Origin: Acidobacteriota bacterium
Lineage (GTDB): Bacteria > Acidobacteriota > Terriglobia > UBA7540
Length of the DNA stretch: 64,000 nt
Assembly: GCA_004298155.1 (NCBI GenBank)
Contig: SCRD01000007.1
Coordinates: 186,001 to 250,000 of the forward strand
Direction: 5' to 3'
Shown piece after piece: positions 1-64,000 of the stretch. How positions within the stretch are numbered: position 1 is the stretch's first letter; each line of letters begins with the position of its first letter. Both the position numbers and the translations under genes were made by a program. Under the pieces are notes generated by a model. The model was not told the origin of the DNA. It did no database searches and was given only the letters and a program-made list of their open reading frames with translations.

Positions 1-75
1 CTGAACGTTGGTGACAAGGTCATCCTGTCCGACATGTCGCGCTGGGACGGCTTCGACCGCGTCCGGCTGCAATAA
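1..75 (+). CDS. HlyD/RND-type efflux adaptor, C-terminal end only
   Basis: The first 24 codons are open and end in TAA at 73-75. They read as a tail containing 'LNVGDKVILSDMS' followed by 'WDGFDRVRLQ'. This is the usual last beta-strand segment of periplasmic adaptor (membrane-fusion) proteins that sit beside MacB-type permeases in Acidobacteria. The rest lies left of the window, so no domain can be checked. The position, on the same strand as two ADOP permeases and two ATPases, fits a role joining inner-membrane permeases to an outer-membrane channel. The family call is moderately secure; the partner assignment is inference. Confidence 0.7.
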   Translation: MNVGDKVILSDMSRWDGFDRVRLQ

Positions 76-103
76 GTAAGTGGGGTATCGCGTGCATGGC
101 GTT

Positions 104-125
104 GTAGCGGCGAGTTCACCTCGCC
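104..125 (+). repeat. REP-like palindrome (type B)
   Basis: GTAGCGGCGAGTTCACCTCGCC. The GGCGAG and CTCGCC arms pair across a short loop. Close relatives lie at 5579-5600, 9962-9983, 12786-12807, 15547-15568 and 22114-22135, nearly all just behind a stop codon, so it is an intergenic REP-type element. Confidence 0.7.
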
Positions 126-171
126 TTTTGTCTATTGAGCGATTTAGCGATTGAGCAATTGGAGAATGTAG

Positions 172-308
172 AAATTACGAATTACAAATTACGAGTTACC
201 GACGCTGAGTTTACGCGCGTGACTCGGCTCGGGCTCACTAAGTTCCAGAACTCATAACCCATAACTCTGAACCAGAACAGGTAATTTGTAATTTCAGAAA
301 GGCGGAAC
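172..308 (+). repeat. ADOP leader repeat, copy 1
   Basis: This 137-base intergenic block runs up to the ATG of the first ADOP gene. It matches 2869-3005 without a gap and with one visible mismatch (gctgag versus gccgag). Its left end carries AAATTACGAATTAC and AAATTACGAGTTAC tracts. Its right end carries GTAATTTGTAATTTC, largely their reverse complement. The last bases include the ribosome binding site GAAAGG. Related copies precede the other ADOP genes of the array. Confidence 0.85.
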
Positions 309-2753
309 ATGAGTATGCTGATCCAGGATGTAAAGTACGGCCTGCGCCAGCTTGGGCGAAACCCTGGCTTTACGGCCATAGCCGTCCTGACGCTGGCCCT
401 CGGCATCGGAGCGAACACAGCCATCTTTTCGGTCGTGAACGCGGTGCTGCTCAATCCACTGCCCTACTCGCAGCCGGACCGCCTGGTGGCGCTTTACTCG
501 CGGACTTCGCAATTCCCGAATTCCTCGATTTCATACCCCAACTTTCTTGACTGGGTACGGCTCAACCACTCGTTTTCCGCCCTGGCTGCCTATCGCCAGG
601 ATAGTTTCACTTTGACCGGTGTGGGCGAACCAGAGCGTGTCCCCGTGGAATTAGTCTCTGCCAGTTTTTTCCCGCTGCTTGGAATCAAGCCTGCCTTAGG
701 CCGCTGGTTTACACCTCAGGAAGACGAGATAGGAGCAGCGCCCGTGGTGGTCCTGAGCGGCGGCCTCTGGAAACGCAAGTTCGGCGCCTCGCCGGATGTT
801 CTGGGCAAGGTGATTACTTTGAGTGGGACGTCCTACACGATTGTCGGTATTCTCCCCGCCAATTTTTTCTACAGTGGGAACAACTTTCAGCGCAGTGATG
901 TTTACGCGCCCATCGGCCAGTGGAATGATCCGACATTCCGCGACCGCAGGGCCAGCATGGGCATGGATGCCGTTGGCCGGCTCAAGCCCGGAGTCGCGCT
1001 TGCGCAGGCAAAGGCTGACATGGACGTTCTTGGCCGCCGTCTGGCGGAGCAGTACCCGGAGGCCGACAAGGGCACCGGGATCGCGCTCCTGCCTCTTAAG
1101 CAGAATATCGTGGGAGGAATCCAGGCTTATCTCCTGGTGCTCCTGGCCGCAGTGGGCTTTGTTCTGCTGATTGCCTGCGTCAACGTCGCAAACCTGATGC
1201 TGGCGCGTGCCACTGGGCGGTCCCGCGAGTTTGCCATCCGGGTTGCGCTGGGGGCAGGCCGCAGGCGCGTCATCCGGCAGGTCCTTACGGAAAGCACGCT
1301 GCTGGCATTTGCCGGCGGAGTGCTTGGCACGCTGGTTGCCGCCTGGGGATTGCAGGCGGCTTTGAGAGCGCTCCCTGACGTTCTGCCGCGCGTCGAGACC
1401 GTACAGCTCGACGGGCGCGTTTTGTTGTTTACGCTGGCAGCCTGCCTGCTGACGGGAATCCTCTTTGGCCTGGCGCCCGCTCTCAGGACATCAACACAAA
1501 ACCTTCAGCAGACGCTCAAGGAAGGCGGGCGCGGAACAAGCGCCGCGCACCATCGTACCCAGAGCGCTTTTGTCGTTGCGGAAGTGGCGCTTGCTCTGGT
1601 GCTCCTGGCCGGCGCCGGGCTGATGGTTCGCACTCTGATGGCGCTCTGGAGCGTTGATCCGGGTTTCGATCCGGGCCACGTTCTGGGCTTCCGGGCCGCT
1701 TTCCCTCCAGTCAAATCGCCGGACTCGATTCGGGCGATGTGGCGCCAACTTCAAGATAAGCTCGAAGCACTCCCCGGCATTGCGAGTGCATCGCTCACGC
1801 TTGGCTCCATGCCTACCCGCAGCGATTCTGACCTGCCGTTCTGGCTCGAAGGCCAGCCCAAGCCGGCGAGCAATTCCCAGATGAAGGTGTCTTTGTTTTA
1901 CCTTGTCCAGCCGGACTACCTGAAAGTGATGAAGATTCCGCTGGTGCGCGGCCGATTCCTTAATTCGACGGACACCGAGCATTCGCCTTTCGTAATCGTC
2001 ATCGACAGCAATTTCGCCCGGATGTATTTTCACGGCCAGGATCCCATCGGCAGGCAGGTTCACTTTGACATCCTCGACGCCACAGCGGAAATCGTCGGCG
2101 TGGTGGGGCACATCAAGCAATGGGGCCTTGATGAGAACGCATCGTCCCCCGTTCAGGCCCAATGTTACATGTCTGTTTATCAGCTTCCTGACCAGTTTAT
2201 CCCGCTGGTAGCTTCGAATCTTGGCTTTTTCGTTCGCACCGAAGGGTCTCCCCTGGCTCCCGCCGATTCGATTCAGCGTGCCCTCCACCAGATCAACGGC
2301 CATTCCGTGATGTATGGCGTGGAATCGATGGAGGGCATTCTTTCTGATTCGCTCTCGTCGCGGCGGTTTGCGATGATTTTGATGGGCGTATTTGCCGCTC
2401 TGGCATTGGTCATGGCCAGCATCGGCACCTATGGCGTAATCTCCTATCTCGCCAGCCAGCGCACGCATGAAATCGGCATTCGCATGGCGCTGGGAGCGAA
2501 ACGGAGCGACGTTCTCGCGATGGTGGTGAGAAAAGGAGTCAAGCTGACTTTGCTCGGTATCGGCATCGGCATTGCCGGCTCATTGGTTCTCACACGGTTC
2601 CTTTCTGGAATGCTCTACGGGGTGAAACCTTATGACCCGCTCACGCTTGTTTTGGTCTCGCTGGTTCTGATGGGTGTAGCATTCGCGGCCTGTTGCATTC
2701 CGGCGCGCAGAGCATCGAAAGTCGATCCCATGGTGGCGCTGCGGTACGAGTAG
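309..2753 (+). CDS. ADOP-family ABC transporter permease 1 (MacB/FtsX type)
   Basis: This 814-residue protein belongs to the acidobacterial duplicated orphan permease family, which consists of two MacB_PCD plus FtsX units in tandem. It starts with the family leader '[10 protein letters not shown]' and '[15 protein letters not shown]' (first membrane segment, about residues 20-42). Three hydrophobic segments lie at about 270-395, another near 425, and three at about 695-810. The second FtsX core has '[11 protein letters not shown]', and the end is the family signature '[10 protein letters not shown]'. Two large extracytoplasmic domains separate the membrane blocks. The ATG has GAAAGG nine bases upstream. 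Family members probably work in MacB-like efflux or mechanotransmission with an ATPase; the substrate is unknown. The nearest ATPases on this strand are about 3 kb downstream. Confidence 0.93.
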
Positions 2754-2762
2754 CTGTTGCAG

Positions 2763-2783
2763 CGCAGGCCCTTGCGGCCTGCG
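2763..2783 (+). repeat. REP-like hairpin (type A)
   Basis: CGCAGGCC, loop CTTGC, GGCCTGCG: an 8-bp perfect stem starting about ten bases after the TAG of ADOP 1. The same element follows ADOP stops at 5541-5561 and 22072-22092, and a variant stem lies at 10124-10147. It may act as a 3'-end stabiliser or attenuator. Confidence 0.75.
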
Positions 2784-2868
2784 GCTCTTGCGGATTGGGG
2801 TTCTGGGTTTTGGGTTCTGAGTTCTGAAATCCGTAATCTCAAATTCGAGAATGGGTGCAGTAGAAGGA

Positions 2869-3005
2869 AAATTACGAATTACAAATTACGAGTTACCGAC
2901 GCCGAGTTTACGCGCGTGACTCGGCTCGGGCTCACTAAGTTCCAGAACTCATAACCCATAACTCTGAACCAGAACAGGTAATTTGTAATTTCAGAAAGGC
3001 GGAAC
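2869..3005 (+). repeat. ADOP leader repeat, copy 2
   Basis: Near-identical partner of 172-308 at a constant offset of 2697 bases, with one visible mismatch and no gap. Similarity carries on into roughly the first 15 codons of the following gene and then falls to ordinary paralogue level. It supplies the GAAAGG ribosome binding site of ADOP 2. Confidence 0.85.
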
Positions 3006-5531
3006 ATGAGCACGCTGATCCAGGATGTAAAGTACGGCCTGCGCCAACTCCGGCGAAACCCTGTCTATACGGCTGTTGCGATTCTCACCCTCGCACTCGG
3101 CATCGGCGCCAATACAGCAATTTTCACGCTGGTGGACTCGATCATGCTCAAGAGCCTGCCGGTGGTTAATCCGGGGGAGCTCTATCGCGTGGGAACTGCC
3201 AACAATTGCTGCGTGCAGTCAGGAAATCAGGGAAATTGGGACCTTTACTCGTATGACCTGTACACGCAGCTCAGCGATCACACGCCGGAATTCAGCCAGA
3301 TGGCCGCTTTCCAGGCGGCATTGTCGAACCTGAGCGTGCGCCGCCGCGGAGCCTCCGGCGCGGCCGAACCCTACCTGGGCGAATTTGTTTCGGGAAATTA
3401 TTTCTCCATGTTTGGCATCAGCGCCTACGCCGGGCGCGCCATTATGCCTGCTGATGACCAGCCGAACGCGCTGCCCGTCGCCGTTATGGATTACCGGACG
3501 TGGCAGACGCACTTTGGCTCCGACACGTCGGTGATCGGCTCGTCATTTGTCATCAATATGGTCCCGTACACCGTGGTGGGGATTACTCCGCCAGCCTTCT
3601 TTGGAGACACCCTGCGGTCTGATCCGCCGGATTTCTGGTTGCCGCTCTCAACCGAGCCGGTCTTGAACGGGCAAAATTCCATCCTGAAAAATCCCGGACT
3701 TCATTGGCTTCACGTTATTGGCCGTTTGAAGCCGGGAGCGAAGCCGGCGGCAGTCCAAACCGAAGTCACCACCGAACTGCAGCGATGGCTCAGCGGCCAG
3801 CCGGACCTTACAGCCTACGACCGTTCTCAACTCAGCAAGCAGCATATCGTCATCGGGCCGGGTGGAGAAGGCGTTGCCAGCATGCAGGACCAGGCGCACG
3901 ACGGCCTTCGCCTGCTGATGATCATCGCAGGCCTCGTGCTGCTGATTGCCTGCGCCAACATCGCCAACCTGCTTCTGGCCCGCGCCGCTTCCAAGCGCTA
4001 TGAGACGGCCGTCCGTGTGGCCTTAGGCGCTCCGCGGCGGCGCCTGGTCCGCCAGATCCTTACCGAAAGCGTGCTGCTGGCCGTCATGGGCGGTGTTGCG
4101 GGGCTGCTGGTTGCGTACCTCGGCACCCGCACTCTGCTGCTGATCGCTTTCCGTGGCGCGCATTACGTGCCCATCAACGCCACTCCGTCCCTTGCCGTGC
4201 TCGGTTTCGCCTTCCTGCTTTCGCTGCTCACCGGCGTGGTTTTTGGCGCGGCGCCGGCCTGGATCACTTCGCATTCCGATCCTGCGGAGGCCTTGCGCGG
4301 CGCGGGCCGCTCCACTCGCGATCGTTCCTCGCTGCCGCGAAAGTCCCTGGTGGTCATCCAGGTGGCGCTGTCAATTGTGCTGTTGATCGGCGCGGGCCTG
4401 CTCACCATCAGCCTGCGAAACCTCGAGGACCAGAACTTTGGCTTTGAGCCTCAGGGCCGCCTGATTGTGAGAGTCAATCCGGCGCTCGCCGGCTATAAAC
4501 CCGATCAGCTCCACGGGCTCTATCAGCAACTCGATCAGCAGCTTTCGCAAATTCCCGGCGTGATCAGTGCCAGCTATTCAATTTACAGCCCCATGCGCGG
4601 CGACAATTGGGGTTTCGGTTTTCACATCCTGGGACGTCCGCCGGACGAGCGGGATGGCGCCTCGTTTGACTGCGTTGGCCCGCATTACTTCGAGACCATC
4701 GGCACGCGGCTGGTCCGCGGGCGTTTGATCGGCGAGCAGGATACCCCCGCCTCGCCCAAGGTTGCCGTCGTCAATCAGGCCTTTGCCAAAAAGTTCTTCC
4801 CCAAGCAGGACCCGATCGGGCAGCACTTTGGACTAGGTGATCCAAGCCACGCCGGAGACATGGAGCTTGTTGGTATCGTGCAGGATGCAAAATATCAGAG
4901 CGCGCACGAGCCGCCCTACCCGACGTTTTTCACGCCTTTCTTTCAAATGCCAAACGATCCCAAGCTGGAATTTCTCAAGGTGGCGGCCGCCTATATTGGC
5001 GACATCGAGTTGCACGTAGCCGGCCAGCCGGAGAACCTGGAGGAAGCTGTCCGCCGGACGCTGGCAAACATCAATCCCAACCTCACCATCCTCGACATGA
5101 TGAGCCTCAACCGGCAGCTCGAGCTCAATTTCAATCAGGAGAACCTGATCGTCTGGCTCACAGAGCTTTTCGGACTGCTCGCGCTGGTTCTGGCCTGCGT
5201 CGGGCTTTATGGAGTCACGTCGTATTCAGTGGCGCGCCGGACCAGCGAAATCGGCCTCCGCATGGCGCTCGGCGCCAGCCGCGCAAATGTTCTCCGGCTG
5301 GTGCTGCGCGGTGCGATGTTCCAGCTCGCAATCGGCCTTGCGGTCGGCATCCCGCTGGCGCTGGCGGGCGGTCGGCTGGTTTCAACCATGCTCTATGGCG
5401 TGAAGAGCTACAACGTGTGGATTCTGCTCGCGGCTGCAATCGTCCTTACCGCTTGTGCGTTCGTCGCAGCCTATTTTCCCGCTCGGCGTGCAGCCAGAGT
5501 CGATCCACTGGTGGCGCTTCGGTACGAATAG
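3006..5531 (+). CDS. ADOP-family ABC transporter permease 2
   Basis: This 841-residue ADOP permease has the same two-unit MacB_PCD/FtsX plan as its neighbour. The leader '[14 protein letters not shown]' and the first membrane segment '[16 protein letters not shown]' are followed by a long periplasmic domain. The central membrane block lies around residues 305-420 ('[19 protein letters not shown]'), and the C-terminal block contains 'SEIGLRMALGAS' and ends in 'VDPLVALRYE'. The periplasmic part differs strongly from ADOP 1 (for example 'NNCCVQSGNQGN' near residue 67), so the two are old paralogues despite near-identical upstream DNA. It directly precedes the two ATPase genes, which makes it a good candidate partner for them. 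Confidence 0.93.
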   Translation: MSTLIQDVKYGLRQLRRNPVYTAVAILTLALGIGANTAIFTLVDSIMLKSLPVVNPGELYRVGTANNCCVQSGNQGNWDLYSYDLYTQLSDHTPEFSQMAAFQAALSNLSVRRRGASGAAEPYLGEFVSGNYFSMFGISAYAGRAIMPADDQPNALPVAVMDYRTWQTHFGSDTSVIGSSFVINMVPYTVVGITPPAFFGDTLRSDPPDFWLPLSTEPVLNGQNSILKNPGLHWLHVIGRLKPGAKPAAVQTEVTTELQRWLSGQPDLTAYDRSQLSKQHIVIGPGGEGVASMQDQAHDGLRLLMIIAGLVLLIACANIANLLLARAASKRYETAVRVALGAPRRRLVRQILTESVLLAVMGGVAGLLVAYLGTRTLLLIAFRGAHYVPINATPSLAVLGFAFLLSLLTGVVFGAAPAWITSHSDPAEALRGAGRSTRDRSSLPRKSLVVIQVALSIVLLIGAGLLTISLRNLEDQNFGFEPQGRLIVRVNPALAGYKPDQLHGLYQQLDQQLSQIPGVISASYSIYSPMRGDNWGFGFHILGRPPDERDGASFDCVGPHYFETIGTRLVRGRLIGEQDTPASPKVAVVNQAFAKKFFPKQDPIGQHFGLGDPSHAGDMELVGIVQDAKYQSAHEPPYPTFFTPFFQMPNDPKLEFLKVAAAYIGDIELHVAGQPENLEEAVRRTLANINPNLTILDMMSLNRQLELNFNQENLIVWLTELFGLLALVLACVGLYGVTSYSVARRTSEIGLRMALGASRANVLRLVLRGAMFQLAIGLAVGIPLALAGGRLVSTMLYGVKSYNVWILLAAAIVLTACAFVAAYFPARRAARVDPLVALRYE

Positions 5532-5540
5532 ATTTGGTAG

Positions 5541-5561
5541 CGCAGGCCCTTGTGGCCTGCG
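5541..5561 (+). repeat. REP-like hairpin (type A)
   Basis: CGCAGGCC, loop CTTGT, GGCCTGCG, shortly after the TAG of ADOP 2. One loop base differs from the copies at 2763 and 22072. Confidence 0.75.
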
Positions 5562-5578
5562 GTTCTTGATTTTTGCTC

Positions 5579-5676
5579 GTAGCGGCGAGTTCATCTCGCC
5601 ATCTCTGGAATTGGCGGCGTAAAGCCGCCGCTACGGAGCGGCCGTTTTTTTGAAAGGGCGCGAGTTCACTCGCGCC
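5579..5676 (+). repeat. Cluster of REP-like palindromes with a T-run
   Basis: Three palindromes stand in a row: GTAGCGGCGAGTTCATCTCGCC (5579-5600), GGCGGC-GTAAA-GCCGCC (5613-5629, then GCTAC), and GGCGCGAGTTCACTCGCGCC (5657-5676). A run of seven T at 5645-5651 follows a short ACGG/CCGT stem, so part of the block may act as a weak terminator between ADOP 2 and the ATPase genes. The first two units recur together at 22114-22169. Confidence 0.65.
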
Positions 5677-5722
5677 GGATAGTGGACACATTCTCCATTC
5701 AAAGATTTGCCGAGGAGGAACA

Positions 5723-6454
5723 ATGGAAGAGAACGGAATGAGTCTCATCAAGCTGGAAGGGGTCAACAAAGTGTTTTTCACTGAGGAGCTGGAAACGCAC
5801 GCGCTTTCCAGCGTCCATCTCGATATTCACAAAGGGGAATACGTCTCGATTGCAGGGCCCTCGGGCTGCGGCAAGTCAACGCTGCTTTCGCTGATCGGCC
5901 TGCTCGACACTCCCACCGACGGCAAGTACTGGCTGAACGGCAAGCCGGTGGAAGAACTTGGCCTTGGCGAGCGCTCGCGCATCCGCAACCGCGAAGTGGG
6001 CTTCATCTTCCAGAGCTTCAACCTGATCGGCGACCTGAACGTTTTTGAAAACGTCGAGCTGCCGCTCACTTATCGCGGCATGCCGTCATCAGAGCGCAAG
6101 CAGCGGGTGCAGGAGGCGCTCGAGCGCGTCGCCATGGCCCACCGGATGAAGCACTACCCATCGCAGCTTTCCGGCGGCCAGCAGCAGCGCGTGGCGGTGG
6201 CGAGGGCGCTGGTGGGTGATCCGGCTGTCCTGCTGGCCGACGAGCCTACAGGCAACCTGGATTCGAAAAACGGCGAGGCCGTGATGGACCTGCTGGGCGA
6301 ACTGCATCGTGCCGGGTCAACCATCGTGATGGTGACGCACGATCCCCGTTTCGCGCGCCACGCCGGGCGGACGATCCACCTGTTTGACGGCCGGATTGTT
6401 GACGAGGCCACGGCCATGCAGGCGATGGGCGAAGATGGGTCATGGCAGTCGTGA
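5723..6454 (+). CDS. MacB/LolD-type ABC transporter ATP-binding protein 1
   Basis: This 243-residue nucleotide-binding subunit probably powers one or more of the neighbouring ADOP permeases. Walker A is GPSGCGKST (residues 45-53), the Q-loop is 'FIFQSFNL' (about 94-101), the signature LSGGQ is at 149-153 and Walker B plus D-loop is '[12 protein letters not shown]' at 169-180. The 'DEPTGNLDS' form and short length are typical of the MacB/LolD/FtsE group. The ATG at 5723 has a strong GGAGG at 5714-5718, although with short spacing; a second ATG at 5738 is possible. Every catalytic motif is intact. ADOPs are called orphans because most lack a linked ATPase, so this linkage is informative. Confidence 0.95.
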   Translation: MEENGMSLIKLEGVNKVFFTEELETHALSSVHLDIHKGEYVSIAGPSGCGKSTLLSLIGLLDTPTDGKYWLNGKPVEELGLGERSRIRNREVGFIFQSFNLIGDLNVFENVELPLTYRGMPSSERKQRVQEALERVAMAHRMKHYPSQLSGGQQQRVAVARALVGDPAVLLADEPTGNLDSKNGEAVMDLLGELHRAGSTIVMVTHDPRFARHAGRTIHLFDGRIVDEATAMQAMGEDGSWQS

Positions 6455-6567
6455 GCCGCGCGGGCCTCTAAGCCGCCTGACGCACAATGGCGTGCTGTGA
6501 ATGTTTGCCGGAGGTTGCCGCGCTTCGTTCATCGAAACGGTCCCAACTCTGAGGGAGCAAGAACACG

Positions 6568-7233
6568 ATGATTCAACTCGTCAATATCGAAAAGTCTTTT
6601 CCTGCCGGCCCCAGCCGCTACTACGTGTTGCGCCGCATCAACCTGGAAATCAAGCAGGGCGAATTTCTCACCATTATGGGGCCTTCGGGCGCCGGCAAAT
6701 CCACGCTCCTCAGTATCCTCGGCATGCTCGACGGCGACTGGACCGGCGAATACTACCTGGCTGACCAGCCCATCCACCGGATGAATGTGAAACAGCGCGC
6801 GGAGATCAACAAGAAGTACGTTGGCTTTGTCTTCCAGCAATATCACCTGCTCGACGGGCTGACCGTGGCTGAGAACCTGGATATACCGCTTTCCTACCGC
6901 AACATCAGGAAATCCGAGAGGCAGGCCATCGTTGCGGACACCCTGGACCGTTTCCACATCGTCGGCAAAAAGGACCTTTATCCCGCGCAACTCTCAGGCG
7001 GCCAGCAACAGCTCGTTGCCGTGGCGCGGGCCGTTATCGCCAGCCCGAAACTGATTCTTGCAGATGAGCCAACCGGCAACCTTCACTCGAGCCAGGGAAA
7101 GGAGATCATGGACCTTTTCAAGAAGCTGAACGACGAGGGCACCAGCGTCGTGCAGGTAACTCACAACGAGGCCTGGGCGGCTTATGGCCACCGCATCATC
7201 AATCTCCAGGACGGGTGGATTAGCAATGATTGA
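6568..7233 (+). CDS. MacB/LolD-type ABC transporter ATP-binding protein 2
   Basis: This second ATPase is 221 residues long and is separated from the first by about 110 bases. Walker A is GPSGAGKST (38-46), the Q-loop is 'VFQQYHLL', the signature LSGGQ is at 142-146 and Walker B is 'LILADEPTG' (162-170). The D-loop reads 'NLHSSQG' where the group normally has 'NLDS', so the D-loop Asp is His here. In the signature, the residue after 'GGQQQ' is Leu instead of the usual Arg. These changes suggest it may be the less active half of a heterodimeric ATPase with the gene upstream; that is inference. GGGAGC upstream of the ATG serves as ribosome binding site. Confidence 0.94.
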
Positions 7234-7306
7234 CTCATTATCAGATTATACATTTTGAATTATGAAGGATGAAACGGACGCTCTGGGTGTTGGGTTATGG
7301 CTTGTG

Positions 7307-7511
7307 AATTATGAAATCTGCAATCTTAAATTCGAGCCTGGGCCAGCAGAGGGAATGGAAATTACGAATTACCAATTACCAGTTCTGAGTTACGAGTTAT
7401 GAGTTCTGGGTTGGAAGGCACAGTGGCCCGCATGATTAAGCTCAGAACTCATCACCCAGAACTAAGAACCCACAGGTCATTCGTAATTCGTAATTTCAGA
7501 AGGGGCGAACC
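7307..7511 (+). repeat. ADOP leader repeat, copy 3 (with perfect 15-bp inverted ends)
   Basis: The intergenic block begins with the 'TATGAAATCTGCAATCTTAAA' type segment shared with copies 4 and 5. Its core is bounded by GAAATTACGAATTAC (7358-7372) and its exact reverse complement GTAATTCGTAATTTC (7483-7497). Nested inside are further complementary tracts, GAGTTATGAGTTCTGGG against CCCAGAACTAAGAACC and similar, so a long imperfect stem is possible. The block ends in CAGAAGGGGCGAACC directly before the ATG of ADOP 3. Confidence 0.8.
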
Positions 7512-9965
7512 ATGAGCACGCTATTTCAGGATTTAAAATACGGTGTCCGCATGCTGGGAAAGAATCCCGGCTTCACCGCCGTCGCCGTGCTGACGCTGGC
7601 TCTTGGCATCGGCGCGAACACGGTGATTTTTTCCGTGATCAACGGCTTGTTTCTCCACCCGCCGGGCTTGCCGAATCCGGCCCGGGTGGTTGCCGTGCGA
7701 GGGAAATACGATAAGCTGGGGCTGAAGAGCATTGTTATTTCCGCGCCAGATTTCGCCGCAATCCGCGACAGCAAAAAGATCTTCGCCGCCGCAGCCATCG
7801 AGAATACTTCAGACTTTAACTATACGGCGGGTGACTGGCCCCAGCGCCTGCAAGGAGCGATGGTCTCATGGCAGTGGTTTGACGTTTTTGGAGCAAGGCC
7901 CCTATTGGGGCGGACTTTCACCCAGGCGGAAGACCAGCCCAACGCAAACCATGAGGTGGTGCTGGCCTATGCAGCCTGGCAGCGCTGGTTTGGAGGCGAC
8001 CGGGGAGTGGTTGGCCGGACGATCCAGTTGAACGAACAGCCGTTCAAAATTGTGGGCGTGATGGGCCCGGAATTCCGCTGGCCTGACTCTGCCGATTTGT
8101 GGACTCCGATTGGACTTGCCCCTGAAGCCTTCAGCCCCAACAACACATTCAATGAAAGCTATTTTGCAGTGGCGCGATTACAACCGAATGTGACCATGGC
8201 GCAGGCAAGCGCATACGTTGGAGTGCTGGCCAGGCGCGTCATTGATGATCCCCGCACAAGCTACGCAAAAGATTCCGGATGGGGCGTGTTTATTTTGCCG
8301 CTGGTGGACTTTATTTACGGCAATCTGCGCGCGCCGCTGCTGATCCTGGCGAGCGCGGTGGGGCTTGTCCTCTTGATTGTCTGCGCCAACATTGCCGGCC
8401 TGCTGCTGGCCAGAGCGACAGGGCGCGGACGGGAGCTTGCAGTTCGCGCGGCCCTGGGCGCCTCACGAAGGCGTCTGGTGAGGCAGGCGCTGGCGGAAAG
8501 CGCGCTGCTTTCGCTGGCGGGGATTCTGGTGGGCCTGCTGGCCGCTGGTTTTGGAATCAATGCGTTGATGCTGATTGCTCCGAAGCAACTCGCCACGGCG
8601 GGTAGTTTTCCGTTGGACTGGCACGTCCTGATGTTCACCGTCGGACTGGGCGCCGCTGCCGTTTTCCTTTTCGGCCTGATGCCCGCCTGGCAGATGTCCA
8701 GGGTAGAGCCTTACCGCGTATTGCGAGGGTCTGATAGGACAACCGCTGGAGGGCGTCAGCGCCATCGGCTGCGGTCTTTTCTGGTTGTTGGAGAGCTGGC
8801 GATGGGGCTGGTGCTGCTTGCCGGTACAGGGCTGCTGCTCAAGAGCCTGAAGCAAATTCTCACCGTGGACCCGGGCTTCCAGCCGACCGGCGTGATGACT
8901 GCCGGGCTTTCACTTCCTGACAGGCAGTACAGCACGAAAGAGAAACAGTTCGCCTTCTTCCGCAGCGTGATGGACAGCCTTTCACACGCACCCGGCGTCA
9001 CGGCAGTGGGCGCAGGCTACCCGGTACCCTTTACGGGGGGCAATGGGTCTGCCTCATTTCAGATAGAAGGACGGCCCACCGGCCCGGGCGATCCCGGGCC
9101 CCATGGCAACATCCGCTTTGTCACAGGCGGATACTTCGCCGCCCTTGCAATTCCTCTTCTCGAGGGCCGCATCTTTAATCAAAATGATCGCATCGGTTCT
9201 GAGCCTGTCGCCATCGTTGACAAAAATCTGGCGCGGGAATACTGGCCGGACCAGGACCCCATCGGGCAGAAAATCCGCAACGAGCGGAACGGCTCCTGGG
9301 CCACAATTGTCGGGGTCGTGGGCCACATTCGCTTTAATCAACTTGCAGGGGAAGAGTCGAGTTCAGGACTATCCGAGAGCGCTGGGAAGGGCGCTTACTA
9401 CTATCCGCTTTTCCAGAAGCAGGCGCCGTTCGGGTATTTCCTCGTGAAGTCCGGCGCCGGACCAGCGGCCCAGGCCGACCTGATTCGCCGCGCCGTCCAG
9501 AGTGTGGATTCCAACCAGCCCATCTCCAACGTAAAAAGCATGGACGAACGGATTGCAACCTCTCTGGCGCCGCAGCGCTTTGCCGCAACCTTGCTGGCAG
9601 TGTTTGCCGGGCTGGCTGTTCTGCTGGCCGCGCTTGGGCTTTACGGTCTGATAAGCCACAACGTGGCGCAGAGAACCAGCGAAATCGGCATTCGCATGGC
9701 CCTCGGGGCAAGCCGCGCGGAAGTGCTCTCCCTGTTTGTGAAAGAAGGGCTCCGGTTGGCGCTGACAGGAATCGCAGTGGGAATTGCCATAGCGTTCGTA
9801 CTGGCGCAGCTCCTCGCGAGCTTGCTCTACGGCGTGAAGCCCGTTGACCCGCTCACGTTCATCGCCGTCTCCCTGATTCTGACCGCTGTGGCCTTGCTGG
9901 CGTGTTACATCCCGGCGCGCCGGGCGGCCAAAATCGATCCCATGGTGGCGCTTCGCTACGAGTAG
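7512..9965 (+). CDS. ADOP-family ABC transporter permease 3
   Basis: This 817-residue ADOP permease begins '[19 protein letters not shown]' and continues with the leader membrane segment '[15 protein letters not shown]'. The central membrane block begins near residue 275 ('[20 protein letters not shown]'), and the last FtsX unit has '[16 protein letters not shown]'. The end is '[10 protein letters not shown]'. AGAAGGGG 6-13 bases upstream of the ATG is the ribosome binding site and is part of the repeat block. It is the first permease after the ATPase pair, so the ATPases are flanked by permeases on both sides. Its last 45 codons are very similar at the DNA level to those of ADOP 5, which suggests gene conversion at the 3' end. 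Confidence 0.93.
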
Positions 9966-9983
9966 CGGCGGGTTTACCCCGCC
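9962..9983 (+). repeat. REP-like palindrome (type B) overlapping a stop codon
   Basis: GTAGCGGCGGGTTTACCCCGCC. The stop TAG of ADOP 3 forms its first bases. GGCGGG pairs with CCCGCC. The same arrangement follows ADOP 4 and ADOP 5. Confidence 0.7.
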
Positions 9984-10010
9984 CTCGGTTCTTAGTTCTG
10001 GGCTTTGAGT

Positions 10011-10308
10011 TATGAAATCTGTAATCTCAAATTTGAGCTTGGGCCAGCCGTGGGAAGGGAAATTACGAATTACGAGTTACGAATGACCTGTCGATTCTTA
10101 GTTCTGGGTGATGAGTTGGTAGCGCAGACTGCTGTTTTACAGTCTGCCGCCTTTTCTTGGCCGGTATTGGAAAGGAAATTACGAATTACCAATTACGAGT
10201 TACTGACATCGAAAATACGTGCGATGCCACGCGGATTTTAACTCAGCACCCAAAACTCATAACTCAGAACTGGTAACTGGTAATTCGTAATTTCAGAAGG
10301 GGCGAATC
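10011..10308 (+). repeat. ADOP leader repeat, copy 4 (compound)
   Basis: It shares the left segment of copy 3, then carries GAAATTACGAATTAC twice (10059-10073 and 10175-10189) with a REP-like hairpin between them. It closes with GTAATTCGTAATTTC at 10280-10294 and the ribosome binding site AGAAGGGG. The doubled left arm suggests one repeat inserted into, or recombined with, another. No coding capacity is seen in this 343-base gap. Confidence 0.75.
10124..10147 (+). repeat. REP-like hairpin, variant stem
   Basis: GCAGACTG, loop CTGTTTTA, CAGTCTGC: an 8-bp perfect stem. It has the same TAGCGCAG...CTGC frame as the type A elements but different inner stem bases, with compensating changes on both arms. 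Confidence 0.65.
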
Positions 10309-12789
10309 ATGAGCACGCTGCTTCAGGATTTAAAATACGGCCTGCGCCAACTGGGACGAAATCCGGTTTTCACGGCCGTTGCCGTGCTGACATTGGCCCT
10401 GGGCATTGGCGCCAACACGGCGGTCTTCAGCGTGATGAATGCAGTCCTTCTTCGATACCTGCCAGTCCCCAATCCTCAGCAGTTGGTCTATTTGCACACG
10501 GACGGCATGCCATCCGGCGCTTCTGAGACAGGCAATCCCCCAAACACGTTTAACATGGCAAGTTTTGAGCAATTCCGCAACGAGCATCAAGTGTTTCAAA
10601 GTCTGGCGGCCTTTGCCCCTTTGGCGGTCGGCAAAGTGCCGATTCGCTCCGGCGAAGAACCTGAGACGGCCAGTGTAGACATGGTGAGTGGGAATTTCTT
10701 CTCCGGCCTGGGCGTCCGGCTCGAGCGCGGCCGGGCATTCACGGCGGAAGATGAAACCGCCCACACCCAGGCAGCCGTGCTCAGCTACAACTACTGGACG
10801 CGGCAATTTGCCCGCAATCCTTCCGCGATTGGCCAGACAATTTACATCAAGTCGGTGCCGTTCACAATCATCGGCGTTGCAATGCACGATTTCACCGGTG
10901 TGGAACCGGATGAAACATCCACAGACGTTTGGGTCCCTTTCCAAACCCGGCCGGACCTGAAACCCTGGGGACGCTCTCCTCAGTCCAACGAAGGGTTGTA
11001 CAGTCCTCCCAACTGGTGGTTTCTGATGATGATCGGGCGGCTGCAACCGGGAATAACCTGGCAACGGGCCATCGCCCAGCTTCAACCCACTTACAGTCGC
11101 GCTGCATATGAAGGTATCGGCGAACGCAGCGCGAAAGAGCGGACTCCCCAACTCTATTTTTCCGCTACGGGCGGAATCCAGAAGCTGCGGGAAAACTACG
11201 AGAATCCCTTCCTCGTGCTGATGGCGATGGTGGCAATTGTTATGTTGATCGCCTGCATCAATGTGGCCATGCTCCTGATTGCCAGAAATGCCGTGCGCGA
11301 GCGGGAGTTCACCATGCGGGTGGCTCTTGGTGCCAGCCGCGGTCGCCTGTTCCGTCAGTTGCTGGCGGAGGGCCTGCTGCTGGTGGCAGCCGGAAGCGTC
11401 TTCGCCTGGATTTTTGCTCTTTGGGCCACGCAGGCGCTCGCTGCCTGGTCAGAGCTGAGCGTTGACGTTGCCCCGGACGGCGCCGTGCTGCTTTTCACTC
11501 TGGGCCTTGGCCTTCTCACGGCAGTTGTGCTGGGGCTCGCTCCGTTGCGGAACGCCTGGCGCGTACCCTCCGGCCTTGCCCTCAAAGCGGCAGGGACTGT
11601 CGCGGGCCCCGGGCGCAGCAGGCTTCGCGCCGGACAGGCCATCGTGGCGCTGCAAATCGCTCTGTGCCTGGCCTTGTTGCTGGGCGCGGGGCTGATGCTC
11701 CGGTCGCTGCGCAACCTGGAAAATGCAAACCTTGGCTTCCGCGCCTCCGGTTTGCTGGTCTTCGGGGTCACGCCTCCCCGGAACGTCCACACCGATGCCG
11801 AAACGCTCCACTTCTGGCAATCGCTGCTGGACCGCATGCGCGCATTGCCAGGCGTGGAGTCCGCAACTCTCACAGGGCTCCGTATCGGCTCCGGCTGGAG
11901 CAACAACAAGGACGTGCTTGTTGATGGCAGAAACCCGCGCGGGAACCTTGGTTCAATGGTGCGGTGGAACGACGTGGGGCCGGATTTCTGCCACGTTCTG
12001 GGCATCCCGCTCCTCGAGGGAAGGGACTTCTCGGACGCCGACTCAGCCGCGGCGCCGAAAGTGGCCATCATCAACAGGACGTTTGCCGAACGCTACCTTG
12101 CCGGGAGAAGTCCCATCGGGCACCTGGTGGAACTCGCGAAGGGCCAGCCATTCACCATCGTCGGAGTCGTTGCCGACAGCAAGTACACGAGCGTCCGTGA
12201 AAACAGTATACCCATAGCTTATTTCCCGTATACGCAGATGTCGATTGGCGCCACGATGACGGTCGAGTTGCGCGCTGGCAGCCATCCTCTCGCCCTGTTG
12301 CCTGAGGCGCGGCGTGAAGTAGCCCAGTTTGGCCCGGACATTCCTCTTCTCCAGCCCATGACCCAGCAGGCGCAGATGGAAGAAGGGTATTCCGAGGAAC
12401 AGATGTTCGCCCGCCTTGCTGTGCTCTTTGGGTTGCTGGCCGGGCTTCTGGTTGCGGCGGGACTTTATGGAACGGTCGCGTATAAAGTCAGCCGCCGCAC
12501 GCAGGAGATCGGCATCCGCATGGCGCTTGGCGCGCAGCGGCGGCAAGTGCTCTGGATGGTTTTGCGCGAAAGCGTCGTGGTGGCGCTTGCCGGCGTTGCG
12601 ATCGGATTGCCGCTTGCCCTGGCGGGTGGAAAACTGCTTGGCTCGATGCTCTTCGGCGTGAAAACGACGGACCCGCTGTCGATCATGGGCGCGTTGGCCG
12701 GAGTCACTTTGCTGGCCGTCGTCGCCAGCATGGTTCCCGCGCGCCGCGCGGCCAAGGTTGATCCGATGGTGGCGCTCCGCTACGAGTAG
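10309..12789 (+). CDS. ADOP-family ABC transporter permease 4
   Basis: This 826-residue ADOP permease has the leader '[14 protein letters not shown]' and first membrane segment '[16 protein letters not shown]'. The central block contains 'LVLMAMVAIVMLIACIN' (about residue 305 onward), the C-terminal FtsX unit has '[12 protein letters not shown]', and the end is '[10 protein letters not shown]'. The first extracytoplasmic domain differs from the other copies ('DGMPSGASETGNPPNTF'), which points to a different ligand or partner. The ATG is preceded by AGAAGGGG. It lies between two leader repeats and is followed by a REP element. Confidence 0.93.
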   Translation: MSTLLQDLKYGLRQLGRNPVFTAVAVLTLALGIGANTAVFSVMNAVLLRYLPVPNPQQLVYLHTDGMPSGASETGNPPNTFNMASFEQFRNEHQVFQSLAAFAPLAVGKVPIRSGEEPETASVDMVSGNFFSGLGVRLERGRAFTAEDETAHTQAAVLSYNYWTRQFARNPSAIGQTIYIKSVPFTIIGVAMHDFTGVEPDETSTDVWVPFQTRPDLKPWGRSPQSNEGLYSPPNWWFLMMIGRLQPGITWQRAIAQLQPTYSRAAYEGIGERSAKERTPQLYFSATGGIQKLRENYENPFLVLMAMVAIVMLIACINVAMLLIARNAVREREFTMRVALGASRGRLFRQLLAEGLLLVAAGSVFAWIFALWATQALAAWSELSVDVAPDGAVLLFTLGLGLLTAVVLGLAPLRNAWRVPSGLALKAAGTVAGPGRSRLRAGQAIVALQIALCLALLLGAGLMLRSLRNLENANLGFRASGLLVFGVTPPRNVHTDAETLHFWQSLLDRMRALPGVESATLTGLRIGSGWSNNKDVLVDGRNPRGNLGSMVRWNDVGPDFCHVLGIPLLEGRDFSDADSAAAPKVAIINRTFAERYLAGRSPIGHLVELAKGQPFTIVGVVADSKYTSVRENSIPIAYFPYTQMSIGATMTVELRAGSHPLALLPEARREVAQFGPDIPLLQPMTQQAQMEEGYSEEQMFARLAVLFGLLAGLLVAAGLYGTVAYKVSRRTQEIGIRMALGAQRRQVLWMVLRESVVVALAGVAIGLPLALAGGKLLGSMLFGVKTTDPLSIMGALAGVTLLAVVASMVPARRAAKVDPMVALRYE

Positions 12790-12807
12790 CGGCGGGTTTA
12801 CCCCGCG
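12786..12807 (+). repeat. REP-like palindrome (type B)
   Basis: GTAGCGGCGGGTTTACCCCGCG, overlapping the TAG of ADOP 4. It differs from 9962-9983 only in its last base. Confidence 0.65.
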
Positions 12808-12833
12808 CTCGGTTCTTAGTTCTGAGTTCTGAG

Positions 12834-13057
12834 TTATGAAATCTGCAATCTCAAATTCGAGCTTGGGCCAGCAGCAGAAAGAAAAATTACAAATTACGAG
12901 TTACGAATGGCCTGTCGGTTCTTACTTCTGAGCGATGAGTTCTGCGCTTTATCACATGAGCCACTGTCCCTTCCAACACTGAACTCATAACTCGTAACTC
13001 ATAACTCAGAACTGGTCATCGGTAATTCGTAATTTGTAATTTCAGAAGGGGCGAATC
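12834..13057 (+). repeat. ADOP leader repeat, copy 5
   Basis: It carries the left segment 'TATGAAATCTGCAATCTCAA', AAATTACAAATTACGAGTTAC tracts around 12886, the AACTCATAACTCAGAAC tract, and the right arm GTAATTCGTAATTTGTAATTTC ending in AGAAGGGGCGAATC before the ATG of ADOP 5. Confidence 0.75.
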
Positions 13058-15550
13058 ATGGGCACACTTCTCCAGGATGTAAAGTACGGCCTGCGCCAAC
13101 TTGGAAGAAGCCCTGGTTTCACGGCCGTAGCCGTGCTGACGCTGGCTCTTGGCATCGGCGCGAATACGGCTATTTTTTCGGTTGTTAATAGCGTGCTGCT
13201 CCGCCCGCTGCCCTATCATGACCCGGACCGCCTGGTGATGCTGTGGGAGCGCAACCCGGCCAAAGGCATTGAGCAGGAGTTGGTCTCGGGGCCGGATTTC
13301 ATCGACTGGCAGCAGAATCATGTTTTCGAAGGCATGGCTTTTTGGCCCGGCTGGCTCGGGGCCACCAGATTCAACCTGACCACTCCCAATGGTCCGGAAA
13401 AAGTCGGCGGCATCTATGCTTCCTCGGCCCTCTTCTCAGTCCTTGGTACCAGGCCAGCTATGGGTCGTACCTTCCTTCCGGAGGAGGACAATTGGCAAGG
13501 AAACCGGGTGGCGCTTATCAGCCATGAGCTATGGCAAAGCCGTTTCGGCGCTGACCCCAACATCCTGGGCCGCGCTCTTACCGTTGATAGTTTTGGCCGG
13601 CGGGACTACACGATTGTCGGCGTGATGCCGCCGGGCTTCCATTTCCCGGGCCAGTGCGAACTGTGGCTGCCGGCCGGCTGGATGGGAGTCCATCTCGGCG
13701 AACGGCGCTCCGGGCACTGGCATTCGGCGCTGGCACGCCTTAAACCCGGCGTGACGCTCAACCAGGCGCAGTTGGAAATGAGCGCGATTCAGGCACGCAT
13801 TGCGCATGACCATCCGAACGACCTGGTCGGCGACGAGGCCGCTGTGGTGCCTCTGCTTGACCAGACAATCGGGCAATCATTGCATGCCATTCTGCTGATT
13901 TTGTGGGGCGTGGTGGCCTGCGTCCTGCTGATTGCCTGCGCCAACCTTGCAAACCTGCTTCTTGCGCGCGGAGCGGCCCGGCAGAAAGAGATTGCTGTTC
14001 GGCTGGCAGTGGGCGCAAGCCGCTGGCGCGTGATTCGACAACTGCTTACCGAGAGCATCCTTCTCGCCCTGGGCGGGGCAGTTCTAGGCGTGTTCGGGGC
14101 GATCTGGGCCCTTCGCTTGTTCATCGCTGTGGCAGCCAGTCACATTCCCCGATTGCAGGAAGTCAGGATGGATGCCGCATCCCTCGCTTTCACCCTGGGC
14201 GTCTCACTGATAACGGGTCTGTTCTTTGGGCTCGCTCCGGCCTGGCAAATTTCAAAACCTGATTTGAACAGGACGCTCAAGGAGGCCAACCAAAGCGGAG
14301 ATGCGCTGCTTCAGGGAAGCTGGCTGCGTCCTTTGCTGGTGGTTCTTGAAGTTGCCCTCTCACTGGTCCTTCTGATCGGCGCGGGGCTGATGACTCGGAG
14401 CTTCGTGGGCCGCTTGCAGATCAACCGCGGTATTCAACCGGACCATCTGCTGACCGCTCAACTGGATTTTTCAGTTTCCGGATTCAGCGGCTGGGTCCAC
14501 CCGACTGCGACGAGTCCTCAGGCGGCCTTGAAACAGATCATGGAGCGAATCAGTGCCGCTCCAGGAGTCGTGTCGGTTGCGGTGGCGTATAAGCTCCCGC
14601 AAGACGTGGACAGCGGGCTGGCATTCCCCATTGTGATCGAAAACCGTCCCTCCGCGACTTCCGCCGAATATCCCACGGCCGACTTCGAGGGCATTTCGCC
14701 CGGCTACTTCCGCACCCTGGGCATTCCGCTCCTTGAAGGCAGATCCTTTACCGAAGATGACGTATACGAAGCGCCCTCGGTCGCCATCATCAATCAAACC
14801 ATGGCGCGGCGCTATTACCCAGATCAGAATCCCATCGGCAAGCGGCTGGCGTTGGGCGGCCGCAAAAATCCTGGGCAACCGGATTACAATGACCCCGAGG
14901 GACGGCCGCCGTGGAAGCAGATCGTGGGCGTTGTTGCCGATACGAAAACACTTGGCCCCCGCGCGGAAACTCTGCCGGAAGTCTATGTCCCTTACTGGCA
15001 GTGGCCCATGCAGGGCCCGGCTCTTCTGGTTCGCACCACCAGTGATGCATCGTTCTCGGCGGCCGCGGTCAGCAGCGAAGTGAGGGCCGTTAATAAAAAC
15101 CTGCCGCCGCCGGTCATTCGTAGCATGGACGAGATCCTGGCTGATTCAGTTGCCCAGCCGCGGTATCAGACCATCCTTCTTGACTTGTTTGGGGCTGCCG
15201 CGCTGGTCCTGGCGGCTGTCGGAGTCTATGGAGTGATCTCTTATTCCGTCGCGCAACGCGCGCATGAAATCGGCATCCGCATGGCTCTGGGGGCGGAGAA
15301 GAGCGATGTTCTCCGGATGGTCGTCGGGCAGGGCTTGAAGCTGGCGTTGATTGGCGTAGCCTTTGGTATCGGGGGCGCGCTCGCGCTGACGCGATTTCTC
15401 GCGAGCCTGCTCTACGGCGTGAAACCCGCTGACCCGCTCACGTTCATCGCCGTCTCGCTGATTCTGACCGCTGTGGCCTTGCTGGCGTGTTATATCCCCG
15501 CGCGCCGCGCGGCCAAAATCGATCCCATGGTGGCGCTCCGCTATGAGTAG
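13058..15550 (+). CDS. ADOP-family ABC transporter permease 5
   Basis: This 830-residue ADOP permease has the leader '[16 protein letters not shown]', membrane segment '[18 protein letters not shown]' and central block '[19 protein letters not shown]' near residue 280. The last FtsX unit has '[16 protein letters not shown]' and the end is '[10 protein letters not shown]'. The 3' codons from about 15400 repeat those of ADOP 3 almost base for base, although the middles differ. It is the last complete permease of the first run. A truncated sixth leader follows, then the two-component genes. Confidence 0.93.
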
Positions 15551-15568
15551 CGGCGGGTTTACCCCGCC
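15547..15568 (+). repeat. REP-like palindrome (type B)
   Basis: GTAGCGGCGGGTTTACCCCGCC, identical to 9962-9983 and overlapping the TAG of ADOP 5. Confidence 0.7.
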
Positions 15569-15601
15569 ATTGTTGATTTGTGATTTGCGATTGAGTGAGT
15601 A

Positions 15602-15761
15602 GAAATTACGAATTACAAATGACTCGTCGGTTCTTAGTTCTGGGTGATGAGTGTTGGGCTTAAGCATGCGGGCCACTGCGCCATGCAACTCTGAACCCAG
15701 AACCCATAACTCAGAACAGGTAATTGGTAATTCGTAATTTGTAATTTCAGAAGGGTGAGCC
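15602..15761 (+). repeat. ADOP leader repeat, copy 6
   Basis: The left arm GAAATTACGAATTAC is at 15602-15616. The right arm GTAATTCGTAATTTGTAATTTC leads to AGAAGGGTGAGCC and an ATG, exactly as in the working copies. Here the ADOP gene it should serve is cut off after about a dozen codons. Confidence 0.8.
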
Positions 15762-15917
15762 ATGGGCAATCTGATTCAAGATTTAAAGTACGGCCTGAGC
15801 CAGCCGGGGCCCGTATCAAAGAATGGCAGACTCAACACATATCTAGGCTACATTCCAAACATCACCCGAAAATGGGACGTTTGGGATTTTGGCTGTATTT
15901 TAGCAGCGATTCAATAA
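15762..15917 (+). pseudogene. Truncated ADOP gene: leader fused to unrelated DNA
   Basis: The ATG at 15762 follows a normal leader repeat and reads 'MGNLIQDLKYGLSQPGP', clearly the ADOP start (compare [11 protein letters not shown]). After about 12 codons, near 15800, all resemblance ends. The frame runs through unrelated sequence to a TAA at 15915-15917, giving 51 residues. DNA right of the breakpoint is markedly AT-rich (about 15890-16000). The rest of the permease is absent, so a deletion or recombination removed it. A short chimeric peptide could still be translated because the ribosome binding site is intact, but no function is implied. Confidence 0.75.
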
Positions 15918-16079
15918 CTATCTTGTTATCAATATATTATAATGATTACTATTCATGCCAAACCATTTGCGGACAAAAAGTTGTTCAAAATACGAACACT
16001 GGGTAAAAATTGCGTTCGTCTATCGTAGCCGGCTAGTGTCCTTTTCGCTTTCAGGGTAAGATAGAGACGGTAACGTGCC

Positions 16080-17492
16080 ATGAAGTCAACCGAACCACCC
16101 ATCCCGAGCATCCTCATTGCCGACGATCAGGTTGATGTACTCGAGTCCCTGCGCCTGCTGCTCAAGAGCGAAGGCTACCGGATCACAAGTGTGACTTCGC
16201 CCTCCGCAGTGCTCGCTTCAGTGGAGCATTCGGACTTTAACTGCGTGCTGATGGACCTCAACTATGCGCGGGACACAACGTCAGGGCAGGAGGGGCTCGA
16301 CCTGCTCGCGCGACTTCAGTCTATGGATAGCTCTTTGCCCGTGGTGGTGATGACGGCGTGGGGAAGTGTGGAAGTCGCTGTGGAAGCCATGCGCAGGGGC
16401 GCGCGCGATTTCATCCAGAAGCCGTGGGACAATGCGCGGCTGCTGGCCATTGTCCGCGGTCAGGTGGAACTGAGCCGTGCCTTGCGTGAAGGGTTGCGCC
16501 TGGAATCGGAGAATCGGCTTCTGCGCCACGGTTCGGCCCCGATGATCATTGCCAATTCGCCGGCCATGCGGGGACTGCTGGACCTTGTTCACCGGGTCGC
16601 GCCTTCAGACGCAAGTGTTCTCATCACGGGTGAGCACGGTTCCGGAAAGGAAGTGGTGGCGCGCACTCTGCACGGGCTTTCCAACCGCACCGAAGGCCCC
16701 TTAATCACCGTCAACGCGGGCGGCATTCCGGAAGGAGTCTTCGAGAGCGAGCTGTTTGGACATGTCAAGGGCGCCTTCACCGATGCCAAGGCCGACCGTG
16801 TGGGATATTTTGAGCTCGCCACCGCCGGCACGCTTTTTCTGGATGAGATCGGAAACGTACCACTCAGCCAGCAGGCCAAGCTGCTGCGCGCAATTGAGAG
16901 TCGCGAAGTGAGCCGCGTGGGGTCTTCAAAATCCTACCACGTAGATGTACGTTTTCTTGCGGCCACAAATGCTGATTTGAAGAACGAAGCTGTTGCCGGC
17001 CGGTTTCGAGAAGACCTGCTCTTCCGCATCAATACCATCGAAGTTCGCGTGCCGCCGCTGCGTGATCGGCGGGAGGATATCCTTCCGCTGGCGCACAGTT
17101 TTCTCGGCCAGTTTGCGGCGCGTTACGGCAAAAGCATCACGGGCTTCGATTATGCGGCGGAGCAATCGCTCAATTCTTACGCCTGGCCTGGAAATGTGCG
17201 CGAACTGGGCCATGCCGTGGAGCGCGCCATACTGCTGGCCCAGCATTCTGCCATCCGCACGGCAGACCTGGGCCTCAGCCAGCCATCACACGGTGAGGCC
17301 CGGCTGGAGGAACTGCCTTTGGAAGACGTCGAACGGTTGCTGATCCACAAGTCGCTCGAACGTTACAGAGGAAACGTCAGCAGGGCCGCAGAAGCTCTGG
17401 GTCTCAGCCGCAGCGCTCTCTATCGTCGAATGGAGAGATACGGAATCAAGGCAGCGGCGACGGAAGAAGAAGCCGCTCCCCGGCGCGACTGA
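16080..17492 (+). CDS. Sigma-54-dependent response regulator (NtrC family)
   Basis: This 470-residue protein has an N-terminal receiver with acidic pair D15-D16, probable phosphoacceptor D59 ('VLMDLNY') and the conserved Lys in 'FIQKPWD'. A sigma-54 AAA+ domain follows, with Walker A 'GEHGSGKE' (about 182-189), Walker B 'GTLFLDEIG' and the arginine-finger region 'FREDLLFR'. A Fis-type helix-turn-helix ends the protein ('VSRAAEALGLSRSALYRRM'). The sigma-54 contact loop reads GAFTDA where the textbook motif is GAFTGA. It is followed 52 bases later by a histidine kinase and is surrounded by ADOP genes, so it probably controls this array. No convincing -24/-12 promoter was found nearby. The upstream 160 bases are AT-rich. 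Confidence 0.95.
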   Translation: MKSTEPPIPSILIADDQVDVLESLRLLLKSEGYRITSVTSPSAVLASVEHSDFNCVLMDLNYARDTTSGQEGLDLLARLQSMDSSLPVVVMTAWGSVEVAVEAMRRGARDFIQKPWDNARLLAIVRGQVELSRALREGLRLESENRLLRHGSAPMIIANSPAMRGLLDLVHRVAPSDASVLITGEHGSGKEVVARTLHGLSNRTEGPLITVNAGGIPEGVFESELFGHVKGAFTDAKADRVGYFELATAGTLFLDEIGNVPLSQQAKLLRAIESREVSRVGSSKSYHVDVRFLAATNADLKNEAVAGRFREDLLFRINTIEVRVPPLRDRREDILPLAHSFLGQFAARYGKSITGFDYAAEQSLNSYAWPGNVRELGHAVERAILLAQHSAIRTADLGLSQPSHGEARLEELPLEDVERLLIHKSLERYRGNVSRAAEALGLSRSALYRRMERYGIKAAATEEEAAPRRD

Positions 17493-17544
17493 AGGCTCTC
17501 AGGTAATCAGACCGAGCGCCCACAAACCTTGGTTGACAGGATGA

Positions 17545-19017
17545 ATGGTGATGGGATCATACGCAGATCATGGCGCGCCACTTTCACGAGAAAACGTCAC
17601 GGCTGTCGATCCATCCCGGGAAAGCGCCCTGTCAGGGAAATCGGACCCAAAGGTCCAATCCTCGAATTTGAAACGCCGGAACCACAGGTTCGGTTTTGTG
17701 CAGCGCGTGGTAGCGCTGGCATTGCTGGCCGCGGTTCCTGCCCTGGCCCTTGCGCTTGTGCTGCTCTGGACAGGAAACTTCAGCAGCCAGTTGCAGTGGA
17801 CCCTCACGCTGTTCATCGCGCTGTTCTGGCTCGTTGTCGCGCTCGTGTTGCGGCACCAGATGGAAATGCCGCTGCGGACGCTCTCCAATTTGATTTCAAC
17901 TTTGCGGGAAGGCGATTACTCGTTTCGCGCGCGCGGGTCGCAGGGTGACGATCCGCTCGCTGAGGTCATGCGGGAGGCGAATGCGCTCATCAATCTTCTT
18001 TATGAGCAGCGCCTGGGAGCGCTCGAAGCTACAACCCTGCTGCGCAAGGTGATGGAGGAAATTGACGTTGCCGTATTTGCGTTTGGCCCCGGCGAGCGAT
18101 TGGAACTGGTGAACCGCGCCGGCGAGCGGTTACTGGCCCAGCCTGCGGAGCGCTTGCGCGGGATGACGGCCTCAGAACTTCGCCTCGAACACTGCCTGAA
18201 AGGCGAGCCGCGCCGGATTGAGCGCGCGCTGCAACTGTCCCTTCCTGGAGCCCAGGATGCATCAGGCCGTTGGGGAATCAGCCGCAGCAGTTTCCGCCAG
18301 GGCGGACTCCCCATGGAACTCGTGGTGATCACCGATCTTCGCCGGGCCCTGCGGGAAGAAGAGCTGCAAGCCTGGCAGCGCCTGGTGCGCGTGCTGGGCC
18401 ACGAGATCAATAACTCGCTGGCTCCCATCAAATCCATCGCTGAAAGCCTCGAGCATCTGTTGGGACGAGAGCAGCCTCCCCCCGACTGGAAAGAGGACGT
18501 CAGGAGCGGCCTGCAGGTGATCAGCGGCCGCGCGGAATCGCTCAGCCGTTTTACCCGCGCCTATGCGACTCTTGCCAGACTGCCCAAGCCTAAACTGCGC
18601 GCTATCGAGGTCGATGCCTGGGTTAGTCGCGTGGCAGCGATGGAAACGCGAGTCCCGGTCACGCTGGTTCCGGGGCCCACACTGACGGTCCTCGCTGATG
18701 CCGACCAGCTCGATCAACTCCTTATCAATCTCGTTCGCAACGCGGCAGAAACCAGCCTCGATACAGGGAGTGGGATCGGCGTCGGGTGGAAAAAGAATGG
18801 CGCCAGCCTCGAAGTATGGGTCGATGATGAAGGCCCAGGCATTGCCAACCCGGGCAACCTGTTCGTCCCGTTCTTCACCACCAAGCCCGGCGGCGCGGGT
18901 ATCGGACTTGTCCTCAGCCGCCAGATTGCCGAAGCCCACGGCGGAACGCTCACTCTTGAGAACCGTCCTGTTGGACGCGGCGCTACTGCCCGGCTGCATC
19001 TTCCTCTCAGCGCATAA
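17545..19017 (+). CDS. Membrane sensor histidine kinase (NtrB/NtrY-like)
   Basis: This 490-residue partner kinase of the response regulator has two membrane segments (about residues 52-75 and 84-103) enclosing a very short loop, so it probably senses within or near the membrane. A HAMP-like stretch (about 104-160) and a PAS-like domain (about 165-265) follow. The phosphoacceptor is H286 in 'LGHEINN', the N-box is 'LLINLVRNAAET', the G-boxes are 'VDDEGPGI' and 'GAGIGLVLS', and the F-box is 'LFVPFFTTKPGG'. The 'HEINNSLAPI' form is typical of the NtrB/NtrY group that pairs with sigma-54 regulators. The ATG at 17545 follows a weak ACAGG; an overlapping ATG at 17541 is out of frame. Confidence 0.94.
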   Translation: MVMGSYADHGAPLSRENVTAVDPSRESALSGKSDPKVQSSNLKRRNHRFGFVQRVVALALLAAVPALALALVLLWTGNFSSQLQWTLTLFIALFWLVVALVLRHQMEMPLRTLSNLISTLREGDYSFRARGSQGDDPLAEVMREANALINLLYEQRLGALEATTLLRKVMEEIDVAVFAFGPGERLELVNRAGERLLAQPAERLRGMTASELRLEHCLKGEPRRIERALQLSLPGAQDASGRWGISRSSFRQGGLPMELVVITDLRRALREEELQAWQRLVRVLGHEINNSLAPIKSIAESLEHLLGREQPPPDWKEDVRSGLQVISGRAESLSRFTRAYATLARLPKPKLRAIEVDAWVSRVAAMETRVPVTLVPGPTLTVLADADQLDQLLINLVRNAAETSLDTGSGIGVGWKKNGASLEVWVDDEGPGIANPGNLFVPFFTTKPGGAGIGLVLSRQIAEAHGGTLTLENRPVGRGATARLHLPLSA

Positions 19018-19045
19018 GGCCTTGGTCCCTTCTTGCAAGACGCTC

Positions 19046-19075
19046 TTGACACAGTTGGCTCTGCGGCAGTAGAGT
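19046..19075 (+). promoter_or_regulatory. Sigma-70-type promoter of the padR-ADOP pair
   Basis: TTGACA (19046-19051), an 18-base spacer and TAGAGT (19070-19075) lie 12 bases before the padR ATG. GACAC (19048-19052) and GTGTC (19074-19078) are inverted across the promoter and could form an operator, perhaps for PadR autorepression. The -35 match is exact; the regulatory role is inferred. Confidence 0.6.
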
Positions 19076-19087
19076 GTCTACATCCGT

Positions 19088-19447
19088 ATGGTAAAAAAGG
19101 TCCGCTACCAGAACCGGATTGAGCTGCTGCAAGGGACGCTCGACATGCTGATTATGCGGACCCTGCAATGGGGGCCGCAGCACGGTTATGGCATCAGCCG
19201 GGCCATCCGCACAGGCTCGGACGATGCGCTGACCGTCGAAACCGGATCGCTCTATCCAGCCCTGCATCGCATGGAGAAACAGGGCTGGGTCGCGGCCGAA
19301 TGGAAACTGAGTGAAAACAGGCAGCGGGCAAAGTTCTACCGGCTGACTGCCGCAGGCCGGAAACATCTTGTGAACGAGCAGTCGCGCTGGGATGAATTCG
19401 TAAAGGCCGTGAGCGGCGTGATGAAACCTGCCAGAGAACAACCGTGA
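19088..19447 (+). CDS. PadR-family transcriptional regulator
   Basis: This 119-residue protein has the winged-helix PadR fold: 'LLQGTLDMLIMRTLQWGPQHGYGI' style opening, 'LYPALHRMEKQGWV' recognition and wing region, then 'RAKFYRLTAAGRKHL'. Acidobacterial PadR genes of this kind are commonly placed directly before an ADOP gene, as here. The stop TGA (19445-19447) overlaps the GTG start of the permease (19444), so the two are translationally coupled. It is probably a local repressor of the pair. No clear ribosome binding site is seen, so the message may be leaderless or nearly so given the promoter 12 bases upstream. Confidence 0.93.
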   Translation: MVKKVRYQNRIELLQGTLDMLIMRTLQWGPQHGYGISRAIRTGSDDALTVETGSLYPALHRMEKQGWVAAEWKLSENRQRAKFYRLTAAGRKHLVNEQSRWDEFVKAVSGVMKPAREQP

Positions 19448-22071
19448 AGTGGGTGCCGATATTCGGGCGAAGAAAACAGCTCGAGTGGGAGCTGGACGAG
19501 GAACTGCGGGCACACTTGGCCATAGCAGTCCGCGAGCGGATCGAGAAGGGCGAAGCTCCCGCCGAAGCCGAAGCAAACGCGCGCCGCGAGTTCGGCAATA
19601 TGGCGCTGGTGAAAGATGTCACACGCGACCAATGGGGCTGGCGCTGGCCCGAAACATTGGTTCAGGATGTGCGCTACGGCCTTCGCCAGCTTCGCCGAAA
19701 TCCGGGATTCACAATTGTTGCTGTTGTTACCCTGGCCCTCGGTATTGGCTGCGCGACAGCCATCTTCGCTGCGTTTAACGCGACCGTCCTGCACCCTCTG
19801 CCTTTCCCGCACGAACAAAACTTGGTGAGGATCAAGGCGACTGCGGTCCGTATGGCGCTGTCCTGGATGGATATGTCGCTCCCGGATGCTCTAGCCCTGC
19901 GCCGTCAGAGCACCATCTTCGACAGTCTGGGCTATTACGGCGGGCGCCAGCCCATGAACTTGACAGGAGCCAGCCTTTACGCACACATTACGTCGTTTTC
20001 GGTCTCGCCGGAAATCTTCAGAGTCCTAGGCGTCCGGCCTGCCATGGGCAGGTGGTTGAGGCGTGAGGAATCGCGCCCCGGAGATAACGCGGAGATGGTG
20101 ATTAGCCACTCGCTTTGGGTGCAGAACTTTGGCAGCAACCCCGACGTGATTGGGAAAACCGTACGGTTGAACAACAAGCCTTACCGCGTGGTGGGCGTGA
20201 TGCCGTTGAGGTTCGCATTCCCCGATCCCTTCGTCCAGGCTTGGCTCCCGGAGGTAGTGACGGCGGAGGCCGCCAATGACCACAGTCTGTACGGCACGCC
20301 GGTGATTGGCCGCTTGAAGCGCGGCATTTCGCCCGACCAGGCGCAGGCCGAACTGGACACGCTGGCGCGCTGGCTGGCAAGCGAGAATCCCACGACTGAC
20401 GAGGGCTTGAAGCTGAAACTCGTCCGAATGGAAGACGAGGTCGCATCTCCCGTAAGCCGAATGTTTTGGGTGTTGCTGGGCGCTGTTGGATTGGTGCTGC
20501 TGATCGCTTGCGCTAATGTGGGCAACCTGTTTCTCGCCCGCAACGCAGCGCGAGAACGAGAGTTGGCAGTTCGCATATCACTCGGGGCAGGCAGGACGCG
20601 AATGGTGAGTCTGGTGATGGCGGAAGCGCTCCTGCTCGCGCTCACGGGTGGATCGCTGGGCCTGGCCGTGTCCGTGTGGGAGATTGATGGACTTCGCGCT
20701 CTGGCATCGGGAAGTGTCCACCGGATGGCAGATGCGCACGTGGATCTCTGTGTGCTCGGGTTCGCGCTGGCCGCCTCAGCGATGACGGCGATCCTGTTCG
20801 GGCTTGCTCCCGCACTGCGCTCCGCTCGTCTTGACTTGAACGCTAGCCTCCGAGGCGATCTGAACTCGCGTCCGGTGGGCCGGGCGGGCCGGCCAGCCAG
20901 CGTTCAAAATATTCTAGTCGCCGGCCAGTTTGCCCTGGTGGTTCTGTTGCTGATCGGCGCGGGCCTCATGCAGCGGAGCCTTTCGAGCCTGATGAATGTG
21001 CCGCTTGGGTTTGACCCTAGTCACCTCGCGGGCATGTGTTTTGCGATACCGGAGGGGAAATCGAGTGACGTCGATCTCCTCGCCTTTCAGCACGAGGTGC
21101 TTGAACAGGTGCGGGCCATTCCTGGGGTCAAGTCGGCTGAGTTCGGTTCGAACATTCCACTCATGGGCCCCGTTGGGACGATGTTTCTGACGGAGCAGCC
21201 AGATCGGGGCTGGATGAGGAGCCCTCTAATGGAAGAAAACTCTGTGGGCCCGGGCTACTTTAAGGTCCTGGGCCTCTCTATTATCAGGGGGCGTACTTTC
21301 CTTCCTTCGGACTCAGAAGGTCACCCATGCGTGGCCATTCTAAACCGGTTGGGTGCTCGATCCGTGTGGGGAGATCAGAATCCACTCGGTAGGATGATCT
21401 ACAGGCCGAACATCATCGATCGGAACCTCAAAAATTGCCAAATTGTTGGCGAAGTGTCAGATGCTCGCTTTATCAAGCTGGACGAGCCACCTGGCCCTGA
21501 GATTTATTTCTCCAGGCTGCAGCTCCCCGAATTGACCCCGGTGCTGTTGGTTCGGAGCAAGAATAATCCTCTGGTTGAAGCCAATGTCATCCTCAACCGG
21601 GTCGACAATATTCCTGGCGCGCAGCGGGTGATGTTCGCATACAGCATTGACCAGCTTATTGAGCGCTCAGCCCTTCAGCCTCGCTTCCGTACAGTGCTTC
21701 TCAGCATATTTGCGGGCCTTACCCTTGTAATCGCAGCAATTGGCATCTATGGCGTAATGGCATACTTTGTGAGCCAACGAACCAAAGAGATTGGCATTCG
21801 TACGGCGCTCGGGGCGGAGAAGAGCGATGTTCTCGGAATGGTTGTCGGGCAGGGGCTGAAGCTGGCGCTGATCGGCGTCGCTGTTGGCATTGCCGGTGCG
21901 CTTGCACTCACAAGATTCTTATCGAGCCTGCTCTACGGCGTGACGCCGACTGACCCGCTAACGTTCATCGCGGTCTCGCTGGTCTTGATCGCCGTGGCGC
22001 TCGCGGCCTGCTACATCCCTGCCCGCCACGCGGCCAAAGTCGATCCCATGGTGGCTCTGCGGTATGAGTAG
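19444..22071 (+). CDS. ADOP-family permease 6 with N-terminal permease-prefix domain
   Basis: This 875-residue protein is longer than its siblings. Residues 1-65 form a charged helical prefix ('WELDEELRAHLAIAVRERIEKGE', then 'EANARREFGN'), the permease-prefix domain typical of PadR-linked ADOPs. The usual permease follows: 'QDVRYGLRQLRRNP', 'LALGIGCATAIFAAFN', a central membrane block near residue 335, '[16 protein letters not shown]' and final '[10 protein letters not shown]'. The start is a GTG inside the end of padR (GTGA overlap). It is not preceded by the AT-rich leader repeat found before the other ADOPs, so it has its own regulation. REP elements and a fossil ADOP end follow. Confidence 0.93.
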   Translation: MKWVPIFGRRKQLEWELDEELRAHLAIAVRERIEKGEAPAEAEANARREFGNMALVKDVTRDQWGWRWPETLVQDVRYGLRQLRRNPGFTIVAVVTLALGIGCATAIFAAFNATVLHPLPFPHEQNLVRIKATAVRMALSWMDMSLPDALALRRQSTIFDSLGYYGGRQPMNLTGASLYAHITSFSVSPEIFRVLGVRPAMGRWLRREESRPGDNAEMVISHSLWVQNFGSNPDVIGKTVRLNNKPYRVVGVMPLRFAFPDPFVQAWLPEVVTAEAANDHSLYGTPVIGRLKRGISPDQAQAELDTLARWLASENPTTDEGLKLKLVRMEDEVASPVSRMFWVLLGAVGLVLLIACANVGNLFLARNAARERELAVRISLGAGRTRMVSLVMAEALLLALTGGSLGLAVSVWEIDGLRALASGSVHRMADAHVDLCVLGFALAASAMTAILFGLAPALRSARLDLNASLRGDLNSRPVGRAGRPASVQNILVAGQFALVVLLLIGAGLMQRSLSSLMNVPLGFDPSHLAGMCFAIPEGKSSDVDLLAFQHEVLEQVRAIPGVKSAEFGSNIPLMGPVGTMFLTEQPDRGWMRSPLMEENSVGPGYFKVLGLSIIRGRTFLPSDSEGHPCVAILNRLGARSVWGDQNPLGRMIYRPNIIDRNLKNCQIVGEVSDARFIKLDEPPGPEIYFSRLQLPELTPVLLVRSKNNPLVEANVILNRVDNIPGAQRVMFAYSIDQLIERSALQPRFRTVLLSIFAGLTLVIAAIGIYGVMAYFVSQRTKEIGIRTALGAEKSDVLGMVVGQGLKLALIGVAVGIAGALALTRFLSSLLYGVTPTDPLTFIAVSLVLIAVALAACYIPARHAAKVDPMVALRYE

Positions 22072-22092
22072 CGCAGGCCCTTGCGGCCTGCG
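22072..22092 (+). repeat. REP-like hairpin (type A)
   Basis: CGCAGGCC, loop CTTGC, GGCCTGCG, starting directly after the TAG of ADOP 6. Same stem and loop as 2763-2783. Confidence 0.75.
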
Positions 22093-22113
22093 GTCCTTGA
22101 TTTGCTGAAGCTC

Positions 22114-22169
22114 GTAGCGGCGCGTTTACCGCGCCACATCAGTAATTGGCGGCGTAAAGCCGCCGCTAC
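22114..22169 (+). repeat. REP-like palindrome pair (type B)
   Basis: GTAGCGGCGCGTTTACCGCGCC (22114-22135) and, after 12 bases, GGCGGCGTAAAGCCGCCGCTAC (22148-22169). It repeats the pair at 5579-5634 with compensating stem changes. Confidence 0.7.
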
Positions 22170-22180
22170 GGAAGCCCCCA

Positions 22181-22219
22181 GCGAAAGTCGATCGCATGGT
22201 GGCCTTGCGGTACGAGTAA
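22181..22219 (+). pseudogene. Fossil 3' end of a lost ADOP gene
   Basis: GCGAAAGTCGATCGCATGGT and the bases after it encode 'AKVDRMVALRYE' and a TAA stop, the C-terminal signature of ADOP permeases (normally [10 protein letters not shown]). It stands about 110 bases beyond the stop of ADOP 6, and nothing else of a permease precedes it. It is therefore the stub of a further copy removed by deletion, probably through recombination at the REP elements just upstream. Confidence 0.75.
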
Positions 22220-22294
22220 GTCAGTGATCAGTGGATAGTGTTTAGGGGTCAGCGAGAAAAGACTAGCCCGGAGGCGGCTGACACGGGAGAAGAA

Positions 22295-22873
22295 GTGGCG
22301 GAATTATTCCCAATCTTTCTGAAGCTGAACGGGCGGAAAGCGTTGGTGGTGGGCGGAGGAAAGATGGCCGCCGTGCGCGTGAAGCAATTGCTCAGCGCGG
22401 GAGCCAGGGTTACGGTTGTTTCGCCGAAAGCCGGAAATGAAATCGTGAGCCTGGCTGAAGCAGATTCGATTGTACTCGTCCGCCGAGTGTTTAAGCAGAC
22501 AGACCTCAGCCGGCGCTATTTTATTGTCATCGCAGCAACTAACGATCCCAAAATCCAACAGGCGGTTTTCGAAGGAGCAGAGCGCCTCGGCCTCCTTTGC
22601 AATGTTGTAGATAGGCCGAGATGCTGCAACTTCTATATGCCGGCGATCGTCCACCGTGGCGACCTGAAAATTGCTATCAGCACAAGCGGCCGCAGTCCCG
22701 CGCTTGCTGGAAAACTGCGCCAATATCTTGAAGAAGCCGTACCCGAAAACGCCGCTGACTTGACGGAGGTGGTAGGGCGCTTGCGTTCGAAACTGCGCTT
22801 CGAAATCCCCGGCGATCTGGCAACACAGAAGAAGCTGGTGGACGATTTCGTTGAGAGGGTCCTGAAGAAATGA
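22295..22873 (+). CDS. Precorrin-2 dehydrogenase / siroheme synthase N-terminal-like protein
   Basis: This protein oxidises precorrin-2 to sirohydrochlorin with NAD and may insert iron, on the way to siroheme. Visible motifs are a Rossmann fold 'ALVVGGGKMAAVRVKQLL', 'VVSPKAG', 'IAATNDPKIQQAV', and 'RCCNFYMPAIVHRGDLKIAI' with 'STSGRSPALAGKLR' in the dimerisation part. The length (192 residues) fits single-function MET8/CysG-N proteins. The chosen GTG at 22295 follows GGGAGAAGAA; an in-frame start at 22238 would add 19 residues that do not look like the family. It stands alone here, with no heme or sulfite genes beside it. Confidence 0.88.
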   Translation: MAELFPIFLKLNGRKALVVGGGKMAAVRVKQLLSAGARVTVVSPKAGNEIVSLAEADSIVLVRRVFKQTDLSRRYFIVIAATNDPKIQQAVFEGAERLGLLCNVVDRPRCCNFYMPAIVHRGDLKIAISTSGRSPALAGKLRQYLEEAVPENAADLTEVVGRLRSKLRFEIPGDLATQKKLVDDFVERVLKK

Positions 22874-23144
22874 CGTACCGGTCAATATCCGCAGGCAAGC
22901 TCCCATTGCCGCAGTATGGTCTCGCGCCGATGGCCTGATCACGCTCCGGGGTCTCCGTGCTATGGGCCAGGAGCGGGGGGCAAGACTTTCGCCTACGCCG
23001 CCTGGTTGCCTGCAAATTTTCCTATCTGTTGAGTATTCCTTTCGCACCATCCATTTTCCATCTTTCAGCGAAACATTTATATATTGCTGATTCTAATGGG
23101 CGTGGCTCAAGGGTCGGACATGGTACTCAACGTGCGCAACATAG

Positions 23145-23199
23145 GGCGGGTAAGCCTGCCAACGTAGCTACAGTTGCTCCAGATATTTGGGTTATCTGG
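23145..23199 (+). promoter_or_regulatory. Structured leader: two hairpins before a ribosome binding site
   Basis: Hairpin 1 is GGCGGG-TAAG-CCTGCC (23145-23160, with one G-T pair). Hairpin 2 is CCAGATA-TTTGGGT-TATCTGG (23179-23199, perfect 7-bp stem). AGGAGG follows at 23211-23216 and the ATG at 23221. An AT-rich patch with TATATT and TAAT lies near 23070-23098. The rest of the 347-base gap from 22874 holds no recognisable gene. It may be a regulatory leader, but it matches no riboswitch class I can recall with confidence. Confidence 0.45.
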
Positions 23200-23220
23200 C
23201 AGGGAGCCTGAGGAGGGTCT

Positions 23221-24216
23221 ATGGGTCCAGTCAAGGAGAAATTGAGTTTGGAGTACACACCGCCAATAGATGGCATTGAAATCCATTCCTTTAAAGAATG
23301 GGACAGCGATCAGTCCGTCGATTCGCTGGCCTATCACAGACGGGGTACGGCAGGTTTATGGACAGCATTAGCGGCCCTGGCTGTGGCGGTGGGAGTGGCG
23401 GCGGCCTATGGCTATTCGGTCGTTAGCCAGCATAACTCCGAACTTATGTGGTTATCCGGCCGCATGGGCTCGTTAGGGGAGCTCCGCGGCCGCGCGGACA
23501 GGTTCGAAAAACGCTTTAATGATTGGAGCACAAAGCAGGCAAGCCTCGCAGACCAGGTGCAGAAGATGAATGCGGATTGGAAGTCCGGGTTAGACGGTGT
23601 TCGCCAGCGTGCAGCCGCTCTAGTGGGAGGCGCCGCTCAAAGAGAGAATAATGAATTGAATCTGCGCACAGCCGCCCTCAACGCACACATTAACGAGATA
23701 ATTTCCCGGCAAAGCGCGAACCAGGCTCTTATCGCGCACCTTGAAAGCGAGTTGACCAGCACACGGCTGGAACTGGCCTCCGCTAAAGCTGATTACAACC
23801 GCGAACTGGCAGATCTTCGTGAGCAACAGGTCGTAAGTCAGCAACAGGTTGCTTCACTCAATAACGTGCTTTCAACAGACCAGGTGGGATTCGAAGTCGC
23901 AAAGAACCGCGAAAAGGAAATTGTGCAGGGAGTCTCGTTACACCTTATCGGGACGGACCTTGCTCATCAAAAATTCCGCGGGTGGATCTGGATTGCGGCG
24001 AACCGGCGCAGGATTTGGGTTCGTGACCACCCAGCGGACCTTCCTGTTGCATTTTACCCCAAGGCTGACGGAGTGGCTTATGAACTGGTTGTGACGAAGG
24101 TAGGGCCGGAAGGCATTGCTGGATATCTCCTTGTCCCAAGCGACGTAAACAGCCAGCAGCAAGATGTTGCTTCCAACATTAAGTCCACAACCAGGTTCGG
24201 GGAGGGAGGGCTCTAA
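23221..24216 (+). CDS. Unknown single-pass membrane protein with long coiled coil
   Basis: This 331-residue protein was not recognised as a named family. Residues 1-44 are cytoplasmic and acidic, and one membrane segment spans about 46-69 ('TALAALAVAVGVAAAYGYSV'). A long heptad-rich helix covers about 80-235 (many Leu, Ala, Gln, Glu; 'HLESELTSTRLELASAKADY'). A compact C-terminal domain of about 95 residues follows with beta-type sequence ('FRGWIWIAANRRRIWVRDH', 'AYELVVTKVGPEGIAGYLLVP'). The ribosome binding site AGGAGG is strong. The architecture suggests an envelope scaffold or sensor. It precedes the glucanase gene by 235 bases on the same strand, so it may belong to the glucan locus. Confidence 0.8.
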   Translation: MGPVKEKLSLEYTPPIDGIEIHSFKEWDSDQSVDSLAYHRRGTAGLWTALAALAVAVGVAAAYGYSVVSQHNSELMWLSGRMGSLGELRGRADRFEKRFNDWSTKQASLADQVQKMNADWKSGLDGVRQRAAALVGGAAQRENNELNLRTAALNAHINEIISRQSANQALIAHLESELTSTRLELASAKADYNRELADLREQQVVSQQQVASLNNVLSTDQVGFEVAKNREKEIVQGVSLHLIGTDLAHQKFRGWIWIAANRRRIWVRDHPADLPVAFYPKADGVAYELVVTKVGPEGIAGYLLVPSDVNSQQQDVASNIKSTTRFGEGGL

Positions 24217-24415
24217 CCCAAAACGTCAACGGTCACATTGTGCCTGCCATGTTACCTCTCTCCGGGCCATGCCGAACACGGAATACTGACAGAATTGAGA
24301 TGTACAATGAAATCAGGCGCATGGTAACTGTGACAGACCTTGCGCCGGAGATCGGTCACTGGATGTGCCCGAGACGTGATGAATCCAGTTGCGCGCGTGG
24401 CGACTCGATGGACTT

Positions 24416-24424
24416 GGGGGGGGG
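24416..24424 (+). repeat. Run of nine G upstream of the glucanase gene
   Basis: An uninterrupted G9 tract lies about 27 bases before the TTG start at 24452 and just ahead of GAGGAG (24435-24440). Such tracts can slip, so spacing or promoter strength could vary, but sequencing error is equally possible. Confidence 0.5.
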
Positions 24425-24451
24425 CGTGCGAACTGAGGAGTCTTCAGGGCG

Positions 24452-26050
24452 TTGAAAATAGAAGTTCGAACCCGCAGCCAACTGTTTTCCCGCTATCGTG
24501 AATACGTTGCCGCCGGGAGCCTGGCCCGTGCCTCGAGAATGGCTGGTGCCCTTGCGCTAGCCCTGGCGCTGATGCCCGGCATGGTCTCGCGTGCCGCTGC
24601 CGCAGTGGGCCCCAATGAGAAGCCCGAAAGTCTGAGCAAGGTTGACAATGACCTTTTGGACGATATTTCGCGCCGTTCTTTCCGCTATTTCTGGCAGAAC
24701 ACTGATCTACAAACGGGCCTGGTTTTGGACCGCGCACGATTTGATGGCAAGCCTGAGGACGTTTCCTGGCATAAGAACATCTCAAGCATTGCCGCCACGG
24801 GCTTTGGGCTGACGGCGTACTGCATTGCCGCTGAGCACCGCTGGATCAGCCCGGACCGGGCCCGCAATCGTATTCGCATGGCATTGCGTTTCTTTGCCTA
24901 TCATGCTCAACAGAAACATGGCTGGTTTTACCACTTTCTCGACGCCACGACAGGCAGGCGGGAATGGAAAAGTGAGATTTCCTCCATCGACACCGCGCTG
25001 CTGCTTGCCGGCATTCTGACCGCGAGGCAGGCTTTCCCCGACGATCCCGAAATCGTCCGGTTGTCGAACCTGATTTATGACCGCGTTGATTTTCCATGGA
25101 TGCTCAACGGAGACCAATTGTTTCTATCCCATGGCTGGAAACCGGAGACTGGCTTCCTCCCTTATCGATGGGACACATACAGTGAAGCGGGGATTCTATA
25201 TGCACTGGCGATCGGGTCGCCGACGCATCCGATTTCTCCAGATTCCTGGTTCGGCTGGAAACTTCCGATTGTCCACGCAGGGGGTTATGCCTATATCGGC
25301 GGAGGCCCGCTCTTCATTCAGCAATATTCGCAGGCATGGCTGGACCTGCGGAACCGCAGTTACTCAGAGGTCCCTATGGATGACCGGGTCGTCCCGCGCG
25401 TGAATGTTCTCGAAAATGCGATTCTGGCCACCCGGGCCCAGCAGGCCCTCGGGATTGACCTCTCGCAACGGTATCGAGGATATTCAGCAAAAGTCTGGGG
25501 CATCACAGCGTCGGACAGCGCCAAGGGTTATGTCGCATGGGGAGGTTCACCCAACGATTCCCGAATCGATGGAACGGTTGTCCCCAGCGCCGCCGCCGGC
25601 TCCGCCATGTTCGCCCCTGACATCTGCATTCCTGCCCTGCGGGCCATGCTGCTGCAATACGGCAGGAAAGTTTATGGACGATACGGGTTTGCCGATGCGT
25701 TCAATCCGACGACGGGGTGGGTCAGCCGTTACGTCATCGGGATCGACGTTGGCATCACTCTTCTCAGCGCCGAAGACTTGCGTACTGGAAATGTGTGGCG
25801 ATGGTTCATGAGCAATACGGATATTGAACGGGCGTTGGATATGATCGGACTTGTGCCGAAGTCGCCGGTTGACAGGGAGCAAACGAGCAGTGATATGGCT
25901 AACCACCAGGAAGAGCCCTCAGACCCGAGCAAGCGAAAGCGCCTCACGAATCAAGATACAGGACCTGAAATCCAGGTTGGCACCAGGCATCAAATCCCAG
26001 CCTCAGCATTCAAGTTCAAGATTCCCGTTCCTCCGCAACAAACAGAATAA
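24452..26050 (+). CDS. GH144-like (glycoamylase-fold) endo-beta-1,2-glucanase candidate
   Basis: This 532-residue exported protein has an N-terminus that is basic with a hydrophobic stretch 'ALALALALMPGMVSRAAAA' (about residues 33-51) like a signal peptide. The mature part starts 'DNDLLDDISRRSFRYFWQ' and carries the (alpha/alpha)6-barrel landmarks of the Glycoamylase Pfam family: 'SWHKNISSIAATGFGLTAY', 'EISSIDTALLLAGIL', 'RWDTYSEAGILYALAIGS', 'PNDSRIDGTVVPSAAAGS' and 'NPTTGWVSRYVIGIDVG'. GH144 enzymes of this fold cut beta-1,2-glucan. It faces a cyclic beta-1,2-glucan-synthase-like gene tail to tail, which supports that substrate. The TTG at 24452 with GAGGAG is assumed; an ATG at 24539 would still leave a signal peptide. 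The last 60 residues are polar and poorly conserved-looking. Confidence 0.85.
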   Translation: MKIEVRTRSQLFSRYREYVAAGSLARASRMAGALALALALMPGMVSRAAAAVGPNEKPESLSKVDNDLLDDISRRSFRYFWQNTDLQTGLVLDRARFDGKPEDVSWHKNISSIAATGFGLTAYCIAAEHRWISPDRARNRIRMALRFFAYHAQQKHGWFYHFLDATTGRREWKSEISSIDTALLLAGILTARQAFPDDPEIVRLSNLIYDRVDFPWMLNGDQLFLSHGWKPETGFLPYRWDTYSEAGILYALAIGSPTHPISPDSWFGWKLPIVHAGGYAYIGGGPLFIQQYSQAWLDLRNRSYSEVPMDDRVVPRVNVLENAILATRAQQALGIDLSQRYRGYSAKVWGITASDSAKGYVAWGGSPNDSRIDGTVVPSAAAGSAMFAPDICIPALRAMLLQYGRKVYGRYGFADAFNPTTGWVSRYVIGIDVGITLLSAEDLRTGNVWRWFMSNTDIERALDMIGLVPKSPVDREQTSSDMANHQEEPSDPSKRKRLTNQDTGPEIQVGTRHQIPASAFKFKIPVPPQQTE

Positions 26051-26180
26051 GATTGTTGTTCAGTTCTATCGGAACGATACCCAAGTTGCGCTTCCACGAG
26101 AGGGGCCCCGCTGCTGGAACTTGGTTTGCCCGGCCGAAATCCTGACAGGGCCCCGACCGCAACACGGGCCGACTCCAGAA

Positions 26181-29100
26181 TTACCCTGACTCGTGAGCTG
26201 GTTCCGGGACAGCGCTCCGAAGGGGGTTTTCTGTCGTAGAGACCTCGGGGGACCTCTGCCATGAGTTTACTGGCCCGGGTTCTTCAGGCGCGGCAAAGGG
26301 GACTTTTTCATGCAGGAGTAGCTCTGTCGCCATGACCCGGGGTTCATGATGAAACCACTTCTGCAAGGAAGATTGTGAAATCAGGTTACAAACCGCAAGC
26401 AGGCTCATCCCCTGGTGATGGGCCATCCAGCATCGGATCAGCTCATAGTCCTTTGCTCCCGGGGCATGCCTCTTCGAGTAATCAGCGGATTCATAGAAAC
26501 CGAAACGGCCGAACCATCCGCTTTCCCACATCAGTTTGAGGTTGCGAGTGGCGGACGTGGGGTCAACCTGCAGCGCCAGGAAGCTCGCGTAAGGAGCGAT
26601 AACAATGTCTCCTAAGGCATTCGAGTCTACTGCCAGGCCGGGCAAACCAAATGCGGCGTATTGGTAGATGCCTTTATGGTCCCGGGCACTGAAGGCGGCC
26701 TCTGAAATACCCCAGGGGACTTTTCTCCTCCGCGCATATTTCTGCTGGCAGACCACCGCTGAGTGCATGCCTTCGTCCAGCATTGTGCCTGAATAGGAGC
26801 GCATCCAGAGTAAGGGCATCAGGTACTCGAACATTGTCCCGCTCCAGGAGACCAACGTCGCCTTGCCCTGTTCAAGAGCTTGAGCTCTCCCCAGGTGAAA
26901 CCATGCTTCCTGTCTGATGTCGCCCTTCGCGATCGCAATAAAGGTGGCGATTCTGGCTTCGGAGCCGAGCAGGTCGTAAAAAGATTTTGCGCGCCGATCG
27001 GCGTCAACATCATACCCAATGCGGAGAAGTTTCTTTTTCTGATCATAGAGAAAACGAAAATCCATCTCTTTCAGAAGTTCGTCGGCTTCCACTGCGAGAT
27101 GTCGGAGCCTGGTGGTAAGTTCCGCCGCGAATTGGAGGCTGACGCGGAGACCTGTGCGCAGAGACTTCATGGCGTTTGTCGCACCACCGTCTTGAGCCTG
27201 AAGTGGTAGATGGTCCAATTGTTTTTCGAGCATTTGGACCATCGCGGGCAGTGAATCCAGCGAGGCATCTTGCCCCGGCCCGCTTAACTGAAGGTGTCTG
27301 TACCCCGGCAAAAGCCAAGGCGTCAGAGTTTGCACACTGCTCCGCATGTTTACAATCCGCGCAAGAGTTTCAGCCAGCCACCAACGTAAATCGTCAGCCG
27401 GAGGCCGGTTGTTACTCTCCGCCTCCGCTTTGATGCGGGAAAGGACAGCCAGGGCTTCCTGGACTTGATTTTGAAGGTCGTGCAGGGCCTCGATCCAGTC
27501 CGCAGCGTTTTCTCCGATGCGGCCGGCCCTTAAGCCTAACTCGTGAATGTGCAACATAACTTCCGGCGTAAAAACTTTCTGATTCACCAGTTGCTGGACA
27601 ATTAAGATATGGTCGCGGATGCCCTGCCATGTTTCTCTGGATTGAAGCGGCGCCTGGATCAGTCCAAGGCAAGCCTGCTTCAACGTCCAAAGGCAGGCCG
27701 CAAGGTTTCCACTGTCCACCGTGGAAACAAATTTAGGAGGAAGCGGCTCGAGGGTTTCCACGTCGTACCAATTCAGGAAATGGCCATTAAAACGTGGAAG
27801 CCGCTCTGCAGAACTTAATGTCTCTTCAGTCTGTTGGACAAACTCGGCAAGAGTGAGGTAGCCAAGGTGATGGGCGGCTAGGCGCGCGTTCAATAGCATT
27901 CCAAGGTTTGTGGGCGACATGATGGCCACCACCGCGGGGGGTTCTTCCTGAACGCGGTCAGGGATGAGGAAATGAACTCCAGCGTTGCTGAACTCGCGGA
28001 AGTATCTCCAGGTGGCAAGAGAAGCAAGCCTCAGGAAAGCGACATCCTGCTCCTCCAAGGATTTCTTGCGGCGGCGAGGCGGCTGGTTAATCCATTTCGT
28101 AAACACTCCAACCAGCAACCAAAGACCCAATATGGGTGCGGCCGCCGGTAATGCAGAGGGCCGGAGGATTGCCAGGGAGATGCCTGCCACCAGGGCGAAC
28201 CCTGGGGTCAAGGCAAGGTAAGTGTCCACTGCTGTTTTTTTCCTGGCACCCACTTCTGCTTCGGCAGCCGTTTCCCATTCCAGGAGATTTCTATGAGTAA
28301 TGACGAGGCGTGTGAGGGTCCTGGCGATGGCGTCGAGCATAACAAACGCCTTATGGGGCAGGAACACCAGCATGACAAATACCTGCAAATGCCCCGTGAC
28401 AAAGACGTTGGCGCGCTCTTTCAAGAAGCCCTTCAAGTTGTCGTTGCCCCTCACCTGGGCCAGCGAGATGAGTGCCTCAACATATGTTGGAGCCAGCAGG
28501 AGCGCAAGGGTAATAGCCGTCCAGTAAAAAGCACCGCCGGGGAAGACAAACCAGCCGGCAAGTAACAGCAGGAACAAGTTCAGCTCAATCAGGCTGCGCC
28601 TGAGATTATCGAAGATTTTCCAGCGGGACAGCAGTGTGATGGGATTCGGAACCCGTCTGCCAAAGTAGTCCGGCACGCTGGGCAAAATCCATCGCAGGAT
28701 CTGCCAGTCGCCTCGCGCCCAGCGGTGCATCCGGCGGCAATAGGCGCTGAAGTGCGATGGATAGTCGTCGATGACCTCGATGTCGGAAGCAAGTCCGGCT
28801 CTTCCGTAGACGCCCTCGATCAGGTCATGGCTCAGCAATGCGTTAGAAGGAAATCGATTTCCAAGCACCCGCTGGAAAGTCTCGACTTCATAAATTCCTT
28901 TACCTGTAAAACTGCCTTCGCCGAACAGGTCCTGATAAACGTCAGAGACAGCCTGCGTGTAGATATCAAACCCGGTCTCGCCGGAATAGATACTTGCCAG
29001 GCGTGATTTGCGTGCGGATTCAATGCTGATCCCAACTCTGGGTTGCAGGATGCCGTACCCTTCAACAACTGTGTTTGTTTTCCTGTCAATTACGGCACGA

Positions 29101-30857
29101 TTCAGCGGGTGAGCCATCGTTCCGATAAGCTTATAAGCAGTATCCCGGGGCAGGCGAGTGTCCGAATCGAGCGTAATCACGTACCGAATCCCGCGCAAAA
29201 TGGAGAGATCGCCAACTTTTACCGGGAAGTTATCCTCTTCACCAAGGAGTAGCTTGTTCAGATCGAGTAACTTACCCCTTTTTCTCTCCCACCCCATCCA
29301 TCTGTTTTCTTGCGGGTTGTAGACACGACGACGGTGGAAGTGGAAGAAGCCGCCCTGACGGTCACCGGCGTACTTCCCGTTTAGCTGCTTAACAAGAGAA
29401 CTGCACAACTCTACCAGGTCATCGTGGTCGTCGACGGGTTTCGATGTGTCGGGTGAATCGGTCAGCAGAGCGAAGTGCAGATTGGGGTCGCGGTTACCCA
29501 GGTAGCGGACCTCGAGAGATTCGACAATATGCCGAACCTCCGTTTCGTTGAGCAGCAAAGAGGGAACCACAACAAGGGCCGAGAACTCGGCCGGAATACC
29601 ACCGGAGAAGTCCAGCCTCGGAAGCCGGCGTGGCGGCACAAGCCGGACGGTCAAGTGATTCATCAGACCAACCGCGGCCTGGCTTGCAGGAATCAGTAAG
29701 AGCAAACCTGGAATGAGAGGGATCACCGTACCCAGATGCCCAAGCAGAAGGAAGACCGCAACCAGTGTTGTGAGCTCAACCCCCGCAACGTAAAAAACTT
29801 CCGGCCATTCCAGGATGATGTCCTTTATTTTCCTCAGCAGCGAAGGACGATAGCCGATGATCCTCTTCATCTTCAGTGCGCCCTGTTCCGCCAGGTAATA
29901 TCCGACATCGCTTCGGCGGCCTATGGCACGCTGATTCACTCCCCATTTTCGATCCCTGGCTTTCCGCGCGCAAAGAATGGCTCCCTTGGCAACATCGGTT
30001 TCACTTAACTTCGTGTACCGAACCAGATCGGACACTGCGTTGCGATAAAGATCGCGGCTTTCAAAGTCCATCCAGGGATATGCGCCGGAGGGATCTGACC
30101 GAAGAATATGGTCGACCACACAATTTGCTTCGAAAAACTCCTTCCACTCCATCTGGGAAATTTCATGAAGGCTGGTTATTATTGTCGAGGGAAGGGCATG
30201 GTGAATTTCCGGAGCAGTGCTTCCCGATTCCGAACCGGCTATAAATGCTCCAATCGCAATGGAAAGCTGTTCCAGCAATACGAACTCGAGCAGAGGCTTC
30301 AGTGCCCAGAGTTCCCGGATATTCAGAGCTGTCACCTGTTGGACTCCGGCGACGTACTCCCCAAGAGTTTCATCTTCGAACTTGAACTCCGCCGCGTGCA
30401 GGAAGCGATTTGCGACCTGGTAGGCGCGCGGGACAATTTCCCTTTCATTCGGTGCGGGTTGCAGGCTGGGCAAATCACGCATCGATTTGAGCGCATCCCG
30501 AACTTCTTTTGAAACGCCGCGCAGAAAGCGCGCGTTGTCATGAATCCAGCGCTGTTGCTCAGTGACAGGTTGTTCTTCCGGAGGTGCTTCCTTCAGGGAC
30601 AGTACAGTTCGCTCAATAGCCCTCTGGGCCTTCTTCCACCTTAGCTTGAGGACCTTGGGACGCTTCAAAATGCCGGCGGTAACCCACTTTCGAGCTTCGC
30701 GAGTGCCGAGCGCCCGCAACCATTCATTCCTAAGTTCATCCGGCATTTCTTTGACCAGCTCCCCTTTGTTCAAGGGAATCTCGATATCGCTGTGGCCGTT
30801 GCCTGCCGCCGGAGCATTCCGGCAGTTATGAGAGTGCTCATCGAAAATTCGGGCCAT
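26181..30857 (-). CDS. Cyclic beta-1,2-glucan synthase-like protein lacking the C-terminal phosphorylase region
   Basis: This large inner-membrane protein (1558 residues) resembles NdvB/ChvB/Cgs. The N-terminal 350 residues are soluble, then membrane segments (about 360-410) lead into a GT84-type glycosyltransferase with 'ITLDSDTRLPRDTAY' (about residue 562) and 'HRWARGDWQILRW' (about 716). More membrane segments follow (about 760-930). The glycoamylase-like domain that carries out cyclisation in this family lies near 1290-1510 ('SFYDLLGSEARIATFIAIA', 'SWSGTMFEYLMPLLWM', 'CWMAHHQGMSLLAV'). It stops 48 residues after that domain. Known Cgs proteins are about 2800 residues and continue with a GH94-type domain that controls chain length; this part is absent and no frame remnant follows. 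It is co-transcribed with the ABC exporter upstream (20-base gap). Confidence 0.9.
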   Translation of the reverse strand: MARIFDEHSHNCRNAPAAGNGHSDIEIPLNKGELVKEMPDELRNEWLRALGTREARKWVTAGILKRPKVLKLRWKKAQRAIERTVLSLKEAPPEEQPVTEQQRWIHDNARFLRGVSKEVRDALKSMRDLPSLQPAPNEREIVPRAYQVANRFLHAAEFKFEDETLGEYVAGVQQVTALNIRELWALKPLLEFVLLEQLSIAIGAFIAGSESGSTAPEIHHALPSTIITSLHEISQMEWKEFFEANCVVDHILRSDPSGAYPWMDFESRDLYRNAVSDLVRYTKLSETDVAKGAILCARKARDRKWGVNQRAIGRRSDVGYYLAEQGALKMKRIIGYRPSLLRKIKDIILEWPEVFYVAGVELTTLVAVFLLLGHLGTVIPLIPGLLLLIPASQAAVGLMNHLTVRLVPPRRLPRLDFSGGIPAEFSALVVVPSLLLNETEVRHIVESLEVRYLGNRDPNLHFALLTDSPDTSKPVDDHDDLVELCSSLVKQLNGKYAGDRQGGFFHFHRRRVYNPQENRWMGWERKRGKLLDLNKLLLGEEDNFPVKVGDLSILRGIRYVITLDSDTRLPRDTAYKLIGTMAHPLNRAVIDRKTNTVVEGYGILQPRVGISIESARKSRLASIYSGETGFDIYTQAVSDVYQDLFGEGSFTGKGIYEVETFQRVLGNRFPSNALLSHDLIEGVYGRAGLASDIEVIDDYPSHFSAYCRRMHRWARGDWQILRWILPSVPDYFGRRVPNPITLLSRWKIFDNLRRSLIELNLFLLLLAGWFVFPGGAFYWTAITLALLLAPTYVEALISLAQVRGNDNLKGFLKERANVFVTGHLQVFVMLVFLPHKAFVMLDAIARTLTRLVITHRNLLEWETAAEAEVGARKKTAVDTYLALTPGFALVAGISLAILRPSALPAAAPILGLWLLVGVFTKWINQPPRRRKKSLEEQDVAFLRLASLATWRYFREFSNAGVHFLIPDRVQEEPPAVVAIMSPTNLGMLLNARLAAHHLGYLTLAEFVQQTEETLSSAERLPRFNGHFLNWYDVETLEPLPPKFVSTVDSGNLAACLWTLKQACLGLIQAPLQSRETWQGIRDHILIVQQLVNQKVFTPEVMLHIHELGLRAGRIGENAADWIEALHDLQNQVQEALAVLSRIKAEAESNNRPPADDLRWWLAETLARIVNMRSSVQTLTPWLLPGYRHLQLSGPGQDASLDSLPAMVQMLEKQLDHLPLQAQDGGATNAMKSLRTGLRVSLQFAAELTTRLRHLAVEADELLKEMDFRFLYDQKKKLLRIGYDVDADRRAKSFYDLLGSEARIATFIAIAKGDIRQEAWFHLGRAQALEQGKATLVSWSGTMFEYLMPLLWMRSYSGTMLDEGMHSAVVCQQKYARRRKVPWGISEAAFSARDHKGIYQYAAFGLPGLAVDSNALGDIVIAPYASFLALQVDPTSATRNLKLMWESGWFGRFGFYESADYSKRHAPGAKDYELIRCWMAHHQGMSLLAVCNLISQSSLQKWFHHEPRVMATELLLHEKVPFAAPEEPGPVNSWQRSPEVSTTENPLRSAVPEPAHESG

Positions 30858-30877
30858 AATAAGGCTTTTCTGCTTTC

Positions 30878-32788
30878 TTACCGGTAACTGGAAGCCTGGA
30901 GTTCAAACATTCTTGAATAACGTTCGCCGCGCGCCATGAGCTGGCTGTGGCACCCGTCCTCGACGATCTTGCCGCCCTCCAACACGAGGATTCGATCCGC
31001 CATGCGGACGGTGGAGAAGCGGTGAGAAATCAGCAGGGCGGTCTTGCCAATCGTCAGCTCGGAAAAACGCTCGAATACTTCTCGCTCAGAGCGGGCGTCG
31101 AGCGCCGCCGTCGGCTCATCAAGAATCAGCAGTTGCGCATCCCGCAGATAAGCTCGCGCCAGTGCGATCTTTTGCCATTCGCCTCCAGAGAGGTCCACTC
31201 CGCCTTCAAAACGTCTTCCGAGCATGTGATCATACCGCCGCGGCAGTCTGTGCAGCACAGCATCGGCCAGACTCTTGCGCGCGGCAATCGAGATTCCGCT
31301 GAAGTTATCGAGGTCCTGGATTTTTCCCATCGCAATGTTTTCCCGTCCGGTCATCTCGTATCGCATGAAGTCCTGAAAAATCACCGCAATTTCGCGGTGC
31401 AGGTCTTCCAGGTTATATTCCCGAAGATCAACCCCATCCAGCAGAATGCGTCCGGCGTCAGGGTCGTAGAGCCGGGTGATCAGCTTGACTAGGGTTGTTT
31501 TCCCCTGTCCGTTTTCGCCTACCAGCGCTACCCGTTGGCCGGGCTCAATTTTGAGATCGAGGTTATCGAGAATCGGGCGCGTGGTTCCGGGGTAGACAAA
31601 AGTCACCCGGTCGAATTCAAAACCCCGGCGGATGGGCCGCGGAGCCAGGATTGCATCGCGTCTGGATTTCACTTTGGGCTCAATGCGGAACAGGTTCAGG
31701 AAGTCGGTGAGGAAGAGCGCCTGGTCGGCGATGCTCGTAAAGCTGGAGAATATCTGCTGGATGTTGCTGCTGGCGCCGGCGATGGCGGCTGCCAGGTAGA
31801 TCAGTGATTTTAGTGAAAGATCTCCTTGAACCGTCCTGTAGATCACAAAGGCGTAGGCGCCGTAGTAGGCTGTCGCACTGAGCAGCGAGAACAGTGAACT
31901 GGCCAGGAGCCTGCGCTTAGAGAGCGACACATTTTGTGTATAAATCTCATCAGAAATTCGCGCGTACTTGCCTGTCAGGTATTGGCTGAGACCGAACAGC
32001 TTAAGCTCCTTTGCGCTTTCCTTACTTGCTCCAAGCACGCGCAGATAGTCGAGTTGACGGCGCGCAGGGGTCTGCCGAAATCTCAGCGAGTATCCGAGAA
32101 ACGCAAAGTGGCTCTCGCCGACGAACGCCGGAAGAACTCCGATGATCAGGAGCAGGAGAATCCACGGAGAGAAAACGCAGATGCTAACCGAAAAAGTAAC
32201 GGCTGTGACGAATTGCTGAAGGGCCCGCCCTACGGCAGGTATCATGCTGACCCGGTCGGTTGCCTGGACCCTTGCCCGCTCCAGTTTGTCGTAGAATGCC
32301 GGGTCTTCGTAGGTCTCCAGGTCCAGACTTGAGGCGTGGTCCATCACTTTGATGCTGACATGCCGAATAAACTTGTCGGCAAGGACGCTCTCGCAATAAT
32401 CGATCGTACGGGAGAGCACGCTTCCACCAAGCGCCAGCCCGAACTCCGCCGCCACCAGCCACCAGAAAACCGGCGCCAGAGGTTGATGGCCATTCGCAAC
32501 GGCAGCAACTTCGCCGATAATGATAGCCGATACCGCTGCGATGCCAATTGGAATGAGTGCAGAGAGTACCTGCAACACCAGGCCGGCGGTCACTACCCGC
32601 GGCCCGGCTTCCCAGACAATGCGGAGTCCGGGTGGAACGTTTTTCAACGCCCGCAGGCGATCCTTCCAGGCATTCCCAAAAGTCTGTTTTGAAGAGCTTT
32701 CCTGCATTTGGATCTTGCGCCTGGCCTCAATCGGCCAAAAGCGATCAGGATAATTGAGCAATTCTCCTTGTGCCGGTATCCGCCACAT
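30878..32788 (-). CDS. ABC exporter, fused membrane and ATPase domains (possible glucan exporter)
   Basis: This 636-residue half-transporter has six membrane segments between about residues 65 and 345. The C-terminal ATPase has Walker A 'GENGQGKTT', Q-loop 'IFQDFMRY', signature 'LSGGEWQKIALARA', Walker B 'LLILDEPTAALD' and 'LLISHRFSTVRMADRI'. It lies directly upstream of the glucan-synthase-like gene in one transcript. NdvA/ChvA exporters hold the same genomic position in alphaproteobacteria, so export of a beta-1,2-glucan is plausible, but the sequence is a general B-type exporter and this remains inference. The start is uncertain: the ATG at 32788 has no clear ribosome binding site, and the ATG at 32707 (MQESSSKQ) is an alternative. 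Confidence 0.9.
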   Translation of the reverse strand: MWRIPAQGELLNYPDRFWPIEARRKIQMQESSSKQTFGNAWKDRLRALKNVPPGLRIVWEAGPRVVTAGLVLQVLSALIPIGIAAVSAIIIGEVAAVANGHQPLAPVFWWLVAAEFGLALGGSVLSRTIDYCESVLADKFIRHVSIKVMDHASSLDLETYEDPAFYDKLERARVQATDRVSMIPAVGRALQQFVTAVTFSVSICVFSPWILLLLIIGVLPAFVGESHFAFLGYSLRFRQTPARRQLDYLRVLGASKESAKELKLFGLSQYLTGKYARISDEIYTQNVSLSKRRLLASSLFSLLSATAYYGAYAFVIYRTVQGDLSLKSLIYLAAAIAGASSNIQQIFSSFTSIADQALFLTDFLNLFRIEPKVKSRRDAILAPRPIRRGFEFDRVTFVYPGTTRPILDNLDLKIEPGQRVALVGENGQGKTTLVKLITRLYDPDAGRILLDGVDLREYNLEDLHREIAVIFQDFMRYEMTGRENIAMGKIQDLDNFSGISIAARKSLADAVLHRLPRRYDHMLGRRFEGGVDLSGGEWQKIALARAYLRDAQLLILDEPTAALDARSEREVFERFSELTIGKTALLISHRFSTVRMADRILVLEGGKIVEDGCHSQLMARGERYSRMFELQASSYR

Positions 32789-33123
32789 TAATCATGGGCA
32801 ATCCAATTGCCTAATTTTCATCCTGTGGGCGTTGAGTAATCTGCCTTCTTTTCATCACCTTATGGCGGCGCGTTCGAGGCAGGAACGGAATTCGGCGCGG
32901 GAGTTCAGTAAAAACTACAGACTGCGTGAAATAAGAACCTGATTCTCGGTGTATAGGATGGTAGTTTTAAATCCCTACACGACCTTGGCGCAAAGATTGC
33001 CGCCGCAACGAGCCTTCCACTGGAAACATCCGGCAACCCGAAGATTTGGCAGCTAAGCGCCCGAACCTAATCCTGGGGATTTGCAACTTGGGCTACATGA
33101 GTTACCGGGACCTAAAGGCTTGT
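32789..33123. other. 335-base gap without a recognisable gene
   Basis: It lies between the exporter start and the 3' end of the tRNA. Short open frames here have no ribosome binding site and no familiar motif. The exporter promoter should lie in its left part, but no clear -35/-10 pair was found. Confidence 0.5.
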
Positions 33124-33217
33124 TGGCGGAGAGGGTGGGATTCGAACCCACGTGCCCGCTTTTGGCAGGCAAGACGCTTTCGAGGCGCCCCCGTTATGAC
33201 CACTTCGGTACCTCTCC
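33124..33217 (-). tRNA. tRNA-Ser (anticodon CGA)
   Basis: On the minus strand the acceptor arms GGAGAGG (33217-33211) and CCTCTCC (33134-33128) pair, followed by discriminator G and an encoded CCA (33126-33124). The anticodon stem GGCGC/GCGTC holds the loop CTCGAAA, giving anticodon CGA (reads UCG). A long variable arm (CTTGCCTGCCAAAAGCGGGCA) and the T-arm GTGGGTTCGAATCCCAC are typical of class II tRNA-Ser. It lies 65 bases downstream of tadA on the same strand. Confidence 0.97.
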
Positions 33218-33281
33218 GCAAAGACGTAGCCCTGGTAATTGCGGCTATGAGATTAAACGTGCGCGATGGTCCCGGTTGTCT

Positions 33282-33779
33282 TCAGGGTCCGGACCGGCGC
33301 TTTTTTCGGCGCTCGCGAAAGAACTTCCGAAGAATGGCCGCGCAGTCTGCCTGGAGGATTCCGTTTTTAAATGCAACGTTGTGGTTCAGTTTCTCGTTGT
33401 TCAACACTGATAAGACTGAGCCACAGGCGCCAGCTTTGGGATCCATGGCCCCCACAACCAGTCTTTGTATGCGCGACTGGACGATTGTTCCAGCGCACAT
33501 CGCACAAGGCTCGATTGTAACATACAGGGTACACCCCGGCAGGCGGTAGTTCCCGAGCTTACGTCCTGCTCGGCGCAGCGCCAGCACTTCAGCATGCGCG
33601 GAAGGATCATTCAAATGGATAGGTCGATTGTGAGCCCGGGTGATAATTTCGCCGCCGCTTACAACCACTGCTCCCACTGGGACCTCGCCCTCTCGATAGC
33701 CACGGCGCGCCTGTCGCAAAGCCTCGCGCATGTACTGGCTGTCCTGGTCTTTCACGTGGGCCGTTTTACTGGTGTGCAT
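33282..33779 (-). CDS. tadA: tRNA-specific adenosine deaminase
   Basis: This 165-residue zinc deaminase converts A34 to inosine in tRNA-Arg(ACG). Catalytic motifs are 'SAHAEVLAL' (zinc His and proton-shuttle Glu) and 'EPCAMCAGTIVQSRI' (two zinc Cys). 'GEVPVGAVVV' and 'VVGAMDPKAGACGSV' are family hallmarks that separate TadA from cytosine and guanine deaminases. The first ATG (33779) gives an N-terminus a little longer than usual; the ATG at 33731 (MREALRQA) would be slightly short, so an internal start such as GTG near residue 9 is possible. Confidence 0.94.
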   Translation of the reverse strand: MHTSKTAHVKDQDSQYMREALRQARRGYREGEVPVGAVVVSGGEIITRAHNRPIHLNDPSAHAEVLALRRAGRKLGNYRLPGCTLYVTIEPCAMCAGTIVQSRIQRLVVGAMDPKAGACGSVLSVLNNEKLNHNVAFKNGILQADCAAILRKFFRERRKKRRSGP

Positions 33780-33894
33780 CCTTGTATGCTAGCACCTTTG
33801 AGGCGTGATATGATCTGCGCTGCGGCGGGGAAGTCCAAAGGCAACAATGACCTGCGCTCGAGACGGGATTCATTCTCGGCTCGTCTCCCTCTGC

Positions 33895-33940
33895 TTGTTC
33901 AGTGGGGCAGTAACGTTTTGTTCAGTGGGGCAGTAACGTT
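33895..33940 (+). repeat. Perfect 23-bp tandem duplication
   Basis: TTGTTCAGTGGGGCAGTAACG plus TT occurs twice head to tail (33895-33917 and 33918-33940) with no mismatch. It lies 20-65 bases before the ribosome binding site of the sugar-isomerase-like gene and may touch its promoter. Confidence 0.9.
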
Positions 33941-33980
33941 GGTCTCCAATCGATTTACATTTGAAGGAGGAACTGATTCA

Positions 33981-34859
33981 ATGAGCTCTATTAATCGACG
34001 CGATTTTCTCCTGACAGGCCTTGCTGCCTCAGCCTCTTTGCTGGCTGTGGGCGGCGGTCTGGATTTATACGCTGATCCTTATGGCATTCCAGTTGGTTTG
34101 CAGCTTTACACGGTGCGGCGGCAGCTTGACAAGAATTTTGCAGGCACCCTGCGCAAGGTAGCCTCAGTTGGCTACACGGAGGTGCAATTTTCAGGTTTTC
34201 ACAACCAGCCGGTTCCGCATATCAAGCAGCTTATTGATGAGATCGGTCTGAAGACCCACGCCGGCCATTTTGGCTATGATGTCCTCACCTCGAGCCTGTC
34301 TCAAGTGATTGACGACGCGCATACGCTCGGCATGGACTATGTTGTTCTATCGTCGGTTCCGGAATCTTTCCGCCACTCGATTGATGGATACAAGCGGGCG
34401 GCTGACTTCTTCAACAAAACAGGCAATGGGTGCATGAAAGGCGGTCTCCATTTCGGGTACCACAACCATAACCGGGACTTTGAGAAATTCGGCGACGTGA
34501 TCGCGCTTGATTTGATGCTGCAGAAGACAGACCCGGCCTCCGTCTGTTTTGAAATGGATTGCTTCTGGGTCACGCGCGCCGGTTACGATCCCGTCGCTTA
34601 CATGAATAAGTATCCGGGCCGCTTTCCGGTCCTGCACATCAAGGACGAGAGAAAGCATTATCCGCCAACCGTCTCCGGCCGTACGCCATCCGAAGCCTTT
34701 GCGCCGGTGGGGAAGGGTGTGATTGACTGGAAGCGGATTTTTGAGGCGGCTCCCAGGGGCGGCGTGAAGCGTTACTATGTTGAGCAGGATGAGACCGAAC
34801 TTCCGGTCTTTGAGGCCATCAAGATCAGTTACGATTATCTCCACAATCTCGCGGTTTAA
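33981..34859 (+). CDS. Tat-exported sugar phosphate isomerase/epimerase-like protein
   Basis: This 292-residue protein has a xylose-isomerase-like TIM barrel (AP endonuclease family 2 fold). It begins 'MSSINRRDFLLTGLAASASL', a twin-arginine signal, so the mature protein is periplasmic or lipid-anchored. Barrel landmarks are 'GLQLYTVRRQL', 'GYTEVQFSGFH', 'HAGHFGYDVL', 'HFGYHNHNRDF' with metal-ligand-type His, 'CFEMDCFWVTRAG', 'VLHIKDE' and 'YYVEQDE'. The start at 33981 is fixed by GAAGGAGG at 33963-33970 and by the signal; the open frame extends further upstream but is not coding. The substrate is unknown; relatives act on sugars, inosose or ketosugars. Confidence 0.92.
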   Translation: MSSINRRDFLLTGLAASASLLAVGGGLDLYADPYGIPVGLQLYTVRRQLDKNFAGTLRKVASVGYTEVQFSGFHNQPVPHIKQLIDEIGLKTHAGHFGYDVLTSSLSQVIDDAHTLGMDYVVLSSVPESFRHSIDGYKRAADFFNKTGNGCMKGGLHFGYHNHNRDFEKFGDVIALDLMLQKTDPASVCFEMDCFWVTRAGYDPVAYMNKYPGRFPVLHIKDERKHYPPTVSGRTPSEAFAPVGKGVIDWKRIFEAAPRGGVKRYYVEQDETELPVFEAIKISYDYLHNLAV

Positions 34860-34882
34860 ACCGTCAGGCATGGAGGCGGCAA

Positions 34883-35296
34883 ATGTCGGTGAACATCAGG
34901 CGGGCTTACGATGCGCCAGGCGCTCGAGACGGCACCCGCATCCTGGTGGACGGACTCTGGCCCCGGGGGGTCACCAGGGACGAACTCAAAATCAGCGCGT
35001 GGGAGAAGGCCATTGCGCCGTCAAAAACCCTGCGAAGCTGGTACGGGCATGACCCCGTAAAGTGGCCGGAATTCCGCAAGCGATATCGCGAAGAGCTTGC
35101 GGAACCGCTGCGCAAGGAGGCCCTCGATCGATTGGTCCGCCTGGCGGGGCAGGGAACCCTCACGCTGGTTTTCGGCGCGCGTGACGCCGAACGTTCCAAC
35201 GCTGCCGTCATCGCGGAGTTGATCCTGACAAAGTCAAAAGCCGGCGAGGGAACACGTGTTGAGGCAAGCCGCAGCCCGCGCAAGGCAAAGCAATAG
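34883..35296 (+). CDS. DUF488 family protein
   Basis: This 137-residue protein shows DUF488 landmarks: 'IRRAYDAPGARDGTRILVDGLWPRG' near the N-terminus, 'WYGHDPVKWPEFRKRYREEL' in the middle and 'LTLVFGARDAERSNAAVIAELI' at the end. The biochemical role of the family is not established. GGAGG at 34872-34876 precedes the ATG. It follows the isomerase-like gene by 23 bases and is probably co-transcribed. Its TAG is embedded in a terminator hairpin. Confidence 0.9.
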   Translation: MSVNIRRAYDAPGARDGTRILVDGLWPRGVTRDELKISAWEKAIAPSKTLRSWYGHDPVKWPEFRKRYREELAEPLRKEALDRLVRLAGQGTLTLVFGARDAERSNAAVIAELILTKSKAGEGTRVEASRSPRKAKQ

Positions 35297-35325
35297 CCCT
35301 GCCCGATTGTGAGCCAGGGCTTTTG
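35295..35325 (+). terminator. Rho-independent terminator after the DUF488 gene
   Basis: AGCCCTG (35295-35301) pairs with CAGGGCT (35315-35321), followed by TTTTGTT. The first arm overlaps the TAG stop. It separates this unit from the convergent amino-acid transporter genes. Confidence 0.7.
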
Positions 35326-35383
35326 TTAACGCGCAAGGCATATGGGCCTGCGACAACGAATGATCAGCGTGCGGCCGGCGGGT

Positions 35384-36949
35384 TTACCTGGTTGCCGGCT
35401 TGGCGCCGACACCAAACCAGCGGCCCCTGGCCGGGACTGCGGTTATCTGGTCAAACGTCAGCTTCTCCTCGGCCCACCGCGCCAGTCGAACAAACGGCAA
35501 GCCCAGGAGAAAATAGATCGCCGCGGTCAGGAGCCCGACGCCGATGTAGTCATAATAGGTTGACGCGAGTTCACCATAGACTTTGGTCAGCTCGACCATG
35601 GTGATGACTGACACAATCGATGAATCCTTGAAAAGCGAGATGAAATCATTGGTCACTGGCGGGATGGCCAGCCGCATTGCCTGAGGCAGAATCACGTGCT
35701 GCAGCGCCTGGGCGCGCGTCATCCCGAGTGAAAGCGCCGCCTCCATCTGGCCGCGTGGAATGGCCTGAATGGCTCCGCGGTAGTTTTCAGCTTCGTAGGC
35801 AGCATAATTCAGACCCAGGCCGACAATCGCGGCAACAAACGGACTGAGCCTGATACCCACCGAGGGCAAACCGTAAAAAATCAGGTAAAGCTGAATCAGC
35901 AGCGGCGTACCGCGCATCACCTCGATAAACGCCCGCGCCGCGCGGGCCGGAAAAAATGGACCGTAGAGATTTGTCAGCGCCAAAAGCAAGCCGACCGACA
36001 CGGCCACGGCCATTCCGAGGAGGGAAATCGCCAGTGTCATGGGTGCGCCCCGGCCCAGCAAGAGGGGCAGGTAACCGGCATACTGGCGCAGCTGGTCGCG
36101 CCACGAAAGCTGCCGGGTCACGCTTTTTGTGTAATCCTCGTAGGCCTGCGGAGCCGAACCAATCTGTGCGAACAGCGCTTCAGTTGTGCTGTTCCACAAA
36201 CCCCACTTCTGGTAAATGCTCCGAAGTTCTCCCGACTGGATCAGGCCAATCAATGCAGAGTTCAATTGCCTGAGCAGTTCTCCGTCCTGCTTACGGACCC
36301 CGATCCCGTATCTGATCTCGCTGATGGGACTACCAACAAATTTCAGTTTCGGATTGGGTTTGCTGTAATAGACAGCGATCGGCCAGTCCATCAAGACGGC
36401 ATCGAGCCGGCCGTTGGCCAGGTCTTCATAAGCATTGATCTGCCCATCGTAGGTGCGAAGGCTGATCCCGCCTTCACGCTCCAATACCCGTTCGGCCAGG
36501 GAGTACTTCAGCGTGCCTGCAGTTTTGCCTTTAAGGTCGGCGAGGGAGCTGATCGAGCGGTTGTCCGCTCGCACGCTCAATTGCTCCGCGGTGGCATAAT
36601 ACGGGATTGTGAAATTGATCTGCCGCTTGCGGTCATCGGTAATTTCCAATCCGTTCAGTGCGATGTCATAGTTGTCGCGCTCGAGGCCGGATATCAGCCC
36701 GTCCCACTGGTTCTGTACAAAGACAGCACGGCGATGGAGCCTTCGCCCCAGAGCGTTGGCCAGGTCGACCTCAAATCCGATGGTCTCCTGCGGGTTCCGG
36801 GGGTTGACGAAGACGTAAGGCGCGCCGCCCTCCGCGTCGCCACCCCACCGAAGCTCCATGCTGCCGCCCCGCGCCATAGGCGCTCTTGCGAGGGCCAGTA
36901 AGCTGATCGCCAGCACTACCAGAATACGTCTCATGTTGACGGACCTCAT
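35384..36949 (-). CDS. Polar amino-acid ABC transporter: fused substrate-binding protein and permease
   Basis: This 521-residue fusion has a signal peptide at residues 6-28 ('MRRILVVLAISLLALARAP'). A periplasmic binding domain of the SBP_bac_3 type spans about 33-255 ('GFEVDLANALGRRLHRRAVF', 'GLEITDDRKRQINFTIPY', 'RYGIGVRKQDGELL'). A HisM/GlnP-type permease spans about 285-510, with membrane segments and the EAA loop 'EAALSLGMTRAQALQHVILP'. Having both parts in one chain is a known variant. The start codon overlaps the stop of the ATPase gene (TAATG), so translation is coupled; an ATG five codons later is an alternative. The substrate is probably glutamine or another polar amino acid. Confidence 0.93.
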   Translation of the reverse strand: MRSVNMRRILVVLAISLLALARAPMARGGSMELRWGGDAEGGAPYVFVNPRNPQETIGFEVDLANALGRRLHRRAVFVQNQWDGLISGLERDNYDIALNGLEITDDRKRQINFTIPYYATAEQLSVRADNRSISSLADLKGKTAGTLKYSLAERVLEREGGISLRTYDGQINAYEDLANGRLDAVLMDWPIAVYYSKPNPKLKFVGSPISEIRYGIGVRKQDGELLRQLNSALIGLIQSGELRSIYQKWGLWNSTTEALFAQIGSAPQAYEDYTKSVTRQLSWRDQLRQYAGYLPLLLGRGAPMTLAISLLGMAVAVSVGLLLALTNLYGPFFPARAARAFIEVMRGTPLLIQLYLIFYGLPSVGIRLSPFVAAIVGLGLNYAAYEAENYRGAIQAIPRGQMEAALSLGMTRAQALQHVILPQAMRLAIPPVTNDFISLFKDSSIVSVITMVELTKVYGELASTYYDYIGVGLLTAAIYFLLGLPFVRLARWAEEKLTFDQITAVPARGRWFGVGAKPATR

Positions 36950-37707
36950 TAGAAGAAATTGCGCAGAAAGTGGCGGGTGCGTTCATCGCGTGGCGAAGTG
37001 AACAGGCCTTCCGCAGGGCCGGATTCGACGATCTCGCCGTCATGAATAAACAGGATGTTGTCCGCTGCTTCCCGCGCGAAACGCATTTCGTGAGTGACAA
37101 CCACCTGGGTCATTCCCTCGTCGTCAAGTTTGCGCATGATCTGCAGCACTTCATTCACAAGGCTTGGGTCGAGGGCCGATGTCGGCTCATCGTAAAGCAT
37201 CACCCTTGGAGACATGGCGAGGGCGCGGGCGATAGCGGCGCGCTGCTGCTGGCCCCCGGAAAGCTGCGACGGATAGTAATGGGCGCGGTCCTCCAGGCCG
37301 ACCTTTACAAGCAGTTCGGTGGCCCTTTCCTCGGCTTCTTTGCGGCCCAGCCCCTTGGCGACCATCGGCGCCTTGACGGCGTTTTCCAGCACCGTCAGGT
37401 GGGGGAAGAGATTGAATCCCTGAAAAACTATCCCGACTTCCTTCCGGAGTTTGCGAAGATCAATATGGTTGGGCCCGCGGTCCTGCGGCTGACCGTGCCG
37501 TTCGAGAGTGATGTCTCCAATCCGCACACGTCCGCTGTCAAATGTTTCCAGGCCATTCAAACAGCGCAAGAGGGTTGATTTTCCGCAGCCCGAAGGACCG
37601 ATGATTACGGTCAACTGCGATTTTGAAACCGTAAAGCTGACGTCCCGCAGCGCTGCAATGGTCCCAAAATGCTTGTAAAGGCGGCCTACCTCAATTATTT
37701 CGTTCAT
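36949..37707 (-). CDS. Polar amino-acid ABC transporter ATP-binding protein (GlnQ/HisP type)
   Basis: This 252-residue ATPase of the transporter has Walker A 'GPSGCGKST', Q-loop 'IVFQGFNLFPHL', signature 'LSGGQQQRAAIARAL', Walker B 'VMLYDEPTSALDP' and 'VTHEMRFAREAADNILFIHDGEI' style H-loop and C-terminus, all standard for the polar amino-acid group. The ATG at 37707 (MNEIIEVGRLYKHFG) is preferred; the frame also opens with a TTG at 37743, but those 12 residues are Arg-rich and not family-like. It is the first gene of a two-gene operon. Confidence 0.94.
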   Translation of the reverse strand: MNEIIEVGRLYKHFGTIAALRDVSFTVSKSQLTVIIGPSGCGKSTLLRCLNGLETFDSGRVRIGDITLERHGQPQDRGPNHIDLRKLRKEVGIVFQGFNLFPHLTVLENAVKAPMVAKGLGRKEAEERATELLVKVGLEDRAHYYPSQLSGGQQQRAAIARALAMSPRVMLYDEPTSALDPSLVNEVLQIMRKLDDEGMTQVVVTHEMRFAREAADNILFIHDGEIVESGPAEGLFTSPRDERTRHFLRNFF

Positions 37708-37795
37708 CGCGTCCCGGCGCCTGCCTCGCCGCGGCAAGCGCAAGCCAGCTTATTGTAGCGCATTGCCCCAATGCATCAAGATGTCTCCGTGGGTC

Positions 37796-39352
37796 CTAGT
37801 GGGCCGGTATTCCGCCGCGGCTTTTGGGTTTTCGCATCAGGAAAACGGCGGGCATGACGATGATGAAGAGTACGGCCAGGAACAGGTAGGTGTGGTTGAA
37901 CGACATCATGGACGCCTGCCGCTGCACCATGCCGAACAGCGCCGCATAGGCGCGCTGGGATGCGGTAAAGGCGTCCGCCCCTGAGCTCATGAAAAAGCTG
38001 CGAAGGCCTTCAAACGCCGACTGAGTTTGCGGGCTGTATGGAGTAACGTTTCGCCCCAGGAAATTGGTGTAACTCTGGGTGCTCCGCGCAACGATGGTGG
38101 TGGAAAGTGCTATACCCATGCTCCCGCCGATATTCCGCATCAGGTTAAAGATGCTGGTGGCGTTACCCATTTTTTCATTCGGAATAGGGTCCATGGTCAC
38201 AGTGGTGAGCGGCACAAAAAGGAACCCCAGAGACAATCCCTGCAGAAACTGCGCCCAGAATATTTGCCAGTAACCAACGTCAAGGTTGAGCGTGCCCAGA
38301 AGCACCAGTGAGAGGGAGCAGGCGACAAGCCCAATCACCAGCAGCTTACGCGGGTCAAAGCGGGACATGATGGCGCCGACGAAAGGCATGGCAATAAAAG
38401 AACCTAACCCTCTCGGAAACATGGCGACGCCGGCCTGAAGCGCCGGATAGCCCAGAATGGTCTGCAGAAAGATGGGCAGGATCACCAGGCTTCCATAAAG
38501 GACAAAGCCCAGAACGGTCATCAGAAAAACGCCCGCGCTGTAGGTGCGTTCCCTGAATGCCCGAAGGTCCACCACGGGGTGGGCCACTACCAGTTCATAA
38601 ATTACAAATACGACAAGGGCAACGATGCTGATGACGGTCAACCGGGTGATCAGGTCCGATGAAAACCAGTCTTTTTCCTGGCCTTTGTCCAGAACGATCT
38701 GCAATGCGGCGATCCCCACGGCCAGCATTCCCATGCCCCAGTAGTCGATTCTGCTCACGGTCCGCCGGATGTAGTGCGGGTCAAAAATAAAGAGCTGGGT
38801 CATGATGAGCGCAAGAACTCCCACCGGAATATTGATGTAAAACACCCACCGCCAGCTGTAGCTGTCTGTCAGCCAGCCTCCCAGCACCGGGCCCAGCATG
38901 GGCGCCACTACAATACCAAGGCCCCAGAAGCCCATGGCCTTGCCGCGGTCTTCGGGGGGAAAGGATTCCAGCAAAACCGCCTGCGAGATGGGCTGGAGTC
39001 CGCCACCGCAGGCCCCTTGCAGGACCCTGAATATAACCAGCGCCGGCAGGTTGGGCGCCAGTCCACACAGGAACGAGGCCACCGTAAATCCCGTGACGGA
39101 AGTCATCAGCATGCGCTTTCGGCCGAAGTAGTTGGAGAGCCAGCCAGTCATGGGGAGGATGATGGCGTTGGCCACCAGGTAGGAGGTCAGCGTCCAGGTG
39201 GCTTCATCCACCGAGGCCGACATGCTGCCGGCGATGTGCGGCAGTGAAACGTTCACTACGGTGGTGTCGAGCACTTCCATAAAGGTGCTCAGCATCACCG
39301 CGGTGGCGATGATCCACGGATTAATTTTAGGCGTTTCGAGTTCTTTTGCCAT
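37796..39352 (-). CDS. DHA2-family MFS drug efflux transporter (EmrB/QacA type)
   Basis: This 518-residue inner-membrane antiporter with about 14 membrane segments starts 'NPWIIATAVMLSTFMEVLDTTVVNVSLPHI', where 'LDTTVVNVSLP' is the DHA2 motif D1. 'GWLSNYFGRKRMLM' is motif A and 'GPVLGGWLTDSYSWRWVFYINIPVG' is motif C. It works with the HlyD-type adaptor and TolC-type channel encoded upstream in the operon to expel compounds across both membranes. The ATG lies two bases after the stop of the kinase-like gene. Confidence 0.95.
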   Translation of the reverse strand: MAKELETPKINPWIIATAVMLSTFMEVLDTTVVNVSLPHIAGSMSASVDEATWTLTSYLVANAIILPMTGWLSNYFGRKRMLMTSVTGFTVASFLCGLAPNLPALVIFRVLQGACGGGLQPISQAVLLESFPPEDRGKAMGFWGLGIVVAPMLGPVLGGWLTDSYSWRWVFYINIPVGVLALIMTQLFIFDPHYIRRTVSRIDYWGMGMLAVGIAALQIVLDKGQEKDWFSSDLITRLTVISIVALVVFVIYELVVAHPVVDLRAFRERTYSAGVFLMTVLGFVLYGSLVILPIFLQTILGYPALQAGVAMFPRGLGSFIAMPFVGAIMSRFDPRKLLVIGLVACSLSLVLLGTLNLDVGYWQIFWAQFLQGLSLGFLFVPLTTVTMDPIPNEKMGNATSIFNLMRNIGGSMGIALSTTIVARSTQSYTNFLGRNVTPYSPQTQSAFEGLRSFFMSSGADAFTASQRAYAALFGMVQRQASMMSFNHTYLFLAVLFIIVMPAVFLMRKPKSRGGIPAH

Positions 39353-39354
39353 GC

Positions 39355-39978
39355 TCAGGAAGCCCTGGGTATCAGCCCCGCAGCGCAGAGGACGGTGTCC
39401 CTCAAGGTTTCAAGGCCCAGGGCGGAAGAAATCACCAGGTGATAAAGCCGGCGATCTTTCCAGTCCTCACCGTAGTAGCGGCTGATATACGTGGCACGCC
39501 GGCGGTCCGTTTCTTCCATGACGCGCTCGGCATCCGTGCCAGGCGCAAGCCGCTCGCGCAATCGCAGGACTTTTTCACGGCAGGGGCCGAAGACGGAAAC
39601 ATGAAAGACTTCAGGCCGCTTGCGCAGGATGCATTGGCCGCCACGACCCACAATCACGCAATGCCCCAGCGTCGCAGCCTCGCGAATGATTTCTCCAGCA
39701 AGTTTTGCCATGCCCTCGGAATCCAGGATTCTGGCGTCAACTGTGGTGGCAAGTCCTTCATACCCGCCCTGCCACAGCCCCTTGACCAGCCGATAAAACC
39801 AGGGGTCAATAGACTCGTCGAGGCGCGCCGCTGTCTCGGGGTCAATCTTTGCCCGAGTGGCAACCTCGACGACCAGTGACTTATCCACCAGTTTCCAACC
39901 CAGACGCTCGGCCAGCGTCTCTGCAAGTTTTCCACCGCCGCTGCCGTATTCGCGGCTGACTGTGATGGCGTTAAACAT
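39355..39978 (-). CDS. Cytidylate kinase-like protein
   Basis: This 207-residue protein of the Cytidylate_kin2 type has a P-loop-like 'SREYGSGGGKLAETLAERL' near the N-terminus, 'VIVGRGGQCILRKRPEVFHVSVFGP' in the core, and 'RRRATYISRYYGEDWKDRRLYHLVI', a lid and NMP-binding pattern of the family. The ATG at 39978 has GAGAGG upstream; the frame runs further left but reads as HlyD antisense. It sits with gaps of 10 and 2 bases between the efflux adaptor and the MFS pump, so it is co-expressed with them. A role in nucleotide salvage, or in phosphorylating something linked to efflux, is unproven. Confidence 0.85.
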   Translation of the reverse strand: MFNAITVSREYGSGGGKLAETLAERLGWKLVDKSLVVEVATRAKIDPETAARLDESIDPWFYRLVKGLWQGGYEGLATTVDARILDSEGMAKLAGEIIREAATLGHCVIVGRGGQCILRKRPEVFHVSVFGPCREKVLRLRERLAPGTDAERVMEETDRRRATYISRYYGEDWKDRRLYHLVISSALGLETLRDTVLCAAGLIPRAS

Positions 39979-39988
39979 TGCGGCCTCT

Positions 39989-41242
39989 CTATTTCTTTGT
40001 AGTAACCGTGGGTTCCACCGACATGCCCACGCGCAGGAGATGTTCGCTATCCTGCCCGGGATCGAAAACAATCCTGACGGGGACCCGTTGCACCACCTTG
40101 ACGTAGTTGCCTGTCGCGTTTTCCGGCGGCAGCAAGCTGAACTTCTCTCCGGTAGCCCCGGCAATATTCAGCACGTGGCCTTTATAGTCGCGGTCATAAG
40201 CGTCAACGTGAATGGTGGCCGGATCGCCCGGCCGCATGTCCTTCAATTCAGTTTCCTTGTAGTTGGCCGTCACGTAGAGCCCTTCCACTGGCACAATGGC
40301 CATCACGGCCTGGCCAATTCCGATGTTCTGGCCCACCTCCACCGCCTTTTTGCCCACGATGCCGTCCGCCGGCGCACGAACAATGCAGTAGTCCACATTC
40401 AGTTGCGCCTGATCCAGCACAGCTTTGGCGGTCTTGACGGCCGCCTCGGCGGCGTCAGCCTCCGCGCGGCTCACGCGAACACGCTGCGGTCCGGTCTTCG
40501 ATGCGTTGAGATCGGCCCGCGCCTGCGCCAGTTGCGCCTGCGCGAGCGCCACATTCTGCGCGGTTGCTGCCGCGGCTGATTGCGCGGCTACAACCGCGGC
40601 GGAATCAGCCTCGGCTGACTGAAGAGCATGATCATACTGCTGCTGGGAGATTTCATCTTTCTTGATGAGCTGCGCGTATCGGTCCAGGTCTGACTTTGCC
40701 TTGGCGTAATCAGCCTGCGATTGCTTCACCTTAGCCTCGGCCGCCAGCGATTGCTTTTCCGCAGCGGCAATAGCGGCCTGGGCCTCCTCCACCCGGGCCT
40801 GGGCCGACGAAATGCCAGTTGAGGAATTGACCGATGTGATGGGCACGCCGACACGAGAAGCCTGGGCGCGCGCCATGGCCATGGCGTAGTCTGCCTGCGC
40901 GCGCTCAAGCGCCACCTGGTAGTCGGTGGGGTCAATTCGCACCAGGACCGTCCCTTTCCTGACGAACTGGTTGTTTTGAACTTCTACGGCGACCACATGG
41001 CCGTTGATGCGTGCGCTGATGGGATACATATCACCATCGATCTGCGCGTCGTCAGTAGATTCGTGCGTAGAGTAATATCTCCAGGCGAAGATCCCGCCTA
41101 AAACCACAAGCAGGCCAATCACCAATAAGGCCCACTTGGCTGCCGGATGGAGTTGGAAAAACGACCGGCGAGACTCAGGCTCGGATGTGCTTGATGTATG
41201 AATGCCGTTGGATTCCACAGTTTCGGTGGCTTCTGCCATCAC
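39989..41242 (-). CDS. HlyD/EmrA-family membrane fusion protein
   Basis: This 417-residue periplasmic adaptor has one N-terminal membrane segment (about 33-52, 'ALLVIGLLVVLGGIFAWRYY'), 'THESTDDAQIDGDMYPISARI' (the EmrA/HlyD N-terminal beta motif) and a lipoyl half. A long Ala/Gln/Glu-rich coiled-coil hairpin covers about 105-270. The second lipoyl half and beta-barrel carry 'VDYCIVRAPADGIVGKKAVEVGQ' and 'GLYVTANYKETELKDMRPG'. It couples the MFS pump to the TolC-type channel. It starts inside the end of the TolC-type gene (4-base overlap). Confidence 0.94.
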   Translation of the reverse strand: MMAEATETVESNGIHTSSTSEPESRRSFFQLHPAAKWALLVIGLLVVLGGIFAWRYYSTHESTDDAQIDGDMYPISARINGHVVAVEVQNNQFVRKGTVLVRIDPTDYQVALERAQADYAMAMARAQASRVGVPITSVNSSTGISSAQARVEEAQAAIAAAEKQSLAAEAKVKQSQADYAKAKSDLDRYAQLIKKDEISQQQYDHALQSAEADSAAVVAAQSAAAATAQNVALAQAQLAQARADLNASKTGPQRVRVSRAEADAAEAAVKTAKAVLDQAQLNVDYCIVRAPADGIVGKKAVEVGQNIGIGQAVMAIVPVEGLYVTANYKETELKDMRPGDPATIHVDAYDRDYKGHVLNIAGATGEKFSLLPPENATGNYVKVVQRVPVRIVFDPGQDSEHLLRVGMSVEPTVTTKK

Positions 41243-42711
41243 TTACTTCCTCCCGTCATTTGCTTGAAGGTCTCCTCAGCAAGACCCAGAGCGCGGGCCA
41301 GAGATGCCTTGGCAATGTTGTACCTGTAAAGGCTGGAAATATAATTTTCTTCAGCCGTGGCAACGGCTTCCTGCGCTTGTACTACTTCCAGGCTGTTCAC
41401 GACTCCGGCAGTAAAGCGGTCGCGCGCCTGTGTCAGTTGTTCATGGGCAAGGTCTTGTGTGTTTTGTGCAACGTGGACCTGAGCTTCCGATGATGTCAGG
41501 TCCAGGAACGACGTCCGCACCTGGTATTCAATTTTGTTCTGCAGGTCCGAGAGTTCCGACTGGCGCTGTTTGACCAGTGCGTCCGCCTGCATCACGTCTC
41601 CGCGGACCTTCCCCCCCTGGAAAAGCGGTACCTTCACGCTGGCCGCCACCGTGTAAGTTCCGTGGGAATCCCCCGGCGTGGGACCGATGTCGCCGTAGTC
41701 CGCCTTAAAATTCAGGCTGGGCAGGGCTTCGCTGCGCGCCGCTTTCTTCAACGACTCGGCCGCGCGTACCTGGGCCAGCAGGCCCTTGTAATCGGCTCGG
41801 GTCGCGAGAGCGCGCGTCAGCGCCTGTTCAACCGTGATCGGCGGGGGCGGCGAATAGGGAACTGTGTCCGTCAGGTTGAACTGCTGCGCCACGGGCAACC
41901 CGATGGCCCGGGCCAGGGTCAGCTTTTCCGTCTCGAACTGGTTCTGCAGATAGATCAGCCTCTGCTGCTGTGCCTGGAGTTCTACCTGGCTGCGCAACAC
42001 ATCGATGCCGGGCACGATGCCTGTTTTCTTCATATCAACAGCGCGGTCGTAAACCGCCTGCGCTGTTTCAACCTGAGCGCGGGCGGAGTTCACCCGGCTG
42101 GAGCCCGCTATAGCCTGCAGGTACAGGTTGGCGGACACCAGCACTACAATATCCCGCGCGTTCTGGTAGGTATACTGCGCCGCCTTGACATTTTCAGATT
42201 CGGCCTTCTCCTTGTGAAGGTCCTCAAGGTCCAGAATGGGCTGATCCAGGTATCCTCGAACGTCGAATACGCCAAAAGGACCTATGATTGCTGGCACACC
42301 AGGGAAATTTGGGAAGCCGAGCGCCTTCAGGTTGATCTGTTCGCTGGTTTCAGACGCGCCTGCGGAAATCTGGGGCAGCAGCTTACTGAGTGCGTGAATC
42401 CGCGCTCCACGGGCCTGCTGAGTGGCCTGATCGCTTATCAGCACGCCCAGGTTATACTTCAACCCGCGAGTGATGGCATCATTCAGGGAAAGCGGCACCA
42501 CGCCTGGCTGGACGGGCCCCGGAGGGGCGCTTCCCTGGAATGGATTGTCTCCCGACGCAGGCTGCATGGAAACAGTCGGAGCATTCGAGCCCGTATCTGT
42601 TGCGCCGGCGGAGTAACTGTTCATGGCCGGGCCGGTTTGTGCGGCTGCACAGGTCCAGGCAAAAATGAGTGCGGCAAGCAGAAGACAATTTGTTCGTGCG
42701 TTGGTTGTCAC
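41239..42711 (-). CDS. TolC-family outer-membrane efflux protein
   Basis: This protein of about 490 residues has a signal peptide ('CLLLAALIFAWTCAAAQ'), a Pro/Gly-rich linker, then two outer-membrane-efflux repeats with long amphipathic helices ('LSLNDAITRGLKYNLGVLISDQ', 'VEQALTRALATRADYKGLLAQV', 'ARDRFTAGVVNSLEVVQAQEAV'). It forms the trimeric outer-membrane channel of the pump. The GTG at 42711 is preferred because it overlaps the tetR stop (GTGA) and follows AGAGGA; an ATG at 42729 adds six residues. Confidence 0.93.
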   Translation of the reverse strand: MTTNARTNCLLLAALIFAWTCAAAQTGPAMNSYSAGATDTGSNAPTVSMQPASGDNPFQGSAPPGPVQPGVVPLSLNDAITRGLKYNLGVLISDQATQQARGARIHALSKLLPQISAGASETSEQINLKALGFPNFPGVPAIIGPFGVFDVRGYLDQPILDLEDLHKEKAESENVKAAQYTYQNARDIVVLVSANLYLQAIAGSSRVNSARAQVETAQAVYDRAVDMKKTGIVPGIDVLRSQVELQAQQQRLIYLQNQFETEKLTLARAIGLPVAQQFNLTDTVPYSPPPPITVEQALTRALATRADYKGLLAQVRAAESLKKAARSEALPSLNFKADYGDIGPTPGDSHGTYTVAASVKVPLFQGGKVRGDVMQADALVKQRQSELSDLQNKIEYQVRTSFLDLTSSEAQVHVAQNTQDLAHEQLTQARDRFTAGVVNSLEVVQAQEAVATAEENYISSLYRYNIAKASLARALGLAEETFKQMTGGSK

Positions 42712-43322
42712 GCTGCGATTCCTCTCCATACAAAATCCATAACAAACCCGATGTCGGCTTCGACATCCTTGGTCGACCAGCCCAGCAGCCGCTGGACGAT
42801 GATGCCCCGGGTGAGGTCGCTGATCGCCACGGCTGCCGTGTCCGTGCGAATTTCGCGGATGGTTCTGCTCTCGATACCCTGCTGAAGAACGCCTTCCAGC
42901 ATGTGCGCCTGCTTCAGGTACATCTGTTCAAATTGCGGGGGCATCTGGGACGGGTGCGAAAGGCCGCTTCCGAGCTCGGAAAAATAAATTCTGAAAAAGT
43001 CCCGGTTCATCTCAAAGTAACGGATCTTGATGGAGATAAAGGCCCGAACCTTTTCTTCAGGCGCCTCTTCCGCTTTCAGCCGGCTTTGGATCTCATTGTG
43101 AAGCTCCGTAATGCCACGCTCGAGCGCCGCCCAATACACATCCTGCTTGGACTTGTAATAGAGATACACGGTGCCCTTTGCAACTCCAGCAGCGGCGGCG
43201 ATGTCGTCAACGGTGGTGGCGTGGAAGCCTTTCTCTGCAAACAGCCGCCGGGCCGCCTCCAGCAGTTCAGCCGTGCGGAACTCTTTGATGACATCCTTAC
43301 GGGTTTTCCCCAAGACGGGCAT
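42708..43322 (-). CDS. TetR/AcrR-family repressor of the efflux operon
   Basis: This 204-residue protein has an N-terminal helix-turn-helix 'AELLEAARRLFAEKGFHATTVDDIAAAAGVAKGTVYLYY', the standard TetR pattern, then an all-helical ligand domain. The ATG at 43322 is chosen because CAGG lies seven bases upstream and because the palindrome at 43344-43361 would otherwise touch the start codon; an ATG at 43340 is in frame. It is the first gene of the operon and probably represses its own promoter and the efflux genes, with release by a pump substrate. Confidence 0.93.
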   Translation of the reverse strand: MPVLGKTRKDVIKEFRTAELLEAARRLFAEKGFHATTVDDIAAAAGVAKGTVYLYYKSKQDVYWAALERGITELHNEIQSRLKAEEAPEEKVRAFISIKIRYFEMNRDFFRIYFSELGSGLSHPSQMPPQFEQMYLKQAHMLEGVLQQGIESRTIREIRTDTAAVAISDLTRGIIVQRLLGWSTKDVEADIGFVMDFVWRGIAA

Positions 43323-43343
43323 GATGACCTGAAAGTACATTAA

Positions 43344-43361
43344 ACTGACTGATAAGTCAGT
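43344..43361 (-). promoter_or_regulatory. Probable TetR operator (perfect palindrome)
   Basis: ACTGACT-GATA-AGTCAGT has seven-base arms with no mismatch and a 4-base centre. It lies 22 bases upstream of the tetR start. TGACTNNNNAGTCA-like sites are common targets of TetR-family regulators, and the place fits an overlap with the promoter. It is the only such palindrome noticed around this operon. Confidence 0.7.
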
Positions 43362-43634
43362 GTACTAAGCTCCTACCCCCATGTCCAGCAAAACCTCTTG
43401 TGCGCAAATTGAGAGCATCAGAAGCGCCACTGCCTCGGCTAGCTATGAAGCGCAGTCGCTATTCCAGGGTTGGCCCCGTCAATTACCCCTTTGCTCATCT
43501 GATGCCTGAGCCCTGGGTTTCGGTTCATCGCGACCCTTTCTAGTGAAACATTTTCGTGGGAATGAAAAAAAGAAGAAGCCCCGCTTGCTCATATAGACAT
43601 CTCGAGTTATGTTTGTTGATCCAGGGAGACGAAA

Positions 43635-44327
43635 ATGGAACGCAAGAAGGCCTGGCTCTCATGGAGCAGCGGGAAGGACAGCGCCTGGTGTCTTGAAACT
43701 GTTCGCAGGCAGGGCGAGTACGACGTGGCAGCTCTGCTAACCACAGTGAACGCCGAGCACAAGCGCGTCGCCATGCATGCGGTCCGCGAATCGCTGCTGC
43801 AGGCGCAGGCAGAGAGTGCCGGGCTGCCCCTTGTCACGGTCTCCATTCCTAACCCCTGCCCGAATGCTGACTACGAAAAGGCCATGGCCGCAGCATTCGA
43901 GAAGGCGAGTGCTGGGGGCATCACCCATATTATTTTTGGCGACCTCTTCCTCGAAGATATCCGCCGCTACCGGGAGAACCAACTGGCCGGTACAGGAATC
44001 ACGCCGGTTTTCCCCCTTTGGGGACTCGACACGCGTCAGCTTGCCAGCCAGATGGTGGGGGCAGGGCTGCGGGCAGTGCTCACCTGCATTGATCCTGGGA
44101 AACTTGATCGATCATTTGCGGGGTGCCAGTTTGACGCCAATTTGTTGGCCGATCTACCGAATAATGTGGATCCCTGCGGCGAAAACGGCGAGTTTCACAC
44201 CTTTGCCTTCCGCGGTCCAATGTTTCTGGCGCCTATCGAAGTTGAACGAGGCGCCGTAGTAGAACGGGATGGGTTTATCTTTGCCGACGTCCTTCCCAGG
44301 CAGCAGATTCAGTTTCCTAACCGGTAA
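43635..44327 (+). CDS. Diphthine-ammonia-ligase-like ATP pyrophosphatase (DUF71 family)
   Basis: This 230-residue protein of the adenine nucleotide alpha hydrolase superfamily has the PP-loop 'SWSSGKDSAWCLETVRR', followed by 'YDVAALLTTVN'. The 'IIFGDLFLEDIRRYRENQL' and 'VDPCGENGEFHTFAF' motifs define the Dph6/DUF71 group. Bacteria do not make diphthamide, so a different amidation or adenylation reaction is likely; some relatives act in B12 side-chain amide metabolism. GGGAGA precedes the ATG. It is divergent from the efflux operon and stands alone. Confidence 0.9.
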   Translation: MERKKAWLSWSSGKDSAWCLETVRRQGEYDVAALLTTVNAEHKRVAMHAVRESLLQAQAESAGLPLVTVSIPNPCPNADYEKAMAAAFEKASAGGITHIIFGDLFLEDIRRYRENQLAGTGITPVFPLWGLDTRQLASQMVGAGLRAVLTCIDPGKLDRSFAGCQFDANLLADLPNNVDPCGENGEFHTFAFRGPMFLAPIEVERGAVVERDGFIFADVLPRQQIQFPNR

Positions 44328-44640
44328 CCCGGCGACGTCCGGGCAAGCACTGAGCTACTCACTTTTTTCATGCAGAGAGTGCCTTGGCTGGCAAACTTGG
44401 GCAATGGCCATTCGCCGTCAGGCGGGACATTTTGGCGTGTGCTGGTAAAAATATTTTTCACCGCACAGAAACTCTGTTCCTGGCATCCACATCTTTTCGC
44501 CTTTTGTTCAAAATAAAAATAGCCTTCCCGTTATGTCCGTGTGCAAACCACATGTAATTTTTGCGTAATGGCTTGCCGAAAGTGTGCAAATAATTCCCGA
44601 GTGGTATATAAATATTACAATTAATTTATAAGTAACTAGC
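44328..44640. other. AT-rich intergenic stretch
   Basis: There is no convincing gene. From about 44440 it becomes strongly AT-rich against the GC-rich surroundings ('TATATAAATATTACAATTAA' near 44603). It looks like a promoter or upstream region for rightward transcription into the structured stretch that follows, or like foreign DNA. Confidence 0.5.
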
Positions 44641-45217
44641 GATATAAAGAGGTTTCAAGTTGAAAATTGTCGTGCTTAATGAAGTCGTGGGAGAGAGCTA
44701 TAGGGCTGCGCACGAAAATATTCCAACGCCTCCCGGGTGCCTTGACGGTAGGTTGGCAAAGGGGCCGTTTAGGCTTTTAATTGCAGTAGTTTTGATAGCC
44801 ATTGAGTTACGAAAGGCGAAACCATTTTCGCCCTCCGGTTGACGGCCAGCGGGGGCGAAAATTCGCCTGCCCTTCGCTGGCGCTTGGACGGGATTTGGAA
44901 CGCTGAAGCACGTCACCGGGCAAGTTGGAACACCATTTGCTTGATGAGGTGGTGTGGAGAGTTGGCTGTGAAGTGCGCGATTGCAGCCATGTCAAGCCGC
45001 CGAAATCGGATGGCGCGAAACAGAGATCAGGAATTGACATTGTTTCCCTGCTCGTGGTGACGAGCCGCGAACGCGAGAACAGAGAAGCGTTCGGTAATCA
45101 GATCAGGCACCGCCACGATGGATATGGGAAACGACGAATGACCCGAGGCCAGCGTCCCCCTCCCCACGGCACTCGGGGCTCAGCCTGGGTTGCTTTTGCA
45201 ACCCAGGCTATTTTTTT
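44641..45217 (+). ncRNA. Candidate structured non-coding RNA ending at a strong terminator
   Basis: No convincing protein gene is seen on either strand. The short frame from TTG 44660 (60 residues, after a GAGG) matches nothing I know. Stems are dense: GGCGAAA-CCAT-TTTCGCC (44815-44832), and GCCAGCG (44845-44851) with CGCTGGC (44875-44881) enclosing GGCGA/TCGCC. CCCGAG and CTCGGG pair around 45141-45178. The stretch ends in a 12-bp terminator stem plus T-run at 45182-45217 that serves only rightward transcripts, yet no rightward gene precedes it for 850 bases. An AT-rich region lies at its left edge. It could instead be a decayed gene or intron relic. Confidence 0.4.
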
Positions 45218-46205
45218 GCCCAATTGTTGTTCCTTCGTCCGCAGCCTCCGGCGCTTTCAGCAACGGGCTGGACGGTGCCACCAGTACACGGAGCCCCCTC
45301 GGCAGAAGGATGACTTCCAGCGGCAGCATCCCCAGGGGCTCGCCGTCAATCTCGATCTGCGCCGCGCCCTTGGCTTCGGCAATGATGCGCGCGGCTTCAA
45401 AGTGGCGGACTTTCGGATGCGAGTAGACCTTCCCTGAATAGAGCATGGAGATGCTGCTGAGTAGTTTCAGGGCCCCGTCGTAGCCGATAATCGTCACGTC
45501 GAGAACGCCATCGTTGGGGACAGCCGCCGGGCAGGGGCGCATGCCTCCACCATGGAACTGGCCGTTGCCAACGGCCACGTTGGTAATAAAGAACGGCAGG
45601 CGGGTTGAGCTACCATCCAGAGAAAGGTCCACCTGGCGACCGCGATAGCTGAGGAACGTCTTCACGGTTGCCCAGAAGAACGCCGCCTTTCCGCCGAACG
45701 TGCTCATGAAATTGTTTGATTGAGCGGCCACGTGTCCGCCCATTCCAAAGCTGAGCAGATTCACAAAATACCGGCTGGCCTGGCCGCCGCTGGCCTGAAA
45801 GGTTGCCTTGCCTATATCAATTTGCGCGGGAACGCCAGTAGCGAGAATTTCGATGGCTCCGGCAGCGTCAGCGGGAATTTCCAGAGTTCGCCGAAAATCA
45901 CCTCCGGTACCGAATGGCAAAATTCCGAGCACTGCTTCCGGCCGGACCATCTGGTCCCCGTCAAAAAAACCGTTGGCAACTTCATTGACAGTACCGTCGC
46001 CGCCGACAGCGATTATCAAATCAAAGCCTTCGCGCAGCAGTCCGCGTGCTATAGCGATTCCCGCACCGCGTTTGTCGGTGAAGCGGGTGACTACACGGCC
46101 CATCCGGTTTTCGAGCAGGGCGGCAAGCTGCGGCCACTGCCGGGCGGTCTTGCCTCCGGCAGAATTCGGGTTGACGACAGCAGCAATTTTTACCGGCTTG
46201 CTCAT
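45180..46205 (-). CDS. Diacylglycerol kinase-family lipid kinase (DagK/YegS type)
   Basis: This 341-residue protein has the DAGK catalytic domain: 'AAVVNPNSAGGKTARQWP' at the N-terminus, ATP-binding 'IIAVGGDGTVNEVANGFF', and 'LGILPFGTGGDFRRTL'. The C-terminal beta domain has 'VAVGNGQFHGGGMRPCPAAVPNDGVLDVTI' and 'IEIDGEPLGMLPLEVILLPRGL'. It phosphorylates a diacylglycerol-like lipid or sphingoid/alkylglycerol analogue; the substrate is not readable. The final residues ('GCKSNPG') are encoded by a terminator stem and look like read-through, so the ancestral stop may have been lost. Its ATG overlaps the epimerase stop by 4 bases. It is the last gene of the lipid operon. Confidence 0.92.
   Translation of the reverse strand: MSKPVKIAAVVNPNSAGGKTARQWPQLAALLENRMGRVVTRFTDKRGAGIAIARGLLREGFDLIIAVGGDGTVNEVANGFFDGDQMVRPEAVLGILPFGTGGDFRRTLEIPADAAGAIEILATGVPAQIDIGKATFQASGGQASRYFVNLLSFGMGGHVAAQSNNFMSTFGGKAAFFWATVKTFLSYRGRQVDLSLDGSSTRLPFFITNVAVGNGQFHGGGMRPCPAAVPNDGVLDVTIIGYDGALKLLSSISMLYSGKVYSHPKVRHFEAARIIAEAKGAAQIEIDGEPLGMLPLEVILLPRGLRVLVAPSSPLLKAPEAADEGTTIGQKNSLGCKSNPG
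45182..45217 (+). terminator. Strong rho-independent terminator, rightward
   Basis: AGCCTGGGTTGC (45182-45193), loop TTTT, GCAACCCAGGCT (45198-45209), then ATTTTTTT. The 12-bp stem is perfect. On the other strand the T-run would precede the stem, so it does not terminate the leftward lipid operon. The last codons of the lipid-kinase gene run through it. Confidence 0.85.
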
Positions 46206-47221
46206 ACGACAGGTGGGAGCTGACCGCTTCGATACAGCCGCAGGTGAACGTCCTCGACGGTGTCCTTGAGCGTTTCATCGGGCTCGCGCGTCTGGAAGCC
46301 AAGCTCGTTGCGGGCCTTAGTGGAATCGCAATACCAATAGCAGGCTGACATTTTGACCGAGGCGTCGTCCAGCTCGATTTTCTTTCCAAGCAGCGGATAA
46401 ACCACCCGCATGGCCCGCGCTCCCCACAGAGAAACCTCAAAAGGCGGCTCCATCGATGGGGGCGCTTTGCCGGAGATTTCCGCTACCTTTTCAATCAACT
46501 GACGGAACGTCCAGTTGACATTGCCCATCAGATACCGCTCGCCGGGCCTTCCCTTATCCATGGCCGATGTCAACCCCTGGGCAACATCGCGGACATCCAC
46601 AAAATTCAGCCCGCCTTTGGGAATCGCCTTGATCTCTCCCTGGAGGAAAAGCGCCACATCGCGCGTGGAGGAATTGCGTTCATCACCCATGCCAAGAAGC
46701 AGGCTGGGGTTGACGACTACCGCCTTCAATCCGGCGCGGGCGTGATAGTCGAGCGCCAGTTTTTCCGCAAAAATCTTGCTCAAATAGTAGGGCCACTCTC
46801 CAACCACCTCATTCTTGTATCCTGATGTTTCATCATAAACTGTGGGGGTTGTTCCAACCGCGATGGTGCCGGAACTGGATACCACGACTATCTTGCTCAC
46901 CTTGTGTTTCAGGGCGGCCTCGCAGACGTTGCGAGTGCCTTCGATATGCGTCTCGTAGAGGAGGTCCTGGTCCTTCGAGTCGCGCGAGACGACCCCCGCG
47001 AGGTGATAGATCTGCGAAACACCTTTGGCTGCTTGTTCCACCTGTTGGCGGCTTAAGATGTCGCCGTGGACCACTTCCACCGCCGGGTCCTGCTCCCAGG
47101 GAGACAGCCCGCGGCAAAACACGCGCAGACGAGGGGACTTTTGTTGGGGCTTCAGAATCTCCACCAGGTGCTTTCCCAGAAAGCCTGTCGCTCCGGTAAC
47201 AAGAATGGTCTTCGTTGCCAT
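46202..47221 (-). CDS. NAD-dependent epimerase/dehydratase (3-beta-HSD/HpnA-like extended SDR)
   Basis: This 339-residue extended short-chain dehydrogenase has dinucleotide motif 'TGATGFLGKHLVEIL', 'IYHLAGVVSRD', 'VSSSGTIAVG' and the catalytic Tyr-Lys pair in 'YYLSKIFAEKLAL', followed by 'NPSLLLGMGD' and 'NFVDVRDVAQGL'. The group includes 3-beta-hydroxysteroid dehydrogenases, dihydroflavonol reductases and hopanoid-associated HpnA. In this lipid operon it may reduce or oxidise a beta-hydroxy or keto intermediate. The ATG at 47221 shares one base with the stop of the LarA-like gene (TGATG); a TTG one codon earlier is less likely. Confidence 0.9.
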   Translation of the reverse strand: MATKTILVTGATGFLGKHLVEILKPQQKSPRLRVFCRGLSPWEQDPAVEVVHGDILSRQQVEQAAKGVSQIYHLAGVVSRDSKDQDLLYETHIEGTRNVCEAALKHKVSKIVVVSSSGTIAVGTTPTVYDETSGYKNEVVGEWPYYLSKIFAEKLALDYHARAGLKAVVVNPSLLLGMGDERNSSTRDVALFLQGEIKAIPKGGLNFVDVRDVAQGLTSAMDKGRPGERYLMGNVNWTFRQLIEKVAEISGKAPPSMEPPFEVSLWGARAMRVVYPLLGKKIELDDASVKMSACYWYCDSTKARNELGFQTREPDETLKDTVEDVHLRLYRSGQLPPVV

Positions 47222-48912
47222 CAAATGCTCTCGGGCGTTCCCTGCACATCCGCCATCAGGATGGGCGCAAAGTGCATCATGGTGATGCTAGGCTTGTGGC
47301 CCACGTGGCTCTGGGCCATTTCGAGGGCCGCTTTCATGTTCTGGGCGGTTTCCCACCCCATGATTCTGGCTGCCCGAGCCGATTCCGCTCCCACCACGAT
47401 TACCTTGCCTGTGTGCGCGCGTCCGTTTTCTCCCCAATACCACATGTAAAACGGGTGTACGCCATGGTAGGCGTGGCCGGTGCGGTACATTCGGATGTAG
47501 TCGGGGTCATGGGCAAACTGCTGTTCATATTTCCGCTGTAATTCCATCGAATCGCGCGTTTCCGGCAAAATCCGGTTAAAGAACTCGATGTAAGAAGGAT
47601 GGTGCAACGGATCGAATTCATTATAAAGCGGATGGGTGATGATCAGCACGCCGTTCTTCTTTACAACAGGCATGCCACGGTACATGTTGTGGAAATAACC
47701 GAGCGCCATCACCTGCACCAGCAGGGGATTCAGAATCGAGTTTACGTTGTAGGGTGATATGAAAGGAATGCCGTAAACCACCACGTCCGACTGGCCTTCA
47801 AGCGGCGTGCAATACTGCGCATAGCAATAGGCCAGTGTTTTGGCATGAGTGGGCAGCGTGGCGCCGGCATGGACCGCGATCATCTGATAGGGCGCCGGAA
47901 TTGCAAACAGGACTTTCCTCCTGGCAGCCCGGGGGAGCAGGCCCAGGCCCTTGCGCGTGGTTTCAAACATGAAACGGTCGACACCCGTCCAGCGGTCTTC
48001 GTTCTTCGTGAAAAACGCCATGGCAGGCTCAAACATGCGATTGTTCAGCACCGTCTCAATGTGAAAAACCTTCAGGTGCCGGTTGACCACTTCCATGATG
48101 CGGTCGCAGGAGTGGTTCATGGCAGACTGCGTGTGGTCAAAGTAGGAATTGCTGGCCAGGATGGTCTGTGGGGTGTGGTGCGCCTGTAGGGTGGCGTAAT
48201 CGCACAATCCCACGCTCACGGACTTGCTTCCTCCATCCATGGGGACCAGGTTGATGTTGGCGTAAATCAGCAAGTCGGATTCTGCCGCCCTCCGGTTGAT
48301 GCGGACCCTTTCGCCGATTTCGGTGGTCCCCAGGTCTACCATGCCGCCAGGAGCATCGCCGTCGTGGTTGTAGAGGCGGTCGGGGTGGAATTTTGAAAAG
48401 ACCTGGTTGCCGACCGCATGCCGGATTTCTGCCGCGGTCATGCGCCGATGGTAGGATGTTGCCACGATGATGTGAACGTCTTCAACACCCTTTTCGGCCA
48501 GCAGTTTCAGCACAATCGCCAGGACAGATTCGCGGACGTCCGGCCGTTTCATCTTCGGGAGGGGCAGGGAAATGTCGTCGATGGCGATGGTCACTTTCAT
48601 CCCTGGCCGAAGCAGTGCCGAGAGAGGCTCCATTTGTTCGGGGTGGTCGATGGCGTATCGGATGGCAGCGTCGCGGTCCTTGAGGCCGGCAATGGTGGGA
48701 TTGGGATAGAGGACCCGTGTGCCCGCCGGCATCCTGACGGAGAGAAGGTCCTCGCCGTACCACATCAGCCGGTCCGCCGAGCGGCCCTCGAGTTGCACGA
48801 CGCAGCCCTCGTGTGAAAGGATTGCGTTGCGTCCTACCGCGTTGGGTGTGGGATCGCCGAACTCAAACGCCGGCGGCCCCGCCGGGTGATGGTTCCCGGC
48901 GTCGTTTGACAT
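47221..48912 (-). CDS. LarA-like (DUF2088) nickel-pincer racemase-family protein
   Basis: This 563-residue protein resembles lactate racemase LarA. Visible parallels are 'TIAIDDISLPLPKM' (region of the LarA D-x-T-R motif), H155 in 'SYHRRMTAAEIRHAVG' (like LarA 'HRPMT', H108), and K230 in 'PMDGGSKSVSVGL' (like the Lys that anchors the nickel-pincer cofactor). H246 stands exactly 16 residues after that Lys, as the Ni-ligand His does in LarA. The second catalytic His of LarA, ten residues before the Lys, has no counterpart. The protein is about 130 residues longer than LarA. No larB/C/E cofactor genes are nearby. It overlaps the phosphatase gene by 50 bases. A 2-hydroxyacid or sugar-acid substrate is a guess. 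Confidence 0.82.
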   Translation of the reverse strand: MSNDAGNHHPAGPPAFEFGDPTPNAVGRNAILSHEGCVVQLEGRSADRLMWYGEDLLSVRMPAGTRVLYPNPTIAGLKDRDAAIRYAIDHPEQMEPLSALLRPGMKVTIAIDDISLPLPKMKRPDVRESVLAIVLKLLAEKGVEDVHIIVATSYHRRMTAAEIRHAVGNQVFSKFHPDRLYNHDGDAPGGMVDLGTTEIGERVRINRRAAESDLLIYANINLVPMDGGSKSVSVGLCDYATLQAHHTPQTILASNSYFDHTQSAMNHSCDRIMEVVNRHLKVFHIETVLNNRMFEPAMAFFTKNEDRWTGVDRFMFETTRKGLGLLPRAARRKVLFAIPAPYQMIAVHAGATLPTHAKTLAYCYAQYCTPLEGQSDVVVYGIPFISPYNVNSILNPLLVQVMALGYFHNMYRGMPVVKKNGVLIITHPLYNEFDPLHHPSYIEFFNRILPETRDSMELQRKYEQQFAHDPDYIRMYRTGHAYHGVHPFYMWYWGENGRAHTGKVIVVGAESARAARIMGWETAQNMKAALEMAQSHVGHKPSITMMHFAPILMADVQGTPESI

Positions 48913-49591
48913 CTGAGCCTCTTTTCAAGTCCAGAATGGTCCAGCCGCGCTCCAAGGCCGCACGCCTGAGCCTGCGGTCAGGATTGACAGCGGCCGGAAC
49001 GCCCACAGCTTCAAGCATGGGTAGGTCCGAAAAACTGTCCGAGTAAGCCTTGCACTGTTTCATTTCCGTGCCGTGCTCGCGGCAAAGCCTTTCCATGGCA
49101 CGGACTTTTTCTTTTTCGGCGATCAGCGGAGCTTCCACTTCTCCCGTTGCGATCCCATCGCGGAAAACCAGGCAGTTCGAGATCACAGATTGAAAACCAA
49201 GGTACCGGATTACTTCATTCAGAGCAACATCCAGTTCGCCGGACACCAGCACAGGCAGATATCCCTGCCTGCGGTCTTCTTCAATCAGGGCCTGCGCGTC
49301 AGGATAAATGGACGGCAGAATCTTTTCATCAAAGATCTGCCGCGACTGGGCCCGCAGCACCTGCTCGCGCATCCCGCGATATTCGCGAAAGAACACCTCG
49401 TTGAAGCGCCGCCTCGATCTTGACTCCAGGGCCAGCCAGAATGGGATGCTCAGCAGCAGCTTTGAGAATTTCAAAACCGCCCGCGGCCTCGACGGCTGGC
49501 GCAGGGTGAAATATGCGTATCTCCGGACGATATTGCCTGAAGTCAAAGTTCCGTCGAAGTCGTAAAAAGCCAGGAGTTGGTTTGGGCTCAT
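48863..49591 (-). CDS. HAD-IB family phosphatase (SerB-like)
   Basis: This 242-residue hydrolase has motif I 'FYDFDGTLTSG' (nucleophile D11, acid D13), motif II 'LPVLVSGELDVAL', the Lys region 'IAEKEKVRAMERL' and motif IV 'CKAYSDSFSDLPML'. HAD-IB enzymes remove phosphate from phosphoserine, lysophosphatidic acid-like and related substrates and often appear fused to, or beside, PlsC-type acyltransferases. In this operon a phosphatidate- or lysophosphatidate-type phosphatase role is reasonable. Its last 50 bases overlap the LarA-like start, so the two are translationally coupled. Confidence 0.92.
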   Translation of the reverse strand: MSPNQLLAFYDFDGTLTSGNIVRRYAYFTLRQPSRPRAVLKFSKLLLSIPFWLALESRSRRRFNEVFFREYRGMREQVLRAQSRQIFDEKILPSIYPDAQALIEEDRRQGYLPVLVSGELDVALNEVIRYLGFQSVISNCLVFRDGIATGEVEAPLIAEKEKVRAMERLCREHGTEMKQCKAYSDSFSDLPMLEAVGVPAAVNPDRRLRRAALERGWTILDLKRGSDVKRRREPSPGGAAGV

Positions 49592-49634
49592 GGTTCAGGA
49601 AAATCAAGGAGTTCAGTGTCGGAACAGTTTGAAA

Positions 49635-50006
49635 TTATCTCGACATCGGCTCCAGCTTGGTTGAAGTCGCGCCGCCACTCTGCATACCGTATAAATCAAT
49701 AATCTCGTAGCACGCCTCGAAAAGTTTGTCGCGGAATCTCCTGCTGACTACCTCTAATTTCTTGTCGGCTTCTCGCAATGCGTCGCGATTCCACTCGAGC
49801 CGCTCGGAACTAATGGGCAACGTCCTCAATTCTTGCAGATACTCATCGAACACGGGATAGGACAACTCTTTGTACGGACGCAACCAAGAGAGAACGCGCG
49901 AAACACGGATACAACCGACCGGCAAACCGACCTGATAAGTGACAATCGCTCGCGCCGCGCTAACTAGCTTCTTCAGGTATGATACTGATTTTGGTGGATT
50001 AGCCAT
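49635..50006 (-). CDS. Small unknown protein in the lipid operon
   Basis: This protein of about 123 residues is not recognised. It is mostly helical and charged ('SYLKKLVSAARAIVTYQVGLP', 'SWLRPYKELSYPVFDEYLQEL', 'DKKLEVVSRRFRDKLFEACYEI'), with no signal peptide and no membrane segment. The ATG at 50006 (MANPPKSVS) with CAGG upstream is chosen; the frame also extends to 50078 but would then overlap plsY. It lies between plsY and the phosphatase with short gaps on the same strand, so it is probably part of the operon. An adaptor or regulatory role is only a guess. Confidence 0.65.
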   Translation of the reverse strand: MANPPKSVSYLKKLVSAARAIVTYQVGLPVGCIRVSRVLSWLRPYKELSYPVFDEYLQELRTLPISSERLEWNRDALREADKKLEVVSRRFRDKLFEACYEIIDLYGMQSGGATSTKLEPMSR

Positions 50007-50067
50007 CAGCACCTGCCAGGGGTTCAGACCGCTATTGCCTGTGCTCTCCAGAATTGTTGCTGCCCAC

Positions 50068-50667
50068 CTATGCCGCACTGCGCCGCGAGAGGAGGTTCTG
50101 GAAATTCTTCTTGTGCCTCCAGCCGAGAAAGAGCGTCAGTAATGCGGCGTAGAATGCATCCTGCGGGCTGACGAAGGCGAGCATCAGAATAACAAACAGC
50201 GCCCAGGTGCACATGGAAGATGTTGCGCCTGCTTCTGGCCATTTCAGGCGGCTGAAAGCCAATCGCGCCACCACAAAAAACGCCAGCGCCACTCCGGCCC
50301 AAAAGGGATAAAGTTTCAACATTACGCCTGCGGAAGTCGCGATTCCCTTGCCTCCGTTAAATTTCAAAAAAGGCGAGAAACAATGTCCCAGAATTGCTCC
50401 GAAACCGAAAAGCCAGCCTAGCGCCACTCCGTGCGCCCCATGGCTGGCCAGCCACACGGCAAAATACCCCTTTCCCAGATCTCCGGCAAGTGTCAACACT
50501 GCGCGCAACTTGTTCACGCGCAGGACGTTGTTAAATCCGGGGTTTCCGGACCCCACAGAGCGGATGTCAACGCCGCTACCCATCATGGCCAGGACTGCAA
50601 AGGGTATGGACCCCAACAGAAAGCAGACAACGAAACGGATGATGATTCCCAGTGTACTTGCCGGCAT
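50068..50667 (-). CDS. plsY: Glycerol-3-phosphate acyltransferase PlsY-like
   Basis: This 199-residue integral membrane enzyme moves an acyl group from acyl phosphate to glycerol 3-phosphate. Family motifs are 'IRSVGSGNPGFNNVLR' (GSGNxGxxN motif 1), 'AGDLGKGYFAVWLA' and 'FLKFNGGKGIATSAGVML' (phosphate-binding NGGKG). Five or so membrane segments are visible. The ATG at 50667 (MPASTLGIII) begins directly with the first membrane helix; the open frame further left overlaps the ligase gene and is not coding. Here it may serve the specialised lipid pathway and not bulk phospholipid synthesis. Confidence 0.9.
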   Translation of the reverse strand: MPASTLGIIIRFVVCFLLGSIPFAVLAMMGSGVDIRSVGSGNPGFNNVLRVNKLRAVLTLAGDLGKGYFAVWLASHGAHGVALGWLFGFGAILGHCFSPFLKFNGGKGIATSAGVMLKLYPFWAGVALAFFVVARLAFSRLKWPEAGATSSMCTWALFVILMLAFVSPQDAFYAALLTLFLGWRHKKNFQNLLSRRSAA

Positions 50668-50701
50668 ATCGAAGTGTTTTTTCGGTCTTCCCCGATTTCG
50701 G

Positions 50702-53497
50702 TCACGCGCACAGCCTGGCAATCGCTTCCCGGACCTGCTCCCGCAGCACTGCCAGCTCGCGCACGTCGTTAATCTGGATGCTGATGGGCTCGCCCACCGC
50801 AATCTTTGCTTCCTCGCGCCCCGGCATCCGCGTGCCTAAAGAAAGTATAGTGGAAGTTCCGCGGACTCCGAGAGGATAAATGGGACTGCCGGTCTGGACT
50901 GCCGCATCCAGAGCATCCAGCCGGAACCGGTTGAGATGCGCAGGCACCATGGGGGGCCCATCAGAAAGCACGATCACCGAATGGCCGTCTTCCAACCCCT
51001 GGCGAATACGCTGGCGCAGCGTGCCGCCGGGCGGAAGGCTGGATATGCGCAGTGGCGGCAGCACTAAGGGCCGCAGCAGAAATGCCACCGCGCCGGGAAG
51101 AGAATCGAGTGCCCCGGAATCTGAAAACCGCACGGGCATTGGCAGAAGAGCGGCCAGTGCCAGGGCGTCAACGGCGCCGGCACGGTTGGCCATCAGGACG
51201 GCCGGCCGCCCCGGTCGAATACGTTCGTTACCCTCCAGGACAACCTTGTGACCGAGCAGCCTCAAAAGAGTTCTCGAAACGGCTGCAACGATTGCGCATC
51301 TGGCGCCAGGGCCAGGGACGGCACGCGCCAGCAGGCCGCCACCGCCCGCCACCACAACCAGCAGCGCCTGCGAAAACTTACGCTGAAGCCACCGGCCAGC
51401 GCCCCTCAGGCCCAGTTGAATCCAGGCGCCCAGATTTTCCCACCACAGGCGCAGGATCTGAAGCCAGGGCGGGCGGCGATTGAGTTCAAGTTCTCCGCGC
51501 TCATAGAGCAGCCGCGTCTCATTGCGCCGGATCTTGCCGCTCGAGGTCTTGGGAATGCTCTGCGGCGCCACCAGTTCAACTTTGTCCGGCGGAATGCCAA
51601 CTGCCAGCCCCACCCGCTCAATCACCTCCGCCTCGATACGGTCCAGGTCCTCCTTGTTGGCCACGCGGGTTTCCGCCACCACCACCAGCTGCTCAGTGCC
51701 CAGTTCGGGATCGCGCCTGCCAAAGGCAGCCACGCAGCCGCGCCGCACTTCGGGGACTTCGGCGGCGGCAAGCTCGACTTCCTGTGGAACGATGTTGCGG
51801 CCGGACTTGATGATCAGGTCCTTGGCCCGGCCCGTAATGTGGATCTCGCCGTTAGCCCAGTAACCGAGATCGCCTGAATCCATCCAGCCATCCTCTGTGG
51901 AGACAGCCGCCGTCGCTTTGGGGTTGCGGAAATATCCCGCCGTCTTGGATGGTCCCCGGAAAAGTACTTTGCCCTGGACGCGCTCACCGAGTGGGTTGCC
52001 GTCATGGTCGATCACTTTGATTTCGTGTCCCGGCAGGGCCTTACCATTGGCCACAAAGCGCAGAGCACTGGAATCTTCCCGCCCGGCGGGGACGGCTTTG
52101 CCTTCGGCTTCGAAGGCGTCGCGGCGGATGCGGTCAATTGCCGGGCGGCGGTTGATGGGCGGAAACGCCAAGGCCACGGAAGATTCGGCCAGGCCGTAAC
52201 AGGGCACAAAACTTTCTGCGCGAAAGCCGTAGGGCTTGAATCGCTTTTCAAAGCGTTCCAGCGTGTCGGGCAGCACGGCCTCGCCGGCGTTGATGGCAAC
52301 GCGCCAGGAGCTGAGATCAAGCCCTTCGACGGCGCTGTCTGGAACCTTTCGGGCGCAGAGTTCGTAGGAGAAATTCGGGGCAGGACAGAGCGTGCCGCCG
52401 GAATCATGCAGCGCCCACAGCCATTTTTCCGGCCGGCTGAGAAAGGCCAGTGGAGATAGAATCGTAATGGGCAGGGCATAATAGACGCTGTAGAGCCAGG
52501 AGCCGATCAGGCCCATGTCATGATAGAGGGGCAGCCAGCTCACCACGATGTCGGAGGGTTGCACATTGACCGCCCACCCGATGCCGCGTATATTGGCCAG
52601 CAAGTTCGATTGAGTGAGCACCACGCCCTTGGGATCGCCCGTGCTGCCGGAAGTGTATTGGATGAACGCGGCTTCGGCGGCTTCGATGGTTCCCGGGTGC
52701 AGCCGCGCGCCGCTCCCGGCGAGATCTTCCACGGTGGTGACTCCCAGAATGCTGGGCAGATTCAGCCGGAGCAATTCCGAAACCCGCCGGGCGGCCTCGA
52801 AACTGATCAGAAATCTAACTTCCGCATTGCGAAGAATCCCCACCTGCCGCCTCACGTATTCCTCAATCTTGTCCGGCCGCGCGGGAGGGTAAATCGGCAC
52901 GGCGATTCCGCCCGCCAGCATGACGCCGAAAAAGGCATAGAAAAACTGCGGCGAGGTGGGCAGCATGATGGCCACCGTTTCATTCCGCCGCAAACCTCTG
53001 GAAACCAGCCCGGCCGCCACATCTGAGGCGGTGCCTAACAGCTTGCCATAGCTGATGTCTTCACCGGAATTGCCTTCCAGAACGTGGGCCTGCACGCGCT
53101 CGGCATCCACCTCCGCATGCTTGCGCAAAACTTCAATCAGCGTGCGCGCTGAATCCGGCGGGGGCGGCGCAACACGCGCGGGCTGCCTTATGGTGTAACG
53201 TTGGGACGCTGCGGCGGCTTCTTCTTCACCGCCCGCAATGGCGCGTACCCAATCGCCGGGCGTGCCGGCTTCCTCGGTAATGCGGTCGGGCAGCCGGACG
53301 TTGAAGTGAGCTTCCGTGCGGACCAGCAACTCCACCATCTCCAGGCTTCCCAGGCCCAGGTCCCGCTCCAGTGAAGAGCCCAGCGTGACGGATTCCGCAG
53401 CGCGCAGCGATCCCAGCTCGGTTAGAAGCTCGCGCACAATCTGGAGCATCTGCTCTTCAAGCTGGGCCGCATCGATTTGTCGGGGCGTGGTTGACAT
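50702..53497 (-). CDS. ACP - fatty-acyl-AMP ligase - acyltransferase-like fusion
   Basis: This 931-residue three-part protein starts with an acyl carrier domain (residues about 8-88, phosphopantetheine Ser51 in 'LGLGSLEMVELL'). A FAAL/FadD32-type adenylating domain follows (about 115-680) with 'IQYTSGSTGDPKGVVLT', 'SWLPLYHDMGLIGSWL', 'YGLAESSVALAF', 'DSGDLGYWANGEIHITGRAKDLII' and 'PKTSSGKIRRNET'. The C-terminal stretch (about 690-931) resembles PlsC acyltransferases. Its catalytic HX4D motif reads 'NRAGAVD', with Arg in place of His, and the 'FPEGTRS' motif reads 'LSDGPPM', while 'IYPLGVRG' remains. The enzyme probably activates a fatty acid and loads it on its own carrier domain; the last domain may bind acyl groups without transferring them. 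Confidence 0.93.
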   Translation of the reverse strand: MSTTPRQIDAAQLEEQMLQIVRELLTELGSLRAAESVTLGSSLERDLGLGSLEMVELLVRTEAHFNVRLPDRITEEAGTPGDWVRAIAGGEEEAAAASQRYTIRQPARVAPPPPDSARTLIEVLRKHAEVDAERVQAHVLEGNSGEDISYGKLLGTASDVAAGLVSRGLRRNETVAIMLPTSPQFFYAFFGVMLAGGIAVPIYPPARPDKIEEYVRRQVGILRNAEVRFLISFEAARRVSELLRLNLPSILGVTTVEDLAGSGARLHPGTIEAAEAAFIQYTSGSTGDPKGVVLTQSNLLANIRGIGWAVNVQPSDIVVSWLPLYHDMGLIGSWLYSVYYALPITILSPLAFLSRPEKWLWALHDSGGTLCPAPNFSYELCARKVPDSAVEGLDLSSWRVAINAGEAVLPDTLERFEKRFKPYGFRAESFVPCYGLAESSVALAFPPINRRPAIDRIRRDAFEAEGKAVPAGREDSSALRFVANGKALPGHEIKVIDHDGNPLGERVQGKVLFRGPSKTAGYFRNPKATAAVSTEDGWMDSGDLGYWANGEIHITGRAKDLIIKSGRNIVPQEVELAAAEVPEVRRGCVAAFGRRDPELGTEQLVVVAETRVANKEDLDRIEAEVIERVGLAVGIPPDKVELVAPQSIPKTSSGKIRRNETRLLYERGELELNRRPPWLQILRLWWENLGAWIQLGLRGAGRWLQRKFSQALLVVVAGGGGLLARAVPGPGARCAIVAAVSRTLLRLLGHKVVLEGNERIRPGRPAVLMANRAGAVDALALAALLPMPVRFSDSGALDSLPGAVAFLLRPLVLPPLRISSLPPGGTLRQRIRQGLEDGHSVIVLSDGPPMVPAHLNRFRLDALDAAVQTGSPIYPLGVRGTSTILSLGTRMPGREEAKIAVGEPISIQINDVRELAVLREQVREAIARLCA

Positions 53498-53529
53498 TTC
53501 TGATTGTTGCAGAGAAAAGATTCACACTG

Positions 53530-53550
53530 GTCATCCTGAGCGGAGCGAAA
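53530..53550 (+). repeat. Short intergenic repeat motif
   Basis: GTCATCCTGAGCGGAGCGAAA lies in the 135-base gap between two operon genes. GTCATCCTGAGCGNAGCGAAGG-like sequences are frequent dispersed repeats in acidobacterial and related genomes (recalled, not searched). Only one copy was noticed in this window. Confidence 0.4.
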
Positions 53551-53632
53551 GTTCTGCCGATATTGCTCTAAAGGCGGCAAACAGATGCTTTGCCAGGCTC
53601 AGCATGGCGCTGACGGCTTTTTCAGCATTCGG

Positions 53633-55210
53633 TCAAATCTTAAATGACCACTCCTTTACGGCCTCCGGCTGGATCCACTTTTCTATCCCTGCAATCTGAT
53701 GATGGATCCAGTAGTTCTTCCAGTGGATCTGTTCCGGGTCCCAGGGCAGCAGCAATCTGTCTTTCTCCGAAAGCCTCTGGTAGGCGGTGCGGATGTTTTC
53801 CGATTCAAAAACGTAGCGGTTGTGCAGGATGAACGGCAGATACTGGTCAAGGGTCTGCTCCCGGAACCGCACCTGCAAACCCAAAGTGCGAAGCGTGCTT
53901 TGCCAGCCGGCGAGGGATTCTTTCCCCGGCAGCCCTGCGCGTTTCACGGCGCTGTGCATCCGGTCGAGCATAGCCTGCGCCCGTCGAATGCGCTTCTCAA
54001 GTTTTTGCCGGCGCGCCCGCGCATGCTCAATAGAAATGAACTTCGCCCGGCCGCGCGATGCGGCAATGCCAATAGACAACCTTCCGGTACCGTTCCTGCC
54101 GGCCCTCTTTCGAGCTTCCTCCCGCAGAAGATTGACCAGCGGCCCGAGCTTGATGGGATTCACGTCTGCCGTGCCCAGCTGATAGACGCTGTCCGCGCGG
54201 CCATCGAGCAGCAGCGCGCCCACGGCCAGAATCGCCGCCGCGACCAGGTCGACGGGAACGACTTCCAGCGGAGTGTTGCGTCGCACGGGCCAGTGCTTCA
54301 GCCCGCCCATGGCCATCAGCACCAGCGGGGCAGCGGTCCTTCCACCTTCAATCCAGCCGGGAAAGGGGAACCGCAAGGCGCTTTCAACAATGGCTGGGCG
54401 CACAATGGACCAATCCAGTTTTTTCTCGCGAGCGATAAGTTGCTCACCCAGGCTCTTTGAATAGGTATAGGTGTTGACCCATCCCCAATGTTCGGCGCGC
54501 CGCCTGCCAAGCGCCACCAGTTTCTGCGTGATCTCTTTGGAGCGTACCTGCGGCCCTTGCGTTTCTTCGGGTCCTTCTGATTCGGTGATCAGGCGCACCT
54601 GCTCGCGGCAATAGGCGAGCTCAGTAAGGGCGTTGAACGCGTTGTCCCCTGCGCCCTTGCGGTGCGGATAGAAGCCGAGGATGGGCTCCGTTTCTTCGAT
54701 CAGGCCGTTGGCCTCGCCTGAGACAAAGCAAGTGGAAACGTGCAACAGTCGCGCACCTGCGCGCCTGGCGAGTGCGATGGAATTCTCCACGCCGTCAACA
54801 TTTGCCTGCAACGAAGCATCGACGGGAGGGAAGAACTCCACTTTGCCGGCGCAATTAATGATGAGCTTCACCCGCGCTACGATTTCATGGAGCGCCCGCT
54901 CGTCGAGCCCGCAATCGGGCTGGCTGAGTTCGGCGGGCCAGATACTGACTCTTTCCCGGACAAAGGTCTCGCTGCGCGTCCCGAGCAGAGGCGCCATTGC
55001 GGGCGAATCCATAACCTCTGTGTTGAAGCGTTCCACCGCGGAAAAGCCCCGGGCCGGCCGCAGCAACACGTGGATGTGCTTTACGTCAGGATAGCGTTCC
55101 AGCAGCATCGCCAGGATCACTTTGCCCAGGAAGCCGTTTCCTCCGGTCAATAGGATTTCGTTTTCCCGGAATAATTGTCCAGCGTCCGTCAATTGTGGTT
55201 GTTGTGCCAT
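53633..55210 (-). CDS. Fatty acyl reductase (thioester-reductase-type extended SDR)
   Basis: This 525-residue protein resembles fatty acyl-CoA/ACP reductases. It has NADP motif 'LLTGGNGFLGKVILAMLLERYP', 'LLRPARGFSAVERF', 'INCAGKVEFFPPVDASLQANVDGVENSI', 'LLHVSTCFVSGEANGLI' and the active Tyr-Lys in 'NTYTYSKSLGEQLI'. 'SIVRPAIVESALRFPFPGWIEG' and a helical C-terminal region with 'YVFESENIRTAYQRLSEKD' follow, as in eukaryotic FARs. It should reduce an acyl thioester to an aldehyde or alcohol. The obvious donor is the ACP domain of the next gene. The ATG at 55210 (MAQQPQ) is preferred to an upstream TTG at 55228. Confidence 0.92.
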   Translation of the reverse strand: MAQQPQLTDAGQLFRENEILLTGGNGFLGKVILAMLLERYPDVKHIHVLLRPARGFSAVERFNTEVMDSPAMAPLLGTRSETFVRERVSIWPAELSQPDCGLDERALHEIVARVKLIINCAGKVEFFPPVDASLQANVDGVENSIALARRAGARLLHVSTCFVSGEANGLIEETEPILGFYPHRKGAGDNAFNALTELAYCREQVRLITESEGPEETQGPQVRSKEITQKLVALGRRRAEHWGWVNTYTYSKSLGEQLIAREKKLDWSIVRPAIVESALRFPFPGWIEGGRTAAPLVLMAMGGLKHWPVRRNTPLEVVPVDLVAAAILAVGALLLDGRADSVYQLGTADVNPIKLGPLVNLLREEARKRAGRNGTGRLSIGIAASRGRAKFISIEHARARRQKLEKRIRRAQAMLDRMHSAVKRAGLPGKESLAGWQSTLRTLGLQVRFREQTLDQYLPFILHNRYVFESENIRTAYQRLSEKDRLLLPWDPEQIHWKNYWIHHQIAGIEKWIQPEAVKEWSFKI

Positions 55211-55289
55211 TTGCGGGCAGGAAACCAAGCCAGTATCAAGCGCGTTTCGGCCTGAATTTTTTCATGTTATCGACCGTGGCAAGCCGCTG

Positions 55290-55949
55290 TCAAGACTGGG
55301 CTACGGGTGTGACAGAGTTCCTTGAAAGCTCATCGGCCGGATGCGGCGGCGCGGCGTTGGTTTCGGTTTCCATACGCTTCGCCTCCTGGTAGGTGTGGAT
55401 CACGCGGTGGAGCACCGTCAGGTTCGAAAAGAATACAATCACCCACAGCACCGGTGCCATGCGGTCAAATAGCGCGCCAATAATGATCAGCACGACGCGC
55501 TCTGGCCGCTCAAGGAATCCCACCTTGCAAGAAGGAATCAGGTTCTCCGCCCGCGCTCTCGAATAGCTGGTCATCACCGAGCCGATCATTGCCAGCGCCA
55601 CCACCACGACGTACACAAAGCGGTTAACTCGGCCGTAATAGACCAGCAGGCCGGTCAGGAGAAACAGGTCGGAATAGCGGTCCAGCACCGAATCAAAAAA
55701 GCCCCCAAATGGCGTCACCCGGCGCGTCCGGCGAGCTACCGGGCCATCGGTCAGGTCAAATACCCCGCCCAGGATGATCGTCACGCCCGCCCAGCGGAAA
55801 TACCCGTATGCAAACAGATAAGCGGCAACCAGATTGATGGTAAAGCCGATAAACGTCAGAAAATTTGGATTTATCCCAATCTTTGAGAATGAGCGTATGA
55901 TGGCGTCATACGCATACCAGCAAACGTCGCCAATTTTCCGGGTAATCAT
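55290..55949 (-). CDS. CDP-alcohol phosphatidyltransferase
   Basis: This 219-residue membrane enzyme joins a CDP-activated lipid to an alcohol head group. The full family signature D-x2-DG-x2-AR-x8-G-x3-D-x3-D is visible in 'DLTDGPVARRTRRVTPFGGF' and the bases that follow ('DSVLDRYSD'). About six membrane segments are visible. The ATG at 55949 (MITRKIGDVCWYAYD) fits the family start; upstream codons are basic, Cys-rich and unlikely. It is the first gene of the operon. Related enzymes make phosphatidylglycerol phosphate or phosphatidylinositol phosphate, but the head group cannot be read from sequence. Confidence 0.9.
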   Translation of the reverse strand: MITRKIGDVCWYAYDAIIRSFSKIGINPNFLTFIGFTINLVAAYLFAYGYFRWAGVTIILGGVFDLTDGPVARRTRRVTPFGGFFDSVLDRYSDLFLLTGLLVYYGRVNRFVYVVVVALAMIGSVMTSYSRARAENLIPSCKVGFLERPERVVLIIIGALFDRMAPVLWVIVFFSNLTVLHRVIHTYQEAKRMETETNAAPPHPADELSRNSVTPVAQS

Positions 55950-56374
55950 TGCGCTAAATCGGCATCCGTCCGGCTGGGGGTCTCTGGTCAGGAGCTCAGA
56001 GAGAACATCACACTCCCCCGCCGTGCTCTCATGGCTGCGCCTTGCCTCACCAGCTACACAGCCAGAGGTTTTCCTCGTGAAGCGTATCTTAGCGGAAATG
56101 CCTCTGCACTGCAACCTTGAGACGGGTGAGAATTTAGAGTCCAATGTGTTCCATAAAGGTACACACGCGATCCTGAGGGAGCCCCGGGCAGCATCGATTG
56201 GAAGGTTAATGCAGTTAGTATGCCTCTCATTTACCGTGGCGGAAGCCCTGGTCCTGCCTGTTGCCTTAGCTCAGAATGGCTTCGGCCCCCCGTTCTAAAG
56301 ATTCGTCGCCCCCCCGCCACTTCCTGATACGATAGAAGAAAATACTGGCCGCCGGGGAGCGGAAAGGGATGCCC
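55950..56374. other. 425-base divergent intergenic region
   Basis: It lies between the leftward lipid operon and the rightward aldehyde dehydrogenase, so both promoters should be here. Open frames on both strands lack ribosome binding sites and familiar motifs. GAAAGG at 56362-56367 serves the dehydrogenase. No clear operator was seen. Confidence 0.5.
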
Positions 56375-57817
56375 ATGGGAATACCAACCATCGAAAAACA
56401 AGCTTTTCCAATGCTGATTGGCAGCGACTGGATCCAAACGCACCAAGCGCGCATTATAAGCCTTCCCTATGATGGTACGCCTGTTGCGGAAGTATATGAC
56501 GCCGATGCCGCCACTGTCGATCGGGCCGTCGTGGCGGCGCAGAAAGGCGCCACTGCGATGGCTGGGCTTACCCTGTATGAGCGGGCGGAGCTGCTTCAGC
56601 GCATGCAGGACCTTCTGAAACGCGATGCGGAAGAGTTCTCGCGGCTGGTTGCCCTTGAAACCGGCAAGACCATTCGAGAGGCACGCGGCGAAGTGGATCG
56701 AGCGCAGCAGACGCTTGCGGCTTCAGCAAATGCGGCGCGCAGCCTTCATGGCGGGGTGGTCCCAATGGAAGCAGCCCCCACCGGAAAGGGCCGCTGGGCG
56801 ATGACAGTGCGCGAGCCACTCGGTGTAATCGCTGCTATCACCCCGTTCAATTTTCCCCTGAACCTCGCGCTCCACAAGATCGGGCCGGCGCTCGCGGCCG
56901 GGAACAGCGTAGTCCACAAACCTTCAGAAAACACGCCGCTCGCCGCTCTGCGTCTGGCGCGCCTGGCCATCGAGGCTGGCGTGCCTGGGGGAGCTTACAA
57001 TGTGGTGACGGGCCCGGGTGAAGAGACTGGCAGGCAGATCGTCAACGATGCGCGCATCGCCATGATCACTTTTACGGGCAGCGCCGAGGTAGGCCGCGAA
57101 ATCCGTGCTGCGGCAGGGCTGCGGCGGGTGACGCTTGAAATGGGCTCAAACTCTTCCGTCATTCTTGAACCGGATTGCGATCTCGATATGGCGGTTCCAC
57201 GCTGCGTTGCAGGCGGTTACGCGATGGCGGGCCAGGTCTGCATTTCCGTCCAGAACATCTTCGTGCACAACTCCATTGCCGAAGATTTTACCGCACGCTT
57301 TGTGGGCGGAGTGCGCTCGCTCAAGATCGGCCACCCGCTCGAGGAAAGCACGGACATGGCTTCGCTGATTAGCGAGGCGGCGGCTGTGCGGGTGGAGAGC
57401 TGGATCCGGGAGGCCGTTGCTCGCGGTGCACGGCTCCTGACCGGCGGAACTCGCCATGGGACAATCATCGAACCGGCCGTGTTGACCGACGTCGCGCCAG
57501 ATGACCCTGTCTGCTGCAAAGAAGTGTTCGGGCCGGTAGTGGTTCTCCATCGTTACACGAGGCTTGCAGACGCGATTGACGCCGTCAACGCCAGCAAGTA
57601 TGGCCTGCAGGCAGGCATCTGCACGCGCGATATTGGCAAGGCTTTCGACGCGGCCAGGAAGCTTCGAGTAGGCGGAGTGATAGTGAACGACGTCCCCGCC
57701 TTCCGCGTTGACCTGATGCCGTACGGCGGCACCAAAATGAGCGGCGTGGGGCGCGAAGGCCCGCGATATGCCGTCGAGGAAATGACCGAGTTGAAATTGA
57801 TCTGCTGGCGGGGGTGA
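56375..57817 (+). CDS. NAD(P)-dependent aldehyde dehydrogenase
   Basis: This protein of about 480 residues has 'ITPFNFPLNLALHKIGPALAAGNSVVHKPS' cofactor motifs, 'ITFTGSAEVGREI', the general-base Glu in 'RVTLEMGSNSSVIL' (usually ELGGKSP), the catalytic Cys in 'MAGQVCISVQNIFV' and 'EVFGPVVVLHRY'. The order and length are standard for the family. Similar MGSN-type enzymes are often annotated as lactaldehyde- or glycolaldehyde-type dehydrogenases, but the substrate is open. A link to aldehydes from the divergent lipid operon is possible. The ATG at 56375 has GAAAGG with good spacing; an ATG two codons earlier is in frame. Confidence 0.93.
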   Translation: MGIPTIEKQAFPMLIGSDWIQTHQARIISLPYDGTPVAEVYDADAATVDRAVVAAQKGATAMAGLTLYERAELLQRMQDLLKRDAEEFSRLVALETGKTIREARGEVDRAQQTLAASANAARSLHGGVVPMEAAPTGKGRWAMTVREPLGVIAAITPFNFPLNLALHKIGPALAAGNSVVHKPSENTPLAALRLARLAIEAGVPGGAYNVVTGPGEETGRQIVNDARIAMITFTGSAEVGREIRAAAGLRRVTLEMGSNSSVILEPDCDLDMAVPRCVAGGYAMAGQVCISVQNIFVHNSIAEDFTARFVGGVRSLKIGHPLEESTDMASLISEAAAVRVESWIREAVARGARLLTGGTRHGTIIEPAVLTDVAPDDPVCCKEVFGPVVVLHRYTRLADAIDAVNASKYGLQAGICTRDIGKAFDAARKLRVGGVIVNDVPAFRVDLMPYGGTKMSGVGREGPRYAVEEMTELKLICWRG

Positions 57818-57843
57818 TTTGCGGACGCATTGGCGCCGCCAGA

Positions 57844-59640
57844 TCACTTGCCGTCCACGGAGAAGGCCAGGAGCACGTTCCCGGCGATGTTGTTTGTGTA
57901 CCCGGCTTCAACGTAGAGCATTCCATCGACGATGGCGGGGCCGGTTGCATTCATCGAGCCTCCATGCGCCTCAATTCCGTTCACAGTCTGGTAGGTTTGC
58001 AGAGCGTTGAAATCCCAAAGAATACTCCCGTCTCTCGTGTCATACGCTCGAAGGTGCCCGTCCTCAGAGCCGGAGAAGACGACTCCCGGGACCAGGGTTG
58101 GCGGCGCGCTCTGTGCTGCGCTGCAACCCACATCTTTCAGGCATGCTGGTGTGGTTGCCGGTGAGTGCCAGATCAGCCTCCCCGTGGAAGCTTCGAGGGC
58201 GAACATGCCTCCTCCAGCTCCCGGGTTGTTTGGGTCCCAGTCTGAGAGTGGAAAATAAACGGAGTCTCTGCTTGCTGCGCCACCCCACTCGATTCCTCCC
58301 AGTGGGCCGCCCTTGCCAATTCGTGATTCCCAGATGATTTCCCCTTTCCGGTCGGGGTCGAGTGCGTAAACCACTCCCGATTTCTGTCCTGCTACGAGTG
58401 CACGCCGCCCGTTTTGCAGCGTCATCAGGATAGGAGGCGATCCAAAGTCAAAATCGTTTCCGGGCTTATCGGGACAGTTTTCTTTGCCCGGCGCCACGCA
58501 GGCTATGTTCCAACGATCATTCGGCGTAAGTTGCTGATGCCATAGCATTTGACCGTCGCTCATGCGAAAGGCGACAACTGCATCCGTATAGGGTGTCGAA
58601 GGGTCAGAATAACTGTTTCCCGTTGCAACGTAGATTTGCCGCATTTTGGCATCAATCGTGGGGGGCGACCAGATGGCAGCCCCGGATGGGCCCCAATTTG
58701 GCGTTCCAGCGGAATTCTTTTGTCCGGTTAAATGAGGAACCTCCGGGATTGTGTAGGATTTCCAGATCTGTTTGCCCGTATTGGCGTCCAGCGCCACAAC
58801 GCTCCCACGGAAGGAGCAGCAGGGGTATTTCGGATCAATTGCTGCGCCTTCTTCGCCGGAAGAAACAGGAACATAAAGGCGGCTATTAAAAAAGACTGGC
58901 GAACCAGTAATTCGGGCTTCGGGATGTGGGTCGGCATGGGTTTTCCACAGCAGTTTTCCAGTTGTGGAATTCACGGCATATACCTCGCCGCTGACGTCTC
59001 CAAAATAGACCAATCGCCCGCCAAATCCGGGCGACACGGCAGTCTTTACGGTGGTTGGGGCTTTGAACGTCCAGTAGACGCAGCCTGTTCTTGCATCCAA
59101 CGAATAGACCGTACCGTCTTCGCTGCCTGCGTATACCCTTCCACCGAAAATCGTGGGCTGGCCGTATGCAGCGGAAGCACCGGGAAACCCAAAAGCCCAC
59201 TTCAGCTTGAGCTCAGGGACCTTGGCCCGTGTGATCCCGGCAATGGCCCCTGGCGCGAACCGGCTGTTTTCAGGATCTATCCCCCATGCGATCCAGCCAG
59301 GGTCGTCCAGCGCTGGTTTGCGTTTTACCGAGCAATAACCCGCGTGCGATATCTGCGCGGCGGTCTCGGCGGTTGAAAGAAACTCTGCCACGGCAACCCG
59401 TTCACTCCTGGTAAGCTGCTTGCCCACGGACTTCATCCTGCCAGTTTCGAGGGACCGCAGAATGTAGCTGCGTGAGAGCTGGCTGAGAGCTTCTCTGGAT
59501 GGTGCAATCGCGCTGATGCGATGGCAAGTTGAGCATTTTTTTTGAAAGATTGCAGCTCCACCAGATTGGCTGGAGGCCGCCTGGACTGGCAGGACAAGAG
59601 CAACCAGCATAACCGCAGGGAGGATTGGCAAGTATTTCAT
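57844..59640 (-). CDS. Exported PQQ-type beta-propeller dehydrogenase with N-terminal cytochrome c domain
   Basis: This 598-residue protein starts with a signal peptide (residues 1-22) and a c-type heme domain (about 26-95) with 'CSTCH' and a likely axial Met in 'GRMKSVGKQL'. An eight-bladed PQQ propeller follows, with blade repeats such as 'VYSLDARTGCVYWTF', 'VYAVNSTTGKLLWKTH', 'VVALDANTGKQIWKSY', 'VYALDPDRKGEIIWESR' and 'MFALEASTGRLIWHS'. The layout with heme first and the 'GPSGAAIWSPPTIDAK' region resembles polyvinyl-alcohol-dehydrogenase-like quinoproteins. It probably oxidises an alcohol in the periplasm and passes electrons to its own heme. It faces the aldehyde dehydrogenase tail to tail (26-base gap). 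Confidence 0.92.
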   Translation of the reverse strand: MKYLPILPAVMLVALVLPVQAASSQSGGAAIFQKKCSTCHRISAIAPSREALSQLSRSYILRSLETGRMKSVGKQLTRSERVAVAEFLSTAETAAQISHAGYCSVKRKPALDDPGWIAWGIDPENSRFAPGAIAGITRAKVPELKLKWAFGFPGASAAYGQPTIFGGRVYAGSEDGTVYSLDARTGCVYWTFKAPTTVKTAVSPGFGGRLVYFGDVSGEVYAVNSTTGKLLWKTHADPHPEARITGSPVFFNSRLYVPVSSGEEGAAIDPKYPCCSFRGSVVALDANTGKQIWKSYTIPEVPHLTGQKNSAGTPNWGPSGAAIWSPPTIDAKMRQIYVATGNSYSDPSTPYTDAVVAFRMSDGQMLWHQQLTPNDRWNIACVAPGKENCPDKPGNDFDFGSPPILMTLQNGRRALVAGQKSGVVYALDPDRKGEIIWESRIGKGGPLGGIEWGGAASRDSVYFPLSDWDPNNPGAGGGMFALEASTGRLIWHSPATTPACLKDVGCSAAQSAPPTLVPGVVFSGSEDGHLRAYDTRDGSILWDFNALQTYQTVNGIEAHGGSMNATGPAIVDGMLYVEAGYTNNIAGNVLLAFSVDGK

Positions 59641-59832
59641 GTCGTAATCGTGTGACGCTAATCAGCCCCGGGATTTAAGAATTGCCAGCCTCCTCTTTTC
59701 CCTTAGATGGCCCGATAAGGTCGAGGGTTGTTGCCGGCCTGCCCCCAAGAAAGTAGCAAAATTCTATGCTACCATCCATGCCCAATGATACATGGCTAAT
59801 TCCGCAGTCTTAGCGTTAGAGGGAGAGCAAGC

Positions 59833-60090
59833 ATGCGCTCTATTTTTTATGTATTTGTGCTACTGAACACGTTCTTCAGTACGGGCCTGACACAATCACC
59901 TGAAAGCCTTTCGCCGTTCACACGGCAATACGTTCTGGACGCCTCAGTTGACGCGCCGGTTACCGCCCTTACGCACGTCCCCGTGATTGACGGCAAGGGT
60001 GCGCCGCCGCGCGGCGTCCTGAAGAATAATTCCATTGTCTATGGAGACATCCATTATTACCAGCAGGATTCGAAGTCTCGCTGCTATTGA
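59833..60090 (+). pseudogene. N-terminal fragment of an exported amidohydrolase
   Basis: The ATG at 59833 has GGGAGAG upstream. The 85 codons start with a signal peptide ('MRSIFYVFVLLNTFFS'), then 'VDAPVTALTHVPVIDGKGAPPR', the usual first beta-strands of periplasmic amidohydrolases ('ALTHVRVIDGTGAPP'). Similarity stops near 60012, and the frame ends after unrelated residues. The metal-binding HxH and everything after it are missing, so this is a stub left by a deletion. It overlaps the next gene in another frame. Confidence 0.7.
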
Positions 60091-60442
60091 TATTGCGCTG
60101 CTCGGGTACAAGCTGATTTATGCGGAATACCTCGTTGGAGTTGTCCTGGGGCTTTCATTTGGGTTCTTTGTACTCGGCCGCAGCCAATCGATGTGGCATC
60201 GTGCGTTGGGGGTGTACCTGGTTTGCCTGGGAGCCAACTACGTCCCGATGCTAATCTATACAATTGCGATCGGAAGCAGGCAGAACGCCCAGGCGGAAAT
60301 CGCCGATGAATTGGCTGAGTCTGGCCAGCAGAGAACGATGTCCAGATACCGCAAGGTGTCGCTATTCCTGCTGGTCCCCTTGATGGCGCCGGTCCTGGCG
60401 GTCATTTACGAAGTACGTAGATCGCGCAGCATCGACAGATAG
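60035..60442 (+). CDS. Small membrane protein of unknown function
   Basis: This 135-residue protein has three hydrophobic segments (about 30-50, 57-80 and 108-126). The short motif 'LLGYKLIYAEYLVGVVLGLSFG' and 'GANYVPMLIYTIAIGS' have the feel of a conserved family, but I cannot name it. An acidic loop ('AQAEIADELAESGQQ') lies between the second and third segments. No ribosome binding site is seen before the ATG at 60035, because that DNA is the amidohydrolase stub. The deletion may have removed its own promoter and placed it behind the stub's. Confidence 0.65.
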   Translation: MSMETSIITSRIRSLAAIDIALLGYKLIYAEYLVGVVLGLSFGFFVLGRSQSMWHRALGVYLVCLGANYVPMLIYTIAIGSRQNAQAEIADELAESGQQRTMSRYRKVSLFLLVPLMAPVLAVIYEVRRSRSIDR

Positions 60443-60757
60443 CTTTGGGTAACGCGGATGTCGCGCATCGAGCCATCTCTACATGGACTAACGGACTCGA
60501 TCATCGCGACAGTTTCGTATCCAGCCGGAACCTGCTCCAGCGTTCGGCGAGTTTTTGCCGTCTTGCGGTCGAACCCGGTTAGAAGTGCACCACTGATTGT
60601 CATCGAGCTTTCCTGGCGCTCTTAGGGTGCGCGCGGCACCGTCGGAGGATGCTTACCAACGAAATTGCGCTCTACGCTCTCAGCAGTTATAGGCGAATAG
60701 AGGGCAAAAATTCAACAATCACTCATGACGATAGAGCCCGATAAAGCCGCCGGGCAC
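60443..60757. other. 315-base gap without a supported gene
   Basis: A leftward 65-codon frame (60406-60603, starting 'MTISGALLTGFDRKTAKTRR') overlaps the membrane-protein end. It has no ribosome binding site I trust and no known motif, so it is not called. No terminator with a T-run was found after ygfZ. Confidence 0.4.
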
Positions 60758-61876
60758 TTAGGAGGGATTAGTGGTTATCTTCCCGGGGACTGAAGCTGCG
60801 GCGTGATAGAAGGGCAGGGTTGTCACTTCCGCTGCTCGACCGGAAGCTGTCCGAAGCTGCGTGCCCGGCTCCAGATGCTCTCTGCGAAGGTAGGCAAGGG
60901 CGATGGTTTTTTGCAGGGTAGGCGAGACACATGCGCTGGTGACCTCGCCGATCTCATTCCCGTCAATAGTCAGTTTTTCGCCGGGAGCGGGAGGCTGGGC
61001 GCTTTCAACAATCACCCCCGCCAGCTTCCAGTTGACGTGGCCGCGGCTTCTGGTGCGTTCCACAATTTCCTGCCCGATGTAGCAGCCCTTGTTGAAGCTG
61101 AGAGCATTCATCAAATTTGCTTCAAGCGGCAGTGTGTCCTCTCCGAGCTCCGAACCATAACGTGGAATCCCGGCCTCGATCCGCAGTGATTCCAGCGCTT
61201 CGGTTCCGCATGGCAGCATGCCGTAACTCGGCGCCTGCCCGCAGGCCGCACCCCACAAACCCATCATTGCTTTGGGCGCCGCCCACAATTCATAGCCTTC
61301 CTCACCCGTGTTGCTCATGCGGACCACCCGGACCGGAAATCCTGCGAAGTTGGTTGCAAAATGATCGAATTCTTTCATTGCCGGGAGATCCTCGTGCAAC
61401 GTTTTCTCTAACAGCCCTGGGGCGTTCGGTCCCTCAAAGGCCAGCGCACAGGTATCCAGCGGCTCGACCTGGACCTGGTCTCCGATGATGTATCGACGCA
61501 AGGTTTCCGTGGCTTTAAAGCGCAGGTCGGCGTCCGTATCCACCAGCAGGCGGTCCTGGGCGGCGTAAACTCGAAGATCGGCCAGAATCTTGCCCTGGGG
61601 ATTCAACAAGGCCGCATAAGTGCCTCCGCCGACGGAAACACTTTTGATATCGTTTGAGACAATGCGGTGCAGGAACTTTGCGGCATCACGTCCCGTCAGC
61701 GCAAACTTTGCCCGGAAGGAGAAATCAAAAATGCCCGCGGCTGCGCGCACAGCCAGATGCTCTTGAAAGGGACTGGTAAACCGGGAAGGAACAATAACGC
61801 CATGATACTCCGCGAGTGTTGCGCCCTGGGAGGCATGGTAGTCAGCCAGAGGGCTCCGCATCAGATCTGCATTCAT
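60758..61876 (-). CDS. ygfZ: YgfZ/GcvT-domain folate-binding iron-sulfur maturation protein
   Basis: This 372-residue protein has the GcvT-like fold: 'GIFDFSFRAKFALTGRDAAKFLHRIVSNDI', 'YAALLNPQGKILADLRVY', 'MSNTGEEGYELWAAPKAM' and the YgfZ signature 'NKGCYIGQEIVERTRSRGHV', whose Cys is needed in the family. YgfZ proteins bind tetrahydrofolate and help assemble or repair certain Fe-S enzymes; they are not aminomethyltransferases. Its place at the end of a SUF operon agrees. GGAAG lies upstream of the ATG. The gap to the Rrf2 gene is 79 bases. Confidence 0.92.
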   Translation of the reverse strand: MNADLMRSPLADYHASQGATLAEYHGVIVPSRFTSPFQEHLAVRAAAGIFDFSFRAKFALTGRDAAKFLHRIVSNDIKSVSVGGGTYAALLNPQGKILADLRVYAAQDRLLVDTDADLRFKATETLRRYIIGDQVQVEPLDTCALAFEGPNAPGLLEKTLHEDLPAMKEFDHFATNFAGFPVRVVRMSNTGEEGYELWAAPKAMMGLWGAACGQAPSYGMLPCGTEALESLRIEAGIPRYGSELGEDTLPLEANLMNALSFNKGCYIGQEIVERTRSRGHVNWKLAGVIVESAQPPAPGEKLTIDGNEIGEVTSACVSPTLQKTIALAYLRREHLEPGTQLRTASGRAAEVTTLPFYHAAASVPGKITTNPS

Positions 61877-61955
61877 CGATTATCTTCCTTGAGAAGGTGG
61901 AGTTGAAACAGTGGGAAACGTCCGGGGCACCTGTGGGCGAATTCTCAAAGCGTTC

Positions 61956-62453
61956 CTATTTGTCAATCGAGATGGGCATCGGGGCCGGACCGATCGGAGC
62001 GGAAGTTACTTTGACCAGGTGTCCGGTCCAGGATGTCATCTCCTGCTCGTTGGAGAGCAAGTCCTTCAGCGTGGTCTTGCTCAGGACCTGGTCAATCACC
62101 AACTGTACGGCCCGCCACAGCGAGCGCACGGAGCAGTCCACAGAATTCGCGCAGGAAATCTCGCTCCCGGAATGTTCCTGGCAGAATGTTGGGTCGTAAA
62201 GCCTGCCGCCCAGAATTGCCAGCGCCTCTCCCACTACGATGTTGTCTGGAGGGCGCGCCAATTCGTAGCCTCCGGCCTGTCCACGGGAGCTTTTCACCAG
62301 GCCGCCGCGCCGCAGGATGCGCATCAGCTTGGCGACGTAAAAATTGGAGATGCCTTCCTTTTGGCTGATCTTGGGAATCGTCAGGCTCTCGCCTTCCCTC
62401 GCCAGCCTCAACAGGCACCGCAATCCATATTCTTCCTGGGATGTCAGTTTCAT
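61956..62453 (-). CDS. Rrf2-family iron-sulfur regulator (IscR-like)
   Basis: This 165-residue protein has an N-terminal winged helix 'KLTSQEEYGLRCLLRLA', 'ISQKEGISNFYVAKLMRIL' and 'GLVKSSRGQAGGYELARP', all Rrf2 hallmarks. Three cysteines follow in 'FCQEHSGSEISCANSVDCSV', placed like the cluster ligands of IscR (spacings 9 and 5). It probably senses Fe-S status and regulates this suf operon. The C-terminal 25 residues are extra and not conserved-looking. It lies 42 bases after sufT. Confidence 0.92.
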   Translation of the reverse strand: MKLTSQEEYGLRCLLRLAREGESLTIPKISQKEGISNFYVAKLMRILRRGGLVKSSRGQAGGYELARPPDNIVVGEALAILGGRLYDPTFCQEHSGSEISCANSVDCSVRSLWRAVQLVIDQVLSKTTLKDLLSNEQEMTSWTGHLVKVTSAPIGPAPMPISIDK

Positions 62454-62495
62454 GATGATTCTCCCGGCTGGGCACCCGGGCTCCCTGACTGGAAT

Positions 62496-62915
62496 CTACA
62501 TCATGCCAAGCTGCAGCTTGGCTGCCTCCGTCATCATGTCCGGGGTCCACGGAGGGTCCCACACGACTTCCACTTTCACATCTTTAGGTTTGGCCATTAA
62601 GCGAATCGCGTCTTCTACTTCGCCGGGCAAGGACTGGGCAGCGGGGCATGCCGGGCTGGTCAGCGTCATCTTCACCGTGACTTCTGAGGCGGGGTTGACG
62701 CTGATGTCATAGATCAATCCCAATTCGTAGATGTTGACAGGGATCTCCGGGTCGTAGCAGGTGCTGACTGCGTCTACAACCTTTTCTTTCAGCGCATCCG
62801 CTCCCATGCCTTCGCCAGCCGTTTTCTGTTCGGCTTGCGCCTTCGCTTCAGGTCCCACAGTTGAGGTCAGGCTTTCTGCAGCCTGTTGTTCGCCGTGCTT
62901 CTGGTTTTCTTCCAT
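62496..62915 (-). CDS. sufT: SUF-associated DUF59 protein SufT
   Basis: This 139-residue protein has a charged N-terminal extension of about 42 residues, then the MIP18/DUF59 domain with 'CYDPEIPVNIYELGLIYDI', 'VTVKMTLTSPACPAAQSLPGEV' and 'VEVVWDPPWTPDMM'. The Cys in 'PACPAAQ' is the conserved one. SufT proteins help insert Fe-S clusters into target enzymes. The position between sufU and an Rrf2 regulator is typical. Confidence 0.92.
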   Translation of the reverse strand: MEENQKHGEQQAAESLTSTVGPEAKAQAEQKTAGEGMGADALKEKVVDAVSTCYDPEIPVNIYELGLIYDISVNPASEVTVKMTLTSPACPAAQSLPGEVEDAIRLMAKPKDVKVEVVWDPPWTPDMMTEAAKLQLGMM

Positions 62916-62928
62916 CGCTAATCCACCC

Positions 62929-63384
62929 CTATTCAGTGGTTACAGTACTTTTTTCGCCTTTCAATGCCGACCGCAGCGTGTGCCAGGCGAGCGTCGCGCA
63001 TTTCACTCGCACCGGAAATTCCGCCACACCCGAAAAGACCGTCAACTTGCCCAATGACGCATCTCCCGTCTGGTCGCCATTTGCTTCACCGGTTACAAGA
63101 GCATGGAACTTTTCAAACAACGCATCAGCCTCATCGAGCGTTTTACCCTTTAGAGTTTCAGTCAGCAACGAGGCGGATGATGTGGAAATCGCGCACCCCG
63201 AGCCCTGGAAGCTGAGGTCGTTAATCCTGCCGTTTTCGATCTTTACGTATATTGTGATCCGGTCGCCGCACAGCGGATTGTAACCTTCCGCCTGATGACC
63301 GGCTCCCTCCAGGACGCGATAGTTCCGCGGCTTCTTGCTGTGGTCGAGGATTACCTCCTGGTATAGTCCGCGCAGATCCGGCAT
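62929..63384 (-). CDS. sufU: Fe-S scaffold / sulfurtransferase SufU (IscU-like)
   Basis: This 151-residue protein has 'LYQEVILDHSKKPRNYRVLEGA' and first ligand 'YNPLCGDRITIYV', 'LSFQGSGCAISTSSASLLTETLKG' with the second Cys, and 'EFPVRVKCATLAWHTL' with the third. The roughly 18-residue insertion between the second and third Cys regions marks SufU as opposed to IscU. It accepts sulfur from SufS. Its ATG shares one base with the sufS stop (TAATG), so translation is coupled. Confidence 0.95.
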   Translation of the reverse strand: MPDLRGLYQEVILDHSKKPRNYRVLEGAGHQAEGYNPLCGDRITIYVKIENGRINDLSFQGSGCAISTSSASLLTETLKGKTLDEADALFEKFHALVTGEANGDQTGDASLGKLTVFSGVAEFPVRVKCATLAWHTLRSALKGEKSTVTTE

Positions 63385-64000
63385 TAATCCAGCAGCTCCT
63401 TAACCTTTGAAATTCCTGCAATCAGCGCATCAATCTCTTTCCTTGTATTATAAAACGCGAGCGAGGCGCGGGTCGTGGCAGGAATCCTGAAGCGTTCCAT
63501 CAGCGGCTGCGCGCAGTGGTGGCCCGTGCGCACTGCGATGCCTTCCTGGTCCAGAATGGTCCCAACGTCGTGCGGATGCATTCCTTCCATTACAAATGAA
63601 ATCACGCCGGTTTTTTTGTCCGCTGTGCCGATGATTTTCAGCCTTGGAATACGGCTGAATGCCTCCGTCGCGTAAGCCAGTAACTCGTCTTCATAGGCCG
63701 TGATGCTTTCCATCCCGATGCTTTTCAGATAGTCGATAGCCGCACCAAGTGCGATGCCAGCAGCGATGTTCGGAGTCCCGGCCTCAAATTTGTAGGGCAG
63801 GGAATTGTAAATCGTCTTTTCGAAAGTCACGGAACTGATCATGTCGCCGCCGCCCTGGTAAGGGGGCATGGCATCCAGCAGGTCGGCCCTGCCGTAAAGC
63901 ACACCGACACCCGTGGGGCCGTAAAGCTTGTGTCCCGAGAAGGTGTAAAAATCGCATTCGAGCTCCTGAACGTCTACTGCAACGTGCGGAGCAGCCTGAG
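63384..64000 (-). CDS. sufS: Cysteine desulfurase SufS, C-terminal half (gene runs off the window)
   Basis: About 205 codons are visible. The PLP lysine lies in 'FYTFSGHKLYGPTGVGVLYG', followed by 'PYQGGGDMISSVTF', 'FEAGTPNIAAGIALGAAIDYL' and the catalytic Cys in 'VRTGHHCAQPLMERF', all typical of group II (SufS/CsdA) desulfurases. The N-terminal half lies right of 64000. It supplies sulfur to SufU. The gene ends in TAA overlapping the sufU ATG. Confidence 0.95.
   Translation of the reverse strand, partial: QAAPHVAVDVQELECDFYTFSGHKLYGPTGVGVLYGRADLLDAMPPYQGGGDMISSVTFEKTIYNSLPYKFEAGTPNIAAGIALGAAIDYLKSIGMESITAYEDELLAYATEAFSRIPRLKIIGTADKKTGVISFVMEGMHPHDVGTILDQEGIAVRTGHHCAQPLMERFRIPATTRASLAFYNTRKEIDALIAGISKVKELLD

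Follow-up and report, generated by a model that had tools for sequence, protein, structure and literature searches.

A single-histidine LarA homolog that appears to be ElbC, encoded in an acidobacterial ether-lipid gene cluster

Characterised homologs of lactate racemase (LarA) racemise or epimerise 2-hydroxyacids. In LarA an arginine, R75, binds the phosphate of the nickel-pincer nucleotide (NPN) cofactor, and in LarAIp an arginine of the R75 type binds the substrate carboxylate. Among the numbered LarAH groups, 14 and 15 have been reported without the second catalytic histidine, so the loss of that residue is not in itself new; group 16 was omitted by Desguin (2020), the NPN and catalytic residues not being conserved there and use of NPN being judged unlikely. 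NCBIfam merges group 16 with 14 and 15 in the family NF052592, which NCBI names 'NPN-dependent hydroxyacid isomerase'. The LarAH14 of Frankia was inactive in all seven published assays. A gluconate epimerase from Phytophthora, named 'LarAH15' in a 2024 paper, is grouped with GntE enzymes and apparently follows a separate numbering. Two further single-histidine homologs, LarASp and LarABw, have solved structures (PDB 9q2u, 9q3k, 9q3j; PMC12611868): LarASp carries NPN on its lysine, and its His401 was named as lying near ligand density; LarABw was purified without cofactor after co-expression. In the main texts on groups 14, 15 and 16 we found neither a link to ether lipids nor an assigned function.

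The elb operon of Myxococcus has the published order elbA-elbB-elbC-elbD-elbE, and a review (PMC9131029) gives elbC as 'of unknown function'; the section of that review on elb mutants contains no elbC mutant. In one open-licence library of papers, 'elbC' was found together with 'ether lipid' in PMC9131029 only, and nickel-pincer chemistry together with ether lipids only in an archaeal annotation review.

The stretch of DNA analysed here (the window) comprises 64,000 nucleotides, positions 186001-250000 of contig C7 (SCRD01000007.1) of an Acidobacteriota bacterium (assembly GCA_004298155.1). It carries a same-strand run of genes (Table 1) that brings together the parts of an elb operon: HAD, FAR, acyl ligase, ACP, PlsC-type acyltransferase and SDR. 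The cluster differs from the elb operon of Myxococcus in gene order, in the addition of PlsY and a lipid kinase, and in its ElbD, which is split between two genes instead of forming one multidomain protein and has its ACP at the N-terminus. The mechanically assigned start of the PlsY-type ORF falls inside the preceding gene, and translation probably begins further inside the ORF. A promoter scan found 3 candidates against 4.4 expected by chance.

Table 1. Genes of the cluster around the LarA-type protein, with positions in the window
Feature	Position	Strand	Remarks
YegS/DagK-type lipid kinase	45180..46205	(-)	4-base overlap with SDR ORF
NAD-dependent epimerase/dehydratase-type SDR (ElbE-type)	46202..47224	(-)	4-base overlap with LarAH ORF
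LarA-type protein, LarAH14/15/16 family (ElbC-type)	47221..48912	(-)	563 aa, ATG start
HAD-IB phosphatase (ElbB-type)	48863..49591	(-)	overlaps LarAH ORF by 50 bases
147 aa ORF, no function given	49635..50078	(-)	weak DUF2489 match, below cut-off
PlsY-type glycerol-3-phosphate acyltransferase	50068..50802	(-)	Pfam/NCBIfam domain matches
ACP - fatty-acyl-AMP ligase - PlsC-type acyltransferase (second part of split ElbD)	50702..53497	(-)	domain matches: PP-binding 30-87, AMP-binding 137-523, Acyltransferase 752-878 (22.3 bits, just under cut-off 23)
Fatty acyl reductase, FAR/male-sterility type (first part of split ElbD)	53633..55228	(-)	NAD_binding_4, E 6.8e-52
CDP-alcohol phosphatidyltransferase	55290..56144	(-)	upstream end of same-strand gene run

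The protein between the SDR and the HAD phosphatase matched the Lar_N domain of Pfam (E 9.4e-38) and scored 810.3 bits against NF052592 (LarAH_14_15_16), above the equivalog cut-off of 740; the corresponding protein of a Myxococcus locus (L041) scored 852 bits. Its AF2 model (pLDDT 92.7) has a predicted LarA fold, to which the closest solved structure is that of holo single-histidine LarASp (Z 39.5, rmsd 2.2 over 454 residues; Foldseek E 1.4e-35). A preliminary description of the window, made from the sequence alone, had put its extra length at about 130 residues; the protein has 563 aa and the NCBIfam LarA model 422, an excess of about 140. With LarA (PDB 5huq) the window protein shares the fold, the cofactor lysine, the nickel-binding histidine and the first catalytic histidine, and it differs in its length and in the loss of the second catalytic histidine and of R75. 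Part of the extra length is a segment of about 50 residues (290-343) that has the same length in 52/52 aligned sequences and is missing from LarASp and LarABw. We considered this segment as a membrane binder; a basic helix at 328-337 (net +4, moment 0.52) and a moderately amphipathic helix at 310-324 (0.42) were not decisive.

In a phmmer alignment, H115, K195 and H211 of LarASp (PDB 9q2u) fall on H155, K230 and H246 of the window protein. By alignment, K230 is the cofactor lysine, H246 the nickel ligand, H155 the catalytic histidine and D113 the ribose aspartate, and all four are invariant in 52/52 aligned sequences (the window protein and 51 of the 80 loci described below; L048, L074 and L089 were omitted for a stop in the stretch, and 26 further loci also lie outside the alignment). 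Two earlier observations are thereby borne out, namely that K230 and H246 keep the 16-residue spacing of lactate racemase and that H155 matches its first catalytic histidine. A third, that the residue ten before the lysine is not histidine, stands as an observation (I220; Ile, Val, Leu, Met, Tyr or Phe in 52/52) and fails as a rule of position, because the loop that holds the second histidine is four residues shorter than in a two-histidine LarA homolog of the same genome (ANI----NLVPMDGGSK against CGPVFPHEVVGFSGGNK). The stretch that begins at D213 and ends at K230 comprises 18 residues in each of the 52 sequences, and none has a histidine at 213-228, the loop of LarA H174. Directly before the cofactor lysine, at 229, histidine occurs in 39 of the 52, with serine in the window protein. 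The single catalytic histidine, NPN lysine, nickel histidine and aspartate are features shared with LarASp and LarABw; those two, however, have an asparagine in place of the second histidine where the window protein has a shortened loop, and its N219 and N221, although invariant in 52/52, are out of register in sequence with that asparagine, which stands ten before the cofactor lysine. Tyr307 and His401 of LarASp are kept as Y388 and H486, whereas His306 is replaced by P387 and Lys76 by the aliphatic L116. At this last position the R75-type arginine is replaced by Leu (35), Val (9) or Met (8) across the 52 sequences.

These residues bear on whether the protein is simply an NPN enzyme that epimerises or racemises a 2-hydroxyacid or a sugar acid destined for a head group, with a histidine of the C-domain (H486 or H483) as second base. 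Such activity is what known LarA homologs display, and it is also that of the Phytophthora 'LarAH15', if one sets aside the apparently different numbering. H483 and H486 are invariant in 52/52 and align with H398 and H401 of LarASp, the latter being the residue near ligand density; going by this alignment they could face the cofactor, and one of them may replace the second histidine. The preliminary description had allowed for a replacement histidine in a predicted structure: none lies in the second-histidine loop, but the two invariant C-domain histidines may face the cofactor. Against an epimerase stand the shortened loop, the aliphatic residue in place of the arginine for the substrate carboxylate in 52/52, the inactivity of Frankia LarAH14 in all seven assays, and the neighbourhood, none of the window's head-group genes recurring with the family (CDP-alcohol phosphatidyltransferase matched in 0/80 loci, the best 80 of 587). 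We consider this reading unlikely. The ordinary head-group epimerase of the preliminary description is not supported in view of the lost second histidine, the aliphatic replacement of the R75-type arginine or the setting in an elb ether-lipid operon.

The best matches to larB, larC and larE lie on contigs C6, C17 and C17; all three cofactor genes are thus absent from the window, as first described, and present elsewhere in the genome, and a missing cofactor pathway can be set aside. A Dph6-like ATP pyrophosphatase at 43635-44327 was rejected as LarE, its Dph6/PAB0415-type matches lying below cut-off and the over-cut-off LarE lying on C17. The window genome encodes two other Lar_N proteins besides the LarAH14/15/16 member, and these could explain the presence of larBCE. 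Within 50 selected family-carrying genomes, out of 80, LarC was found in 49, LarE above cut-off in 49, and LarB above cut-off in 43 (44 at E 1e-40); the exceptions were G165, without LarC and LarB, and G162, without LarB and an over-cut-off LarE. Co-occurrence with LarC in the phylum of the window was rejected as proof, given 10/11 NF052592-positive genomes (G141 being the exception) against a background of 105/149. In 12/12 isolate genomes the LarAH14/15/16 protein is the sole Lar_N match (11 are named Myxococcus, Corallococcus or Pyxidicoccus, and one, recorded as Comamonas, has the Myxococcus gene order). All 12 have LarC and LarE, and all 12 have LarB, partial in one (G158, 162 bits, under cut-off). 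Together with the invariant K230, H246, H155 and D113, and with the NPN that single-histidine LarASp carries on its lysine, these genomes argue against a loss of NPN use in which the fold and some motifs were kept for a structural or regulatory partner of ElbB and ElbD. Such a loss would accord with the disappearance of the second histidine and the phosphate-binding arginine, with the published judgement on group 16 and with the cofactor-free LarABw, and we regard it as very improbable. The first description, of a LarA-fold protein in a lipid operon that has a site for NPN attachment and in which one catalytic histidine can be recognised, is supported.

The neighbourhood was compared across the best 80 of 587 confirmed matches, that is, the nearest relatives. 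In Myxococcus the LarAH protein lies between the HAD gene (elbB) and the FAR-ACS-ACP-AT gene (elbD), and is thus ElbC by gene order. Locus L041, for example, reads epimerase - HAD - LarAH - 1474 aa ORF - epimerase, the 1474 aa ORF being a fusion of FAR, AMP-binding, ACP and acyltransferase domains, or ElbD in one piece. The LarA-type protein of the window, judged by sequence and gene order, likewise appears to be ElbC. The order HAD-LarAH-FAR-FAAL-SDR was found in 24/80 loci, and the window-type order, or part of it, in 18 more. Where at least 5 kb was available on both sides (32 loci), same-strand matches were found to HAD in 31, to FAR or FAAL in 26 and to SDR in 26. The lipid kinase and PlsY had same-strand matches in 14/80 and 16/80 loci, respectively; five control genes of the window had them in 0, 0, 0, 1 and 1 of 80, and in at most 2/80 on either strand. 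A same-strand match to FAR or FAAL was absent from 26/80 loci, 15 of which have less than 5 kb downstream. The other 11 (L010, L028, L038, L048, L057, L060, L061, L069, L083, L085 and L087) have more than 5 kb downstream; the association with ElbD therefore has exceptions, and HAD-LarAH may function on its own. In L010 the sequence is cut where the window carries its FAR/FAAL genes. Ten neighbours in L028, L038, L060 and L061 included no lipid-synthesis gene; they were glycosyltransferases, TPR, ABC and LolA-like proteins, a phosphoesterase, a semialdehyde dehydrogenase and three without matches. The neighbours of LarASp and LarABw, by comparison, are sugar-metabolism genes.

Our preferred reading, to which we assign a probability of roughly 0.55, is that the window protein is an ElbC-type single-histidine LarA homolog of the ELB cluster, a nickel-pincer enzyme that shuttles a hydride at the C2 hydroxyl of a glycerol-lipid intermediate without inversion. 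NPN would be bound on K230, and H155 would deprotonate a C2-type hydroxyl on the glycerol-based intermediate while the hydride moves onto cofactor C4. The ketone formed in this way would be used, and the hydride would then go back, either to the face from which it came or to an adjacent atom. With a single histidine, no free inversion of the stereocentre is expected. ElbB, the HAD phosphatase, would dephosphorylate a neighbouring intermediate, and the FAR of ElbD would supply fatty aldehyde or alcohol. One base and a glycerol-lipid setting are also compatible with a 1,2-hydride-shift isomerase, which would pass the C2 hydride to the neighbouring carbon of a free or lipid-linked C3 unit in a conversion of the glyceraldehyde/dihydroxyacetone type. 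Triose isomerisation is already served by ordinary enzymes, however, and we think such an activity quite improbable.

A bolder version, which we hold to be rather doubtful, makes ElbC the ether synthase that the elb pathway is missing, a flavin-free 'hidden redox' nickel-pincer enzyme in place of AGPS. The C2 hydride of 1-acyl-glycerol-3-phosphate would go onto the cofactor, the C2 ketone would activate C1 and let a fatty alcohol supplied by the reductase domain take the place of the acyl group, and return of the hydride to the same face would give alkyl-glycerol-3-phosphate; one histidine would be enough, because nothing is inverted. AGPS is an unrelated FAD enzyme, and the likeness would be one of function only, the two catalysing the same step if this version is true. 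No AGPS homolog was found in the window genome (97.6% complete), where the only two FAD-oxidase_C matches are an adjacent GlcD/GlcE-like pair, both below the NCBIfam equivalog cut-offs. The GlcD-like protein has glycolate oxidase as its best PDB match (2.5e-101) and matches AGPS at 1.1e-24 over part of its length; as a query against the 80 loci, the best 80 of 587, it matched nothing at E 1e-4, and the same query does recover its own locus. A hidden AGPS was accordingly rejected.

The family NF052592 has already been named and single-histidine LarA homologs have already been published; what appears to be new is the ether-lipid setting, which, as far as sequence can tell, suggests that a rare nickel chemistry plays a part in ether-lipid synthesis. 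Two questions are joined here: the role of single-histidine LarA homologs, and the making of the ether bond in the elb pathway, where the contribution of AGPS is small. Should ElbC be an NPN enzyme, Myxococcus would allow both to be tested, and NPN would gain a role in membrane lipids; were it also the ether synthase, this would be, going by the literature consulted, the first use of NPN beyond racemisation and epimerisation of hydroxyacids. Ether-lipid formation in Acidobacteria bears, in turn, on the brGDGT lipids, which serve as proxies of temperature and pH and whose pathway has been described as unclear.

The minus-strand ORF at 47221-48912 of the window encodes a protein of 563 residues (LarAH) that has a Pfam Lar_N match (E 9.4e-38) and, at 810 bits, passes the 740-bit cut-off of NCBIfam NF052592, 'NPN-dependent hydroxyacid isomerase, LarAH14/15/16 family'. 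LarAH is therefore of a known kind. The merged 14/15/16 label is not by itself proof that the nickel-pincer nucleotide (NPN) is used, since Desguin 2020, in its available text, excluded group 16, where NPN and catalytic residues are not conserved (PMC7583248). The structure was predicted with confidence (pLDDT 92.7, pTM 0.91) from 52 aligned sequences, LarAH and 51 relatives. The model's closest solved structures were the single-histidine LarA homologs of Streptococcus plurextorum (LarASp, Z 39.5) and Blautia wexlerae (LarABw, Z 36.2). Lactate and malate racemases came next (Z 27.8 to 30.8), then a Thermotoga maritima homolog (Z 23.9). By these matches approximately residues 45-559 of the model adopt the LarA fold, and the LarA-like character proposed in the preliminary description is borne out. 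In the accessible part of the relevant report, LarASp carried NPN on its Lys plus an unidentified 316.5 Da ligand, and LarABw was obtained without cofactor (PMC12611868).

The active site was mapped by phmmer alignment of LarAH with LarASp, using residue numbers from the accessible part of PMC12611868. LarASp H115, D73, K195, and H211 align with LarAH H155, D113, K230, and H246, all invariant in 52/52 sequences, in agreement with the earlier assignment of K230, H246, and H155 as the cofactor Lys, Ni-ligand His, and first catalytic His of LarA. That no second catalytic His is present also stood; the count by which it had been sought, ten residues before the Lys, did not, because the second-His loop is four residues shorter in LarAH (CGPVFPHEVVGFSGGNK in the two-His homolog of the window genome versus ANI----NLVPMDGGSK). 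The stretch from D213 to K230 spans 18 residues in all 52 sequences, none of which has a His at 213-228, and N219, N221, V223, P224, and M225 of the loop are invariant. Position 229, which immediately precedes the cofactor Lys, is Ser in the window, and 39 of the 52 sequences have His there. Loss of the second His is thus real, but was previously reported for this group: groups 14 and 15 lack it and group 17 has Asn instead (PMC12611868, available text). The 'LarAH15' of PMC11770544, as far as its available text goes, is a Phytophthora gluconate epimerase grouped with GntE enzymes; its numbering apparently differs from that of the NF052592 groups. The position of LarA R75 is occupied by Leu, Val, or Met in 52/52 sequences; in LarAIp an Arg of this type binds both the phosphate of the cofactor and the carboxylate of the substrate (PMC12611868, available text). 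LarASp H306, Y307, H398, and H401 align with LarAH P387, Y388, H483, and H486, all four invariant among the 52 sequences, and H483 or H486 could be a candidate second base.

As noted earlier, larB, larC, and larE are missing from the window. All three were found elsewhere in the window genome (5.2 Mb, 29 contigs, 97.6% complete), each over its cut-off: LarC at 489 bits, LarE at 310, and LarB at 287. This genome encodes two more Lar_N proteins, one with both histidines, whose nearest model is hexonate-epimerase at a score below cut-off, and one that passes the 'group 22' threshold. In 50 family-carrying genomes, chosen from the best 80 of 587 confirmed matches, LarC was present in 49, LarE was over cut-off in 49, and LarB was over cut-off in 43 (44 at E 1e-40). 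Twelve of the genomes examined are from isolates, 11 named Myxococcus, Corallococcus, or Pyxidicoccus and one recorded as Comamonas with Myxococcus gene order. The LarAH family member was the sole Lar_N match in 12/12, and LarC, LarE, and LarB were each found in 12/12 (LarB of one genome, G158, as a partial match under cut-off). LarAH would therefore be the one client of the retained cofactor pathway in these isolates, as far as LarA-fold proteins go; NPN users of other folds may be present as well. Within the window's phylum LarC is common (105/149 genomes) and was present in 10 of 11 genomes over the NF052592 cut-off; its co-occurrence there is weak evidence.

LarAH lies in a minus-strand run comprising, in order of transcription, a CDP-alcohol phosphatidyltransferase, a fatty acyl reductase (FAR), an ACP-ligase-acyltransferase (FAAL), PlsY, a 147 aa protein, a HAD phosphatase, LarAH, an SDR, and a lipid kinase. 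The ORFs overlap by 50 bases (HAD/LarAH), 4 (LarAH/SDR), and 4 (SDR/kinase). The 147 aa gene (49635-50078) had as its sole match a sub-threshold DUF2489. Elsewhere in the window are five plus-strand ORFs of 814 to 841 aa (309-15550), three of which were scanned and are MacB/FtsX-type permeases, and a 1558 aa protein (26181-30857) in which a glucoamylase-like domain at 1298-1505 was the single Pfam hit at E 1e-8. The available text of a review describes the Myxococcus ether-lipid operon as elbA (NAD epimerase), elbB (HAD), elbC (of unknown function), elbD (FAR1-like, acyl-CoA synthetase, ACP, and acyltransferase), and elbE (NAD epimerase) (PMC9131029). A Myxococcus locus, L041, shows the published order with LarAH in the place of elbC; by gene order and domains in this locus, from the genus of the published operon, LarAH is identified as the probable ElbC.

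Features of the Myxococcus locus L041 and the elb places they occupy
Feature	Place	Coordinates in L041
Epimerase	elbA	8225-9205
HAD	elbB	end at 9960
LarAH	elbC	9974-11584
1474 aa FAR - AMP-binding - ACP - acyltransferase ORF	elbD	11581-16005
Epimerase	elbE	16002-17030

Gene order was counted over the best 80 of 587 loci by best match per gene with no distance limit; in a few (e.g., locus L079) HAD lies kilobases off. The order HAD-LarAH-FAR-FAAL-SDR was found in 24 of these 80, and the window-type order FAR-FAAL-PlsY-HAD-LarAH-SDR-(lipid kinase), or part of it, in 18. That one gene set recurs in two orders, and with ElbD either as a single protein or in two parts, speaks for a functional link. 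Where at least 5 kb was available on both sides (32 loci), same-strand HAD was present in 31, FAR or FAAL in 26, and SDR in 26; as a control, five non-core window genes had same-strand matches in 0 to 1 of the 80 loci. Against the link, same-strand FAR or FAAL was not found in 26 of the best 80, 11 of them with at least 5 kb downstream. HAD lay within 2 kb of LarAH in 68 of the 80; HAD-LarAH is thus the tightest pair, and the ElbD link is frequent, not fixed. In myxobacteria, elbB and elbC need not be linked to elbD and elbE (PMC9131029, available text). Three loci (L026, L027, L031) are arranged in an intermediate way, HAD-LarAH-FAR-SDR-lipid kinase-(PlsY), and no FAAL-ACP-PlsC match was found within any of them.

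Elb-type clusters with separate FAR and FAAL matches occur in the window (50702-55228) and in four loci titled as gp13 Acidobacteria (L011, L012, L016, L018). A gp18 locus (L027) gave no FAAL match, and a gp4 locus (L073) has the Myxococcus order. In its available text, PMC11868695 mentions an elb cluster for no subdivision other than 4, while elbD homologs have also been published from sponge Acidobacteriota. Identity to the matches in 12 isolate loci is 33-35% for the window FAR and 25-28% for the window FAAL, so that a 30% threshold for finding elb clusters could overlook those of the window type. Two record names are perhaps wrong: L022, named Acidimicrobiia, has Acidobacteria-like proteins (70% identity to the window), and L045, named Comamonas, has Myxococcus-like proteins with the same gene order and spacing.

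Observed here are a LarA fold in the predicted model, the active-site residues, the set of neighbouring genes, and the cofactor genes. Beyond them, NPN would be carried on K230, and hydride would leave a C2-type hydroxyl with H155 acting as base; turnover would proceed without free inversion, on a glycerol-lipid substrate. AGPS needs a C2 ketone on the glycerol-phosphate backbone for reaction at C1, and in S-adenosylhomocysteine hydrolase a bound hydride carrier oxidises, substitutes, and reduces back. No AGPS was recognised in the window genome. The domains that the review, in its available text, lists for ElbA, B, D, and E include no ether synthase; it reports only a minor reduction on disruption of the AGPS homolog MXAN_1676, and no elbC mutant (PMC9131029). 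Because ElbC is the one Elb protein left unassigned, it becomes by elimination a candidate NPN-type ether synthase replacing AGPS, an unlikely role to which we give a probability of about 0.15. ElbE, an SDR, could act as an alkyl-DHAP reductase, which competes with an ether synthase role for ElbC.

An ether-lipid role for LarAH14/15/16 was not found in the searched open-licence literature. Of specialist interest are the identification of LarAH as ElbC, the finding that isolate genomes with no other Lar_N protein keep larBCE, and an elb cluster with split ElbD in the window genome.
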